64,000 bases of DNA from Hesseltinella vesiculosa (taxonomy: Eukaryota; Mucoromycota; Mucoromycetes; Mucorales; Cunninghamellaceae): positions 62,001 through 126,000 of the forward strand of contig MCGT01000002.1 of the NCBI GenBank assembly GCA_002104935.1. The letters are read 5' to 3'. Positions 1 through 64,000 of this stretch are shown here, piece after piece; the stretch's first letter is position 1; every line of letters starts with the position of its first letter. The position numbers were made by a program, and so were the translations under genes. Below the pieces are notes generated by a model. That model searched no databases. It saw only the letters and a program-made list of their open reading frames with translations, and was not told where the DNA came from.

Positions 1-3000
1 CTTTGACATAGGTGTCGCCAAATTTGATGGTGATGTAGTACAGGTTGGTAAGCACCACATATGCCAAGGTGTTGAGTTCTATTGGGTGGTCAAGCATCAT
101 CATGGAGATCCCGGCCGGCGCGGTTGTGGGGGTAAGCGAGCCTCGGGGCCCATTCGTCTTGGCATTGGCCATGGCTGACGCATTAGGTCCTGTGGCCGAG
201 GAGAGAGAGGATGGGGATGAAGACGACGCAGACGAGCCAATGGCTGAAAACGACAGATCGATGCGACGCAACCACGGTAACATGTAGATCAGGACGTCGC
301 GCTGGCTGTTGGGGCTGATGTGCTCAAAGCGTTGGGTCATTTCGGACAGGATATCGTACGTCTCTCCAGGATGGTCGACTGCCAAGCGGGCGGACAGCAG
401 GGTCTGGGTATGCTTGTAGATCGTGGGCAGGCTGCTGAGGATACCAATCTCGTACTCTTTTGCGCATGATTCACCAAAAACGCGTTCTTCAATCACACGC
501 AGTAGCTGCATGGCGGCCTTGCGAATCGATTTTTTTGCATCACCAGCCTTGAAGAGTGCCAGGGAGATGATTTGCTTGACTTGACAGGGGAAGTTTTCTT
601 CGCGGGTCACAATATCCACGATGGCTAAAAAGTAGCCCTGGGTGAATTCCAGCTTGGGGTTGCCTGCATAGCACTGTTCGATCACGTCGTCCAAGATCAA
701 CGGCTGGTCTTGATTGTAAATGAGAACCGCTTCTAGAGCATTCCTATTGTCATATAAAAATGGTACTGAGTGAATATGCTACATTATATAAATATATAGT
801 AAACGTACCTAGCAATCAAGTGATGTTTGGGATCCGGGCTTTCAAAAACAGCGTCAATCCAGCGGAGGACATTCAGCATATCAAATTGGATGACAGCCTG
901 GCGAGCTTTCTTTTGACCCAAGAAGGAATAGGAAGGGCCGCGCTAGATTAAAAAAAAAAAAAAAAAAAAAAAAAAACGTAATTGATTAGCTGAGGCTTCG
1001 GCTAACTTCTCCTCCCCATTCAGATAGACTAGTTCAGGAGCTGGGCTTACACAGAGCATGGCCATGGCATTTAGGGAGGCGGTTTCGAGGGCTTTGCGCT
1101 CCTCTTCCATGAGCTTGGTCATATGGGCACGATCCTTGGCATCCTTGCATTGCTCGAGAACATCACGGATCATGGAAGCGTCGCGTGTGCGGGTGATTTG
1201 TGCATGGGCGCCATAGCCGCACCATTCTTCAAACATCTTGTAAAGGCTGAGTCGGGTTTCAAAGGACATGATGGCAGTCGGGTCGTCCATATCTAGGAGG
1301 GCTTTATAGATATGCTCCACCAGCTGGCAGAGGTATACGCGCAGCTTGTGATATTCCCAGTCCAGCTGTACTTCGGTGTCTGCCAAGAACACTTTGGTTT
1401 CCTTGACAAAGGCCATGATGGCCACGGCCGTCTTTCGGGTTTCTGGCACGTGCTCCTCCAATCGCAGGCAGTGGACGGTCAGCGCGAGGACATGGAGTAG
1501 CGAGGTGCGCAGGCGGTCGTTTTTGCGATTGCGCTTGTTCTGATAGGGTTTCTGGTTTGTGCGATGCTTCCCTTCCTCGAGGATGATGCGCATGTCAGGT
1601 TGCAAGAGATGGATCAAGGTATAGTAGGCGTCGGCATGCAGGTGACCAAGGCCTTGGATGCTGGCCTCGCGAATGGCGCGGTGGTCGCAAGGTAAAAACG
1701 GAAGCACCAAGCGGATAAGGTCGTCAGGAGCTTGGATGTGGTCCAGCACGGCCGAGCCTTTGCGGTCAGACTGGATGCGAAGCGTGGGATAGCGCCGCTG
1801 TTGTTGTTGGTGCGGGAGTGGCGGTGAAGGATTCTGCAGGGAGGGCGGCGAGTTTGATTTTTGAGACGACAGGCTAGACATCATGTCATTCGATGCAGTG
1901 GCACACACAAATGAGAGATACACTTTCCATTGATCGATGAGATCAACGGATACCCAGGTCTTTTGCTGCGAGGCTGCACCCTTTTGGATGCTGAGGGTTC
2001 CGGTGGCGCTCGTCTTGGCGCTCATTTCAATCGAGGAAAGCAGGGCAGGCTGGATTTGCAAGAGTCGTTCACATAGCTGTGCTCGGCACTGGGCTACCGT
2101 GGCTGGAAAATAGCCAAAGATCCGATTGAGGAGGCCCATGAAGCAGGTGTTCCAGATCCATTGATCTGTGGGATCATCGGCAGTGGCAAGTTGCGAAAGC
2201 AAAGGCGAGGTAGTGCGTCGCTGATGTTGCTGTAGCCGTAGCCGGGTCTCGATCGACAGTTTAGCGCCAAAGAGCAAATTTTTATCCTTGTCAAATTGTA
2301 GCAGCTCTTGGGCCAGTTGGCAGTCTTGCATCAGATCCAGCAATCGAGCAAATGGTTGACGTTGCTAAAGGGGGGGGAATAGAAAAACCGATAGATAAGT
2401 ATTGGGATGCGTGAAACAGAGTTTTTTTTTTTCTTCTTCTTTTTTTTTTTTTACCTTATGGGCTTGTGTGTACTGTAGCAATTGGTCGACAAACGCGAGA
2501 GTGAGCGCAGACGGCTTGTTGTTGTTGTTGGATGCGCAAATAATCGTTGTTTCGGTATGGACTTGTTGGAGCAGGCGGGTTTCAAGACGGGCAGCCCAGT
2601 CGACCATTCGCATAGCGATGCGGCGGGTGCAAGGAGACTGGTGGCAGAGGAACATAAGCCCCATGGCTTCGGTATCGACAACCATCTGGAACAGACGTTC
2701 GACATCGGCCTGGACGTCAGCATAGAGATGTGGAGAAGGGTCAGCCAGGACAATTTCGCGGAGAGACGCCAGGTCGACATCCTCGACCCAGATAGCCAGC
2801 AGCTCAACATAGAGATCTAGGACGCCGTCTTTAGTGAAGCTGGAGGTTGTGTCGTCCAAGTGAGCCGTCATACCGTCCCAGAGCGAATCAACCACATCCA
2901 TGACCTTGTCTTCGATGCGCTGGATAAATCGGGCATAGCCCATGACGACTGTTTGGCTGTCGATCTGGCGTGCGATGCGGCGCAATGCAAGGGAGGAGGC

Positions 3001-5853
3001 TTGGACCAGTTCAGGATCAAGGTGAACGGTGTAGCGAGAGAGCATTTCGACGATCTGGGGAAGTGGGATGCCGGCAGGCATGAGGCGAGGCATGGCGTCG
3101 ACCATGGTGCGGAGCAGGTCAAAATAGGGCTGCTTGTCCTTGGCATAGGAGACAGCGAACTGCGAGTACTGGTACACCATTTGGGGTCCGCTGGCGTCGG
3201 GTGTGGTGGAGCTACTTGCGCTGGGTGACACGCTGGAGGAGGAGGAGCTGCCGGGAATGGTCAGAGTGCCGGCGGCTGAGGACGAAATGATGCTGCCGCC
3301 CGGTGCGCCTGGTCCTGAGTTGCCGAGGCTGCCGCTGCCGACAAAGGAACCACCGGCCATGGTGGTAGCCGTTGGTACCACAGAGTTGATCCGGAAATGA
3401 GAATCCCCACTCTGGCCAAACAGTGTCTTGTTGTTGATAAAACTTCCACTGTTGTTCATATGGCTGTTGTTGCTGACGGCGTGGGAAATGAGGCTGGCGC
3501 TAGGGCTGCCGGCCAGGTTACCGTGGACTTGGCTGCTGGTAAACGCACTGACGTTGGTGCTGAGGTTGTGGGGTGGGATGCTGACGACAGTGCCATTGGT
3601 GGAGGAGCTGGCCGTGCGGCTACTGTTGGAGATCATCATGATGGAAGAGGCTGCACTGGTCGAGTTGGTCGTCGGAGGGGCGGTCAGGAGGGCAGATGAC
3701 GACGACGTGCGGATGATATTCTTCTCGTCCAGAACGAGCAGGCGGCCAAAGGAGTGGTCGAGGCCAAGGAGAGATTTCGCCATCACGTCTTCGACTTTTT
3801 CAGACGCTTCGGGCTTGATGCCGCGCATGGGCGCTTTGAGGGCGTCGGCGCTGCATTGATGGAAGAAGGAGGAAAGGCCGGTGAAAGCCATGTCGGTGTC
3901 AACGGGGAATGGCGGGCGTTGGCGGTTGTGTTCCAAGTCGGTCAGGAGCAGTAGAAAGGCGCGGATGGCAATGACGATGCGTTCGGGATTGATGAATTCC
4001 CAGTGGAAGGCGTGGGCGTTGTGGTGATGCTGCTGGTATTGCTGTTGCTGGTGATGCAAGGGAGTTTGTGGGCTGGTATTGGCCGGTGCAGAATTATCAA
4101 TATTTAAGAGGTAGTAAACAATGTCGTTGAGGGCGGTGTCGGTGTCACGCATCAGAGCATAGTAAGTGATCAGGATAAAGTGATCCAGAGGTATATCGGT
4201 AGGGTTGGTTGCGCGGCGAAAGGCGGGGAACAGGGTTTTCACAATGGTGTCCAGCTTTTTAAAGGTAATGGCTGTGCTTTCGGCGCATCGGAAAAGGTAG
4301 GTCCAAGTCAAACGGGAGATGCAGCCCAGCGCCATTAATCGGGTATACTTGTCCTAGTGTCGAGAAGGGGGGTGAGAAGGGTGAAACATAAAGGGTTCGT
4401 TTTTTGGCTGTACCTTGTTGAATTTTTGAAAGCAATTATCCACAAAGGACAGCCAGTGCTGAGCAAAGAACTCCTTTCGGCTGACACAGAGCATGGTGGT
4501 GACCAGAGGGAAGGCGACCATCATGTGTTTTGGTTTGGCCATCATTTGCAGTACTCGGGGGTAAATGGCGTCGACCATCTTGACCCAAGCAGGGAAATTC
4601 ACTTCGGCCACCGCGACCTGGGCCACAGGAAGGAGCAGGTGGACAAATAAGAGGCTATATGCATGCTTGACCTTGATGCCATGCGAGTTTTTGAAGAACT
4701 GAGCGCAGCTTGATAAAAAATCGGCGGTTTCTTCTAGAGCGTCCATTGGGTAGATCTACAGTGAAGCAGAATGTTAGGGTAAAGGCGGGGCATGGAAGGG
4801 TGGCAAATGCTTGCCTGGATCTTGAGGAACCGCATGCTGCGAATCAGCAGTTCCATGTGGGATTGGGCCTCTTTCATGATCGAATGGCTGTTGTATTTTT
4901 CCAGTTCGGCAATGAAGCGGTCGCTGACTGAGGCAAAATGGATATTGGATAATTCGCCTATCAACTCAGCAAACAGGTCCATGCTGGCAGCTCGATTGCG
5001 CGACTGTTTCATGGAATCCCTGAGGCGGTAAAAAGGAGTGAGTGTCGGTAGGAGGGGACAGGAGGCATACGTACGGGTTAGCTTTCTTGAGCTGGTTGAA
5101 GACGATTTCTTCCAAGTTTTCGCCGAGTTCCTGAGGCAGGGCAGCTGGTGTCAATTGGCGGACAATGGCAATCAAGGTACGACATAAAATATACACCGAG
5201 GCGAGCTTCGCTCATGAAAGAAAGGATGGATAAGTGACTTTTTTTTTTTGCTTTTTCTTTTCGGCAACGGTACCGATTGTCGTTCTTTCAGAATGGCTTG
5301 TACTTCCTTGGCACGTGACAATGGAGCAGCCTCGCTGTTCAAAGGATAAAAAGGGGTAATGAAGAGGAGCCCAAGGAATGGTGACTTTTTTTGTTTTACC
5401 TCATTCGTTTCACCAAGTCAGAATCCAGATATTCGGTTTTTTTCTTGCGCCAACGCATGACTGCATCAATGACTGGTTTTTGTTGATTGGTGGCTACTTT
5501 GGCAAGAGACAAGGTCAATTTATCAAAGGTTGGGTCGGCACCTTCGCCTAACAGTAACGAGAGATCGATGTCGACTTCCTAAATTAAAGCAGCAGCATGT
5601 GAGTTTCGATACAGAAAAAAAAAAAAAGAAAAAAAATTACCACACCGGTGTTCAGGACCAAGGTCATTTTGCTGTCGGCTAATTTTTCAAACTGTTCAAA
5701 TACCACGCGGAATGCATAGTCAGAACTGAGCATCGATTGCATGGATGGGGCAGGGCTTTCGGTTGGTTTTTGGGATTGGCCGGATTGATCAGGGTGGCTA
5801 TATTTTTGAGAAGCATTGGGCCCGGAATAAAACGACAATCGAGCGAGAGGCAT
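1..5853 (-). CDS. TAO3: Furry/Tao3/Mor2 cell-morphogenesis scaffold (C-terminus beyond window)
   Basis: Large HEAT/ARM-like scaffold of the Furry family, which in fungi works with NDR-type kinases (RAM/MOR pathway) in polarised growth. I read exons at about 5641-5853 (start, MPLARLSFYSG), 5400-5578, 5270-5334, 5072-5213, 4815-5020, 4412-4754, 2455-4352, 978-2364, 809-942 and 1-743, roughly 1770 codons of a protein usually above 2000 aa. Family marks are the N-terminal block SDYAFRVVFEQFEKLAD followed by KPVIDAVMRWRKKK and then a CRTLIAIVRQLTP segment. A low-complexity Ser/Thr/Asn/Gly insert lies in the middle (about 3200-3700). The first exon at the left edge is still open (ends ..TIKFGDTYVK), so the 3' part is missing. 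Introns carry long T-runs on the coding strand. Family assignment is confident; exact junctions in the 5' half are less so. Confidence 0.88.
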
Positions 5854-6867
5854 GGTGTGTTTGGGTGATGTGCGAAGAGGTAGAATGTTGCAATGTAGAA
5901 TGCAAGCAAATAAATGGGAACAGAGGAATGTTGGTTTGCTATTTTCAAATCAGGCAATACAAATGAACGTTAATAAGACAGGTACCCATATAAGAAAACA
6001 ATATATAGGATGGGGGACAGCTTCGCTTTTACCTTGACGAAAGACCGGAATGCCTGAACTGGGGGATTCAAAATGGACAAGACCAAGACGTCGCTGCAGC
6101 AATTGATTAAAAAAGGGAAGGTTGTGGAATAAAAGAAGAAAAAAAAGAAAAAAAAATAGGCAAGGAAACAAGGAAATGCCTTTTTAAAAATAAAGTATTA
6201 AACTATAACTATTCACAATGGCCAATGCAACAAGACAGACAAGAAGGGAAAAAGGAAAAGAAGAGCAGGAAAAAAAAAAAAGAAAAAAGGGGGGGGTGAC
6301 GTCGGACTTGTAAAAATCTGATTTCGCCTGGAGAGGTTGGATAGGCTGGGTAGGCTGGAATATGGAATGATAGGGTCGTTCTAACTACGTTTTGAGAAAG
6401 AAAGCAACAGGCAAAACAATGGCAAATTGTTAAAGTGGCTGCCCCCAGAACTCTCAGACAAGAATTAGAAGGAACGTCCGATTTCGAGACATCAAGTTGG
6501 GCTATGCTACAACACCAGCTCCTGTGCTTCTAAACATACTTAAATCACAACGGTCCAAGCTCTATACACCCCATACGCAACACCACAACGCCTTTGTATC
6601 TAACCTACCCAACACACAACACTTCAAGTGTTTATTCTGATGCGTTGAAACCAACAGCGCAAGTGTTTACAACCATGCCAAAACCTCCGCCAACAGCTCC
6701 ACTGCTCCTAAACATGCCTAAAGCACAACGATCCCAGTTCTATACACTACGTGGCCAAGGGTCTAACAAACAACTCAAGCAGAATAAGCAGCAGCTAATG
6801 CAACGGTTTCTGATAGAACCAATTTAATTAGGATAGATCTTCACATCAATATAAACCAAAACTCAAT
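5854..6867. other. intergenic; presumed Fry promoter, with an imperfect 57-bp duplication
   Basis: No convincing gene. A/T-rich with poly-A tracts. Two imperfect copies of one segment lie at about 6513-6569 and 6691-6747 (about 80 % identical by eye). In matching frames both would read a Pro/Leu-rich peptide of the type LLNxxKxQRSxxYT, so this may be a relic of a short coding repeat. The 77-aa plus-strand ORF at 6594-6827 contains the second copy but shows nothing recognisable. Confidence 0.5.
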
Positions 6868-7110
6868 TCTCACCGATTTTTCGTTTTTTTTTTTTAGTGT
6901 GGAATCCGAGGCGTCTAAGCGAAACTGAGCAAATATTGGCTGCGCAACCTTCACCAATCGTCTTGATTTTTTCGGTATCGTCATCGTTCAGGCATTTACG
7001 CATTCGCTCAAATTTCGCATCGATCTAACAACTCGAAAGTGCAGTGCAGCGTCAGTTTTTTTTTTTTTTTTTTTTTTTTTTTCAAACGAAAAAAAAATGG
7101 GATTGCCATG
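6868..7110 (+). repeat. dispersed repeat, copy A
   Basis: Shares an ordered series of blocks with copies at about 15745-15990 and 53395-53720: CCGATTTTTC plus T-run, then AAGCGAAACTGAGCAAA, TTGGCTG, CAACCTTCACCAATC, GATTTTTTC, and GCATTCGCTCAAA(T)TTC. It ends in a T-run and an AAAAAAAATG block. No ORF was found. It could be a non-autonomous transposon relic or a conserved non-coding repeat; identity is unknown. Confidence 0.6.
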
Positions 7111-7578
7111 CCTTCCCGCGCAACAATCTGACTTGGAAAAAATGGCCGCCTGAGATGGATGAGCTTTTACGTATTGAAAAGAAGAAAACGATAGAAGTCA
7201 CTTTTGATGACATTTGAAAATTTAGTTGGCGTCAACATGGGAGAAGGCTCCATGATCATAGGCTCTTTTGGAGATAAAAAAAAAGAAAGGCAGGGAAAAA
7301 AAAAGAGAAAAGGGGAGAGGTGCGGTGACCCAAAAAAAGAGACTTGCTTTATGGAAAAAAACGAGGTTCATCACTGTTCAATCAGCAAAAAGGGGAAGGG
7401 CGACTCTTGCCACTTTGCGGCTTCTCCATTTACCCATAGGCTGATCATTAGGACACTCACCCACAAAAAAAAAAAATAAAAATAATAGAAAAAAGTACAA
7501 ATTTTGTAACCATCGAAATTTTCCAGGTCAGGAAGCTGAATGTGGGAATCAATTTTTTTTTTCTTCCTTTTTGCAGCC
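7111..7578. other. intergenic, purine-rich, 5' region of the HD-domain gene
   Basis: A/G-rich stretch (many AAAGA tracts at 7270-7350) with no supported gene; presumed promoter and 5' UTR of the gene starting at 7579. Confidence 0.4.
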
Positions 7579-8365
7579 ATGAGCAACATCTTACGTTTTT
7601 TGCATACCATTGAAAACCTGAAAGTAAAGCCGACATTGCCAACCATTTGCTTTAAAAAGTTGCTAACACTTCATGCTAGCGTACCAAACGAACAGGGTGG
7701 TTAGATAATGGCATCAAACAGCCTGAATCCATCGCTGATCATATGCATCGCATGAGCATCATGGCCATGTTGATTGACGATCCCAAGCTCAATCGCGACA
7801 AGTAAAGTTTCATTTCAGCGCGTGCACCCATATTTTTTTATTTTTTATTACTAATCTTGTTCATTTTTATTAGGTGCATCAAAATGGCCATGGTGCACGA
7901 CCTTGGGGAAGCGATCGTGGGTGATATCACGCCTCATGCCGGGGTCAGTAAAGAAGATAAATTCAAAATGGAAGAGGTGAGTTTTTTTTTTGCCCTGTGC
8001 CACGACCAGGGGACTTGACTCCGTGATTTTTAGAACGCCATGGCACAGTTCAAAGAATGGCTGGGTGACACTGAGGCAGCAAATGAAATTGTCTCATTAT
8101 GGCATGAATACGAGCAAGCCCAAACGCCAGAGGCGTTGCTGGTCAAGGACCTTGATAAGTTTGAGATGATTGTCCAAGCTCTCGAATACGAAAAATGTAA
8201 GAACACAAGTTACACACCGCTAAGCAGCTGACAACCTCTCTCGCAGCGGATGCCAAGACGCTCCAATCTTTTTTCGACTCCACCCAAGGCAAATTCAAGC
8301 ACCCTATTGTCAAGCAATGGGCTGAAGCACTGTATCAAGAACGAACCGCGCACCAATCGAAATAA
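7579..8365 (+). CDS. HDDC2: HD-domain 5'-deoxynucleotidase (HDDC2/YfbR type)
   Basis: Metal-dependent HD phosphohydrolase; family members (bacterial YfbR, human HDDC2, yeast Ygk1) dephosphorylate deoxynucleoside 5'-monophosphates. Exons read as 7579-7623, 7680-7801, 7874-7976, 8034-8196 and 8247-8365, all joining in frame, giving about 183 aa, near the usual length. The order of motifs is RTGWLDNGI, then the first metal ligand in [12 protein letters not shown], then the diagnostic HD pair in [13 protein letters not shown], and a late Asp in [10 protein letters not shown]. The start was chosen as the only ATG in frame with [11 protein letters not shown], the usual N-terminal helix. It converges on RLI1, with 171 bp between the stop codons. 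Cytosolic housekeeping role inferred. Confidence 0.88.
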
Positions 8366-8536
8366 GACGGCTTGTATCGATAAAAAAACAAACGCAACAT
8401 CGAGACGAGGGTTTTTAACATTTACAAAAAAACGAGCATTTTATATTTAATTCGAGGATGGATATGATTACCTTTCTGCTTTTTTAAATAAAAATAGAAA
8501 GAAAAGAGACTGGGACAATGAGGGAGAACAATGCGT

Positions 8537-10649
8537 CTAGGATTCGATGAAAAAGTAGTTGCCGCTGAGCTTCTGTTCTTGATCCATTTGAGAATCCAGC
8601 TTGTTAATTCTTGGTCTGCTGTTAGTGGGATCACGGCGGAAGGTGACCTGCAAAGAAGCCAGGAACTTGTTCATACCAGTCAACAGGGATTGAGGAGTGT
8701 TGGCCTTGGCATCGACAGAAGGAATACCTTCGTAAACCACGACACGATCGGCAAGATAGGTGGACACTAAAAAACTCGGATTAGCCTTCTTCCCTCGTCC
8801 TCTCTGCTCCTTCGGACTTACTGATGAAATCGTGCTCGACAATAAAGGCTGTGCGCTTAAAGTGGACAATGAAACGCTTGATGACCTTGGCAGCAATAAT
8901 ACGTTGCTCAGAGTCGAGGTAGGCAGAGGGTTCATCGATCAAGTAGATATCGGCAGGTTGGCCCAAGGCAAGGACGATGGCCACACGTTGCAATTCACCA
9001 CCAGACAAGTGAGTGACTTCTTGGTCGATGATGTTGTCGATGTTCAAAGGCTTCATGACGTCGGTGTTGAATTGAGGGTTGAGGAAGGCAGCCTTGATCT
9101 TCTTGATGAACAGCATACGGACAGTACCCTTGAACTTGGGAGAGATCTTTTGCGGCTTGTAAGACACGTTGAGGGCAGGCACTTGTTGGTCGCCATCAGC
9201 CTTCATCAGACCAGCCAAGAGACGGATAAAGGTGGTCTTGCCCGTACCGTTTTGACCCAAGAGCACGACGATTTCTGAGTCTGTGAATTCACCAGCGTCC
9301 ACGGTCAGCTTGAAGTCGCCCATGGTCTTGACCATGCTGGGGTAAGAGTAGTTGCGGTGCTTGGCAACCACTTCTTCTTCGGCCACTTCACCGATGCGGA
9401 AGGTCAAAGCTTCTTCACGGAAACGCAAGTTTTCGGTACGGATGTTACCGTCCAAGAAGATATTGATACCATCACGCACAGAAGCAGGCAACGTCACTAC
9501 ACCGTACACAGAGGGCATACCATATAAAATACAAACGTAGTCGGAGAGATAATCCAATACCGACAAATCGTGCTCGACCACCACCACATACCTATCGGAT
9601 CTGCATCAGCCAATCGAGCTCTTTTTTTTTTTTCTGTCCACACTTACGTGTCCGAGCTCAACAAAGAGCGTACGACTTGAGCAGCATTCAAACGTTGCTT
9701 GACATCCAAATACGACGAAGGTTCGTCAAACATGTAAACATTGGCCTTTTGCACAGCCACAATAGCAATCGCAAAACGTTGCAATTCACCACCAGACAAC
9801 TTGTCGACGTCACGGTTCAGCACATCACGAAGGTCCAAGTTATCCAAGATGTAATCCAGGTTGTCGCGTTCCAATTTGTCTTCAAGCAAAGCACCCACGG
9901 TGCCGCTGATGACCTTGGGAATATGATCGACGTATTGAGGTTTGATGATGGCCTACCGAAAAAAAAATGAGTGCTCATCCATTTTTTTTTCCTCTGCTTA
10001 CCTTCAAGTTGTCTTCCAAGATCTTTGTAAAGTAGTTTTGCAGTTCAGAGCCGCGGAAGTATTTCAGTAATTCTTCCCAGTCAGGGGGATTGTCGAAACG
10101 GCCCAAGTTAGGCTTCATTTTGCCAGAGAGGATCTTGAGAGCTGTGGATTTACCAATACCGTTCGTGCCCACAAGACCCAGAACCTGGCCAGGACGAGGC
10201 ATGGGCAAACGGTGAAGCTTGAAGGAGTTGGCCGAGTAACGATGGGTCACTTCGGATTCCAAGTTGGTAGGCAAGTTGATGATGTGGATGGCGCCAAAGG
10301 GACATTTCTTCACACAGATACCACAACCGATACACAACTCTTCCGAGATGAAGGCGATCTTTGATGTAGGTTCGACTTCGATACAGAATTTACCTGAAAA
10401 AAAAATAAAACGTAGAATATGACGTCAGAAGGGTGTCGACTATAAAAAGGTGTTTGTCTGACTTACCCATGCGGTTAACAGGGCAAGATCGTTTACTAGA
10501 AAGTCAAAAAAACAAATCAGTATAAATTCAGGGAACACAGGAGATGGTTGGATGGCTATTTTTTTCATGGCCTACCATTCTTGTCTGCACTTCTTGGGTT
10601 TACACTTGTCAGAACTGACAATGGCAATACGGGTCAACTTGTCACTCAT
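8537..10649 (-). CDS. RLI1: ABCE1/Rli1 ribosome-recycling ATPase
   Basis: Essential Fe-S twin-ATPase that splits ribosomes after termination and helps 40S/60S export and initiation. From the start at 10649 it shows the first 4Fe-4S ligand set ([10 protein letters not shown], then KRSCPV), the second ferredoxin-like motif [16 protein letters not shown], nucleotide-binding domain 1 with Walker [10 protein letters not shown] and signature LSGGELQR, a hinge, then domain 2 with Walker [18 protein letters not shown] and Walker [13 protein letters not shown]. The C-terminus is ..[10 protein letters not shown]. Five introns are visible, near 10500-10575, 10394-10485, 9955-10001, 9590-9650 and 8768-8822. 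Length and order are those of the family. Antisense ORFs over this gene are shadows. Confidence 0.96.
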
Positions 10650-11163
10650 GGTAATTCGTCAAAGAAAAAGGGGGAGTGGGGATGACAATATAAGCTGAAG
10701 AGAAACAAAAAAAAAAAAAAAAAAAGGGAAAGGCAAGCAAAATAAAAAAAAATACAAAGTCCGGCCGAGTCCAAGAAAAGCCACCAACATGTCGCAGTGT
10801 GCATGAATTGGCTTCCCATGGAATGAAACCTGACAAAAAATGGCGAAGAATACCAATTGTGCACATGGCAGCCATAAAGATCCTTCCCACTGAGCCGGTT
10901 GAAGATGAACAGGAAGGACTGGTTTCTTGAACCTCTTAAAAAAAAGAGACTGCGGAACTTGACCACGTCTGGCTCCGTTGTCGTATTTAAAAAGAGACCG
11001 AGGTGTCTGCCATCGCTACAGAAATAGAGAATCCACCAACAGTATGCAAGAGTGCAACGGACTGAAAATAATACGGGGAGACGCGCAAGAGGTACAGTAC
11101 GACAATAAAAGTCTGCGACGGAGATTGAGTGTAAGAGTTTATTAAAAGTACATGCAATGAAGG
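10650..11163. other. intergenic between RLI1 start and BSD2 end
   Basis: Presumed RLI1 promoter plus BSD2 3' UTR. It contains an 18-19-base A-run near 10708-10726 and no supported gene; overlapping minus-strand ORFs here are Phe-rich translations of A-runs. Confidence 0.4.
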
Positions 11164-12325
11164 CTAGACCAAGTTGTCAGCTGAGGGTTGGGCAGGCTCC
11201 TGAGAGATAATGGCTTCCATCTTCTTTGTCCTTGCGTAATCGGCTACGGCTCGAATAATCAAGAACCAGCCAATCACCATCATGACATACGACAGGATAT
11301 CGGCATCCATCTGCTCTTCCTCGGTGGTCTGGCCAGAGTTGCTATTTGAGCTGTCGTCATCGCCCCAATCACTATCATCCATCACTAACGATTCCCCTGG
11401 ATACCCACACACACACACACACACACACAAAATAAGTCGCATGAGTAGTGGTATCGCTGGCTTGGCATGCGGACTTACGACTGCGAATATAAAACCCAGT
11501 TTGCACCAAAGAGATGCCCAACCCTGCCAAGGATCCATTCTGGAAAAAAAAGAAGGGGTCAAGTTTCCTCGTGTAACCTCGTTCTAAAAAGGGCAATGTT
11601 CGTCTTACCTTGGCGGCATGGCTTGTATGTAATAAATAGGTTAACATGAAGCCAACAAATTGGAAACTGCTAGAAACCAGTAGGTTCCAAGCGAATGCCA
11701 AGACCGAGCCAACAGGCAAACCTTCAACAAGCACAACGTCACCCATTCCCAAAGGAGCAATCACAGTCGTTTGCCAATAGGGAGGAGTAGCATCTTGCAT
11801 GGCCACATCGTACGACTAGAAAGATGCGGTGTGAGCGTCTAGGCTCTCTATCAATGTCTCTAAATGACTTACAGGAGGGGTTTCATCGACTTTGGCACTT
11901 TCCGATTCGGGTTTTGCTGACATGTTGGAGAAGACGCCATCATTGGTAGGAACGGGCAAGACGGCTGGTCGATTGGACTGTGATGTCTGCCTTGGTAAGA
12001 TGGGAGAAGGAGGTGTGGCGGCGGAGGAGGAAGGTTGGTAAAGTAAATGCTGCTGTTCGTTGCTATCGTCATTGTCCAATTCATCAAAGTCTTCACCAAA
12101 GGTATCTACGAGCTCATCTCGTTGCTGTTGCTGTCGCTGTAATGGAATAGAAAGGGTAGAGGACTGTCGTGATGGGCTATGGGGTCTAGGTGAGGTGGGT
12201 GGTTGTGGAGAAGGGTCGTCTGTGGTGGAAAGCTAATTATTTCCGGTTATAAAAGAAAATGAGTCTCTTTGGTCTTCTTGTAGTGATAACCAACACCAAT
12301 GACTTACCTGTTGGTATCTAGGCAT
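11164..12325 (-). CDS. BSD2: BSD2/NDFIP-family ubiquitin-ligase adaptor membrane protein
   Basis: Golgi/endosomal three-span membrane adaptor that recruits Rsp5/NEDD4 ligases to membrane cargo, such as metal transporters in yeast. Exon 1 is tiny (MPRYQQ, start 12325); it is followed by a Ser/Pro/Gln-rich exon, then VFSNMSAKPE, two PPxY-type ligase-binding motifs (PPSYDVAMQDATPPYW), the VFVEGLPVGS-like block VLVEGLPVGSVLAF, and hydrophobic segments including FQFVGFMLTYLLHTSHAAK, GLGISLVQTGFYI and LSYVMMVIGWFLIIRAVADYA. An acidic DDSDWGDDDSS linker precedes the last segment. Four short introns; one contains a (CA)n run at about 11406-11430. The start lies 160 bp from the divergent phosphatase gene, so the two probably share a promoter. 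Confidence 0.9.
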
Positions 12326-12485
12326 CGTAAGCAGTAATGAATTAAAACTGGTGAAAAGAAATAATGGAAAGAAAAAGAAAAAAAAGAAACCAGCTCTTGG
12401 CTGCCGCTCTTTTTTTTTTTTTTTTTGTTACAATTACCCGAGATCTCTTTTCTGCAAACACGCAACAACCAGCAACTTTTATTTA

Positions 12486-13389
<904 letters not shown>

Positions 13390-13739
13390 ACCCGTTGTTA
13401 TTCCCTTCTCTCTCCCCATTCTGTACATATAAAGTTTTTTTTTGTTGGTTTGATCATTTTTACCTGGGATTTCTTGCTGCTTTCCTATTAGGCTCGATTT
13501 GGAACTGCTTGGACGTGTCTCCTTGTTTCCTTTCTGGGCCAAAATGGATGCTTGACGAGTCGTTATTCCTTCCTGCATGATTTTACGGTTAATCTAATGG
13601 CTTTGTGGCAACCATTTATCCAACACTTCCGATAAAATTCGCCCATAATGCGCGACTTGCTTTGTAAAAAAAATAAAAGAAAAGTTATAAACGGTTGGGT
13701 GCACTTCCTGAGATTCACCTTCCAAGCTTCGACGCTTTT
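13390..13739. other. phosphatase 3' region and unassigned sequence
   Basis: Contains a minus-strand terminal-exon-like stretch (QVAHYGRILSEVLDKW.., stop at 13594, with an acceptor before it), but no partner exons could be found. I leave it unassigned. Confidence 0.3.
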
Positions 13740-14125
13740 TTTTTTCAAGGATATCAACGACCAAAACAAGAAACGGAAGGACGCCAAGCATGGATCGCAG
13801 CTTTAAAAGAGATCGAGAGGCGCAAGTTTTTGAATGACCTGAAACAAAAAAGTATCATAGGTTGAGATGGCAATACCCTACGTCACCGGGAAAATCACCA
13901 TTCACCATGATACCTTTATCAAAGTGCCTGATTCTCACGTTGTGTAGCCTAATGCTCCTGCGCTACATTGTCCCTTTCACGGACAAAGATATGGCCACAT
14001 TCTCACTCGGCGTCAGCAGCAACGATGACTGGGATCATGATTTCATTTCATTGAAAGTGTGGCTGTAATACAAGATCCGAAATGGGGTGAATGCGACGTG
14101 AATGACCCTTTTTTGTTAATTGCAA
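13740..14125 (+). pseudogene. decayed coding sequence, family unknown
   Basis: Successive plus-strand reading-frame pieces look protein-like but do not join: RQAWIAALKEIERRKFLNDL (stop after SIIG), then IPYVTGKITIHHDTFIKVPD (stop), then FSLGVSSNDDWDHDFISLK, then VIQDPKWGECDVNDPFLLIA (stop near 14125). The last two pieces would be in one frame but for two extra bases at a GTGT step near 14060. No standard introns repair the breaks. I do not recognise the family. A gene with unusual introns is the alternative. Confidence 0.35.
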
Positions 14126-14338
14126 GGAGCTGACACAGCCATTTATTACCATGCTGCTGGTCTTTTTTATTCTTAACTCGTTCTCGGCAACGAATTCATC
14201 CTTGTTGCATAGCAATCATGTTGCACCAACTGGAAAAAGGCTCTCACACACAATGGATATAAAAACGGACCCAGATCAGGCTCGTCACCCAGTCTTTTCT
14301 TCACCAACTCTTTTTTTTTTTTTTTATTTTTAATTGTC

Positions 14339-15409
14339 ATGAAAGCTGCCGTCCTTAAGACTCGCGTACCTGAACTTGAAGTGGAACAAGTAGCAGATCC
14401 TGTGGTGACTGCTGGCTCGGCCGTGGTCAAGGTAATTGCCTCGCCTGTTGTCCATTACTACCGCCACGTTCTGTCGGGCACCGTGCCTTTCCCTATGCAA
14501 CTTCCCATCATCCCAGGCTGTAGCTCGGTGGGGATCGTGGAACAAGTTGGCTCTGATGCTCGAGCCATTAATCCTGGTGATCTCGTGTTCTGTGACCCCA
14601 CCATTCGCTCCCGTGACGACTCCCACACACCCGACACGATCTTGCAAGGTCTGTTCTGCCCCGACGGTGGTCTGTCCGACACCTACCGAAACGGCGGTTT
14701 TGCTGAAAAGGTAATCATGCCTCTGGAAAACCTGTTTGTCATCCCTGAAACGCTGAAGAAAAAATACGACCCTGTCCAATTCATCAGCATCAACGCCATG
14801 CTTGTGGCCTATGGTGGTCTCTTGACGGGCGAACTCCAAGCTGGTGAAACTGTTGTTGTCCTCGGCGGTACAGGTTATTTTGGTAGCACGGCGATTGTGG
14901 TTGCGCTGGCCATGGGTGCCCGTCGTGTCGTGGCCCCTACGCGCGACGTCAGCAAGCTCCAAAGCCTTCAAGAACGCTTCGGTGACCGCGTCGCCCCCGT
15001 TGCTCTAGGCAGTGACGAGCAGGCCAATATCGAAGCCATCCAAGCCGCGGCGCAAGGCCCTATCGACATGGCCTTGGATCTGCTGGACGCTGGCGCCCCC
15101 GCCACCATTGTGCGTGCCACCTTGAGCTCTATCCGCCCCCATGGCAAGATGATCCTCATGAGCGGCTCCGACAAAACTGTGGAACTTCCTTACTACTTGA
15201 TCATGTCCCGCAGTCTGACCGTCAAGGGCTGCTTCATGTATCCTCGTACCGCTGGCAAAACCCTGATCGGTATGGTGGACGCTGGTATCATCGACCTGAG
15301 CCAATTTGACACCAGCTCCCGGTTCTCCTTGGACAATGTCAACGACGCAATGGCTCACGCTGAGGAACACTCTCAACGCTTCAAACTCACCTCCATTGTC
15401 TTTGAATGA
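14339..15409 (+). CDS. MDR-superfamily (zinc-type alcohol-dehydrogenase-like) oxidoreductase
   Basis: Single-exon, 356-aa medium-chain dehydrogenase/reductase that probably reduces or oxidises a small carbonyl or quinone substrate with NAD(P)H. The GroES-like N-terminal half carries HHYYRHVLSGTVPFP-type context and the PGCSSVGIVEQVG motif; the Rossmann half has VVVLGGTGYFGSTAIVVALA (GxGxxG-like) and VVAPTRDVSKL at the cofactor edge. The classical catalytic zinc Cys-His pair and the four-Cys structural loop are not evident, so a zinc-independent subfamily is likely. It lacks introns, unlike its neighbours. Ends 15409, followed by an A-run. Substrate unknown. Confidence 0.8.
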   Translation: MKAAVLKTRVPELEVEQVADPVVTAGSAVVKVIASPVVHYYRHVLSGTVPFPMQLPIIPGCSSVGIVEQVGSDARAINPGDLVFCDPTIRSRDDSHTPDTILQGLFCPDGGLSDTYRNGGFAEKVIMPLENLFVIPETLKKKYDPVQFISINAMLVAYGGLLTGELQAGETVVVLGGTGYFGSTAIVVALAMGARRVVAPTRDVSKLQSLQERFGDRVAPVALGSDEQANIEAIQAAAQGPIDMALDLLDAGAPATIVRATLSSIRPHGKMILMSGSDKTVELPYYLIMSRSLTVKGCFMYPRTAGKTLIGMVDAGIIDLSQFDTSSRFSLDNVNDAMAHAEEHSQRFKLTSIVFE

Positions 15410-15744
15410 AAAAAAAAAAAAGGAATAAACATTGCCTGGTTTACATTACAACTAAATTTATTTTTGCTATTTTCCTTCCTCCAGCGGAGTAATAATGAAG
15501 AGGTGTGCTGGAAATCGGCTGGGCCACTAGGTGCTTGAGTGTCTCTAGCCTTTCCCACTAAGTCTAGGGCAGGCGTCAAGGAGCCTAGTCCTTTGCTCGT
15601 TTTGTACTAGGTGCTAGCGAAATAGGTAAAATTAAGCGCATGCCAAGTCAATTTTAGTGTGTCGAAGAGAGCAACAATTGCAATCAAGGCCATTTCTGAT
15701 CATTCTGTACTGGTATGCAAAATCTCGGGTGGATTTTTTTTTTT
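15410..15744. other. intergenic, nothing recognised
   Basis: Presumed 3' UTR of the MDR gene followed by sequence without a supported ORF or clear repeat. Confidence 0.4.
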
Positions 15745-15990
15745 AGCGCAGTGGATCATCCCCTGGCGAAAATGGCCAATTTTTCATTTTTTTTGGCTGA
15801 GGAAATGAAGGTGTCAAAACGAAACTGATCAAACGTTGGCTGGTCAACCTTCACCAATCAACGTGGATTTTTCAGTAGCATCATGATTCACGAATTTGCG
15901 CATTTGCTCAAAATTTCACATCAATCCAAGCACTCCAAAGTGCTGTGCATCGATTGACTTTTTTTTATTCGTTTTGGAAAAAAAAATGAG
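15745..15990 (+). repeat. dispersed repeat, copy B
   Basis: Blocks CCCTGGCGAAAATGGCCAAT, TTTTTCATTTTTTTTGGCTG, AAACGAAACTGATCAAA, CAACCTTCACCAATCA and GCGCATTTGCTCAAAATTTC follow the same order as copies A and D. It lies directly left of the Ty3 element and ends at the poly-A/ATGAG block before the LTR. Confidence 0.65.
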
Positions 15991-16017
15991 TGACCATATT
16001 CAGCTTCCGCACAGTGC

Positions 16018-16097
16018 TGTGGTGACTGGGGATAAGCGAAAAAGAGGTTGTTTTTATTTCATACTTGATTTGGGTTATTTTTATGTATTGTTACACA
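16018..16097 (-). repeat. 3' LTR (80 bp) of the Ty3 element
   Basis: TGTGGTGACTGG...TTGTTACACA on the plus strand; differs from the partner LTR at two adjacent positions (GG versus AT, 16029-16030). A short purine stretch (CCGGGGCA on the minus strand) next to it may be the polypurine tract. Confidence 0.85.
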
Positions 16098-16179
16098 TGC
16101 CCCGGAAACGAAATCATAAGGGAAATAAAATCAAGGATGCAAAAGATGTGTGGACTAGATGGGCAGAGGTGTGATGAGC

Positions 16180-18303
16180 TTATTGAGTAGCTGGGGAAGG
16201 TGGTGGGAAAAATGGCTTGAGGTGAGACGCGTGCACGTTTTTTAGTGTCTTGGAGTTTGCCATGTTTTTGGGATCAACTAGGTCAAAAACAGGGTAGCCT
16301 TGAGAGTTCTGTGCAGCAATTTGGTATGGTCCAATCCAGTCTGGTTGGAGCTTGCGTGGGTTCCTGGCGGAAGACGTTTTGAAATTGAACAAATACACCA
16401 TGTCATTGACTTTGAATGGGCAGCTTGCGGCAGCGTTATTGTGAGTCACCCGACTATCCCAAACAGCCTGGAACGCGATTTCCAGTCGTTTCGTTAACTC
16501 GTTGGAAAATTGAGCATGTTGAGTTGAAAGGTCAGATACTTGAGACGTGGAATGGTCGGTTTGTTGGGTCAGTTGAGACGGGGTTAAAGGCGTTCGAGCA
16601 TGGCGACCGTGGGTCAAGAAAAATGGAGTGTTCTTGATAGCTTGATGATAAGAATTGTTGTAAGCAAAGCGGATTATGCGGAGATGCTTGTCCCAGTTTA
16701 GTTTGATATCATCGTGGTTGGTGTAGGTCATAATAAGAGAACGTAGAGTTTCCATAAATGATTCAGCCAGACCGTTGGATTGAGGGTGATGGGGGGGGTG
16801 AGAACGTGGGCGTGATTCCAAGGTGAATTGACAGTTGTTTCACGAAAGCCGAAGTGAACGGGGGGCCGTTGTCGGAAAACAAAACAGATGGGACACCATG
16901 ATCAAGGATAAAATTCGAGAAAAATGTTGTAGCCAGGTTGTCAGCAGAGGTGGATTTCACAGGATAAATTTCAACGAAGCGGGTGAATGTATCGATAGCG
17001 ACCAAGATGTACTTGTTACCTTGAGTTGATTCAGGTAGAGGACCATAAAAGTCAAGAGCAATCTTGTCAAAAGGCGTGACAGCGGCAGTGTTGGACATTG
17101 GTGTCAATGCGGTGATACGGCGGTGACCTTTAATTTGTTGACAAGTTGGGCAAGCTTTAGTGAACCTGGCAGCGTCTTGTTCCAGTGTGGGCCAAAACAG
17201 ATGGGCAGCACGGATTTGAAAGCTTAACTTTTTTGCACTAGCGTGAGCACCAAAATGAGAGCAGTGATACCAGTTGAGGATAGTGTTCACCAGTTGTTCA
17301 GGTACTACAACGTCGAGATAATTTTTTGAGTGGGCCAGATGGTGCTTGGAGACACGATATAATATATCCTTTGTAATCACGTAAGCCTTGTCCAATGGTT
17401 TGTTCTCCGTGATGGCTTTGATCCTTGCGTCTTTTTGCTGTTCCATATGCCAATCAATGTTGTCCAGAGCCGAGGAAAAAAATAGAGTGTTGACACATGA
17501 TCGAGATAGAGCATCCGGCACGACATTGGATTTGCCTTTGAGATAGATGACTTTGAAGTTGAGAGCTTGAAGTTGCATTGCCCAACGCCAGAGTCGTGGT
17601 TGGCGGTCAAGGTTGGTGTCAAGAAGCCATTGCAGGGAGGAATGATCGGTAAACACGAGAAATTGGCGTTGCTCGAGAAATGGCGGAATTTTTTGATGGA
17701 CCATACGATGGCAAGAGCTTCCTGTTCTTGTACCGAGTATCGTTGCTCGTGGATAGTCAGTGCACGAGAGGCAAAAGCGATAGGGTTGGGTACATCATTG
17801 AGTCGTTGAGCCAAAACAGTTGCAATTCCAGCCGTTGATGCAGCATCACAATGTAGTTCAAATGGTAATTCAAAGTTTGGTTGTCCAAGGGTAGGCATAG
17901 TAGCTAGGCTTGTTTAATTTTCTTGAATGATTCAACTTGTTCTGGGCCAAAATTGTAGGGCACACCTTTTTTTTTAAGCCTGCGCAGTGGTTCCACCAGG
18001 ATTTGATACTTGGAGATAAATCGTTGGTATACACCAGCCATGCCAAGGAATCGTTCGAGTGCATTGATGTCTGTGGGTTGTGGATACTGGATGATTGGAA
18101 GGACATTTCGGAATTTGGAGTGATACCATTTTGTCAACGATGAATCCAAGGTACTGAATTTGGTTCAGCAAAAATGAGCACTTGGATAGGTTGATTGACA
18201 AATTTGCAGCTTTGAGGCGGTGAGGACACATTGCAAATCGAGGAGATGTTGTTCGGTTGAGGCAGAGAAAACAACGATGTCGTCGAGGTACGCAAATGCA
18301 CAT
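16180..18303 (-). pseudogene. Ty3 pol, downstream part (RT end, RNase H, integrase), frameshifted
   Basis: Overlapping minus-strand frames carry the rest of pol. In order: the RT end (KCSFLLNQIQYLGFIVDK, about 18145-18225); a segment with LERFLGMAGVYQRFI (17904-18149); the RNase H start with PFELHCDAASTAGIA and YSVQEQEALAIVWSIKKF (about 17690-17898); RNase H end, HHCC zinc finger and integrase with LDFYGP and SDNGPPF (16763-17704); and the integrase C-terminal half from NGLAESFMETLRSL to the stop at 16180. Frame changes fall near 18215, 18140, 17905, 17700 and 16795, the last in a seven-base C/G run. The breaks are described only; no joined protein is given. Confidence 0.85.
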
Positions 18304-20456
18304 GTTGCCTTCATTGCACCGAGGACATGATCCATTAATGACTGGAAAACGGCAGGGGCATTGCGAACACCAAAGGGCATAACCGTGTATTGGTAAAAAC
18401 CAGTACGAGTGGCGAGGGTGGTTTTTTCCTTGTCCATTTCCCTAATTGGAATTTGATGATACCCGGAAGCAAGGTCGATTTTTGAAAAAATACAGGCATT
18501 ACCCAGCGATTGCAGCAACGCATGCATAGCAAAGAAAGGGTATTCGATTGTCTTCGTGATCTTGTTGAGCTTCACATAGTTACCACAGATACGCATATCA
18601 CCGTTCGGTTTGGTGACGGGCACGACTTGAGAGGACCATTGCGAGAATGTCTTTTTTTCCATGACACCGAGCTTCACTAGTTCGTTGAGTTTTGAATCGA
18701 TCTTGATTTGCGTGTCAGGGTGGAAGTGACGAGGTGGTGTGTAGACAGGTTTATGATCACCAGTGTCTATTCCAAATTCAATGAGAGAAGTAACAGTCAA
18801 CGGTCTTCCTGGTACTTGCACAAGAGCATTATCCAAAATGTTCTTAAGTTCAGCTTTCTGGTTTTCAGTGACGTGAGGCGAGAGGTCAGGGCTCAGCGTG
18901 GCTTGTTCGAGGGAGGGCGATTCAGAAGAGTATGGGCTGATAGCAAAGCACACCGGCTTGTCATTCACTATAATACAGACAGATTGATCGGTAGCGTTCA
19001 CTGAAGCTTTGAGCAGCGACATAGAATCCCAGCCTAAGATCACTTCTTTTGACAAATCCGGAATTACGTGCAGAGAGAGTGATTTGTCAAAAAGTTTGAT
19101 CTTGATCTGGCCATGGGTGTGGTTGACCTGATTTTTTACGTCGCGAAAAGGTACACGCGGAGAGGTTGGATCAAGCTGCAGTCCTAGGTTGGTGACAACT
19201 TGGGGATGGATAGCAGAGAGAGAGGCACCCGAATCCCAAAGAATGGTAAGACACTCGTTGTCGTCCGAAGAATTGTTGAGCTTGTGTTTTGTAATTGGTA
19301 AAACAGAGTGATCCGCACGTTCCATATGGGCAATTTGGAGTGAGACTTCCTTATCAGACGAGATGGCGTTGACACTGTGTTGTTTGGAATTGTTGTTGTT
19401 GTTGGGGATATGCTTCTTCGCTGTTTGAGCTTGGGAATTGGGGCGGTTACCCTTGACGTGTGGTTTGTGTTGTTTGCAGTCGATCGTTCGGTGCTTGCCA
19501 CGACAGTGGTCACAAATTGGATTGCCATGCTTGTCATAAGCACGTGCTTGTCGAGGACTTGCGTCAGAATTGGATCGTGGTACTCGCTGTTGGCTTGAAC
19601 GAGGCTGTTCTGGAGGAGTCAAGTAGAAATTTTGATCCATATGAGCAGATAAACCAGAAGCACTGTTCGACGCTGAATGGTGTATAGTCGAGAGATCCAT
19701 GGGGTCATCGCGATATTGGCTTTGGATTACAGGGGATGACGTGGGAAAAATGGGTGGCTTTGGTGTGATTCTGTGTTCAAAATCAATGGCCATGTTGATG
19801 ACGTCGTCAACTGTCAAGACTTGGGTAGTCTGCTGTTGTAAGCCATTCCAGGTTTGAATCATTTCTTCCTTCATGTGTACCATGGCAGCAATTTGTGATC
19901 GAGCGGCCTTGTCACGGATTCCATGCAAGAAGGAATCAATTAAAGCAGGTTGGTGAGGTGGCGAGGAGAGAAGAGAGAGATGATACTGCCAGACGGACGC
20001 GTACTCGGGAATTGTCTGGTGAGGCAGTTGCTTGGTCTGGTTAAAACGTTGCTTGTTGACTTCATCTTCACGAAGAGTTGGTAAGCCAAATCGTTGGAGG
20101 AGCTTGTCTTTGAGAATAGCATAACTCTGTCGATCCGTCTCAGGAAGGGAGTATACGTATCGCGCTATGATTGTCGGCATAAACGTGGGTATTGCTTTTG
20201 CTAAAAGCGTGAGGTCCGCAAGGCCATGTTGTTCAGCTATTATTTCATAATCACGAAACCACATTCGTAAGGTTTGTTGGTTGTGATCATAAGCGGGTGC
20301 AGGGATTGTCTTGGAAAGTTGGAAGGCAAGGTACTGGGAAAACTGGGTTTCCATTATGTTTGGAGGTAGGGGAGCCTGTTGTTGAGGGGGTTGTTCTGGA
20401 ATGGGCTCCATGTTTAATAGATCGTGTATCGTAGTTGATTCAGAGATCAGCGGCAA
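18165..20456 (-). CDS. Ty3 Gag-protease-RT ORF (5' part of polyprotein)
   Basis: 763-aa open frame starting 45 bp inside the 5' LTR. Residues about 40-240 are a Ty3-type Gag with a retrotransposon-gag helix region (RQSYAILKDKLLQRFG). A CCHC-like knuckle CDHCRGKHRTIDC lies near residue 310, the aspartic protease motif WDSGASLSA near 410, and the reverse transcriptase palm with KIDLASGYHQI and the catalytic AYLDDIVVF near 710-720. Gag and Pol share one frame with no programmed shift visible. The frame is lost shortly after YLDD, at about 18215. Confidence 0.88.
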   Translation of the reverse strand: MPLISESTTIHDLLNMEPIPEQPPQQQAPLPPNIMETQFSQYLAFQLSKTIPAPAYDHNQQTLRMWFRDYEIIAEQHGLADLTLLAKAIPTFMPTIIARYVYSLPETDRQSYAILKDKLLQRFGLPTLREDEVNKQRFNQTKQLPHQTIPEYASVWQYHLSLLSSPPHQPALIDSFLHGIRDKAARSQIAAMVHMKEEMIQTWNGLQQQTTQVLTVDDVINMAIDFEHRITPKPPIFPTSSPVIQSQYRDDPMDLSTIHHSASNSASGLSAHMDQNFYLTPPEQPRSSQQRVPRSNSDASPRQARAYDKHGNPICDHCRGKHRTIDCKQHKPHVKGNRPNSQAQTAKKHIPNNNNNSKQHSVNAISSDKEVSLQIAHMERADHSVLPITKHKLNNSSDDNECLTILWDSGASLSAIHPQVVTNLGLQLDPTSPRVPFRDVKNQVNHTHGQIKIKLFDKSLSLHVIPDLSKEVILGWDSMSLLKASVNATDQSVCIIVNDKPVCFAISPYSSESPSLEQATLSPDLSPHVTENQKAELKNILDNALVQVPGRPLTVTSLIEFGIDTGDHKPVYTPPRHFHPDTQIKIDSKLNELVKLGVMEKKTFSQWSSQVVPVTKPNGDMRICGNYVKLNKITKTIEYPFFAMHALLQSLGNACIFSKIDLASGYHQIPIREMDKEKTTLATRTGFYQYTVMPFGVRNAPAVFQSLMDHVLGAMKATCAFAYLDDIVVFSASTEQHLLDLQCVLTASKLQICQSTYPSAHFC

Positions 20457-20482
20457 AGTAACGATGTATTAGAAAGAAAAAA

Positions 20483-20500
20483 CTTTTGCTAGTTTCACCA
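20483..20500 (-). promoter_or_regulatory. retrotransposon primer-binding site
   Basis: Minus strand reads TGGTGAAACTAGCAAAAG immediately after the 5' LTR, complementary to a tRNA 3' end finishing in CCA. The tRNA species was not determined. Confidence 0.7.
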
Positions 20501-20580
20501 TGTGGTGACTGGATATAAGCGAAAAAGAGGTTGTTTTTATTTCATACTTGATTTGGGTTATTTTTATGTATTGTTACACA
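20501..20580 (-). repeat. 5' LTR (80 bp) of the Ty3 element
   Basis: Begins TGTGGTGACTGGATATAAGC on the plus strand and ends TTGTTACACA; partner of 16018-16097. Eighty bases is very short for a Ty3/Gypsy LTR. Confidence 0.85.
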
Positions 20581-20584
20581 ATGC

Positions 20585-21300
20585 CTTCGATTCTTGGCAT
20601 GTACACGTTGAAAAATGCAGCCTTCCACCAGGAAAGCCACGGCCACTCCAGCCATGACCGGGCCCATGTCATGCAGCTTGCAAATTGTGAAGTCAGGCAA
20701 TGCTTCACTGAAAAAGGTTATTAATACGTATGATTGTATTAAGAATTCTATCAAAGAAGAAGAAGAATAATAATGATATGATTACATACACGCAGCAGAA
20801 ACAAAAGCAGCCCGCCAGTGTCATTCATAACACACACACCTCTGTTTTAATAAAAAAATAATAATGAATATAGCAAAAAAAAAAAAAAAAAAACTACAGT
20901 AATAACGCATAATGAAAATAATAATAGTACAAAAAAAAAAGGGCAAATGAGGTGGGGTAAATAAAAAGGTGAGGAAGGGGATCAACAAAAACCTTGAAAA
21001 TGGTAACGCAGTCGTTGCGGTCGCTGATGGGGAACTGCCGATCTCGCTTTGACAGCTTCAAGTGCTCGATGGCTGCCAAACCGAGATCAACAAACCCAAC
21101 AGCGCTGCTGAGCATACCAGCAGTAGGGAGATCAACGTTACCACCCCAAGGCTTTTTGCTGCGAGACTTACGCCAGAACTTGCTTCAAATTTTTAGAGTT
21201 TGTTGTCAAACCTGCGAAATCCAACCTGACCAAGCAAATCTTTTATTATTGGTCATGCACGCTAGCAAGTCTACAAGAAATTTAGAAAAATGTCCAGGCC
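20585..21300 (-). pseudogene. decayed coding fragments beside the retroelement
   Basis: Minus-strand pieces without a workable gene model: GHFSKFLVDLLACMTNN then, one base out of frame, ICLVRLDFAGLTTNSKNLKQ (about 21190-21300); then GFVDLGLAAIEHLKLSKRDR (about 20997-21115); then, after an intron-like gap, LPDFTICKLHDMGPVMAGVA (about 20600-20710), a frame open right up to the LTR. The ICLVRLDFAGLTTN piece resembles, from memory, recombinase-like proteins common in Mucorales, as does the ORF at 53912. Low confidence. Confidence 0.3.
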
Positions 21301-21590
21301 TGTGACAAAAAGGCGGGTTGGGATGGATCAATGCCTATATAGCCTATTCTCTCCCATGGCTTCCACTAGTGTGTATAAATCGTCCACGTTTTCTTTGTTG
21401 TATGCTTTGCAATACAGCATACACAAGGCTTGATCTTCAGTGATCATTTTTTTTTTGTGTTAAAAAGGTTCCTTTTGGTGCGGGATTTGAGACTTATTGT
21501 CCCGGCTCAAAGCCAGCAAAATGTTCACGCTTTTTTTTTTTTTTTTTATAATTATTATTTTGATCTTGCTGACACTACCAGGATAGACCA

Positions 21591-23778
21591 ATGGCATCGA
21601 GTACAGATACATGCTCTTTATGCGTAGATCAAAGCAATGGTGAGGCTGGTGAACAGACATGGCTTCAGTGCGATGCCTGTTCGGCCTGGTACCATGCCCA
21701 TTGTTTGAAAATTCCCGTCGCTGAAGTCAACGATTTTGAAACTTACCATTGCTCCGCCTGTGTTGCTGGACATGGCCCAAGCACATGTAAAACTCTCCCA
21801 AGAGACAAAAAAGAACATGCACTTACGATTTATTTAAAATCAGTGAAACCAGCCCGACGAAAATCGCAACGTGAAAGCATTCGGCTCAACTATGCCGACA
21901 TGAACGAAGGCTTGAGTGGTGACGAGAAAATCTGGGGCAAGCTATTGAAAACGAAGACGTTTGCGCCCGATCGCTTTACTCGCTACAAAGGGGATCAGAT
22001 CTCATTGTCCCGGTTTCGCAAGTCGGGCATGACCGAGCCATTTGTCATTGAAGATCCTGCTGGCCTGGATATGACGATGCCACCAGGAGACACATCGATC
22101 TCGGCCATTGCCGACTTTGTAGGTAACGTTCTGCATCGCTGCCAAACCATACCGGGGACTTACGTCTTGTTTTTTTTTTCTCTCTCCTGCGGTTAACAGG
22201 CGAAGACCGCCCAGTGGAAGTCATTGGTAAGAAGTCGGGCCAACGGACCAGGACAGAACATCATTTTTTTTTTCGCTTGTAGATGTTGCCACCCAAGCCT
22301 CTAGTCCGGGCTGGACCATGAAGAAATGGGCTAATTATGTCGAGACGCCACCTGACAAACGAGACCGCATTCGTAACGTGATCAGTCTAGAAATCAGCAG
22401 CACAGACTTTGGTAAAAAAATGGTGCGACCCCGACTGGTACGTGACATGGATTGGATTGATCAAGTCTGGCCTGCCGAATTGAAGCCAAAAGAATACCCC
22501 AAGGTCCAACTCTACTGTCTGATGGGCACGCAAGATTCCTACACTGACTTGTAAGCTGGGGCACTCTCCTTCATCGTCGACTTACCTTTTCTTTTTTTTT
22601 TTTTTTTCAGTCATATTGATTTCGGCGGCACCTCAGTGAGTCGAGGATGAAGGAAATGGCATGGTGCTGATCTCTCTTTTAGGTTTTTTATCATATTCTG
22701 CGTGGGTCCAAGGTGTTTTACTTTATTGAGCCCACAAGCAAGAACCTCAAGAAATATCAAAAGTGGAGCTCGTCGCCGGATCAATCTGCAGTGTTTTTGG
22801 GCGATCTGGTCAAAACCTGTTATGCTGTCCACCTCCATGCTGGCAACACCATGCAAGCGACCCTTTCTTCTTTGATGCACGCATGCTCACTTCTTTTTTT
22901 TTAATAGGATCATTCCCACTGGCTGGATTCACGCTGTGTATACCCCGGAAGATGCCTTGGTCATTGGTGGCAACTTTTTGCATGGATTGAATATTGGCAC
23001 ACAGCTCAAGATTTATGACATTGAAGAGATCACAAAGGTCCCAGACAAGTTCCGCTTTCCGTTTTTCAAGCGCATCAATTGGTATGCAGTGGAGAAGTAT
23101 GTCCAGCTTTTGAACGGTAAGAACGTAGGCAGCAGAAGCATATGTTCATGTCTCTCTGTCGGTAGATGCTCCTCAAGATGTGTCTGTGTGTGAACTTCAA
23201 GGCCTGCTGGAGCTTGCTTCATGGTTGAGGAGTGAGTTGGCCTCGGATGCCGTCCATGATATACCAATGTCGATCAAGGACCCAAAGGCTCTCTTGCGAC
23301 GCCTGATCACGGCGGTTGAGAATGCCACGCTTGCCAGGGCCAGCCCGCACCAGCCCCCGGCAGCCCTTTGATCAAGCTGAAGCTCAAAGCGCCTCAGGAC
23401 AAACCTGCGCCCGAGGCTTCCCCCAAACTCACCCTCACCCTCAAACAATCGCCTCAGATCCTCCCCAAAAACGACATGGGAGATGCGTATCTGTACGACA
23501 GTTTTGCCGACGACGACGATTTTGTTCAGGACGATGTTGACAGCGATGATGTTGACTATCAAGAATCCTTACCCTCTCTGGCGACCTCTGCCCCGACCAA
23601 GAAACGGCGTCGACGTCTGGCCAAATCCTCCGACAGTTCCAGCGACGACGACATGGGCACTTCCTTCAAAGCCAAGAAATCAACGTCTTCCTCGATTTTT
23701 GGAACCCGCCAGCAGCAAAAACGAATGAAATCCTCAGCCAAGCAACGTCTGATGGATAGAATGACAAAACGATCATGA
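21591..23778 (+). CDS. JHD1: PHD-finger JmjC histone lysine demethylase (KDM2/Jhd1 type)
   Basis: Fe(II)/2-oxoglutarate-dependent demethylase; Jhd1/KDM2 relatives act on H3K36me1/2. The N-terminus has a PHD finger (CSLCVDQSN, then [17 protein letters not shown] and YHCSACV). The JmjC domain follows with the iron ligands in FHIDFGG (His and Asp) and the last His in [13 protein letters not shown], plus [13 protein letters not shown]. The tail is Lys/Ser/Asp-rich. Introns interrupt it at about 22125-22199, 22228-22281, 22552-22609, 22637-22680, 22854-22907 and 23117-23165. Between about 23325 and 23371 the frame must move by one base to reach the tail ([13 protein letters not shown]); no intron fits, so a base may be missing there. 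The start ATG directly precedes the PHD finger. Confidence 0.87.
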
Positions 23779-24026
23779 TTCCCCACCCAAATTTTTGCTC
23801 TTTGACATATCTCCTGCAAAAAGAAAAATGAAAAAAAAAATAAATAGCCCGCGTGATTGGTCGATCGTGCCATCGCTCTGCCAAAAAAAAAAAAAAAGAC
23901 TTGGGCCAGCTGGTTTTTTTTATTTTTTTTTTCTTCCTCTTTTTCTTTCACTTCATAGTCAAGGTAAAGGTGTCCACCATCCATCCATCCATCGTTTGAT
24001 ATTCATCCATCCATCCGTTTCATAGA

Positions 24027-24505
24027 ATGTCTGCCGAACTCGCCATCGTCTACGCCGCTCTTATCCTCCAAGACGACAACATTGAAATCACCGTAAGTTT
24101 TTCATTTTTTTTGACCATCGCATCGTCATTAGGCTGTTGGTTCTAGGAAACTGACCCTATTTATTCTATGTAAATAGGAAGACAAGCTCCAAACCCTTGT
24201 CAAGGCTGCCGGTGTTGAAGTTGAACCCATCTGGTTCTCTTTGTACGCCAAGGCTCTCGCTGGCCAAGACCTTAACGAACTCTTGACCAAGGTCGGTACC
24301 CCTGGTGCTGGTCCTGCTGTTGCCGGTGCCGCCGCCGCTGGTGGTGCTGCTGCCGAAGCTGTCGAAGAAGCCAAGGAAGAAGAAAAGGAAGAATCCGACG
24401 ACGTAAGCTTGTCCTCAGGAACTCTGCCCGACCAGGTTTCTCACGTTTTTTCTTTTCTTTTTTTTCGATTTCATCTAGGACATGGGCTTCGGTCTGTTCG
24501 ACTAA
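24027..24505 (+). CDS. RPP1: 60S acidic ribosomal stalk protein P1
   Basis: Stalk protein that pairs with P2 on P0 and recruits translation GTPases. Exons 24027-24092, 24178-24402 and 24479-24505 read [36 protein letters not shown], an Ala/Gly hinge, an acidic [14 protein letters not shown] run and the invariant C-terminus MGFGLFD. The last seven residues sit on a 27-nt final exon. P1 rather than P2 is indicated by SELAxVYAALIL. The presumed 5' leader (about 23968-24020) carries CCATCCATCC repeats, and a T-rich stretch lies upstream, as expected for a highly expressed gene. Confidence 0.95.
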
Positions 24506-24644
24506 ACTCGATTCCATCGTTTTCGTAAATAATAAAAAAGTTCTCCTAGCTTTCTCTCCCAAACCTTCTGAAGACGAAGCGTGGCACGCCTGCAGCAGAG
24601 CCAGGCAAATGATATTCATAATAATAGTAATCATAGTTGTAGCA

Positions 24645-24818
24645 TCATTCGACAAGATCCATGCTCTCTCCATCGACGACTTGGGGCTGATCACGCTTGC
24701 TGACCTTCACGGCCTTTTTCAAACGTAAAAAGCCTTTGCAAACGGTTTCTTTGCTGGGCAGGGTTTCAGATTTGGAAAGGATCAAAAGTGCGGAGGAACA
24801 AAAAAGACAGCTGTTCAT
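24645..24818 (-). CDS. small 57-aa CxxC protein, unknown
   Basis: Intact short ORF in the gap between RPP1 and the ZNF277-like gene. It starts MNSCLFCSSALLILSKSETL, giving one CxxC pair and a third Cys later (ETVCKGF), then a basic stretch (LRLKKAVKVSKRD) and an acidic end (DGESMDLVE). A T-run upstream on the plus strand is shared with the divergent gene. I do not recognise the family; a chance ORF is possible, but its composition is not that of a low-complexity translation. Confidence 0.4.
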   Translation of the reverse strand: MNSCLFCSSALLILSKSETLPSKETVCKGFLRLKKAVKVSKRDQPQVVDGESMDLVE

Positions 24819-24852
24819 TTTTTTTTTCTTTCCTTTTTTTTTTGTACAAACA

Positions 24853-26618
24853 ATGGACAACGAATGGCACACGGTTGGTAATCACAAGCCAATTCCCCAT
24901 GCACAGCACCGCAGACGCTCCAAGGCCAATGTGGGCCGCTCCATCCCAAAGTCCATGCCCAAATCTTTACCCAAATCCTTACCCAGATCGATGCAAGCTC
25001 TCAGCGTGACATCCTCCATCAACGACACCCATCACAATCCATTCCTCTTGCCTGAAGATGACGAATCCGATGACGATTCTAGCAATGATGAATCCGATGA
25101 TGACGAGCCCGAGCCTATGCCAGCTTACCACATTGCTTGCTTGATCAACTGCCCATTTGATGATTGCAGCGCTGTGGCTCCCTTTCTCGATACCACTGCC
25201 CTTGTCCAGCATATCAAACAAGAACATCAGCTCTCCTTCAGTAATCTGCACCACATGTACATGGCGCTCGATCCCTATTTGCAACGTTGGGCCTCCATTT
25301 TCCGCAAAGATCCCGCATCCAAAAAAGACAATGCATCATTTAGAGATGAAGACAATGGTATGAGAGCTGCGCTTTTCTCCCCAGGAAAAAAAAAGAACTC
25401 ATCTGGTCTTTTTCAGTGTATGTCATTGGCCCTCATTGCTCGGAATTGGACCTGTCGATTCGTGAAGATATCCAACGGGCCAAGCTCAACGAAATTTTAG
25501 AATGTCAGCAACGTGAAAGAGATGTGGATTCGCAGCAACCTCGTAAGTGCTTGTTTTGTAAGATTGTCTGTGACTCCAGGTAAGCCTCCCAAAAAAAAAG
25601 AAAAAAGAATGCGCAGCAATGACCCCCCCCCCTCTTTTTTTTTTTTTTACTTCTTCAGGACACCGTTGTTCAAGCATATGTTCAATGAACACAATTTTAA
25701 TATTGGACTGGCTGACAACCTTGTGAATGTGAACGAATTCTTGAATCTGCTGGAAACCAAACTGACAAAGTAAAGCCGTTCCATGGACCCTGCCTTCAGA
25801 CTCACCTTCTCTTCCCCAGGCTGCAGTGCTTGTATTGCGAAAAGACTTTCACCAGCCCCGCCGTGCTCCGCAAGCACATGCGCAAAAAGAAACATTTCAA
25901 GATCGCGTCCAAAAATCGCCAGTACGACCGCTTCTACGTCATCAATTACTTGGAACCAGGCAAGAACTGGGAAACCTTTGAGCATGATCATGACGACTCC
26001 GACGATGGCAAGAAGGAAGAGTAAGTCGCCCATTCTCTCAGCCTCGTCTCACTTTTTATCTATAGATCTTGGGCTGATTGGGAAGAAGAAGTGTCGGAGC
26101 CAACCATGTGCTTATTTGATGAACATGTGCTGCCTCACCCCAAAGATGCCTTGAAACATATGGCCTCTGCCCACGGCTTTGATCTGAATGCACTTCGCAA
26201 AGAAAAAGGCTATGATTTTTACAAGACCATTGTCTTGATCAATTACATTCGTCATTGCTCGTCGCTCAACCAATGCTTTTCTTGTGGTGAAGTGGTGCCT
26301 GAATTCTCACGTCTGGTGCCCCATTTGGAAATCAAAGGTTGTCTCCATGCGTTTGTGTCGCCAGATGCTGAGTTTTGGAAAGACCCCAGGTAAAATATCA
26401 TTCCAAAAAAGGAGCGACGCCGTTCTGATCAGTTTTTTCTTTCCTTTTACAACAGATACATGCTCCCCATTTACGAGAACGATCCATTGTTGACTGGTTT
26501 TGACGACGACGACGAAAGCGACGTGGAAAAGGACCTGCTGTTGTCCGATGACGAAGCCAATCGTAAATACGTTCAGCAAGTCAGCCATTCCTTATCGAAA
26601 TCCATGGACCGTCGCTAG
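24853..26618 (+). CDS. ZNF277: ZNF277-like C2H2 zinc-finger protein
   Basis: Eukaryotic zinc-finger protein; animal ZNF277 associates with ribosomal protein uS5 and Polycomb Bmi1, and the fungal role is unclear. The N-terminus is basic, then acidic (DDESDDDSSNDESDDD). A first degenerate finger is CPFDDCS...HIKQEH; then CLFCKIVCDS and FKHMFNEHNFNIGLADNLV, CLYCEKTFTSPAVLRKHMRK followed by the family mark YDRFYVINYLEPGK, then CLFDE...HMASAHGFDL and CFSCGE. It ends acidic with ..KSMDRR at 26618. Introns near 25366-25417, 25542-25550 (small, uncertain), 25579-25658, 25771-25820, 26022-26066 and 26392-26456. Exact joins around 25540-25580 are tentative. Confidence 0.82.
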
Positions 26619-27010
26619 AGTTTTCTCTGATTCCATAGTACTTTTAGACCTACCCATTCATGACGTTTGCCAAAATAAATTGAACCAATCTCAGAATCTT
26701 TTCTTGGCGTCATTCCATTGGTAAGTTCCAAGAATTCTTTTTCCTGTCTCCCCAGAACCTGGATATGCCTGCGTGTCCAATGATGGCAACTTTCCACCAA
26801 TCACGTCATTGCTGACAACAAAAAAAATCGCCAGGTTTTTGAAAGTTTGCCATATTTTCCCTGAGGGTATATTTTCTGTATCAGGGTCTTCGGGCCCCGC
26901 GCTGCCATTTTTTTTTTCGATCGCATCGTATAAAAACCAAAAGGTTTTTTTTTGTTTTTTTTTGATTTCTTTTTGATTTCCTCCAACCTCGTTTTTTTTA
27001 ATACTCAACC
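26619..27010. other. intergenic; promoter of the secreted GlcG/HbpS gene
   Basis: 3' UTR of the zinc-finger gene, then an AT-rich promoter with T-tracts (26905-27000). No other gene is supported. Confidence 0.45.
26929..26935 (+). promoter_or_regulatory. TATA box of the GlcG/HbpS gene
   Basis: TATAAAA, about 75 bp before the ATG at 27011, in a T-rich context. Confidence 0.55.
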
Positions 27011-27475
27011 ATGCTCAAGTCTGTCCTCATTCTTTTCTTTGCTGTCGTTGCCTTGGCTTGTGCCCAAGTTTCCGTCGTGAACACCGTGTCGACTGACGCC
27101 TCGGTCAAGGCTGCCGAAGCTGTGTTGAAGGCCGCTCGCAAGGCCGGTCACCATGTGTCCGTCGCCATCATTGATCGCTCTGGCCGCGTCCGTTTGTCCA
27201 TCACTGACGACAACGCTGGTCCCCAAACCGAAGAATCTGCCAAGCGCAAGGCCTTCACTGCCGTCTCCTTTGGCAACCCCACCTCCAACCTGACTGCTGC
27301 TGCTAGCGCTCCTGGTGTCTCCATCCACGATATCCCCAACACCCTCTTCTTGGCTGGCGGTGTGCCCATCCCCTACAACGGTCTTGCCATCGGCGCCATT
27401 GGTGTCGGTGGTGCCCCTTCTGGTGACCTTGATGAACAATACGCCCGTGCTGGTCTTGCCACTATCCACTTGTAA
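27011..27475 (+). CDS. secreted GlcG/HbpS-domain protein
   Basis: 154-aa intronless protein with a clear signal peptide (MLKSVLILFFAVVALACAQ, cleavage after about Ala18). The mature part is a GlcG/HbpS fold: AAEAVLKAARKAGHHVSVAI, then DRSGRVRLSI, SAKRKAFTAVSFGNPTS, a GGVPIPYNGLAIGAIGVGG loop and DEQYARAGL. Bacterial relatives bind haem or act in glycolate loci; in fungi small secreted members are common with unknown ligand. Codon use is strongly biased (GCC, GTC, ACC), suggesting high expression. Extracellular location is inferred from the signal peptide. Confidence 0.85.
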   Translation: MLKSVLILFFAVVALACAQVSVVNTVSTDASVKAAEAVLKAARKAGHHVSVAIIDRSGRVRLSITDDNAGPQTEESAKRKAFTAVSFGNPTSNLTAAASAPGVSIHDIPNTLFLAGGVPIPYNGLAIGAIGVGGAPSGDLDEQYARAGLATIHL

Positions 27476-27615
27476 AAGCAAACTCTTACCCCCCCCCAAC
27501 TCTCTACACCTACTTAAAAATAAAACTTTTTTAAATATAAAATCGTGGTAGTTTATATGGGGATATCGTGTAGAAAAAAAAGGGGGGGTGGGTGGGTTAT
27601 TCATCCATCGACGGT

Positions 27616-28867
27616 TTATTTGGCGACAACAATGATCAACGCCAAAACCGAGCCCACCACAGCAATGATCAGCAAGAAGCAGCACATATTCTTTCGAGCA
27701 TTCTTTTGGTGTCGATTGGCCACTGTCAGCTCCTCGGCAGCCTGGCGTGTGTTTTGGGATATATTCAGCACGTTACTGTAGATGCTCTCTAAACAACATC
27801 AAAGGAAAAATGAGACTTGCATCATTAAAAAGGGACAGAGCACTTACGGATGCCATTGTCTTGTTCATTCACGAGCATTCCCAGATCACGAAAGATTTCA
27901 TTTAATTCTGTGATACCTTGCTCGATGCCTTGGATTTCGCCTTCACGTTCGGAAATGAGCACTTCGTTGTATTCGATCTCATTATCCAGAGCCTGGAGTT
28001 GAATGCGTCGTTGTGTATCGTCTACCAAGGTTGTCTGATCATCTGCCATTTCATCTTCTTCCACACTAATATATATATTTTTTTTAAAAAAAGCAAAGAT
28101 GGGGGAATGTCAATCGTGGATTCCCAAAAGAGGTAGGGTCTCGGTCACAGGGTCTTATTTGCGCACTTACGCCACTTGCGATTGCAACATGGCCGAGGTG
28201 GCCTTGGCCTTGTCGAGAAATTCCCGTTGTTTGGTGGCCGATACGCGTTGGATCTTTTGGAATTCACCTAGAACCTTTTGAAAGTCCTTCGATAATTTCT
28301 GCTGTTCCAGCTTGCGCTGCCTCTGCCAAGGAAAATAGGTCAGCGGTGGTCGCAGTTTTTTTTTTCTTTGCGCCGAGCTTTTTGCTTACTGCGCTGGGCC
28401 CGGTGCCTAGAGGATAAGAGGCCAACTGTTTGATATCTTGCGTAGCATCTCGAATAAGATCTCGGGTCGCTTCGGTGGTATCATGCCTATACATGAGAGT
28501 CGGGCGGTCAATGGTCATATGCTTCTATTGTGAACGAACGTTACAGTTTGTTGCGAACATCTGCCGTATCACGAGGTCCTCCCAGAAAGTTGACGAGACG
28601 CTCTATGCTTGTAATATTGCCGTTGATGTGGAAGACTTGCTGAGATACTTTCTGTACAAGTGACTTGTATTCTTGGTTATCATCATCTAAAACGTACCGA
28701 AAAAAAAATAAAGATGTGTGAAAAAGGTGGGGCAATGGCGTTTTTGCCAAGACCATCGGTTCGCTTGTTTTCTGGCCCCTCCACTTACTGGGCAATTGAA
28801 TGGCGCCTTGTCGTGGTGCTCTTAATGATCCCGAGCCATAACCTTGTTCTAAATCATTAAAGGACAT
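27616..28867 (-). CDS. PEP12: endosomal/vacuolar syntaxin (Pep12/Vam3, Qa-SNARE)
   Basis: Qa-SNARE for fusion at late endosome and vacuole. From 28867 it reads MSFNDLEQGYGSG, an N-terminal Habc domain (VSQQVFHINGNITSIERLVN, then RDLIRDATQDIKQLA), LSKDFQKVLGEFQKIQR, the SNARE motif with the central Gln in ITELNEIFRDLGMLVNEQ, and a C-terminal membrane anchor CCFLLIIAVVGSVLALIIVV ending VAK at 27616. Five introns; the last splits the SNARE helix after DNGI. Vam3 is an alternative name, since the two classes are hard to part by eye. Confidence 0.88.
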
Positions 28868-29284
28868 TGTTTACAAACAGGAAAAAAAAAGTGTGGTGTG
28901 AAAAAAAAAAGTGTGGTGTGAAAAAAAAAAGCTGCGAAAAAAAAAGCGTCTGCAGCCATGATCAGGGAACTTGCCAGCCTGAAGAACCAATCACGTGTCC
29001 CTATTTTTTGATTTGTTGATTCCGTCGCAAGAGAAGACCCCAGGGGTAGCAACCTATCCATAGGAACAACACAGTGGCGGTGATGCGTTTGAAGCAGCTT
29101 TCCCTGTTGAGACATATCTTCGTTATTTAGCAGGCACTGTAAAACAATATGGCCAGGATGGGGGTAGGTTGGGTTCAACAAAGCGGTGTTCTTGTTCTAT
29201 TTTTTTTTCCCTCATTCTCCTTTTTTCCCCTTCATTCCCCTCTCCTCTTTTAATCATTGCACCTGCATCATCATTAGCCATACC
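28868..29284. other. divergent promoter region, PEP12 / GCR1_C gene
   Basis: Two exact tandem copies of an A9-GTGTGGTGTG unit lie at 28881-28921, then a third partial A-run. A T/C-rich stretch (29200-29250) precedes the rightward gene. No gene here. Confidence 0.45.
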
Positions 29285-30151
29285 ATGAAGTCAGATGTAT
29301 TCCATCAACGCTTGTCCAAAATGGAATCGGACGTGAAAAGGCTACTCAAGACACAGAAACGAGAAAGGGCACTGATGAAGCGCACCCACCGACAAAATCA
29401 AAAGATCCTGAGCGCAATGAAAGACATCCAACGACATATGACCCGGCCAGCCAACCACCTACCAGCATTTGCATATCCCCAACATCCTTCTCCAATGGCT
29501 TGCTTCCCATACCCACAATCAGCCATCTATCATCCCTACGCCATCGCCGATGGCCAACAAGTGACTCCCGCGTCTTTACCCGATCGTCCAACCCCCCGAC
29601 CAACGACGCCAAAGCAAGCATCACCTGAAAGACTCTCCTATGCCCCGACAGCAACTCCCGCCCCTGAAACCTACTCCCTTGTCTCCAGCGCTAGCCCGCC
29701 ACCGGTCGAGCTTGCCCAGCACTCCAGGCCATCTACCTCGGCCGGTCAACAAGGCGACGATGCCATCTACGGAATGAACCGGAACGTGATGGATGTCGTC
29801 CAGCTCTGGACAGAGTATGCCAATGGTATCAACGGTGGGCCTTCGATCAAATCACTCGAACGCATCCATGGCTCGAGCTGGAGAAGTACAAAAGCCGTGT
29901 CCCGCTACTTCGCCCGTCGACGACCCCTCTTTACTGCCGTCATCCGTCGTGCCCAAGACGATGGTGTGTCTGAAGAAGCAGCCGCCCGCTCTATGGAAAT
30001 CGAGCGCCTGGATAAAAACATGACCCTGGTCCAGTACTGCACCTTTCTGGGATCTCAGTCCAAAAGGCCCATCGACCTATCCACCAACACTCATGCCCAA
30101 AGCGACACAGAATATGACGAACTGGAGGACACAAAGGCTGAATCCTACTAA
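29285..30151 (+). CDS. GCR1_C-domain putative transcription factor
   Basis: Single-exon protein of about 288 aa. An N-terminal basic coiled-coil (RLSKMESDVKRLLKTQKR) is followed by a Pro/Ser-rich linker and a GCR1_C-type DNA-binding domain at about residues 160-230: VMDVVQLWTEYANGINGGPS, LERIHGSSWR, AVSRYFARRRPLF. In yeast this domain is found in Gcr1, Msn1 and Hot1, regulators of glycolytic and stress genes; here the target is unknown. I chose the ATG at 29285 because upstream in-frame codons (from 29186) translate a pyrimidine-rich leader into Phe/Pro runs. Confidence 0.78.
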   Translation: MKSDVFHQRLSKMESDVKRLLKTQKRERALMKRTHRQNQKILSAMKDIQRHMTRPANHLPAFAYPQHPSPMACFPYPQSAIYHPYAIADGQQVTPASLPDRPTPRPTTPKQASPERLSYAPTATPAPETYSLVSSASPPPVELAQHSRPSTSAGQQGDDAIYGMNRNVMDVVQLWTEYANGINGGPSIKSLERIHGSSWRSTKAVSRYFARRRPLFTAVIRRAQDDGVSEEAAARSMEIERLDKNMTLVQYCTFLGSQSKRPIDLSTNTHAQSDTEYDELEDTKAESY

Positions 30152-30356
30152 TCTCGATCTTCCCCTTTTCATTTTTTTTTTCTTTGTTCCCTGCTCACTT
30201 CTTTGCTGACATGCCTGCACACAGCTGCAATAATAAAATTTGTCCCTGACCCTTTTGCAGGAAATCTGGCCTGAGTTCCAAACTGACCAAAGCAGGTGGC
30301 TGGGCTTTTTTTTTTTTTTTTTTTCTTTCTTTTCCTTACTCTTCTTCTTTACTAAC

Positions 30357-31569
30357 ATGCCAAAGGTTCCTGTCTTGCCATCCGATATCAAGAATAAGCA
30401 AAAGCGTGAAAACCTCTATCATAAACTCAAGGCCGAAAAGGCCAAGAAGAAGCTGGAGCGCCGTAAACAACTTGCCAAGGATGAAGCCAAGAATCCTGAA
30501 TTGAAAGAGGTAACAAGCTGCCACGCCGAGCATCGATCTTATGTTATGTCATTATAGAAACGTTTACGAGAAAATGTGCCAAGGACATTGGAAAACACCC
30601 GTGAACATGACGATACCATGGTTGATGCCGAGGACGAGGAAGTGGCCGAGGACATTGCTAGCGATGAACTTGCCAGCTACTTTTCTGGCAAGACCCCCAA
30701 GATCGTGGTCACCACCAGCAAAAAATGTACAAAGGTAACATCAGAGTTGAAGATGCATCATCCGATCCTCACCCCTCCTTTTTTTTTTTTTTTTTTTTTT
30801 TTTGTTATAGGTGACGTACGACTTTTGTGCAGAGTTGATCTCCATGATGCCCAATGCCCAGTTTGAAAAACGAGGTGCCAAACACGAGCTACGTCAAATC
30901 ATCAAAATTGCCAACGAACAAGAATTCACGGATCTGATCGTTGTCAATGAAGATCACAAGCAGCCAAGTAAGCAAAGTGAAAAAGAGACGCTTCACGGCA
31001 ACCTCATGTTGACATGTTGCTTCTAGACGGCATCACTTTGATCCATTTGCCTGAAGGACCTTCCGCCTATTTCAAGTTATCCAATTTTATTCCTGCCAGC
31101 CGGATCACCGTAAGTTTTTGAAGAACATGCTGGTGAAAGGAACGAAGCACTCAGTTTCCTCGATAGGATCATGGTGCCGTTACTGCGCATTTCCCCGAAA
31201 TCATCCTCAACAACTTCAACACACGGTTGGGTCACACCATCGGCCGCATGTTCCAAGCACTCTTCCCTCAAGTGCCTGAATTCCAGGGCCGTCAAGCCAT
31301 TACTTTCCACAACCAACGTGATTTCATCTTTGTGCGACGACACCGTAAGCCTTTTGTCTTGTGTGTCATGCCTGCCAATCTCACCCCTTCTCGTTTTGCT
31401 ATTAGGATATGTGTTTCGAGATACTGACCGCGTTGGATTGCAAGAACTGGGCCCCAAATTCACATTGAAGCTCAAGTGGCTGCAAAAGGGCGTGTATGAC
31501 CGCAATGGCGAATATGAATGGTTGTTCAAGCCCGAACTGGAAACAAGCCGAAGGCGCTTCTTCTTGTAA
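30357..31569 (+). CDS. RPF1: ribosome biogenesis factor Rpf1 (Brix domain)
   Basis: Nucleolar Brix-family protein needed for 27S pre-rRNA processing and 60S assembly. It begins [20 protein letters not shown] with a basic coiled-coil ([20 protein letters not shown]); the Brix core is [42 protein letters not shown], the sigma70-like stretch [22 protein letters not shown], and [17 protein letters not shown]. It ends with [20 protein letters not shown] and SRRRFFL. Introns near 30509-30557, 30735-30810, 30967-31025, 31110-31167 and 31347-31407 all keep frame. A 24-nt T-run sits in the second intron. Confidence 0.93.
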
Positions 31570-31873
31570 ATTAACACTCTCTTCTCATTCATTTTATTCT
31601 CCACCATCATTCTGTAGAACGCTTCATATCTCTCCCTCTTCTTCTTTTTTTTTTTGCATCTGATGAAATAAACCATGGCTACTGAAAAATGATTCCCAAC
31701 GACGACATGGCGTCCTTGCTATGACTGGATGGACAAGAGGCGGTGTTTTAACCTTGGTTCTATGATCTCAAGTGTTAGGCGCCTTGAAACATCTGAGAGG
31801 GTTCCAGGCATGAGCTGCTATGTGTGGTGGATGGTCGGCCATGGTCGGCCATGGTGGCTACGAGATGCGCTAT
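31570..31873. other. convergent 3' region, RPF1 / BET2
   Basis: Shared 3' flanks. A small triplication of GGCCATGGT(CG) lies at about 31830-31857. No gene. Confidence 0.4.
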
Positions 31874-33049
31874 TTATTTAAGAGAATATTTTGGTTCCAG
31901 GCCAATCCGTTCAATGACCTCCGCTGACATACAATACACAGGATCAACGCGTTTCAGTCCTTCATAGCCTAGCAGCGAAAGCCCTGCCACACCGAACACT
32001 GTATGGAACACGTCCACCATGTCGCCCGGTCGATCAGCAATGCCGCCTAGATCAGGATCCTGTTCAACCAAGAGAAGAAGTTACAAATCAGCCGCATACG
32101 ACTCCTCTCCCCTCTGAGCATGGCTCCCTACCTGGGCGGACAGGATAAATGAGATCAGTTTCTCCTTGTCGATCCAGCTAACCCTGCCCAAGATGGAGAG
32201 GGATGAGAGCACCCACCACGAGTAGCAGACCTAAGTTTCCATAAAAAGACAGGGTGAGCCATGGAGGGAGGTGGGAAAAGAAGGTCACTTGCATCTTCTA
32301 ATTTTTCAGGGCGACCGTTCAAGCCGCCGTTTTTCAGTTGGCGTTCGCAGAGCCACCAGGCCATCAGATCGGTATCGACATAGTGAAGGCCGTCGACAAT
32401 GGCCAGGAAGCCTAGGCAGCAGTAGGCCTGACCAGCATGTGACTCGCTACCTGGCCGATTGCCAAACCCGCCGTCGTAGTTCTTGCACTGGAGAATCCAT
32501 TCCACCGCCTTGGGTATATCGATTGCATCCAGCCGCTTCAGCAAGGACAGCGCAGCCACGGCCACGAACGAGAAACGAGAATCCACCTCACCCCATACGT
32601 CCCCAGTGAATGACCCGTCTGTGTTTTGTCGATTGGCAATATCTAGCAGGCGAAAAAAAAAAAAAAAACGGTGAAAAAGAGAGTGACCAACTGACCAGAC
32701 ACCTACAGGTAATAACTTTGTCAATGTCGATGGCGTTGATGGCATCCAGAGTGATGAGGATTTGAATAGACGACAAGGTATAAAGCAAATGTGAATCATG
32801 ATGGAGATGACCACCGAATCCGCCGTCTTCGCGTTGTAGGCTGACGACATAATCAATGACCTCTTGGCGAGGCAGGGCATCTCGATGGTGCATCAGGTCC
32901 AAAGCTGTCAGGCCCCAGTACAGGCCACTGACTCGTAGGTGCTCGGTCAGCCAGTACTCCAGATCTTCTTTTCGATGATCTAGTGACTGAATATACTTGA
33001 CATGTAAATCGGTGAGCAGGTGATCTGCTACTTTCTCCTCTGTAGCCAT
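31874..33049 (-). CDS. BET2: Rab geranylgeranyltransferase beta subunit
   Basis: Beta subunit of type-II protein geranylgeranyltransferase, which with Bet4 and the escort protein prenylates Rab GTPases. From 33049: [34 protein letters not shown], then prenyltransferase repeats ([104 protein letters not shown]). Zinc ligands are visible: Asp-Cys in the VCYSWW region and the His in DVFHT. Ends ..GLEPKYSLK at 31874. Introns near 32646-32710, 32232-32290 and 32062-32130. The ATG lies only 93 bp from the divergent LARP7-like start. Confidence 0.93.
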
Positions 33050-33142
33050 TTTATTAAAAAAAAAAAAATAGAGTGAGAAAAAAAGTGAGCGGTGGAGTTC
33101 TTTTTTCTTTTTCATTTTGCTTACCCGATTTAAAACGTTGCC

Positions 33143-34564
33143 ATGGTGGATCTCCAAGGATTGGCTAATGGCTTGACGAAATGCTTTAGCGATTTCTATA
33201 TTCAATCCAATGATACAATGAAACAGTTTATTCTGAAAGCAGAGCAAGGATGTGAGTTGCGATCTATGTTTTTATTGCTCGATTGCTCACCGATTTTTTT
33301 TTTTACGTTGTCATACACCAGGCGTTTCTTTTGACGATATCATGACCATTGCGCCAATCAGTAAATGGAATCCAACGGTCAACGACATTGAAATGGCCGT
33401 GCAAGAGCATTGCGAGAACACGCTGCTGGTAAGGATCTGCGGCTCGGAGTTGCTGCTGAATGTGCTTCTACTTTCAACATAGGCGACCCAGACAGGTGTC
33501 CAGCGGATCAAGCCCTTTATTGATCAACAAACGATCGAACAGGACGACTGGTCCATCCTTGTGGTAAGAAGAACGATGCGAATAGAGAGGGAACGTGCCG
33601 GAGATACATTCATTGTCTATGCCAAATAGGAAGGTCTGCCAAAAAAATATGACACAAAGGACAGGATCCAAGACCTATTTACCCAGCATGTGGGCCCAGT
33701 CGCGTTTCTTCGGTTTCCACCCGACCGCCAAGGCAAAGAGTTCTTCCAGGGTCTTTGTTTTATCGAGTTCCAAGACAAGCAATACGTGCAGCAGGCGATC
33801 GACATGTTCGATTGCTTTGACCTCGACACACTCTCCTTTCAACACAATCCGGCCAGTCCGATCCAGCATCCTTTGCGGGTGATGTCAAAGTACGATTTTC
33901 AAGAAGTAGCCCTGTAAGCTGACTCTGCCATTCTTTTCGTCATAGACATGACTGGAATGCCATGAAAGAAGCGTATTTGAAATTACAGGAACAAGAGGCG
34001 GATTTTATCAAAAGCCTTTGGAACGACCACATCCGAGCGACCAACAAGCGTCAAACCGAGGAGGACAAGCAGCACGCTACGCCAGCCAAGAAAACCAAAC
34101 GCGAGGAGATCCTGCAAGAGGAAGCCGCGGCCCAGCCGGCGTACCCGGAGCATGTGGTTGTCACTGTCGAGCATATCCATCCAAAGACCAGCAAAACCGC
34201 ACTCAAAGCCATTCTGGAACAGTCTGGCGCATCGGTGGCCTTTGTCAAATACAAAAAGGGACTGGTCCAGGTAAAGCGACACTGTTTCTGTGCGATGGAT
34301 CTCATCCTTTTTTTTTTTTTTTTGGGGGGGGGGGGACGTGTGTTTCAACCTTAGACCAATGTACGGATGACGACACCTGAAGACACGGACAAGTTAGTGA
34401 CGTATTTCCAAACACATCATTTGGTGCAAGAAACTGCACAAGATACCAAAGGATCGGCCAAGGACGCTGCCTCGTTTGAAACCCTGTCGGTGCGGGCCAT
34501 ACAAGGACAAGAAGAAAAGATTTATTGGGAGTCAGAGTCATGGCATCCCGCAGATAAAAAATAA
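33143..34564 (+). CDS. LARP7: LARP7/Pof8-like La-related RNA-binding protein
   Basis: La-related protein; fungal members (Pof8) bind telomerase RNA and U6, animal LARP7 binds 7SK. The layout fits: a La motif (LTKCFSDFYIQSNDTMKQFI, VSFDDIMTIAPISKWN, EMAVQEHCENTLL), an RRM (ILVEGLPKKYDTKDRIQDLF, GKEFFQGLCFIEFQDK), a charged linker with KKTKREE, and a C-terminal xRRM-type domain (VVVTVEHIHPKTSKTALKAI, AFVKYKKGLVQ, KIYWESESW). Introns near 33252-33321, 33429-33482, 33564-33629, 33914-33947 and 34271-34353; some are short. It converges on HACL1 with 9 bp between the stop codons. A telomerase role is inference from family. Confidence 0.8.
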
Positions 34565-34573
34565 ATAGAGTTT

Positions 34574-36531
34574 CTATAATTTTGGTTTCTGTGCTGCGTT
34601 CATCCAGCCAAAGGACTAGCAAAGAGGAAGAAGAGGATGAGGTTCGTTTTGGGAAGAGTGTGCAGGACTTACCAGCTTCTTTCGACCGCCAGGGGCAATG
34701 AGGACGTTGATGACACACGTTTCCTTTGGTTGCGCCAGGCTTTCTTGGAGGGCTTTGGCGAGCTCGATGCGGTTGCGGACCAGCCAGCCTTTGCCACCGC
34801 AAGCCTGGGCAATCATGTCGTAGCGGGTTTCGGGAGAGAGCGAGGTGGCAGGCAGGGTTTGGTTGTGGCGGGAGCTCTCGTAATCCTGGTCATCCAAGCC
34901 ATGGTAAATGCCATTGTTGTTGATGACAATAATCAGCAGAGGCAGCTGGGAGCGGATGGCTGTTTCTAATTCCATGGCACTATCAAAGCCGAAGCTGGTG
35001 AGCTGCGCCAATTCGTTGTCACATATAAAAAAAAAGAAAAAAAAAAGAAAAAACTGACCTGAAGCCAAAGGCTGAATCTCCAACAATGGATACCACGCGG
35101 TGATCGGGATAGTACAATTGGGCTAGAGAGATTAGAATGAGTAAAAGGCGGGTGGTAAGCCCTCGTCGATTCTTACCGGCGATGGCGTAGCCCATGCCGA
35201 CGCCCATGGTGGCGCCAGTCCCGGCATCAAGGCGTTGGCGAGGGTGCTGGACGTCAAAGTAAGAGCGACCGATGTCCATGGTGTTGGCGCCCTCGCTGAC
35301 GTAGACGATCCCTTGGCGGGGCAAGATGTTCTTGATGACGGTGAAAGCGGTGTGGTAGTTCAAGATGGCGTGATCGTCGCCTTGTTGGCCGAGCGTCAGG
35401 GTCTTTGCCATGTTGGCCTTGGCTTTGGCTTGGAGGCCCTGGCGGTAGGCGGGATCGAGGTTGGTGGTGGTGGCGTGGGTGAGGAGCTGTTGCAGGGTCA
35501 GGCGGAGGTCGCCGGCTAAGGCAAGGGTAAGGGCGCCATTGTTGCCTAGCTCCTCATAGTGAACATCGAGGTGGATATATTTGACATTGTTTGACCAGCG
35601 AGGCGAGGCACCATAGTGGAGGATCCAATTGAGTCGGGCGCCGACGAGGACAACGACGTCGGCTTCTTTGAGGGCTTTGGATCTTGCAGGCGATACGCAG
35701 AGGTCGTGTTCATCTGGCAGCACACCCTTGCCCATAGGGGTTGGTAAGAATGGAACGCCTAGCTTGTCGACCCATTGGCGCAATTCGTTCTCGGCGCGAG
35801 CATAAGCAGCACTAATGACATATTAAAAAAAAAAGAGTGAGGTGGGCGTCCCAAGGGACGATGATGCTTTACCCTTTGCCGATGACGATGAGAGGGCGGC
35901 GGGCTTGACGGAGCCAGGAGGCGGCTTGGATGATAGCTTGAGGATCGGCCTGGGCTTTGGGAGCAAGGGTGGTCTGGGTGGGTAACAGAGGGACGATGGC
36001 AGCTGGGTTTTGGATGGCGTATTGGATATAATCAGCAGGGAGGTCGACGTAGGTGGGGCCGGGACGGCCGGCGGCGGCGGTGCGAAGCGCCTTCTCAATG
36101 ACAAACGGGATCTTGTCGACGCTGGCAGGACGTGCGGCGTATTTGCAATAAGGACGGCAGACCTGGACTTGGTCGAGTTCTTGAAAGGCGCCCATGTCGA
36201 TTTGGTCGGTGTCGCATGAGCCGGCCAAGAGGACCAATGGCCAACAGTTGAGTTGGGCGTTGAGCAGACCGGCAAGGCCATGGACGACGCCTGGGCCGCC
36301 GACGGTCAGACACACGCCTGGCTGGCCACTCAAGTAGCCATGGACGGATGCCGCGTAGGCGGCGGATTGTTCGTTTCGGAATGCGATAAATCGAATGCCT
36401 TGGGCTTGACAAGCATCCGCTATTTCTACGACAGGGATGCCGACAATACCAAACAAGACAGTGACGCCAAGATGATGCAGAGTGCGAGCAATCAATTCGG
36501 CGCCTGATGCTTTCGGTTGTTGCGTGGCCAT
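34574..36531 (-). CDS. HACL1: 2-hydroxyacyl-CoA lyase, ThDP-dependent, peroxisomal
   Basis: Thiamine-diphosphate enzyme cleaving 2-hydroxyacyl-CoA to formyl-CoA and an aldehyde (peroxisomal alpha-oxidation); oxalyl-CoA decarboxylase is the close alternative. From 36531: the catalytic Glu in FIAFRNEQSAAYAA, VCLTVGGPGVVHGLAGL, PTYVDLPADYI; a central domain with VPFLPTPMGKGVLPDEHD and LVGARLNWILHYG; and the ThDP motif GDSAFGFSAMELET ... NNNGIYHGLDD. A 42-nt last exon (34574-34615) adds a tail ending AQKPKL, a PTS1-like tripeptide; without this splice the frame runs to a non-signal end. Introns near 35812-35870, 35125-35175, 34998-35058 and 34616-34672. Confidence 0.87.
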
Positions 36532-36761
36532 GGAAAAAAAAAAAAGTTAAGAACAAAAAGAAAAAAATGGCTGACATGCGACATTTCGTAATTTTCCTTC
36601 GGGATTCCGCCGAGGCCAATGACGCCATTCTCCCAGGGAAGGTTATCCTGAAATGGACAATGGTGGTCCAAATGTTTATTGATATGATGAAATGAGTGGG
36701 GGGTATGTTGCATAGGTAATGAGGCATAAAACATGGGTCATGAAAAAGGGGGTGGTCTAAG

Positions 36762-37632
36762 TTAGCGCAAGGGGGAGGGGTCCAGTAGATGAAAAGCGGT
36801 GGCATCGGCTTTGGGCATGAAACGGCTGACAAAGGACATAGGTGAGGAGGGATAAAGCCAGGCATGGGAGGACGATGGGGTGGAAAGACATCTGGAGGAA
36901 GCCGAGGATACAGAGGAGGAGGAGGAGGAGGAGGACAAGGAGGAATGAATGACGGCAGTCAAGTGTCGCCAAGGTGGCCTGTCCAACGAAGAGGGTTTGT
37001 CGTGTTTCTGGCAAATGTTTTTCGGCGATTGCCAAAAAGGATCAGGTGCGACGGGTGAGTCGAATTTTAGTCGTTTCAACTGATCCACCACTTGATCAAA
37101 TTCATCCTTTGAAACCGTCAATTGAAAATCCTACAGCGATCGCCCAAAAAAACCCAATGAGGATGGAAAAGAGGCGCGCCTTGTTTTTTTTTTTTTTTAC
37201 CAAAAGCGTCAAGAGTTGGCGTTCCATGAGGTTAATGTCATGTAAATGAAACAAATCATTGGCGAATGAAACCCAATGGATGTTTTTAGGCGACGTATCA
37301 TGGAACAGTTTTGTGCTGAGGATGAGGGTGGCTAAAAAGATGCGTTGCGGGGCGGTCGACATGCCCATGATAAGTTGACGACGATGGCCGAGGCGATTGG
37401 CTAATCTTTCGAGCAAAATCATGACGATGAGCAGCGTACCGGTTTGGGTTTTGGATCGGCGGATGAGCTGTTGAATAAACGTTGGTAAGGGAAGAATGAG
37501 ATATTCGTCGGGGTCGGGCACAGTGTGAGGCGTGATCATATGAGCCACTTTATCAGCAATGACGTCCAAGAGTTCTGGCTGTAATGAGCCATACCATGAT
37601 TTTTCTAGACGAGTCATCGACAAAGGCCACAT
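36762..37632 (-). CDS. Pcl/Pho80-family cyclin
   Basis: Cyclin of the PCL class that would bind a Pho85-type CDK. Starting at 37632 (MWPLSMTRLEKSWYG), the cyclin fold runs ELLDVIADKVAHMITPHTVP, LPTFIQQLIRRSKTQTGTLL, VMILLERLANRL, RIFLATLILSTKLFHDTSPK, NIHWVSFANDLFHLHDINLM, ERQLLTLL, then across one intron (about 37134-37198) DFQLTVSKDEFDQVVDQLKR. A Ser-rich tail with eight consecutive Ser ends at 36762. The longer upstream-open frame is low-complexity translation of A-runs, so the ATG at 37632 is preferred. Confidence 0.8.
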
Positions 37633-38029
37633 CACAAGGTTTGTCAGAAAAAGGTTAAGGGTGTCAAAAGAGAAAGAAAGAAAGAAAAAAGGCGGGCAAT
37701 CTTTATTAATGCTGAAAAAGGGATTGGGTAGAGTAGGGGTTGTTGCGTGTAACTGCAACAAACCAAAAAAATAAAAATGGGGGGGGGGAGTTTGGCGCTT
37801 AAAAAAACAAAAAAAAAAACAAAAGGGTATGGTATCAAATTGAAGTTTATAAATATAAGTTGGGATGGAGAACAATGACAACGAAAAAGAGAATGAAAAG
37901 AAAAAAAAAAAAAAAGAGGGAGAGAACATGCGTATCTTTTTCTCGAGGTTTTTTTTTTGCATTTTTTTTTTTTTACTATTGGGAGAAAGATCAACGCCAT
38001 TGAAAGAATGGGAGAGGAGAAAAAGCGTT
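37633..38029. other. intergenic, A-rich, between cyclin start and WC-2-like gene end
   Basis: Multiple A-runs and a G-run (about 37780-37788). Presumed cyclin promoter; no gene seen. Confidence 0.4.
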
Positions 38030-38966
38030 TCAGTTGCCATTGAAATCCTTCTTTTTGTTTTTTTTGGACCATCGCAAACCACAAGCGTTACAGAGTCTAA
38101 ATAGAAAAAAGGAGGCTCGTTTAAACACAGCATTTAAAAAAATAGGGGACACCTTACGTTTTGGGACCATGTGGACCACGACGCCATTCTGGTGAAGTGG
38201 TTGTACCACAATCCATACAAACATACTGATGTAACATGTCTTTGACATGTTTTCTCTAAGAGGAAAAAGAAGGTGAGACGAGGCTGGACAGGCAAGAGCG
38301 TACCTTTGGGTTGATGGCTGTGTGCGGGTTGGAAGGAGAGACCATGGAGGTGGAGAGATGAGCAGAGGAATAATCCATGGTATAGGCCGAGGCGGCAGGA
38401 GGGGCAGGCGATTGTAGCGAGCTGCCTTTAAAGCAGCCAACATACAGGGTATTTTTTGACCAATAGTCGGATTGCTTGCACGTCAGAGGGAGCGTCATGC
38501 CATTTTTTTTATAAAAATGAATGACGTCGGAAGATGGTTGGGGTGGATGCTGCAGAAAAGCTGTCAGGGACCTGCCAAGCAACTCTAGGGGGGTATATCC
38601 GGTCAACAAAAAGAAGTTATCAGAGCACTTTTGAATGACGGATTGGTGGGTCAGCAAGTAGTAATAGAAAAGATCGGGAGGTTGGCTGAGGTCTTTTCTA
38701 GAAGTAGAGCGAGGAGGCGAAGGGTGTTGGGCAGGTGGATGACTGGTTTGAGGATAAAAAGGGGGTGTGTATTGGGATTGGAAAGAGCAGTCCAAAGGTG
38801 CTGGGCGCTCGCTGTTCATGCCGGTCATCAGGAAGCTTTCCGACGGGACACTGTACAACTGTGCAGGTGGTTGTGTGGTTCGGCTTGGTTGTTGTCGTTG
38901 CTCCATTGAGATTTCCGAAAAGCTCGAAAGGTCTTCATTTAGAATATAATAAGGGTCGTTCATCAT
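38030..38966 (-). CDS. wc-2: White-collar-2-type PAS/GATA zinc-finger factor
   Basis: Partner of WC-1-type blue-light receptors in fungal photoresponse (Mucorales carry several wc-2/madB-like genes). From 38966: [18 protein letters not shown], a Pro/Gln-rich stretch, a PAS domain ([54 protein letters not shown]), a Ser-rich linker, [33 protein letters not shown], and [16 protein letters not shown]. The zinc finger CX2C-X18-CX2C is complete across the last intron. About 250 aa, short for WC-2. Introns near 38256-38304 and 38097-38158. No LOV cysteine motif, as expected for WC-2. Confidence 0.85.
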
Positions 38967-40092
38967 TCATGCAAAGAGAAAACTTTTTTTTGTCACAACG
39001 CTGCGGTTATCAAAAAAAAAAAAAAAAAGGTCGAGGAAAGCCGAGTTCAAGGGAAGGCAAGGCAAATAAAGAGGTGGTCTAAACGGAACGGGGGTATACT
39101 GACAAACACGACAAGGATAGTAAGAAAAAAGAGAAAGAAAAAGAAAGAGTAGAAAAAAAAGCTGGGAGACCTTCTATTTCAAAAGGGAAAACATTAGACC
39201 TCCGCTCGCTAGAAAATGATCAGCAAGGGATGCCTCTTTCTTTACCTTGGCAAAAGTGGGGGAAAAAAAAATATTAAGAACAAAGAAAAGAGAGAAAGGG
39301 AAAAGAGGGAAAAATAAAAATAAAAAAATATTAAAAAAGAGATATAAGGACATATTCCGTTATTAAAGCGAACCATGCTAATTTACTCCTTAAAACTGAA
39401 GCCCGAATCAAAAAGCTGGCAAAAAACCCAATTTTGGGAACTTCATCCCCGTCTTCACCTCGATAAACCAGCGCCATTCAAGGAAGGGTTTCCTCCAAGG
39501 AGCGCTTGATCCTTTCGACAGGTCTTTTAAAAAGATAAAAGTGCTGTTGTTTCGTACAGGGTTCCTCGATTTTCTGTTTGGCGAAAAAGCTCTCCGTCTC
39601 CTAACTTTCTTTGTAGCCAACGGGTACTTTTTTATTTTCCCCTTGCCACCATTCAAGTGAATAAGAGCGGTTATAAACATCCGGTTCCAAAAGCGCACAA
39701 ACTAAAAAAAGGATCTTCCCACCTTCCATTTTGCATACCTACGTCCGCGACCTCTCTTCAACCTTCAGCCTTTTTGTTTATTTGTTTTCGCCCAATGTCA
39801 GCTTGGTTCCCCTTTTTCTCCCTCCTCTCTCTTTTCTTTACTCTTTTTTTTCAACTCACAAACTCGACCCCCCCCCAAAAAAAATAATAGATGGTGACCC
39901 CATGTGTCGTTGCCTTTCTTTTTTAGATCAAACATAGCCTTTTCAATAACTCTTTCTAATTTTTGTAAATTAAAAAAATGAAAAAAAAAATCGCTGGTTT
40001 GGCTGTCAACTAAAAAAAGACTCTTTTCAGAAGAAAAAGGGCGAGCGGGTATCGATGGAGAAAAAAAAAAAAACCGAGGGAGGATGTGGTTG
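38967..40092. other. long gene-free stretch upstream of the WC-2-like gene
   Basis: About 1.1 kb with many A- and T-runs and no supported gene. It presumably holds the 5' region of the WC-2-like gene and the 3' flank of the CENP-M-like gene. Confidence 0.45.
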
Positions 40093-41126
40093 TCAAGGAG
40101 GATACTGATCGACAGATGGCGTTTCCATGCTGTGGTATAAAGTTTTTAACAAAAGAGGGTGAATATTTCGCTGCTGGTGTGTGGCAATCATGATGGCGCG
40201 AGTCAATTGATCTAGGACCTGTTGCCTCTGTGCATCGTTCTAAACAAAAGAGGGCGAATTCGTATATAAAAAAAATGAGTCACCCATTGGTAAGAGAATA
40301 AAGTAAAAAAAAAAACTACCATTTCTATCACTTTCTCCGGTATCCACCTTGGTTTAAGGAGGTCCCCTTTTCTCCCCACCGTTCGCAATACCGTCCTCCC
40401 TTTCCCCCCCAACTTACTGTCAAATTTGCATAAACCACCGCGACGTTTCCAACTTCACGTGCTGCATTATGGACTTGGTCTTCCGTGATCATCCATGACA
40501 AGACTTGATCCACTACAAAAAAAGAGGAGGTCAATTGGAAGGGCATTGCAAGGGGACCAAAAGGCAAAAAAAAAGGGACGGGTAGCCAGAAGCACAATAA
40601 GATCAGTTGTCATTCCCATGTTCTAAACTGGGATTTCGCCAATCCCTTTCTTTCCCAATTGCTTTTTTTTCTTCTCGTTCTCGGATTACCTTTTGTAAGA
40701 AGGAAGGTTGTTTTTGTCAATAGGTATTCAGAAGTCATGCACGCTGCCACTTGAGATAATAAATCCATGCTGCAACGATTAGTCATATCCAGAAGAATAA
40801 AAACATAATCCATTCTTGTCATACTGGGGGCTGATTTTCGTCAAATTCTTCAAGCACATGTCTAACAGTACGTCCCCCCCCAAAAAAAAACAAAAGTGAG
40901 TTTCTTTTTTTCTCCACAGATATCCCTGCTTTTTTTCAAACACGGATCGATTCTTACACCTTGTAATACAATGTGCGAGACTGAAGCAACATTTTAGCCA
41001 ACGTTCGTTTGCCACTCGATGCCGGTCCAATCAACTAATTCAATCCAACTATTAATCCATCTCTCCTGCTTTTTGTCTCCTTACCAAGATGTTGACAGGA
41101 TGGTTGGTATACATGGGTCGTAGCAT
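40093..41126 (-). CDS. CENP-M-like kinetochore protein (pseudo-GTPase fold)
   Basis: Resembles vertebrate CENP-M, an inner-kinetochore (CCAN) protein with a small-GTPase fold lacking nucleotide binding. Exons 41085-41126, 40958-41034, 40690-40861, 40418-40512 and 40093-40239 give MLRPMYTNHPVNIL, LIGPASSGKRTLAKMLL (a P-loop-like strand), YYKVHVLEEFDENQPP, then MDYVFILLDMTNRCSMDLLS, YLLTKTTFLLTK, WMITEDQVHNAAREVGNVAV, VYANLTNDAQRQQ and PLLLKTL. Order and spacing follow CENP-M. Exon 3 needs one extra base in the five-G run at 40826-40830 to stay in frame: either a sequence error or a real break. Assignment from family memory, unaligned. Confidence 0.68.
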
Positions 41127-41447
41127 GACTCAATCCTTCTTCTTAAAAAAAAATAAAACAAAAAGGAAAGAAGGCGTTTTTTTTTTTCTGCGCACTGCGG
41201 TCATTTGAATGACAAGGCAAGCTTCTGTTTTTGGCTTGTGACTATTTTTTTAATCTTCTGTTCTTTCCTTTTCTTTTTTTTTCCCTATTCTTCGTGCTTT
41301 TGGGGTTCTCTATTTGTGCGGGTAAGAAAAAAAAAAGGCGTAAATAAACACAATGCCATCATCCTTTTCATTGCACCCTGTGCTGACCATACTATGTTAT
41401 TTGCCTGTATTTAGGAAATCAAAAAGTAGAGCTCAGCCCATCCGACC
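41127..41447. other. divergent promoter, CENP-M-like / SNF2-type gene
   Basis: 320 bp between divergent starts, rich in T-runs; no gene. Confidence 0.4.
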
Positions 41448-44400
41448 ATGCAATCGACCACGTTAGATTTAAACAACCCGGCGACAAAAGAACGGCTACT
41501 TGTTATTTTCCAGGCAAGTCCTTGTCATCTCACTCTCCATTGTCTCGCACAAAACAGAAACGCCAATGGCTCACTCCTCTTTTTTTCACAGCGATTGAAA
41601 CAGTTGCAAGATCAAGGCGAAATGGAAGAAAACAATAATGAATACGCCAAGCTCATGACGGTCATCCGTATGATCAAGCAGCAACAGGAACTACAGACGC
41701 AGCAGTTGCTGCCAACACCTACATTGCCGGCCCATGGATCGAATGATGTTCAACGCCAGGAATTACACCTGCTGGAGCACCAGCTCCTGCAATCCGCCCC
41801 ACCACCGGCCCAACCCATCGACCCAATGCAACAACTCCTCTTAGAACAACTCCAGCAGCCCAACACTTCTCCCAATAGCACCACCTCTAATCCACAGCCG
41901 TGGGCTTCCCAACAAGCCCTCGCCCAGTGTCTCTTAAAATCCGCCTCTCCATCTCCCACCCCGCCTGTCGATGAACCCAAGCCGCTGAATCAGGTCCTTG
42001 TCGACGGCCTGTTACGCCAAGTGATGGAGCATGTCACTGCCCATGGCGCCTTGCCAACGCCTTTATCCATGCTCTTTGACGACCGACCGCTTTCCCATGC
42101 CCATGCTTCGCGCCAACAACGCCTCCTGCTACCAACCACCCCACCCAAGCCTTTGGACCCACTGACCATTCTCTACGAACGTGAAAAGTTTATACCGTCC
42201 CGCATCGACAGCCGCATCCAGCAACTCTCCAGCATACCAATGGAAAACGTCTCACAGCATGGCCGTTCCCTGGGCTACATGCTCGAGGAACACTACACCG
42301 AAACTGTCCGTCTTGCCACGGACGACCAGATCCAAGCCATCATCAAACTCAAAGGTCTCCATCTACGCGACAAGCAAGCCAAGGTAAGACGAGGACCAGA
42401 GGAGGATCCAAGACCTGGAAGACTCATCCACCGTTTCCTTTTGTTTCCATGCTCATAGCTCCGACAAGAGGTCATCAAGGGGCGCGAAGAAGTCTACCGG
42501 CTGGCCAATTCGATCGACCGCACCTCCTACCGGAAACTCATGAAACGGAACCTCCGAGAAGCCAAGCAGACCGAAAAACTAGAACGACAGCACCGCCTCG
42601 ACAATGAAAAGCGACAGAAGCAAAAATACTTGGATCATCTGCAAAAGGTCTGTAACCAAGGCCGGGACATGTTGGCCTGGCACAAGTCCCATCAAGCCAA
42701 ACTCGGCAAACTCGGCCGCGCTGTGCTCCAATACCATCAGTATGTCGACCGCGAAGAGCAAAAACGCTACGACCGCCGATCCAAAGAACGTCTCCGAGCT
42801 CTGCGCAACGACGATGAAGAAGCCTACCTCAAGCTGCTCGATGAAACAAAAGACACCCGGCTCACCATGCTCCTGCGCCAAACCGGCACCTACCTCGAAT
42901 CCCTCTCCCAAGCTGTCGCTGACCAGCAAAAGGATGCCGACGATGTCCAAGTCGACTTTGGCCAGGATAGCACCATCTCTTCCTTTGATAATGCTGAAGA
43001 CGTAAGTCTTGTTTTCCAACGAGCGGAGCTGATGCGATGTTTTTTTTTTAGGACAAGGCGCAGGCCGATTATTTCAAAACAGCCCATCGTGTCCAGGAAA
43101 CCGTCCAACAGCCCACCATCATGGTTGGCGGCAAGCTCAAGGATTACCAGATCAAGGGTCTTCAATGGATGGTGTCGTTGTACAACAACCGCCTGAACGG
43201 GATTCTCGCTGACGAAATGGGCCTCGGCAAAACCATCCAAACCATCAGTCTTGTCACCTACCTGATTGAACACAAACGCCAAAACGGCCCTTACTTAATC
43301 ATTGTGCCCCTGTCGACGATCACCAACTGGACGCTGGAATTCGAAAAATGGGCTCCGTCGGTAGCCACGGTGGTTTACAAGGGCGTTCCTGAACAACGCA
43401 AGCTGATCCAAAAGACACAGCTGAAACACCGCAATTTCCAAGTGCTGCTGACCACGTTTGATTATGTCATCAAGGATCGACCTGTCCTGTCCAAATTCAA
43501 ATGGCTGTACATGATCATGGACGAAGGCCATCGCATGAAGAATGCAAAATCCAAACTCACCTCCGTCATCCGCCAGTATTACACCTCCAAATACCGATTG
43601 ATCCTCACCGGCACACCGTTGCAGGTACCTTGCATGAGAAAAAAAAAAAAAAAAAAGCCATAGCCTCACCGTTTTTTCTGCGTCTTAGAATAACCTGCCA
43701 GAACTGTGGTCCTTGCTGAACTTTATCCTGCCCAAAATCTTCAACAGCGTCAAAACCTTTGAAGAATGGTTCAACACCCCCTTCTCCAATCAAGGTGTAC
43801 AAGACCGCGTTGAGCTTAACGAAGAAGAACAGCTGCTCATCATCAAGCGTCTCCACAAAGTGCTTCGACCGTTCCTGCTCCGCCGTCTGAAAAAGGATGT
43901 GGAATCCGAACTGCCCGACAAGGTCGAGCGTGTCATCAAATGCAAGCTCTCGGCTCTACAAGCTCGTCTCTACACCCAAGTCCGAAAGCACAACGTCATC
44001 ATCACTGGCAATGGCAAAGAAGGGTAACATTTGACTCTCGCTCTTCTTTTTTACTCATGGCTCCTTCTTCTCTCTGGCCTAGTCGTTCTGGCGTCATGGG
44101 TCTGAATAACCGTATCATGCAATTGCGCAAGATCTGTAACCATCCTTTTGTCTTTGAGCAAGTCGAATCCTCTATCAACCCGCATAAGCTGTCTAATGAG
44201 CTTTTGTATCGGTCCTCGGGCAAGTTTGAGTTGCTTGATCGCATCTTACCTAAACTCAAGGCCACCAATCACCGAGTATGTCCCCCCCTTTTTTTTTCGC
44301 TGATCATGCAGTCATCTCACGAAGGCGCCATTTTTTTTTTAGGTACTGGTCTTTTTCCAAATGACCCAAATCATGGATATCATGGAAGACTATTGCTTGT

Positions 44401-45311
44401 TTCGTGGCTATCGCCATTTACGGCTGGATGGCTCGACCAAAGCCGAAGTGCGCTCAGAGCAATTGAAGCTCTTCAATGACCCAGCTTCGCCTTATTTTAT
44501 CTTTTTGCTCAGCACTCGTGCCGGTGGCCTTGGTCTCAATTTGCAAACAGCCGACACGGTTGTCATCTTTGATTCGGATTGGTAAACAGAAAGGCACATG
44601 AAAAAAAAAAAAGAGGCTGACTATTTGTTTTCGTCGGCCAGGAACCCGCATCAGGATCTACAAGCCCAAGATCGTGCCCATCGTATCGGACAGACCAAAG
44701 AAGTCCGCATTTTCCGCCTGATCACAGAAAACTCGGTGGAAGAACAGATCCTGGCACGCGCCCAGTACAAACTCGACATTGACGGCAAGGTCATCCAGGC
44801 TGGCAAGTTTGACCATCGCAGTACGGAAGAAGACCGCGAAGCTTTCTTACGGTCGCTCCTGGAAGACAAGTCCGACGAAGTAGAGGATGGCAATGAAGAG
44901 CGAGAAGAATTCGACGACGACGAACTGAACGATCTCCTCAAACGCTCCGACGACGAGGTTGCTGTGTTTGAACAAGTTGACCGCCAACGCAAGAGAGACG
45001 ATCAAGCCTTTTGGGAACGTCTCTATGGCAAAGAATGTACATACCCCCCAGAACGACTCTTACAAGCCTGGGAACTGCCTCAAGACGCCTTTGCCCTTGC
45101 AGCCTCCTCCACTAGCACTCCCGATGCAGCCACCGCCATCCTTGATCCTTGGCAGCCGTCCACCCACCTCGACCCTTATCAGCGTCGGGCTCGTCAAGAG
45201 CATATCCACTACACCGACGGAATGACCGAGAAACAGTGGTTACGCCAATTCGAACAATCCGACGCTGACCAAGACCGAAAGCGACAAAAAACGTCGCATT
45301 CACACCACTGA
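41448..45311 (+). CDS. STH1: SNF2/STH1-type chromatin-remodelling ATPase, no bromodomain
   Basis: Catalytic subunit type of SWI/SNF or RSC. The start is [17 protein letters not shown]; a QLQ-like, Gln/Pro-rich N-terminus leads to an HSA domain ([20 protein letters not shown]), a post-HSA segment, then the helicase: motif [12 protein letters not shown], Ia [33 protein letters not shown], the second lobe with LRKICNHPF, motif [13 protein letters not shown] and [13 protein letters not shown]. An SnAC-like tail has [14 protein letters not shown] context ([19 protein letters not shown]) and [11 protein letters not shown]. It stops at 45311 (..TSHSHH) with no AT-hook/bromodomain exon downstream. 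About seven introns. STH1 versus SNF2 is not resolved. Confidence 0.9.
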
Positions 45312-46148
45312 GGCCATTGACGATGCTACAGTCACACCCCTTTTTCATTTTTTCTTTTTTATTTGCATCTCACCTGTTATCGACTGTTGACAGTAAGCCC
45401 CCATTCTATTCCCCCAGCCGGTTTCTATTTTTTCACCTCAAACCAGCCAACACATAAAAAAAAAGAGGGCTTTGGGATGAATCTGTAATAAAAAAAGAAT
45501 CCTTTTCAGGTGCCCGCCTTCCGCTCAAAAAAAAAAAAAAAAAAAAAAAAAAACTCCACGTGCAGAATCAACTAGACGCCATTCGCAAAAAAAAGTTGCC
45601 CAAACCAACCTGGATTTCCAAGACCACTCTCCCCTCACTTTTTCTTCGTCCTTGACAAAACAACGCGCTCAAAACGTCAGGCTGGCCCATACTCTATCCA
45701 TTGCACCCCAATGCCGTTAGTGCCTCTTGGCAAAAAATACCAGAACCGTGCTTAATTAAACATCAGAAAACTATCCACCCAGACTCTCGAAACCTTTTTT
45801 TTTTGTCTTTGCCAAAGTAAACCTTAAAAAAAAGGAGAAGAAAATAGACTGGCTGCTTTATTTTAGTTTTTTTTTTTGGGGGGGGGTACAAAAAAGACCT
45901 GCCAAAAATTAACATTGGCGAATCAAGCTCGGTTTCCTTGATCTCATGGCTTATTTTATTGGGTCGCTGCATGAGTTTCTTTTATGCTTTCCACACGACC
46001 TCTTGTAAAGACATTTATCATCGTTCCCTATTTCTACTCGGGGAATAAAAATAGTCTGAAAGAATCCTTGCAGAATCCGCACTCATAAAAAAAGTACGCC
46101 AAAAGCCATTTTATTTATTTTCCTCTCTCTTTTGCTTTTCTTTTTTTT
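45312..46148. other. intergenic, A-run rich
   Basis: Contains a 25-nt A-run (about 45527-45551) and a G-run (45880-45886). No gene or structural RNA recognised. Confidence 0.4.
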
Positions 46149-46733
46149 ATGACCATGGAACAGTTGCCTTCTTACACCTGTGTTGCTCCTCCTCCTTCTT
46201 ATCATGAAACATTAAAGCATCCCATTCCCAACAACAAATTCCCTCAACGCCTCCGGCAAAAGATACCTCGTTTTGGCGTTGCCAAAATCTATCAAGATCT
46301 GAAACGACACTTATCTTGGTCACCACCTTCACCACCTCAACAAGATCCTTATTTGGATCTACTTAGTGATGATGAATACACTGACAGTGAAAGCGAATCT
46401 GAAGATGAAGGCGATACCGAGGATACCGATCCCGCCGGCCTATCATGTTGCTGGGCGCCTGCACCTGGTCATCGTTCCCTCTCCACCCCTTTATCTCCTC
46501 GATCCTCCTTGCCAGCTTCCTCCTCTGCCAGGTTGACCACATCCGTCTCTTTTTCGCATGCCTCTCGCGAACCGACGACCCGTGGTTCCACGAGCCTCAA
46601 TCGCCTCTTATTAGAATCCTGGCCAACCCATCAACCTGTTCCGAGCTATGAGCTCTTCAAAGCCCGTGTCCAGCAACGCAATCACAGTCTCTCTCCCATA
46701 CCAAACAATGAGTTCAATAGATGGACTCTTTGA
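46149..46733 (+). CDS. PPxY-motif protein with repeated terminal motif, unknown
   Basis: Single-exon 194-aa protein starting MTMEQLPSYTCVAPPPSYHE (the second Met at 46155 is possible). PPSY near residue 16 is a WW-domain (Rsp5/NEDD4) ligand motif. A central acidic tract (DDEYTDSESESEDEGDTED) is followed by a Ser/Pro-rich part. The N-terminal PSYHETLKHPIPNNKF and C-terminal PSYELFKARVQQ...PIPNNEFNR share a PSY...PIPNN(K/E)F pattern, so the ends appear related. A TTATTTATTTTCC/T-rich leader precedes it. No family recognised; a ligase adaptor role is only a suggestion. Confidence 0.6.
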   Translation: MTMEQLPSYTCVAPPPSYHETLKHPIPNNKFPQRLRQKIPRFGVAKIYQDLKRHLSWSPPSPPQQDPYLDLLSDDEYTDSESESEDEGDTEDTDPAGLSCCWAPAPGHRSLSTPLSPRSSLPASSSARLTTSVSFSHASREPTTRGSTSLNRLLLESWPTHQPVPSYELFKARVQQRNHSLSPIPNNEFNRWTL

Positions 46734-48704
46734 TTTATTTAACCCTATTTTTTATTGCATTCCCCTTTCATTCCCTTGTTTGTATTTTCTTCTTCTTCCC
46801 TGTACATCACTCAAATTAAATCATGGGCCTCCATTCCCTCTTTTTCTTTTTTTCCCTGATGCCTTGCATGCTTTGGACATTAAATATCAAGGGGGGGACC
46901 ACTCTTCAAAGTGCATAGAGACCAGCAACCCAATCAGCCATTTGCTATTTGAAACTCATTTTTCATGCTGTCCTTTCTCAAAAACCGTTTCTCCACAGGA
47001 CGAGGTCCCATCTCGTGGAAAATTTTCCCTTATTTGGTTGTTTTCTTTGATCTGACTTGGTTTTTGCCAAGACATCACACAAACAAAAAAACCTGGTCCC
47101 CGCTCTCTTGCATCCTCTCTGACCCACTTACTCGGGTGATCGAGCAGGTTGGCAACCCACCAAACAGAGAAAATAGTTGGCTGCTGCTTATCTAAAACAC
47201 TCCTTTCTTTTTTTGCCATTCTGCCAGCCTCAGCCATGTTCCTTGCTGTTGGTCCTCCAAATGCTTTCTTCCAATGAATCATGTAGCTTACTTTTGATTT
47301 TTTCCCAGGCCAAGATGCGGAGGGAGGGAGGGAATGCGCAACTCCACAGTGGGTATGTGACACCTAGTTTTTTTTGCTGAGCATCATCCCATGGTCGATC
47401 AATAGATCAAACTAAGACAACTATGATCAGAGAATCTGGAGTCCCTCCTTTTTTTTTTTTTTTGCAGAATCGACACCTTGCGAGACAGATACTGTCGGAT
47501 GCATGCATGAGAATTTCATGCAACTTGCGCGCATGGCTACAGCGAAAAAAAATGGCTGTTGTGTGAACATCGAGATCCTTCACTTGCCACAGCCCATTTC
47601 TGCCAAGCAAAAACCTGCTCAAGTGCCATTCCATAGTTAGAAGTCCCCCCCCCAAAAAAAAATAGCCTGCCAGAATGTGTTTCGGCGCAAGGATCCGCTT
47701 CCTATTGAATGCTGGATCGGCGCTGAAAGAAAAATACCGACGGCACCAGGTGCCAAGGGATTGGCTTTTATCCCCCTTGACGACTGATTCCGTTGACTCT
47801 TGTTCTGCACATACAGAGACGTACTTGCAGATATGATCCAGCTTATACTACCAGTAATTGTGTGCAATAGCTGGGCTCAATCCGTGGAGGTTGGATTTTT
47901 TCCGATTTCTGGTCAGATCGCCTGAGACCGTCAGGCGATCTGGTCAAAAAATCCTCCAAGTTCAAGAAAAATTTCAACGTCCAATCTTTTGCATGTGACC
48001 GGTACTTGATGAGGTGGGATGGACGTCACAATAAAAAGCTTTGTATGGGACGTGGTACCAAGCTAGAACAACCAGCCATTTTGCAAGGAAGGCCCATCTT
48101 TTTTTAGATGAGCCTAGTTCTTCACCGTCTTATCCAAGTGCCGTATAATTTTAACTGTCCATATTTCCCATTAAGTACCAATTCCAAGTACAGTTTGGTG
48201 TGAATCATATCATCTGCCATCCTTTCCCACTATGTACCAAAAACGCAACGGCTGGAGCTGGCCACCCTCCCAGCACACGCTGCGCTTGACCAGAATTGAA
48301 TCCCAGCCGCAGTAAACAGGTCAACCAGTAACCATGGTGGGTAAGCCTAGGCGCACTTTTTTTCTTTTGTTTGTTTGTTTTTTTCAATGAAAACTTGGAA
48401 TCTCTGCTGACAACCGGTAAATGGCCTAGTCTAAATTGCAATGAGGATGCTTGGTGCAAGGTAATCTATTGTTGGCATACTTGTTGTATGCTAATCCTCG
48501 GAAAAGAGTACAAAAAAAAGAGCAGCAACTCACTCGTTTTAACACTTTTGTTTGTTTACTTCAAGAAGTTATCATCTGGGCCCTGATGGACAATGTTACG
48601 TTATGAATGTGTTGTTGCCTGATATCAAGTAAGTCTGACGCATGAAAAAAGAAGCAAGGCTTGCATAATTTTTTTTCAACTTCTTTTCAAAAGGCTACCG
48701 TGAT
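46734..48704. other. 2-kb stretch without a supported gene
   Basis: Scattered ORFs below 140 aa with no recognisable domain. It holds the hairpin described separately at 47884-47958. No tRNA or rRNA was recognised by eye. Confidence 0.4.
47884..47958. repeat. long imperfect inverted repeat with perfect 10-bp core
   Basis: Core stem GATCGCCTGA (47916-47925), loop GACCG, then TCAGGCGATC (47931-47940). The outer arms continue as TGGAGG..GGATTTTTT..TGGTCA on the left and TGGTCAAAAAATCCTCCA on the right (imperfect on the left). It could be a foldback/MITE relic or a cruciform site; no terminator role is expected in this eukaryote. Confidence 0.6.
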
Positions 48705-49110
48705 GTCTCGAGTCCACATGCATGTTGCAGGCTGTCCTAGCAAGGAACTTGCCTTCTGGTGGCGCGCCCGTACATGACGGATCAATAGATCTCTGATTGT
48801 GCCCGTGTTTGCCATAGGAATTTAATTATCTACGGATAGTTAGCTGACTGCTTCATGATGTGGTGGTGCCTTGGTGTGGTGGTGCCTTGGTGTGGCGGTG
48901 CCTTGGTGTCTCGAGTCCACATGCATGTTGCAGACTGTCCTAGCAAGGAACTTGCCTTCTGGTGGCGCGCCCGTACATGACGGATCAATAGATCTCTGAT
49001 TGTGCCCGTGTTTGCCATAGGAATTTAATTATCTACGGATAGTTAGCTGACTGCTTCATGATGTGGTGGTGCCTTGGTGTGGTGGTGCCTTGGTGTGGTG
49101 GTGCCTTGGT
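48705..49110. repeat. 203-bp tandem duplication (2 copies)
   Basis: Unit starting GTCTCGAGTCCACATGCATG at 48705 recurs at 48908, nearly identical through GGAATTTAATTATCTACGG and the first minisatellite units. Offset is 203 bp. The first copy ends in three units of the 16-bp minisatellite; the second leads into the expanded array. Confidence 0.85.
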
Positions 49111-49488
49111 GTGGTGGTGCCTTGGTGTGGTGGTGCCTTGGTGTGGTGGTGCCTTGGTGTGGTGGTGCCTTGGTGTGGTGGTGCCTTGGTGTGGTGGTGC
49201 CTTGGTGTGGTGGTGCCTTGGTGTGGTGGTGCCTTGGTGTGGTGGTGCCTTGGTGTGGTGGTGCCTTGGTGTGGTGGTGCCTTGGTGTGGTGGTGCCTTG
49301 GTGTGGTGGTGCCTTGGTGTGGTGGTGCCTTGGTGTGGTGGTGCCTTGGTGTGGTGGTGCCTTGGTGTGGTGGTGCCTTGGTGTGGTGGTGCCTTGCTAT
49401 GAAGGTGCCTTGCTATGAAGGTGCCTTGCTATGAAGGTGCCTTGGTGTGGTGGTGCCTTGCTATGAAGGTGCCTTGGTGTGGTTGCCT
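49064..49488. repeat. 16-bp minisatellite, about 26 units
   Basis: Unit TGTGGTGGTGCCTTGG repeated about 21 times almost perfectly, then variant units CTATGAAGGTGCCTTG mixed in to 49488. Because 16 is not a multiple of 3 and the unit has no stop, all three plus frames are open and translate the same 16-residue cycle; these ORFs are not genes. Confidence 0.9.
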
Positions 49489-49675
49489 CTTTGCGTCATC
49501 CTGCATCGCTAAAGGATGGCGGGTGGTGGTGGGCCTTCCTCTCTCCTCTTGGAGTCTGTTGATTGGTGTGCCAGTCCTTTTCATTGGCACACTTTTTTTT
49601 TATTCACAATAAAAGATGTTTACTTGCATCTCGTTCTTTACTGAATTTTATGACCGAAAAAATAAGCACATTTAA

Positions 49676-49942
49676 CTACCCAACGCTTTAGAATGAATGG
49701 ATCAATGTCAAAATTTTCACGGATGCAGAAAAATCATAAATGAAGGTCATCATTCTATGCTGGTTCAACGTGGCCGACGCTGTAGGCACTGGGCTACTGC
49801 CAGCCTTTGCCAACCTTGCCCGCCCACCTGCCCGATACTGATTCCCTCATATCACCTTCAATATTGCTTTTTTTTTTTCATGCGCTTTGGTTCTATGGAT
49901 AGCTGTGAAGGTTAGCTTTCTAACTGTGCCATTGGAAGAGCG
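49676..49942 (+). repeat. island direct repeat, left copy (267 bp)
   Basis: From CTACCCAACGCTTTAGAATG to CATTGGAAGAGCG; matches 52857-53099 almost base for base except a 20-odd-bp insertion (about 49718-49745) and a longer T-run. The copies are 3181 bp apart in the same direction and bracket the satellite and the nuclease-like gene. Confidence 0.85.
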
Positions 49943-50393
49943 TAAAGATATGCACCATGGATGCTAAGCGTGTTTCGAGCAATCGACTAGAATTAATGGA
50001 CCCCATTCTGCATCACCTTTTCAAACGGTCAAACGTGGATCTGATGCGGTAATGGCAATTTCGGAAAGGAAGAAGCGCTAAGGCTCCGGTTTTTTTTTTT
50101 TTATAGGGGAGATAACAAATTGTTGGCAGGCAAGACCGTTGACAGATAATGAACGCCGTGCCTCGGGGTCAAATGTGGACGCCAAGTTGACCTCATCCTC
50201 AGGTTTGAAAATTGCGATATTTCTGGACCACCTCTTGTCACCAGCTACGGTCACTTCGAGAGCGATCGAGTTAAATTAGCTTGTACAGTAATATGAAAAA
50301 GATGTTGAAAACCATCACGTACAAAAAAAAACTGCCCTAGTTCAACGATGTCAATCAAAGACGAGGAGGGGATGGAATGCAGGAGAAGCGGAT
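49943..50393. other. island spacer, nothing recognised
   Basis: Between the left direct repeat and the satellite. No supported ORF or domain. Confidence 0.4.
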
Positions 50394-50970
50394 GAGACCG
50401 GTTACCATTTTCACGCCGTCTCATTGGTTTAGCAAAGAGACCGGTTACCATTTTCACGCCGTCTCATTGGTTTAACAAAGAGACCGGTTACCATTTTCAC
50501 GCTGTCTCATTGGTTTAACAAAGAGACAAATGGTAACCCGGTTACCATTTTCACGCCGTCTCATTGGTTTAACAAAGAGACAAATGGTAACCCGGTTACC
50601 ATTTTCACGCCGTCTCATTGGTTTAACAAAGAGACCGGTTACCATTTTCACGCTGTCTCATTGGTTTAACAAAGAGACAAATGGTAACCCGGTTACCATT
50701 TTCACGCCGTCTCATTGGTTTAACAAAGAGACCGGTTACCATTTTCACGCTGTCTCATTGGTTTAACAAAGAGACAAATGGTAACCCGGTTACCATTTTC
50801 ACGCCGTCTCATTGGTTTAACAAAGAGACCGGTTACCATTTTCACGCTGTCTCATTGGTTTAACAAAGAGACAAATGGTAACCCGGTTACCATTTTCACG
50901 CCGTCTCATTGGTTTAACAAAGAGACAAATGGTAACCCGGTTACCAACCTGGTTACCAACCTGGTTACCA
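50394..50970. repeat. 43/54-bp satellite array with palindrome
   Basis: Units start GAGACCGGTTACC or GAGACAAATGGTAACCCG and end GTCTCATTGGTTTAACAAA. Starts at 50394, 50437, 50480, 50523, 50577, 50631, 50674, 50728, 50771, 50825, 50868 and 50922, i.e. spacings of 43,43,43,54,54,43,54,43,54,43,54. The 54-bp form carries ATGGTAACC-C-GGTTACCAT, a perfect 9-bp inverted repeat; unit ends give GTCTC...GAGAC. The array finishes with three ACCTGGTT-type partial copies, 34 bp before the next gene's ATG. Confidence 0.9.
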
Positions 50971-51003
50971 AAACATCTTTTTTTCCCAAAGCCAAAAAAA
51001 AAA

Positions 51004-52005
51004 ATGAGCCCGCTCTCTTTGCCACCAGGGTCTGATCTGATGGCAAAGAACATAACAAGAAACCAGACTGTTATCAACATAATAACTTCAGCTTTGGTTA
51101 AAAGCGATCAAGATTACATCCCTGCTGAAAGTTCCTGGCCCAATGGTTCTCGATCAGATTTGGTCTTGGAGCCAAAATCTTCCTGCCTGGGGTTGCCACC
51201 TATTATTGTGGAGTTCCAGCATTCGGTCAACAAAGTTTTCATGAAACGTGCCACCGAATATGCCTTGCAAGCTTTCAAGAGATACGACATCGATCCCATT
51301 GTTTTCATTGTTTGCATGAACACTGTGCTGGCCGAGGTCGAAGAATTGACGCAACCGGCAGATATCCTTGGATGTCAATCATACCCTTGTCACGGTTGGG
51401 CTGCTGATTGCCTCATAATGTCAAAAAAAAGTCTCTCTTCCCTGACAGCAGCTGAAAAATCTAATCCTTTTTCAGCCTTTGGTCTGTTTTTAACTCAATC
51501 CACTTCTGTTACCGACCTTGTACGTGATGATCCCACCATGGAATATTTGAAAACCCTCGCGCTAGACCACTATGCCTCTGTGATCGGAAATCAGGTTCAT
51601 ATTGTTGACTTTGTGAAGGACATGTTGCATACACAAAATAAGCAGTATGAACATCTGTTGACCCTAGCCCCATCACAATCTTTGCAAGTGGCCATTCGTA
51701 ATGCCCAGACCAAGCAGCAAGAGTTTGAAAATCACTTGTTTGGGTTGGACTCTGGAAACTCAACCCCGCTCTCTCCAGCTATTCCCAGTGCTTCATCTTC
51801 CAGTGCACCTTCCACCTCCTCAACAGCAGAATACCAAAGAAATATGTCATTTATATCAGAATTCAAGGAAGCCAGAATCAGAGAAGGCAAGCGCCGTATG
51901 AATTGGCGAGCATGTTTTGACGAAGGACGCAAAAATGGACTGCTACTGTCTTACAAAAATGCCAACAGTTTGAAGCACCAATTCCAGAAGTATGAAAAAT
52001 CTTGA
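51004..52005 (+). CDS. PD-(D/E)XK nuclease-like protein, transposon-associated?
   Basis: Intronless, 333 aa if started at ATG 51004 (51040 is also possible); the longer frame from 50875 runs into the satellite and is unlikely to be the real start. Residues about 50-90 show a PD-(D/E)XK pattern: Asp52 in SRSDLVLEP, then Glu70-x-Gln72 in PPIIVEFQHSVNKVFMKRAT, followed by YALQAFKRYDIDPIVFIVCM. Similar multi-copy proteins occur, from memory, in Mucoromycota. The C-terminus is Ser-rich, then basic (EARIREGKRRMNWRA). It lies inside the 3.2-kb direct-repeat-bracketed unit. Function unknown; nuclease activity is inferred from the motif only. Confidence 0.6.
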   Translation: MSPLSLPPGSDLMAKNITRNQTVINIITSALVKSDQDYIPAESSWPNGSRSDLVLEPKSSCLGLPPIIVEFQHSVNKVFMKRATEYALQAFKRYDIDPIVFIVCMNTVLAEVEELTQPADILGCQSYPCHGWAADCLIMSKKSLSSLTAAEKSNPFSAFGLFLTQSTSVTDLVRDDPTMEYLKTLALDHYASVIGNQVHIVDFVKDMLHTQNKQYEHLLTLAPSQSLQVAIRNAQTKQQEFENHLFGLDSGNSTPLSPAIPSASSSSAPSTSSTAEYQRNMSFISEFKEARIREGKRRMNWRACFDEGRKNGLLLSYKNANSLKHQFQKYEKS

Positions 52006-52194
52006 AACAAGTAGTTTTTTTTTTTTGTTTTACCTTTTCCTCCATCCTTCAAAGCATACCTAGTAAAAATATAAAGAAATTGCTCTACCTATGATTGCCC
52101 AGATGGATAGAAAGGGACCTTTGTCAGCCATCAGTATTTCATTGTTGCAAAAAAAAAATTCTTTGAAAAAATTGCCACCCCTTTCGTTTCCACA
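52006..52194. other. 3' flank of the nuclease-like gene
   Basis: T-run then AT-rich sequence; no gene. Confidence 0.35.
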
Positions 52195-52410
52195 GAGTCA
52201 GTGATAACCTCCGTCACCTCCTGGTCTTGGCCTCCGCTTATCCCTGCACTCCATCCCTTTCGTCTTCCCTCGTCATTGCCGCCATTTGGTTAGCCCACTG
52301 GCGTCATACCTTTGACGAAGTCCCTTTCATCGTCATCAACGTCCTAGCCACCGTCAACAGATCCATCCAGCTTTTGCACGATGAAGCCCGCCTTCTTCCC
52401 CACTCATCTC
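52195..52410 (+). pseudogene. retroelement-like coding fragment (possible LINE ORF2 tail)
   Basis: Open frame reading RHLLVLASAYPCTPSLSSSL, VIAAIWLAHWRHTFDEVPFI, LATVNRSIQLLHDE, ending in an A-run at 52410. The IWxxHWRxxFDxVPF pattern resembles, from memory, the end of Tad-like LINE reverse-transcriptase ORFs in Mucorales. Only about 70 codons remain, and the A-run could be the element's poly-A tail. Confidence 0.35.
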
Positions 52411-52856
52411 AAAAAAAAAAAAAAAATTGGTCTCCAAGACATGCGTGAAAATCGTCAAATTTTGAAAAAAGCAATTGCGGGGTCTCACAACAGGTTCAGT
52501 GTTGCGGGGCGATCCCTTAAACGTAATACTGACACCTTTAACGGTTAAATAAATAATTGTTAAGAAAGATAATGAATAAGAAGAGGGACAAAGAAAACCT
52601 ACCGAAAACGTAGTCGGTGTAAATTTGGAGGAAATAAAAAAAAGAAAAAAAAGAGACAAGAGCAAACAAAGCCAAAATTGGTGGGAGGGGGAGCAGCACT
52701 GAAAGCCTACCCCAGAATATGCTGCCCAGGGTTGAAAAAACATCCATACATATTTAGACACACCAAGAAAAGTGTAATTTTTAAACAAATACTTACCTTC
52801 AAAGGGAATGAAACTAATGATGAGCGATATATTTTGCTTTATTTGGGGAGTGGATT
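52411..52856. other. island spacer, AT-rich
   Basis: Minus-strand ORFs here are Phe/Leu-rich translations without a domain. No gene supported. Confidence 0.35.
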
Positions 52857-53099
52857 CTACCCAACGCTTTAGAATGAATGGATCAACGTCAAAATTTTGA
52901 CAAAGTCATCATTCTATGCTGGTTCAACGTGGCCGACGCTGTAGGCACTGGGCTACTGCCAGCCTTTGCCAACCTTGCCCGCCCACCTGCCCGATACTGA
53001 TTCCCTCATATCACCTTCAATATTGCTCCTTTTTTCATGCGCTTTGGTTCTATGGATAGCTGTGAAGGTTAGCTTTCTAACGGTGCCATTGGAAGAGCG
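52857..53099 (+). repeat. island direct repeat, right copy (243 bp)
   Basis: Partner of 49676-49942; same direction; closes the 3.2-kb unit. Confidence 0.85.
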
Positions 53100-53394
53100 G
53101 AAAAAATGATATTGGGATTTTTCCGGGCCAAGAGAAGAGACACTCTCTGGAAAAAAAGAAAAAAAAAAAAAAAAAAAAAGAGGAAATTGTTAGAGGTTGG
53201 GCTTGGACGCAGCTTACGGCAGGCAAGTTTGGGCAGGAGAAAACTTGGTCTAGCTCTGGAGGAAGTGATCGAGGTGGGTTGTGATTTTTAACACTGGTCA
53301 ATTCTCACCAAGGGCGATCAGCCTGAGCAGTTTGGAGGTGGAGGTCCCTTTTTTTTGGATGTCGGACATTGTAATTTTTTTTTTTTTTTTTTTC

Positions 53395-53580
53395 GTTTTG
53401 CCTTTTTTTTTTGGCCGGGGAAAAGGAGGTCCCAAAAACTACTTGATACCAAATTGGCTGGGCAACCTTCATAGATTGACTTGATTTTTTCACTATCCAT
53501 ATGTTGCATTAAAACCTGAACCCATGCAAAATTTAATCTTGATTCATTCATTCAAAACTGCAATAGAGTAATACCTTTTT
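53395..53580 (+). repeat. dispersed repeat, copy C (diverged)
   Basis: Shares TTGGCTGGGCAACCTTCATA, TTGACTTGATTTTTTCACTA and TGCAAAATTTAATC-type blocks with copies A and B, in the same order but with lower identity. Confidence 0.5.
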
Positions 53581-53599
53581 TTGCAAAAAGCAAAGGGTC

Positions 53600-53720
53600 T
53601 CCCTGGCAAAAATGGCCGATTTTTCATTTATTTTAGCTGGGCCATCGGACGAGTCAGAGCGAAACGGATCAAATGTTGGCTGGGAGACCAACACCGATCA
53701 AGATGATATATTCAATACGA
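53600..53720 (+). repeat. dispersed repeat, copy D (5' part)
   Basis: TCCCTGGCAAAAATGGCCGA, TTTTTCATTTATTTTAGCTG, AGAGCGAAACGGATCAAATG, TTGGCTGGGAGACCAACACC: the 5' blocks of the family, truncated after CACCGATCAAGATG. Confidence 0.6.
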
Positions 53721-53911
53721 GGATGATGCACGTATGCAGACCTTGTCCCTGCCGCCGCCCTTTGCCACCCTGATGAACTGAGTCGATAAATGATGCCGTT
53801 TTCTGCGATTCCACCTCCTCATGGTCCATGATGGCCACTGGTTGCCCATGGGCCAATCAAGATGCGCTATTCAGAGGAGTTGGTCCATGAGGTCCTATTT
53901 TTTTTTTTTTT

Positions 53912-54290
53912 TTGCAAAATGAACTGCGAGATTACAGAGGGACAGGCAATCTGCATACTACAGTTGAATACGAAAGAAAACAGTCAAAGGATAGTCGACA
54001 TGAAAGGGTTAGATATCACATACTTTGGACCCTGAAGGATGAATACGTGAATGGTTTTGTCCTGGATATTACAGAACATTTGCCGCGATGCCGCGCTTAT
54101 ATTTACAGTCTTAAGGAACAAGGCTACTCAATATTTGGCTACGCAAGAAAATCGCCTGGATCAGCAAGTGAAGCGAGCCGCATACTGTTACTCCAAAAAA
54201 TGGTCGATCGATTAAGCAACACCTTGGTGGTCGACAAAGTATTTGTTTCCTTGTCGTCATCAGCTAGTGAATCTTTATCAGCTCACGATG
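53912..54290 (+). pseudogene. recombinase-like ORF (possible IS607-type TnpA relic)
   Basis: Open to 54385, but protein-like mainly to about 54290: RYHILWTLKDEYVNGFVLDI, then YSIFGYARKSPGSASEASRI, LLLQKMVDRLSNTLVVDKVF, VSLSSSASES. GYARKS recalls the GYARVS motif with the catalytic Ser of serine recombinases (IS607 TnpA class). It lacks the usual downstream recombinase motifs, so it is at best an eroded or divergent relative. Directly upstream of a TnpB-like zinc ribbon, which is the IS607 gene order. Confidence 0.4.
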
Positions 54291-54369
54291 CAACGAATGA
54301 CAAGATGGCCCTGGCACCATTTGTTGTGTCTACAAGACAACGACCTCCACGAAATTGGAATCAAGCACC

Positions 54370-54635
54370 GTCAAATGCACCATGATTACCACCATCGCAA
54401 CAGCCACTATTCCCCATGCCAGCCAAGGCAAAAGTTGCATGCCGTGTTAGCTTGTGAAAACTGTCACACGGTATGGCACCGCGACCAGAATGCTGCCCGC
54501 AATATCCTCGCCATCGCCCTTCACAAGATCATGGTTGGCCGCAGACCGCGGGCATTTACAAGAGCTGCCGAAAACGAGCCTCGCCAACGGAACCGGTCGA
54601 TTCCACCCTCAAGTCCCCCACAGTGGTCAACGTGA
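54370..54635 (+). pseudogene. TnpB/Fanzor C-terminal zinc-ribbon fragment
   Basis: Third plus frame reads PCQPRQKLHAVLACENCHTV then WHRDQNAARNILAIALHKIM and RPRAFTRAAENEPRQR, stop 54635. C-x2-C followed by HRDxNAARNI is the zinc-ribbon plus RuvC-III signature of IS605/IS607 TnpB and eukaryotic Fanzor nucleases. RuvC-I and RuvC-II parts are absent upstream, so this copy cannot be a working nuclease. Frame differs from the preceding recombinase-like ORF. Confidence 0.6.
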
Positions 54636-54640
54636 AATTG

Positions 54641-54727
54641 ATCACACAGGGAGTTCCTTCTTGTGTGATACCTCTACCTGTACATAGCAAGTTGGCTCTG
54701 GGGTTATCCCCTCCCTGTATCACAAAT
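54641..54727. repeat. hairpin cluster just after the TnpB-like fragment
   Basis: ATCACACA (54641-54648) pairs with TGTGTGAT (54662-54669); GGGG-TTAT-CCCC at 54700-54711; TGTGATAC (54664-54671) can also pair with GTATCACA (54717-54724). Possible element end or guide-RNA-scaffold relic. Confidence 0.45.
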
Positions 54728-54740
54728 ATGTTTTTTTAAT

Positions 54741-55536
54741 ATGTAAGCCTGGCATAAAATTTATTCAACAAATCCAAACTCACATCCACCCTTCCTAATT
54801 TAGAAACGGTAAGCTTATGCAAGGGCAATTTCGTTACGCCATTGGCTGCTAACTTTTTTATTTTTCCTCTAGTGTGAACCACGCCAAAGTCTGATCACAG
54901 GCAATTTTGGTCATCCACACCTCGAAACAAGCGCTGCAAGTAGTTATGACTGTGGTCGGCAGCAGAGGGGTCTCTGGTCCGTAGATCCAAGGTTTGGAGT
55001 TTGAAGGAATATGCAAGACTGCAGGTTTTCTGGCCGCTTGTGCTTATGAGATCCGTCCGAATTGAAATCACGGCCTTTCCAGATGAGACATTTCAAGCTA
55101 CAGAGCTCCGCTGCAAAAGAAAGGCACAGATTTTTTTTTTGGACGAACAAAGCTCGACCAATCAGCAGTCTTCCATTCATTGTGCCTGGCTGCTGACCCC
55201 TTTTTCAAAAATCATTACAGTGCAGCCCCAGCCGTTTAGCATTTTCGTTACCAACTGATGCCACTCTTCTTTTTAAGAAAGAGCAAAGCTTTGGTGTATA
55301 ACCTGTCAAAAGCTTGACGTCATTCATGAGATGAGCTTCGGAAATCTCTCATGAGATTGTGGCAGGACAAGGCAGCTGGAACAAAACAGACCGCAGGCGG
55401 CCAAAAAAGGAAATAGGAAAACAAAGGTTCGTTTTTGTGCATGCAAGCTTTTTTTTTATGCCTGTCCCTTTTTTTTCTTTGTCTTCTTTTCTTCTTCCAA
55501 CCACTTTTTTTTTTTATCTATTTCTCCTTTGACTCA
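54741..55536. other. intergenic; 5' region of the GBD/FH3 gene
   Basis: An 85-aa plus-strand ORF at 55001-55258 is not recognisable. A T/C-rich leader (55440-55530) precedes the ATG at 55537. Confidence 0.4.
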
Positions 55537-58309
55537 ATGTTACAAAGCAGTAGCAATGGCGGTGGCAGTGGATTCAACGGCCAGTCCTCATCTCAGCAAC
55601 AACCGCGCCTGATTAATCGGATGCAGGACTTTTTATTCCAAAAACGACATCGTGCCTTTTTGCAAGGCGACTATGACTCCGGTATGAGTGTGGATGGCAT
55701 GTCAACATCCTCTGCAATGGTCGCTTCGTCTATTGCCGGCACTACTTCGATTTACTCGGCCATGGATGAAGACACCGCCTCCCGTGTGGACTCCATGTTC
55801 TCCTCCATCCAATCTAACCAATCCAACATTCGTCCCAACCCTAACACCCCTCCTCCGGTCCGCACCGTTCACCTTGATGCTCATTCCCATCCGTCTGCTC
55901 AATCCCCGCCTCTCTACAACCCTCTGTCTTCTCCTCTCGCCCGCTCGTCTGGCTCCTCCCCACCCTTGACCGATCCTACCAGCTCGCAGACCACCGATGA
56001 TTTTGAAGAAGCATTTCAAAAGCTAGCAGTAAGTATCCTCTCCTCAAAACAAAGAACCAAGCCGCTCGTCTTATTTGCACGTCTCTTTTTCTAGCGTGAA
56101 TATGGTATCCCGGAAGAAGTGGCCAGCTCGTTTACGCTGGAGCGCAAAAAAGTGCTGTTGACCAGCCAAGCCCAGATCCAACAGCCAACAAGTAACAATG
56201 GCTTCTTCTCGTGGCGCACCTGGGGTAAAAAACAGAAGCAACGGTTTGATATTCGTCAAGGAAACATGTTTGAAGCCAGTCCCACCATGAACAACAATAA
56301 CTCCTCCGAGTCACCCATGCAACCCCAAGGCATGCCAGGCAACGGTCGCAAATGGAGGATGGGCTATTCGACCTCTGCACGGGGCCGCATGCAACGCGCC
56401 TCCATCATGACTTATCAGCATGGCAAAGGCTCCCACCGTCCCGACCGCACGATCAAAACCGGCTTCTCTCCTGAAGATTTCATCTCCCTTTTGCAGTCCT
56501 GCCATATCCGTGAACTCAATGAAAGCCAAGTCCAAGAACTGCGTGTCTGTTTGCGAAGTGTCAAAGCCAGGTAAAAAAAAAAAAAAAAGTGGGCTTGGCA
56601 AGCTGTCACAGGTTTCATTTCTTTTTCTACCCATTCTATAGTTGGACAACGGATTTCTTACGTCTGGGAGGCTATGTGGTACTGTCGGATTTGTTTCGTC
56701 AAATGAAAGAAGCACCCAAAAGGTAAGTTGCAGGTTGAGAAAGGACTTGACCTCACCTTTTTCATGCAGAGAAAAAAATGATGACAAGATTTTACAGCAT
56801 TTGGCAAAGTGTTTCAAGGCTATCATGATGCACGAGGTAAACAAGTGGCTGCTAAAAAAAGATGCAATCTCACGCGCTCTTATTTTTCTGTGGAATAGCA
56901 AGCTGGGACGGAAATTGTGCTGTCGAATCCAATTGGGCTGGAGCATATTCGCGATTTGTTGTTTGGTCCGGTCAACCAGAAACAGAAACAGCTGTACAGC
57001 CTCAGTGTGATCACACGAGCCCATTTCTTGAACATCCTCTGTACTTTGTCCAGCCTGCAATGCAACCGTCCGGCCACCGAGAGCCAAGAGGAATGGTATG
57101 TGCATGGTTATGACGTGCTGCGCCGGCTGCTTCTGGATTGCCCAGCCACGACCCTCGACCCAACCATCACCACCGGCTCACCTACCCAAGCCACGCCCAG
57201 CCCAGCCCAGCCCATGGCGCCGGCCAATGCTGGCTTTGCTGCCTCGGACGACCCGAACCAGCTGCCTTTCCGCATGACACTCAAAACCGATCCCAAGGAC
57301 GTGATGGCTTTTATTTTGCAAAACGACCCCTTTGCCACGCCCAACCAGCCTCCTGTGCCCCGCTACACAGCCTGGATGCGTGAGCTCCAGTACACTGTTG
57401 AAAAGGAAATCGAGCCCATCACCTTTTTGGCCCAGGTCCTAGACTACAAGTTTGAAAGTGCCTTTCGCCAGCTTCGCATCAAACCCCCCAGTCATCAAGA
57501 CCCAGCCTCTCAAGAAGAACCATCCCAGCCTCCTCCCGACATACCCGAGCAACAAGCGTCTAATACTGTTATGGTCGATGATGGTGTTGTTGAATACTTG
57601 GTAAAAAAAAAAAATCGCCTGGCACGCACAATTTTCATCTTTTTATTTATTTATTTATTTTGCTATTGATAGATTGCTCATTTGCGCTTGATCAACACGG
57701 TCATTGCTACCCAGCCCATCTTTTACAAAGGTATTTATGGTGACTTGGAACGTGAAATGGTGCGTACGGAAATCATGATGTCGGGCTTTGACAAGATCTC
57801 AAAGGTAAAAAAAAAAAAAAAAAAATTCAAGACTTGGGTCATTCACGGAACTGAATCTCCGCTCTTTTTTTTCGTAGGCTTTGCGTTATTGTCCTCATCC
57901 GATGTTATATGCTCTGTATTACCGTTACTTGTCACCCTTGTTGGAGCCTCAAGCAAGTTTGTCAATGGCCATTCATCACCAGGAAAACGCCCCGGCCGCT
58001 GCCCTGACCTCGGATGGCGCCTGGCCCACCCAAGATCAACGTCAGGGCCTCGACCCTGGTTATGGTGAGGGTGATGACGAAGAAGAGTATCTTTATATGG
58101 AAGATGACGGTGATGACCAATGGGAAGATGAAGATGATACGGTGGACCCGCTGGCCTATACTGACCTGATGGATGAAGACTTGGAATTCTTGATGGAGGG
58201 TGATGATGACGATGACGACGACCTTTTCGCTGGCCAGTCCAACGCCTATCGGGGTGACAGTTTTGAACAACAGCATCGCTGGAAGATGTATGAATCCACT
58301 GCTCGCTAA
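55537..58309 (+). CDS. GBD/FH3-domain protein (formin N-terminus-like, no FH2)
   Basis: Rho-type GTPase-binding armadillo protein. The N-terminus is Ser/Gln-rich with NRMQDFLFQKRHRAFLQGD. A GBD/FH3 domain follows: DFEEAFQKLAREYGIPEEVA, SPEDFISLLQSCHIRELNES, QVQELRVCLRS, WTTDFLRLGGYVVLSDLFRQ, EKNDDKILQHLAKCFKAIMM, EIVLSNPIGLEHIRDLLFG, RAHFLNILCTLSSL. Next comes RYTAWMRELQYTVEKEIEPI and a very acidic C-terminal tail (GDDEEEYLYMEDDGDD). FH1/FH2 actin-assembly parts are absent. S. pombe Rid1-like proteins have this layout. Introns near 56028-56094, 56573-56641, 56722-56769, 56837-56898, 57601-57673 and 57807-57878. A polarity role is inferred. Confidence 0.78.
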
Positions 58310-59659
58310 TGCTCCAGCCAAGATCTCTGGACATGCATTTTCCCCCCAATTTGATATGATACCTCTACTGCCACCTCGTCTCATTTGCTTCCATAGTATC
58401 CCCCTTTCTAGAATAATTAAAAAAAGTCAACCGATCCAAAAAATGCCAAACAGCGCTGGGGCGAAAAAAAAGCCCATTCCTGACGGATGGGTCAAGCATG
58501 ACATCATGGCGTTTTTTTAAGGGGCAAAGAGCAAGGGGATCTTTCACAAAAGGTCAATATCATTGGCTTGTCGGTCCATGATCCTTTCAAGGCTCCGAAT
58601 TTTAAGCATCAGATAGAGAGTGACACATGACATCAAAGGCGATCTCGAATTTTGTTTCGATGAAAGGCATGGTTGACAAGCATACTTTCCTTTTCTAATT
58701 TTCCTCAAGCAAGGGGCGGATGGGGGAACCTCAGAGTGTGTCACAAGTGATGATGTCACGCTTCTGACAGACAAAAAAAAAAAAAAAAAAAAAGACGGTC
58801 CAGGACAAAGTTCCGGCAAGGGATGAAAAGACAGCCCGTTTGTGCTCTCCTTTTCCAGCGACTGCGTCATTGCTGGCAGCAGAATAATGGAAGGATTGGC
58901 GCAAGGAGGTGAGGATAAGAGAAAGCTTGTTTGAAGCCAGTCTCAAAACATTGGGTGACACCAATTGAGCAAAGTGTCAGTGCAAAAAAGACCCACTCCC
59001 CTTGTTTGAAGAGAAAAATGTGACAAAAGTTGATGTGAACGTTCTCCTTGTGCAACCATTCCAATGAATCAAAAAAGGCTAAAAAATGGACCGCAGCTCT
59101 AAATTGAACAAAACATTGATACAAATTCGTCATGGGCTTGGTCAATGGCGGGTGTGCACATAGTAGAATAACAAAAGGTTTCCATGAAAAGAACAACAAA
59201 TGTGAAAAAAAAAAATAGTGAGAATGAGATATGAGAAAAAGAAGAGGATCTTCGTCGCTAGGTCATTTGATATGAGATTTGTCCAACCAAGAGGATGGCT
59301 GTAACTCGTCAGATGATGTTCCGTGGGCTGCCAACATAAAATACTTCCAAATAAAAAAAAAAACCAGTGCCTGGGTGGTGATTGGTCTACAAAGAGAAAC
59401 CATGTTTATGAGTAGAGGAAACGATGTGGCCTTCTCCACTCTTTTTTACTCCCTTCCAGTGTGACCTTTATAAATAAACCCTGCTTTTTTTCTTTTTTGC
59501 CTCTTTCTTCTTTTTCTCATTTTTGTTGCTACTCACCTTTTTCTGTGCATTCCCACTTTTTCTCCAAAAACGAGCTTCGGGCTTCCTCCTTTTTCTTGTC
59601 AGCCTATTCTTTATTTTTTTTTTTTTTTTTGGATCGCGTTCAAATTTTTAAAAACAGCC
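58310..59659. other. 1.3-kb stretch without a supported gene
   Basis: GBD/FH3 3' flank, an A-run at 58772-58792, and the promoter of the Gly/Tyr-rich gene. A 25-codon ORF at 58444-58521 (MPNSAGAKKKPIPDGWVKHD..) is too short to support. Confidence 0.4.
59468..59473 (+). promoter_or_regulatory. candidate TATA box of the Gly/Tyr-rich gene
   Basis: TATAAA about 190 bp before the ATG at 59660, followed by a long T/C-rich leader of the kind seen before highly expressed genes. Confidence 0.4.
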
Positions 59660-60068
59660 ATGTCCTATTATCATAACAACAGTAAGTGTAAACAAGATAT
59701 GACTGCAGACAAAGGTCTTGGGTTGACGATTTTTCGTTTTAGTGTATGGAGGGTATCCAATGGGTGGAATGTACGGAGGCTATGGCGGCTATCGCACACC
59801 TTATATGTACCGAGGAGGGATGTATCCACCTTCTATGTATTATGGCGGTGGCTATGGTAATGGTTATTACAGCAGCCCATATGGAGGAGGTTACTATGGT
59901 CACCACCATCATCGACACGGCGGTCTATTTCGAAACATGTACAACCGATTAAAATACGGCAGCTCCTATGGCGGCTACTACCCTTACTACAATGGTGGTG
60001 GCTACTGGCCATACGACGTCGATTACAGCTCAACGAAAACAATTTGGAAACGGAACCTCGGCTATTGA
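59660..60068 (+). CDS. Gly/Tyr-rich small protein
   Basis: Two exons: 59660-59683 or so (MSYYHNN) and, after an intron ending TTTTAG near 59742, a Gly/Tyr/Met/Pro-rich stretch (YGGYPMGGMYGGYGGYRTPY, GGGYGNGYYSSPYGGGYYGH) with HHHHRHGG and a short ordered-looking part GLFRNMYNRLKYG. Ends TIWKRNLGY at 60068. About 114 aa. No signal peptide. Such GYG-rich proteins may be structural or phase-separating; function unknown. It converges on the FHA gene. Confidence 0.7.
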
Positions 60069-60433
60069 TCTCCTCACCCCCGCTCTTCTTTTTTTTTTTT
60101 TGTGTGTCCTTGGTTTTTTCTCACCCATTCCCCTCTTCTTCTTTTTTTTTTTTTTGCACTTGGCTTTGCACACCCAGCCATCTTTGTACATAGTGGGTAT
60201 ATATTGCTTCATTCTTAAAATTAAACATTTTTTTTTTTTTGTGTAAAGTTGAAAAGTGATTTTTCATTCGAGTGGATAAAATGATAGCAAACAGTGCGGA
60301 ATAGGGTATCATCATCTAAAAAGAGGCTGCATCATCAGGTGAAGGGACAAAATAAAAAAGTGGGGATGGGTATAGTATAAAATAGGGTTGTGGCCAAAAC
60401 GGGAGAGGTGTTTTCTTTTTTTTTTTTTTTACT

Positions 60434-62151
60434 TCATAGCAACAGGAGATAAACCAGCGCGGAGATCACAGCCATCAAGAATCCCAGTAGCAGCTGCATC
60501 GAGCGGACCTACCATCAACAAAATGGGGGAAAAGGGGTGAGGATCTCGCCACGGGATCACCTCTTTGTTTTACCTGCAAGGCATCCACAAAACCCGCGAA
60601 AAACCCGCCTTCTTTTGGGGCGGCTTCCAGCGATCGGAGCTGTTTCTCAAGGGCAAGGCAACGTCGTTCCAAGGCAATGGAGTGCTCCCGTTCCTGGATC
60701 AGCTGCTTGTTATGCTCACACCCCTTTTGATCCATCTGCAGGCGGAGCTGGTCCAACTCATGCTGCAGGTTTGTCACCAGCTTGTTGGACGGTTGCGTGG
60801 TGGTTTTTTGTAACATGCCTTCCAATGTCTTGATCTGTTGCCGAGCTGCCGAGATGGCCTGGTTCTGGAGTCGGGTTTTTTCTTCATGTAGTTTGTTTTT
60901 TTGTTGTGCATCCTGCAGTTGTTGTTGAAGCGCAAGGCTCAGGGCATTCTAAGAAAAAAAAGCGAGGTTAGCCTATTTCCAGCCTTCGAACTCGTTCGTG
61001 TTTGTGCTTGCCGAAGTTTTCACTTGATCGACCTCTTGAGTTTTGTTAAGATCTGTCATCTTGGCCGCCATGACTTTTAATTCTTTTTCCATTTGCTGTG
61101 ATCGTTCCAGCTCCGCCTTTTGAAAAAAAAAATACGGATCAGTCTGCATGCATCGCTCCCTTTGACACGCCCCTTTTTCTTACTTCTAGCTTGGCAACAA
61201 GTAGATCCAGGTTTTTGGAGCGTTTCGATTTGCTGGTGGGCGAAGCTGGGTATTTGTTATTGACAGAATGGTAGGTGATGGTGCTCAAGGAGGAGGTGGA
61301 AGATCTCCGAGGAGGATAAGGCTGAGTAAAGATAAAAAAATAAGGGGGGGAAGACGCTTGAGCAAGGTTCTTCCACGCACACACACACACACACACACAT
61401 ACTCTGTCTCTAACACTTACGTCGATTTGGTACGAGTTATTGTAGTCAGGATTAATATTGAATTGCTGTAGTGTTGATCGATCCAATTGTTCAAGGGTGG
61501 TGTTGAATACAGCGACATAGCAAGCAACCTTTTGGTACAGCACTTTTTTTGGCAAAAGAAAAAATAAGCTGGGGCAGTTCGAAGCAAACTACCGCTGGAT
61601 CCATTCACTTACAAACATTGTTGTCTTCACTAAAGATATCGATGCCAAATTCAATATAGTCGCCAGTTTTGAGCGCAAATGGGGTGCTTTCTTCGCCTTC
61701 CTTGGACAGCCTGAGCCCATTGAGAAAGGTGCCGTTGCTGGATTTGGTGTCTCGGATAAAAACCCCTTGCTGATCACACCACACAACAGCATGGGTACGG
61801 GACAAGACTTTGGAGTCAAAATAGCCATTCAATGGCTTGGGGGCTGTCTTGGCTCCTGACTGTCGGCCAATCTTGCATTGCGTTCCTGGTCGGATTTCCA
61901 GTGTCTTGGTAGGGAACTGATTGGTTTGCGGCTGAAGAACGACGGTATAATTAGGTCCGGGTCGGTTATCGTTCAGTACCGCCGTTGTTGCATGCGTCTT
62001 GTTCATGGCATCTACTCCCATCAAACAACCATAAAAAAGGGATCGGTAAGAAGTGCATCGTTTCTTTTCTCTTGGCTTCATCGTAATGTTTACCTTTTTT
62101 ACCAAACCGATTAGTTTCTTCGACAAGCGTGTGAGACAAAGTTTCTGTCAT
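60434..62151 (-). CDS. tail-anchored FHA-domain coiled-coil protein (Far9/Far10-SLMAP type)
   Basis: Probable STRIPAK-complex subunit of the SLMAP/Far9-Far10 class at the ER or nuclear envelope. From 62151: MTETLSHTLVEETNRFGKK, then an FHA domain with CKIGRQSG, DSKVLSRTHAVVW and DTKSSNGTFLNGLRLS (conserved Arg, Ser-x-x-His and Asn-Gly phosphothreonine-binding residues). It is followed by VACYVAVFN, a Ser-rich linker (RRSSTSSLSTITYHS), long coiled coils (LERSQQMEKELKVMAAKMTD; RLQNQAISAARQQIKTLEGM) and a C-terminal membrane anchor MQLLLGFLMAVISALVYLLL ending at 60434. Six introns; one holds a (CA)n run near 61377-61400. An upstream in-frame ATG at 62166 is possible. Confidence 0.85.
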
Positions 62152-62494
62152 TACAATAAAAAACAAGGATGGCTAATAACCGGTGATTGGTATAGGATTA
62201 AAAAAATAACAAGATGGGAATAAAAATAAAAAAAAGAGGTGAAAGGCAAAGAGAAATCACACTGAAAAGCACATGACTTAAGTCGGACAAAAAAACCCCT
62301 CCCCGCCTCAAAGCCAAAGCTTGCTTTTTTTGCGTCCACTCAGTGCCAACCAAGCAATGATGATGAAGTGTTTGTGTCACAAAGTCATAAAAAAAAGGAC
62401 CAACCGTTTGCATTCACTTTTCATTTACTTCTGGCCCACACAAATATCACAACAGCCCCTTATGATACGCAAAAAAAGGAGTCGTAAGATCTGC
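62152..62494. other. intergenic between SDH end and FHA start
   Basis: AT-rich FHA promoter and dehydrogenase 3' flank; no gene. Confidence 0.4.
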
Positions 62495-63886
62495 TTAAAC
62501 AAGGTTATCACCGAGAATTTGGATCTTGATGGGGTTGTCTGTGCCATTGCGTGCATGTTCAAACGCCTTGATCGCTTCATCAAACGAATAGGTATGGGTT
62601 ATTAATGGCTTGACATCAATTAATCCTGCACCAAGCATCTTCACTGCAGGGTCGTAAATCTTGAAGGAGAAAAAAAAAAAAAAAAAAAAAAGTCAGCTGC
62701 GCCTGATTTGTTTCGTAGTCTATTTACATTTTTGTAGCGGAACACGCCTTTGACATCCACTTCACGACTATATATTTCAGCCACAGGTAGCGTTTGCACC
62801 TGAGCACCCATGCCCACCAACATCACTGTACCGCCATTGCGAGCCAGCTAAATCATCAAGGAACGGTAAGGGTATCAGACCAGTTTTTGGATCCTTTGCA
62901 GGGAGTCCCCAGCGCTTACACAAATCGAGGTTTGAACACATGTTTCCACTCCGGTGCAGTCCAGCACCACATCAAAAGGTTCTTCGGCCGTCAGGATCTG
63001 ATTGGCTGTTCGACGGGCGTATTCCATATTGGGTTCACCTTGTTCTGGTCGTTCCAGTGTATATTGCGCATCTGTATAGTAGGTTTTGGCAAAATCCAGT
63101 CGTTCAGCGTTGACATCTTAGAAAAAGATGGGATGAGTTTTCTCCAGGTTGGCTAACATGTACACTTTACCGGCTATGGCAACATAAGTGGCACCTCGGG
63201 CTTTTGCAGCTGCGGCCGTCACCAAACCAATGGGGCCAGCACCAAAGATGAACACACGATGGCCCAGCTTGACATTACCACGTTCACAAGCATACAGACC
63301 CACCGACAAAGGCTCCACCAAGGCTCCTTCTGCGAAGGACACATTGTCAGGCAATCTAAGAATGAAACGACGTTTGTGAGCTACGGCCCATTTGGATCTG
63401 TCTTTGGTTGGCATCGCTTTTTACTTGTAGCAATAATCAGCCGCATGGCGGTAATAACCACACAAGGTACCATCATAAGGAGGCGTGGCAGCGCTATATA
63501 TGAAAAGTAGGTCAGATGGTGCAAGACGGTGGAACGAAGACTTACAAAGCCATGTCAGGGCACAGATTGTAGTTACCAGTCTTACATTGGGGACACATGC
63601 GGCAAGGCACGCCCGGTTCCATGGTGACACGGTCGCCTACCTTGACATGGGTAACGCCAGGGCCAACAGCCGCAATGATGCCTGCCGATTCGTGGCCAAT
63701 AATCATGGGCTTCTTCAGGATAAAAGAACCAATCCCGCCATGGAGCCAGTAGTGGACATCGCTTCCACAGATGCCAGTGCATTGCACATTGACCAATACC
63801 TCTATGAACAAGGAGACATGAGATGCTTTCATAGCCTATTTTTTTAACTTACCACCAGGACCAGCTTCGGGTACAGTACGGTCTTC
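62495..63886 (-). CDS. zinc-dependent sorbitol/xylitol dehydrogenase (5' end not in window)
   Basis: Polyol dehydrogenase of the MDR family oxidising sorbitol or xylitol to the ketose with NAD+. Visible exons begin with [18 protein letters not shown] and show the catalytic zinc Cys in [14 protein letters not shown], His-Glu in IIGHESAG, the structural four-Cys loop [16 protein letters not shown], the substrate Glu in ALVEPLSVG, and the Rossmann motif [13 protein letters not shown]-terminal parts are [23 protein letters not shown] and [12 protein letters not shown], stop 62495. Introns near 63837-63852, 63496-63545, 63357-63430, 63118-63170, 62850-62920 and 62661-62725. An acceptor at 63887 shows that an upstream exon exists at or beyond the edge. 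Xylitol versus sorbitol preference is unknown. Confidence 0.85.
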
Positions 63887-64000
63887 CTGGAGAAAAACAA
63901 AATAGAGGAGGTGAATGGGCAAGTTGGGTTCAAAAATACATTTTGCAACTGGGTGGATTAACAAACAAACAAAACACGCGTTCCAGGTAATTTTTTGTTA

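What the first reader, a model, noticed from the sequence alone, without database searches (positions are those of the whole stretch)
49676..53099. 3.2-kb unit bracketed by direct repeats, carrying a satellite and a nuclease-like gene
Two near-identical 243-267-bp direct repeats enclose a 43/54-bp palindromic satellite, a PD-(D/E)XK-like ORF immediately after it, and a LINE-like scrap. The repeats do not start TG or end CA and are not linked to a known retroelement ORF. Architecture (nuclease gene next to a palindrome array, whole unit bracketed) could be an undescribed mobile or selfish element, or a segment duplicated by unequal exchange. Cargo and borders are seen directly; mobility is inference.
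Basis: partly seen in the sequence, partly recalled or inferred. Interest (0 to 1): 0.75.

Follow-up and report, generated by a model that had tools for sequence, protein, structure and literature searches.

The report
Fungal nuclease gene with repeat array
In the mould Hesseltinella, a nuclease-like gene with an array of short repeats in front of it is a broken-off piece of a larger, mobile-looking gene family, while the "brackets" around it are just part of an ordinary dispersed repeat.

Summary
In detail: direct repeats at 49676-49946 and 52857-53103, a GGTTACC array (50398-50971) and a nuclease-like ORF (51004-52005), in Hesseltinella vesiculosa. But the brackets are no element borders. 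They are an internal segment of a dispersed repeat R; 5 of 5 R copies read (of 13 other places listed) hold it once, without insert. The insert is nested: element X, and inside it a fragment U (array + ORF) joined with microhomology; U's 94% copy on C85 lies between long inverted arms.

The nuclease/array pairing is wider than this unit. The ORF family (58 match rows, Rpn-like core) has arrays directly 5' of the ORF at 6 of 18 independent loci, against 0 of 30 kinase genes. One array-flanked element with this ORF sits at two unrelated sites, and a solo array at a third. Against uniqueness: 3 of 8 DDE_3 transposase genes here have arrays too.

Best reading: foldback-like mobile elements whose arrays are binding sites of their own Rpn-like nuclease; the window copy is a captured fragment. 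Spread of the family is supported; the nuclease's role is inferred.

The parts
48698..49103 (+). 203-bp tandem pair, left part of dispersed repeat R
   Evidence: shared with R copies L004-L008
49062..49483 (+). 16-bp minisatellite inside repeat R
   Evidence: shared with R copies
49943..50344 (+). left part of element X; 93% to C16:418859-419281
50345..52408 (+). fragment U (array, ORF, tail); aligned part 50538-52408 is 94% to C85:729131-730984; 9-bp microhomology at the right junction
50398..50971 (+). GGTTACC array, 43/54-bp units
   Evidence: this unit found elsewhere only at C85 plus one single site with a mismatch at C1
51004..52005 (+). ORF, 333 aa, Rpn-like nuclease core plus three-helix C-terminus (annotated DM01DRAFT_1331359 with other exon borders)
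51157..51219 (+). codons of the presumed active site: D52, E70, Q72
   Evidence: kept in 18, 18 and 19 of 19 aligned members; in register with RpnA D63, E82, Q84
51805..52002 (+). C-terminal three-helix domain, presumed DNA-binding
   Evidence: model pLDDT 86.7; DNA binding is inference
52172..52408 (+). 'LINE-like scrap': dispersed sequence, runs into the inverted arm in the C85 copy; no RT domain found
52400..52856 (+). right part of element X; first 213 bp 96% to C16:419321-419527 (contig end)
52857..53103 (+). right copy of the R segment (right bracket), lacking 22 bp that the left copy and five other R copies have
53104..53607 (+). continuation of repeat R
   Evidence: joined flanks align through in 5 of 5 R copies; in L007 the alignment stops about 300 bp earlier

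Best explanation
Two layers. (1) The window unit is a nested patchwork, not an element with borders: repeat R was interrupted, with a ~250-bp R segment left on both sides; the insert is element X, and X holds a fragment U (array + nuclease gene) joined by microhomology. End joining or template switching during break repair is the likely route (inferred from the junctions). (2) U comes from a family of mobile or once-mobile genes in this fungus that encode an Rpn-like PD-(D/E)XK nuclease with a helical C-terminus and often carry arrays of a short motif. The arrays probably are iterated binding sites for the element's own protein, which would cut at or near an array and let repair move the unit, much as foldback-type transposons use repeated sites in their ends. 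Shown: a conserved family; arrays 5' of the ORF at 6 of 18 independent loci; one array-flanked element at two unrelated sites; a solo array at a third. Inferred: binding, cutting, and that this protein rather than another transposase moves the unit.
For: Empty R sites 5 of 5; X without U at C16; microhomology. Family. Fold and active site. Arrays 6 of 18 versus 0 of 30 kinase genes, Fisher p 0.0015. Array-flanked element at C31 and C34, 97.8% over 2.4 kb with unrelated flanks, the intact nuclease frame being its longest frame by far; motif orientation 5'/3' is 15 forward / 5 inverse + 4 forward at C31 and 5 forward / 13 inverse at C34. Solo array with 6 motifs. Related TTACCGAT motif at C31, C34, C48 and C30, one clade. 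dN/dS below 1 in 5 of 5 close pairs (0.26-0.88), on few changes.
Against: 3 of 8 DDE_3 transposase genes have arrays too, so the pairing is not special to this family (Fisher 6/18 vs 3/8 p = 1). 12 of 18 independent loci show no strong 5' array. C40, in the TTACCGAT clade, uses another motif. The 3' array at C31 is of mixed orientation. No target duplication seen. The Rpn match is modest (probability 50.7) and structure hits are middling. DNA binding, cutting and autonomous movement were not tested.
Confidence: 0.55

Rival explanations
1. The elements are moved in trans by a DDE transposase; the nuclease is an accessory or passenger gene and the arrays are that transposase's subterminal sites.
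For: DDE_3 genes are abundant (164 matches) and 3 of 8 sampled have arrays 5' of the gene; U itself sits inside long inverted arms of a high-copy repeat at C85.
Against: The C31/C34 unit holds no other long frame. Exact scans for its 13-base motif met only C31, C34, the solo array and one single site, so no DDE element carrying it was found.
Confidence: 0.25
2. The arrays are autoregulatory operators: the protein binds its own upstream repeats to control its expression, and has nothing to do with movement (for instance a toxin- or defence-like Rpn gene).
For: Arrays lie directly 5' of the ORF at the six positive loci, and between divergent ORFs at C40. Bacterial Rpn proteins are described as toxin-antitoxin/anti-phage systems (PMC10327210, abstract start in the listing).
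Against: Arrays also lie 3' of the ORF at C31 and C34, and a solo array stands far from any family member found.
Confidence: 0.1
3. The arrays are ordinary minisatellites that grow near repeats in this genome and mean nothing.
For: Repeat R has its own 16-bp minisatellite; DDE_3 genes have arrays too.
Against: 0 of 30 kinase upstream regions have one; a related motif recurs in several subfamilies of one clade; arrays flank a unit found at two sites.
Confidence: 0.1

Closest known systems
Rpn / YhgA-like nucleases (PF04754, PF12784; E. coli RpnA-E)
   Same: D...E-x-Q core in register over 92 columns; the authors hold Rpn genes to be possibly eroded mobile elements with the C-terminus perhaps choosing DNA sites (PMC5350276, passages).
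   Different: Eukaryotic; below Pfam and NCBIfam cut-offs in the members scanned; long helices and a three-helix C-terminus; motif arrays beside several genes.
Foldback-type transposons (Galileo, Tetris)
   Same: Ends rich in tandem repeats of variable number, inverted on the two sides; repeats can seed satellites and may carry extra transposase sites (PMC3573991, PMC4079207, passages).
   Different: Encodes an Rpn-like nuclease, not a P-type transposase; no unique terminal sequence or target duplication seen here.
DDE_3 (PF13358) elements of the same genome
   Same: 3 of 8 sampled have arrays 5' of the transposase gene.
   Different: Different enzyme and different array motifs.

Membership tests
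Rpn / YhgA-like (PF04754, PF12784) | Match to the curated family models | tested here: not met
   Best E 0.0041 (PF04754) and 0.1 (PF12784), each in 1 of 19 members; TIGR01784 E 0.1 in 1 of 19
Rpn / YhgA-like (PF04754, PF12784) | PD-(D/E)XK core with D...E-x-Q | tested here: met
   hhalign E 1.6e-4, probability 50.7, catalytic register; unrelated control E 0.78; residues kept in 18, 18 and 19 of 19
Rpn / YhgA-like (PF04754, PF12784) | Solved structures of the same fold | tested here: inconclusive
Rpn / YhgA-like (PF04754, PF12784) | DNA endonuclease activity | not testable with these tools
   needs purified protein
Foldback-type transposon | Inverted, internally repetitive ends on a unit found at several sites | tested here: met
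   C31/C34 unit at two sites, with the 3' array at C31 of mixed orientation; not met by the window unit itself
Foldback-type transposon | Target-site duplication | tested here: not met
   None seen by eye at C31, C34 or the solo array; no empty sites available
Foldback-type transposon | Transposase of a known superfamily | tested here: not met
   Only long frame inside is the nuclease-like one
LTR or other repeat-bracketed element (window unit) | Direct repeats as the ends of a unit present in more than one copy | tested here: not met
   Repeat is internal to R in 5 of 5 copies read; whole unit found once

The most novel reading that the evidence does not exclude
A kind of eukaryotic mobile element that moves with a stand-alone Rpn-like PD-(D/E)XK nuclease instead of a DDE, tyrosine or serine recombinase, using private arrays of its own recognition motif as ends that are cut and re-joined by host repair, with motif and protein diverging together across subfamilies.
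Probability: 0.22. Interest if true: 0.85.

Novelty: new variant of a known kind. Interest (0 to 1): 0.52.

Why it matters
If the nuclease binds and cuts its own array, this would tie the little-understood Rpn-like nucleases to DNA mobility in a eukaryote and show one way in which palindromic satellites grow beside selfish genes. It would also give a set of naturally paired nuclease and motif subfamilies for testing how DNA specificity diverges. The window unit by itself is ordinary: an insertion and repair patchwork.

Tried and rejected

Limits: 28 of the 58 match rows were not read; the 18 independent loci are my collapse of 30 read loci (C12/C85, C40, C2, C25 and C31/C34 copies counted once each). 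Of 13 other places of the R segment, 5 were read. DNA of other Mucorales could not be read. Pattern scans used each array's own unit, so rarity elsewhere is partly expected. Paper searches on Hesseltinella, Mucorales or Mucoromycota with such nucleases or transposons gave no paper on this family; the library is open-licence only.

Full report
What was checked. The window lies at C12:62001-126000 of a 27.05-Mb genome in 85 contigs. Protein matches name the organism Hesseltinella vesiculosa and this ORF as DM01DRAFT_1331359.

The brackets. Besides the window, one search lists 13 places with most of the 271-bp segment (11 from its first base, 2 partial or more diverged) and three more with only its last 94-108 bases. 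In L004-L008 it lies inside a longer repeat R. I joined window 48600-49946 to 53104-54700 and aligned the join to those five loci: the alignment crosses the junction in 5 of 5 (95.9, 95.1, 94.6, 95.7 and 87.9% identity). So R exists without the insert and with one copy of the segment. The two window copies differ by 7 mismatches and 24 gap columns; the right one lacks 22 bp that the left one and all five others have, and the left one has private changes. They may stem from two R copies or from an old duplication. That transposases are not known to leave 250-bp target duplications is my recollection, not a result.

The interior. 49943-50344 matches C16:418859-419281 at 93%, and 52400-52612 matches C16:419321-419527 at 96%; in C16 the two are 39 bp apart. 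So X exists without U. U matches C85:729131-730984 at 94%, with a 99% identical protein. At U's right junction, window, C85 and C16 share CCACTCATC; at the left the overlap is about one base. At C85 the array and ORF lie between inverted arms: inner 646 columns 99.1%, outer 871 columns 74.4%. A 1,500-base piece covering one arm has 81 match rows in the genome, from 40 scored of 794 first-look candidates.

The family and its arrays. One search lists 58 match rows; 30 loci were read. For each I took the most frequent non-simple 8-mer, both strands, in up to 1.5 kb before the match. Counts of 5 or more, coding repeats set aside (L031, L033), occur at the window (20), C85 (10), C48 (25), six of eight C40 loci (20-50), C21 (15), C31 (15), C34 (5) and C1 (12): 6 of 18 independent loci. 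Controls: 0 of 113 stretches of the window with 48.6-53.2 kb left out; with nothing left out, 6 of 125 stretches, all overlapping that region; kinase genes 0 of 30 upstream and 1 of 30 downstream (a count of 5). The control that speaks against uniqueness: of 8 DDE_3 transposase upstream regions, two have strong arrays (19 and 41) and one a weak one (5). Arrays go with mobile-element genes here, not with this family alone.

The clearest mobile unit. C31 and C34 share 2.4 kb at 97.8%. Upstream motifs are all forward (15 and 5); downstream ones are 13 inverse at C34 and 5 inverse with 4 forward at C31. The flanks do not match each other. The C31 copy ends about 100 bp before a start codon of a neighbouring frame, and the C34 copy starts about as far from one on the other strand; whether those frames are genes was not tested. 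A solo array with six motifs and no ORF lies at C12:376949-377089. No clear target duplication was seen.

Motifs and tree. TTACCGAT is rare in background (0.034 and 0.009 per kb) but occurs exactly 15, 5, 4 and 3 times in the 1.3 kb before the C31, C34, C48 and C30 genes, and 13 times with at most one mismatch before C1. C31, C34, C48 and C30 fall in one clade (97/94), with C1 outside it; C40 in that clade uses CGCCAAT, and C34b and C45 there have no array, which speaks against a simple rule. The window type lies in another clade and uses GTTACC. Scans with one unit from each of six array types hit only beside family members, apart from the solo array and single sites at C1:256176 and C3:56126.

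Selection. dN/dS was 0.28 (window/C85, 6 changes), 0.26 (C31/C34, 2 changes), 0.68, 0.56 and 0.88 in five close pairs; distant pairs are saturated. This is weak evidence for constraint.

Literature. Rpn paper PMC5350276 (passages): catalytic residues tested by mutation, little sequence specificity in vitro, possibly eroded mobile elements. Galileo PMC3573991 and Tetris PMC4079207 (passages): tandem repeats within inverted ends, held to carry extra transposase sites and able to seed satellites. The searches named under Tried and rejected gave no paper on this family.

Verdict. The reported unit is a patchwork left by insertion and repair. Its core is a fragment of a real family in which an Rpn-like nuclease gene, often with its own motif array, has spread in this genome. 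Binding, cutting and self-mobility are inference.

Noticed in passing
window 53912-54635: Remnant of a Fanzor/TnpB-type gene: 54243-54632 matches PF07282 (Cas12f1-like TNB) at E 1.9e-5, just under its cut-off. The frame before it (53912-54385) reminded me of an IS607-type recombinase, by recollection only; no Pfam support.
   Followed up: partly
L080 (C85:764611 to at least 765700) and L078 (C6:565724-565992): DDE_3 transposase genes with long arrays of 20-bp and 12-28-bp units directly upstream.
   Followed up: partly
L014-L019, L021, L022 (C40:1-8541 and 26327-38680): Cluster of eight nearly identical nuclease ORFs in convergent and divergent pairs, with palindrome-rich CGCCAAT arrays between divergent ORFs; the two blocks are 95-98% copies of each other.
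   Followed up: partly
L002 (C85:727654-729211 and 731020-732474): Long inverted arms of a high-copy dispersed repeat; inner part 99% identical, outer part 74%, which suggests recent conversion or fold-back copying of the inner part.
   Followed up: partly
L045 (C12:376949-377089): Solo TTACCGAT array between host frames, with no nuclease ORF nearby.
   Followed up: partly
C1:938868/943256, C27:123992/128556, C18:180438/188455 (G000, not fetched): DDE_3 matches as inverted pairs about 4-8 kb apart with identical scores, perhaps transposase genes within long inverted repeats.
   Followed up: no
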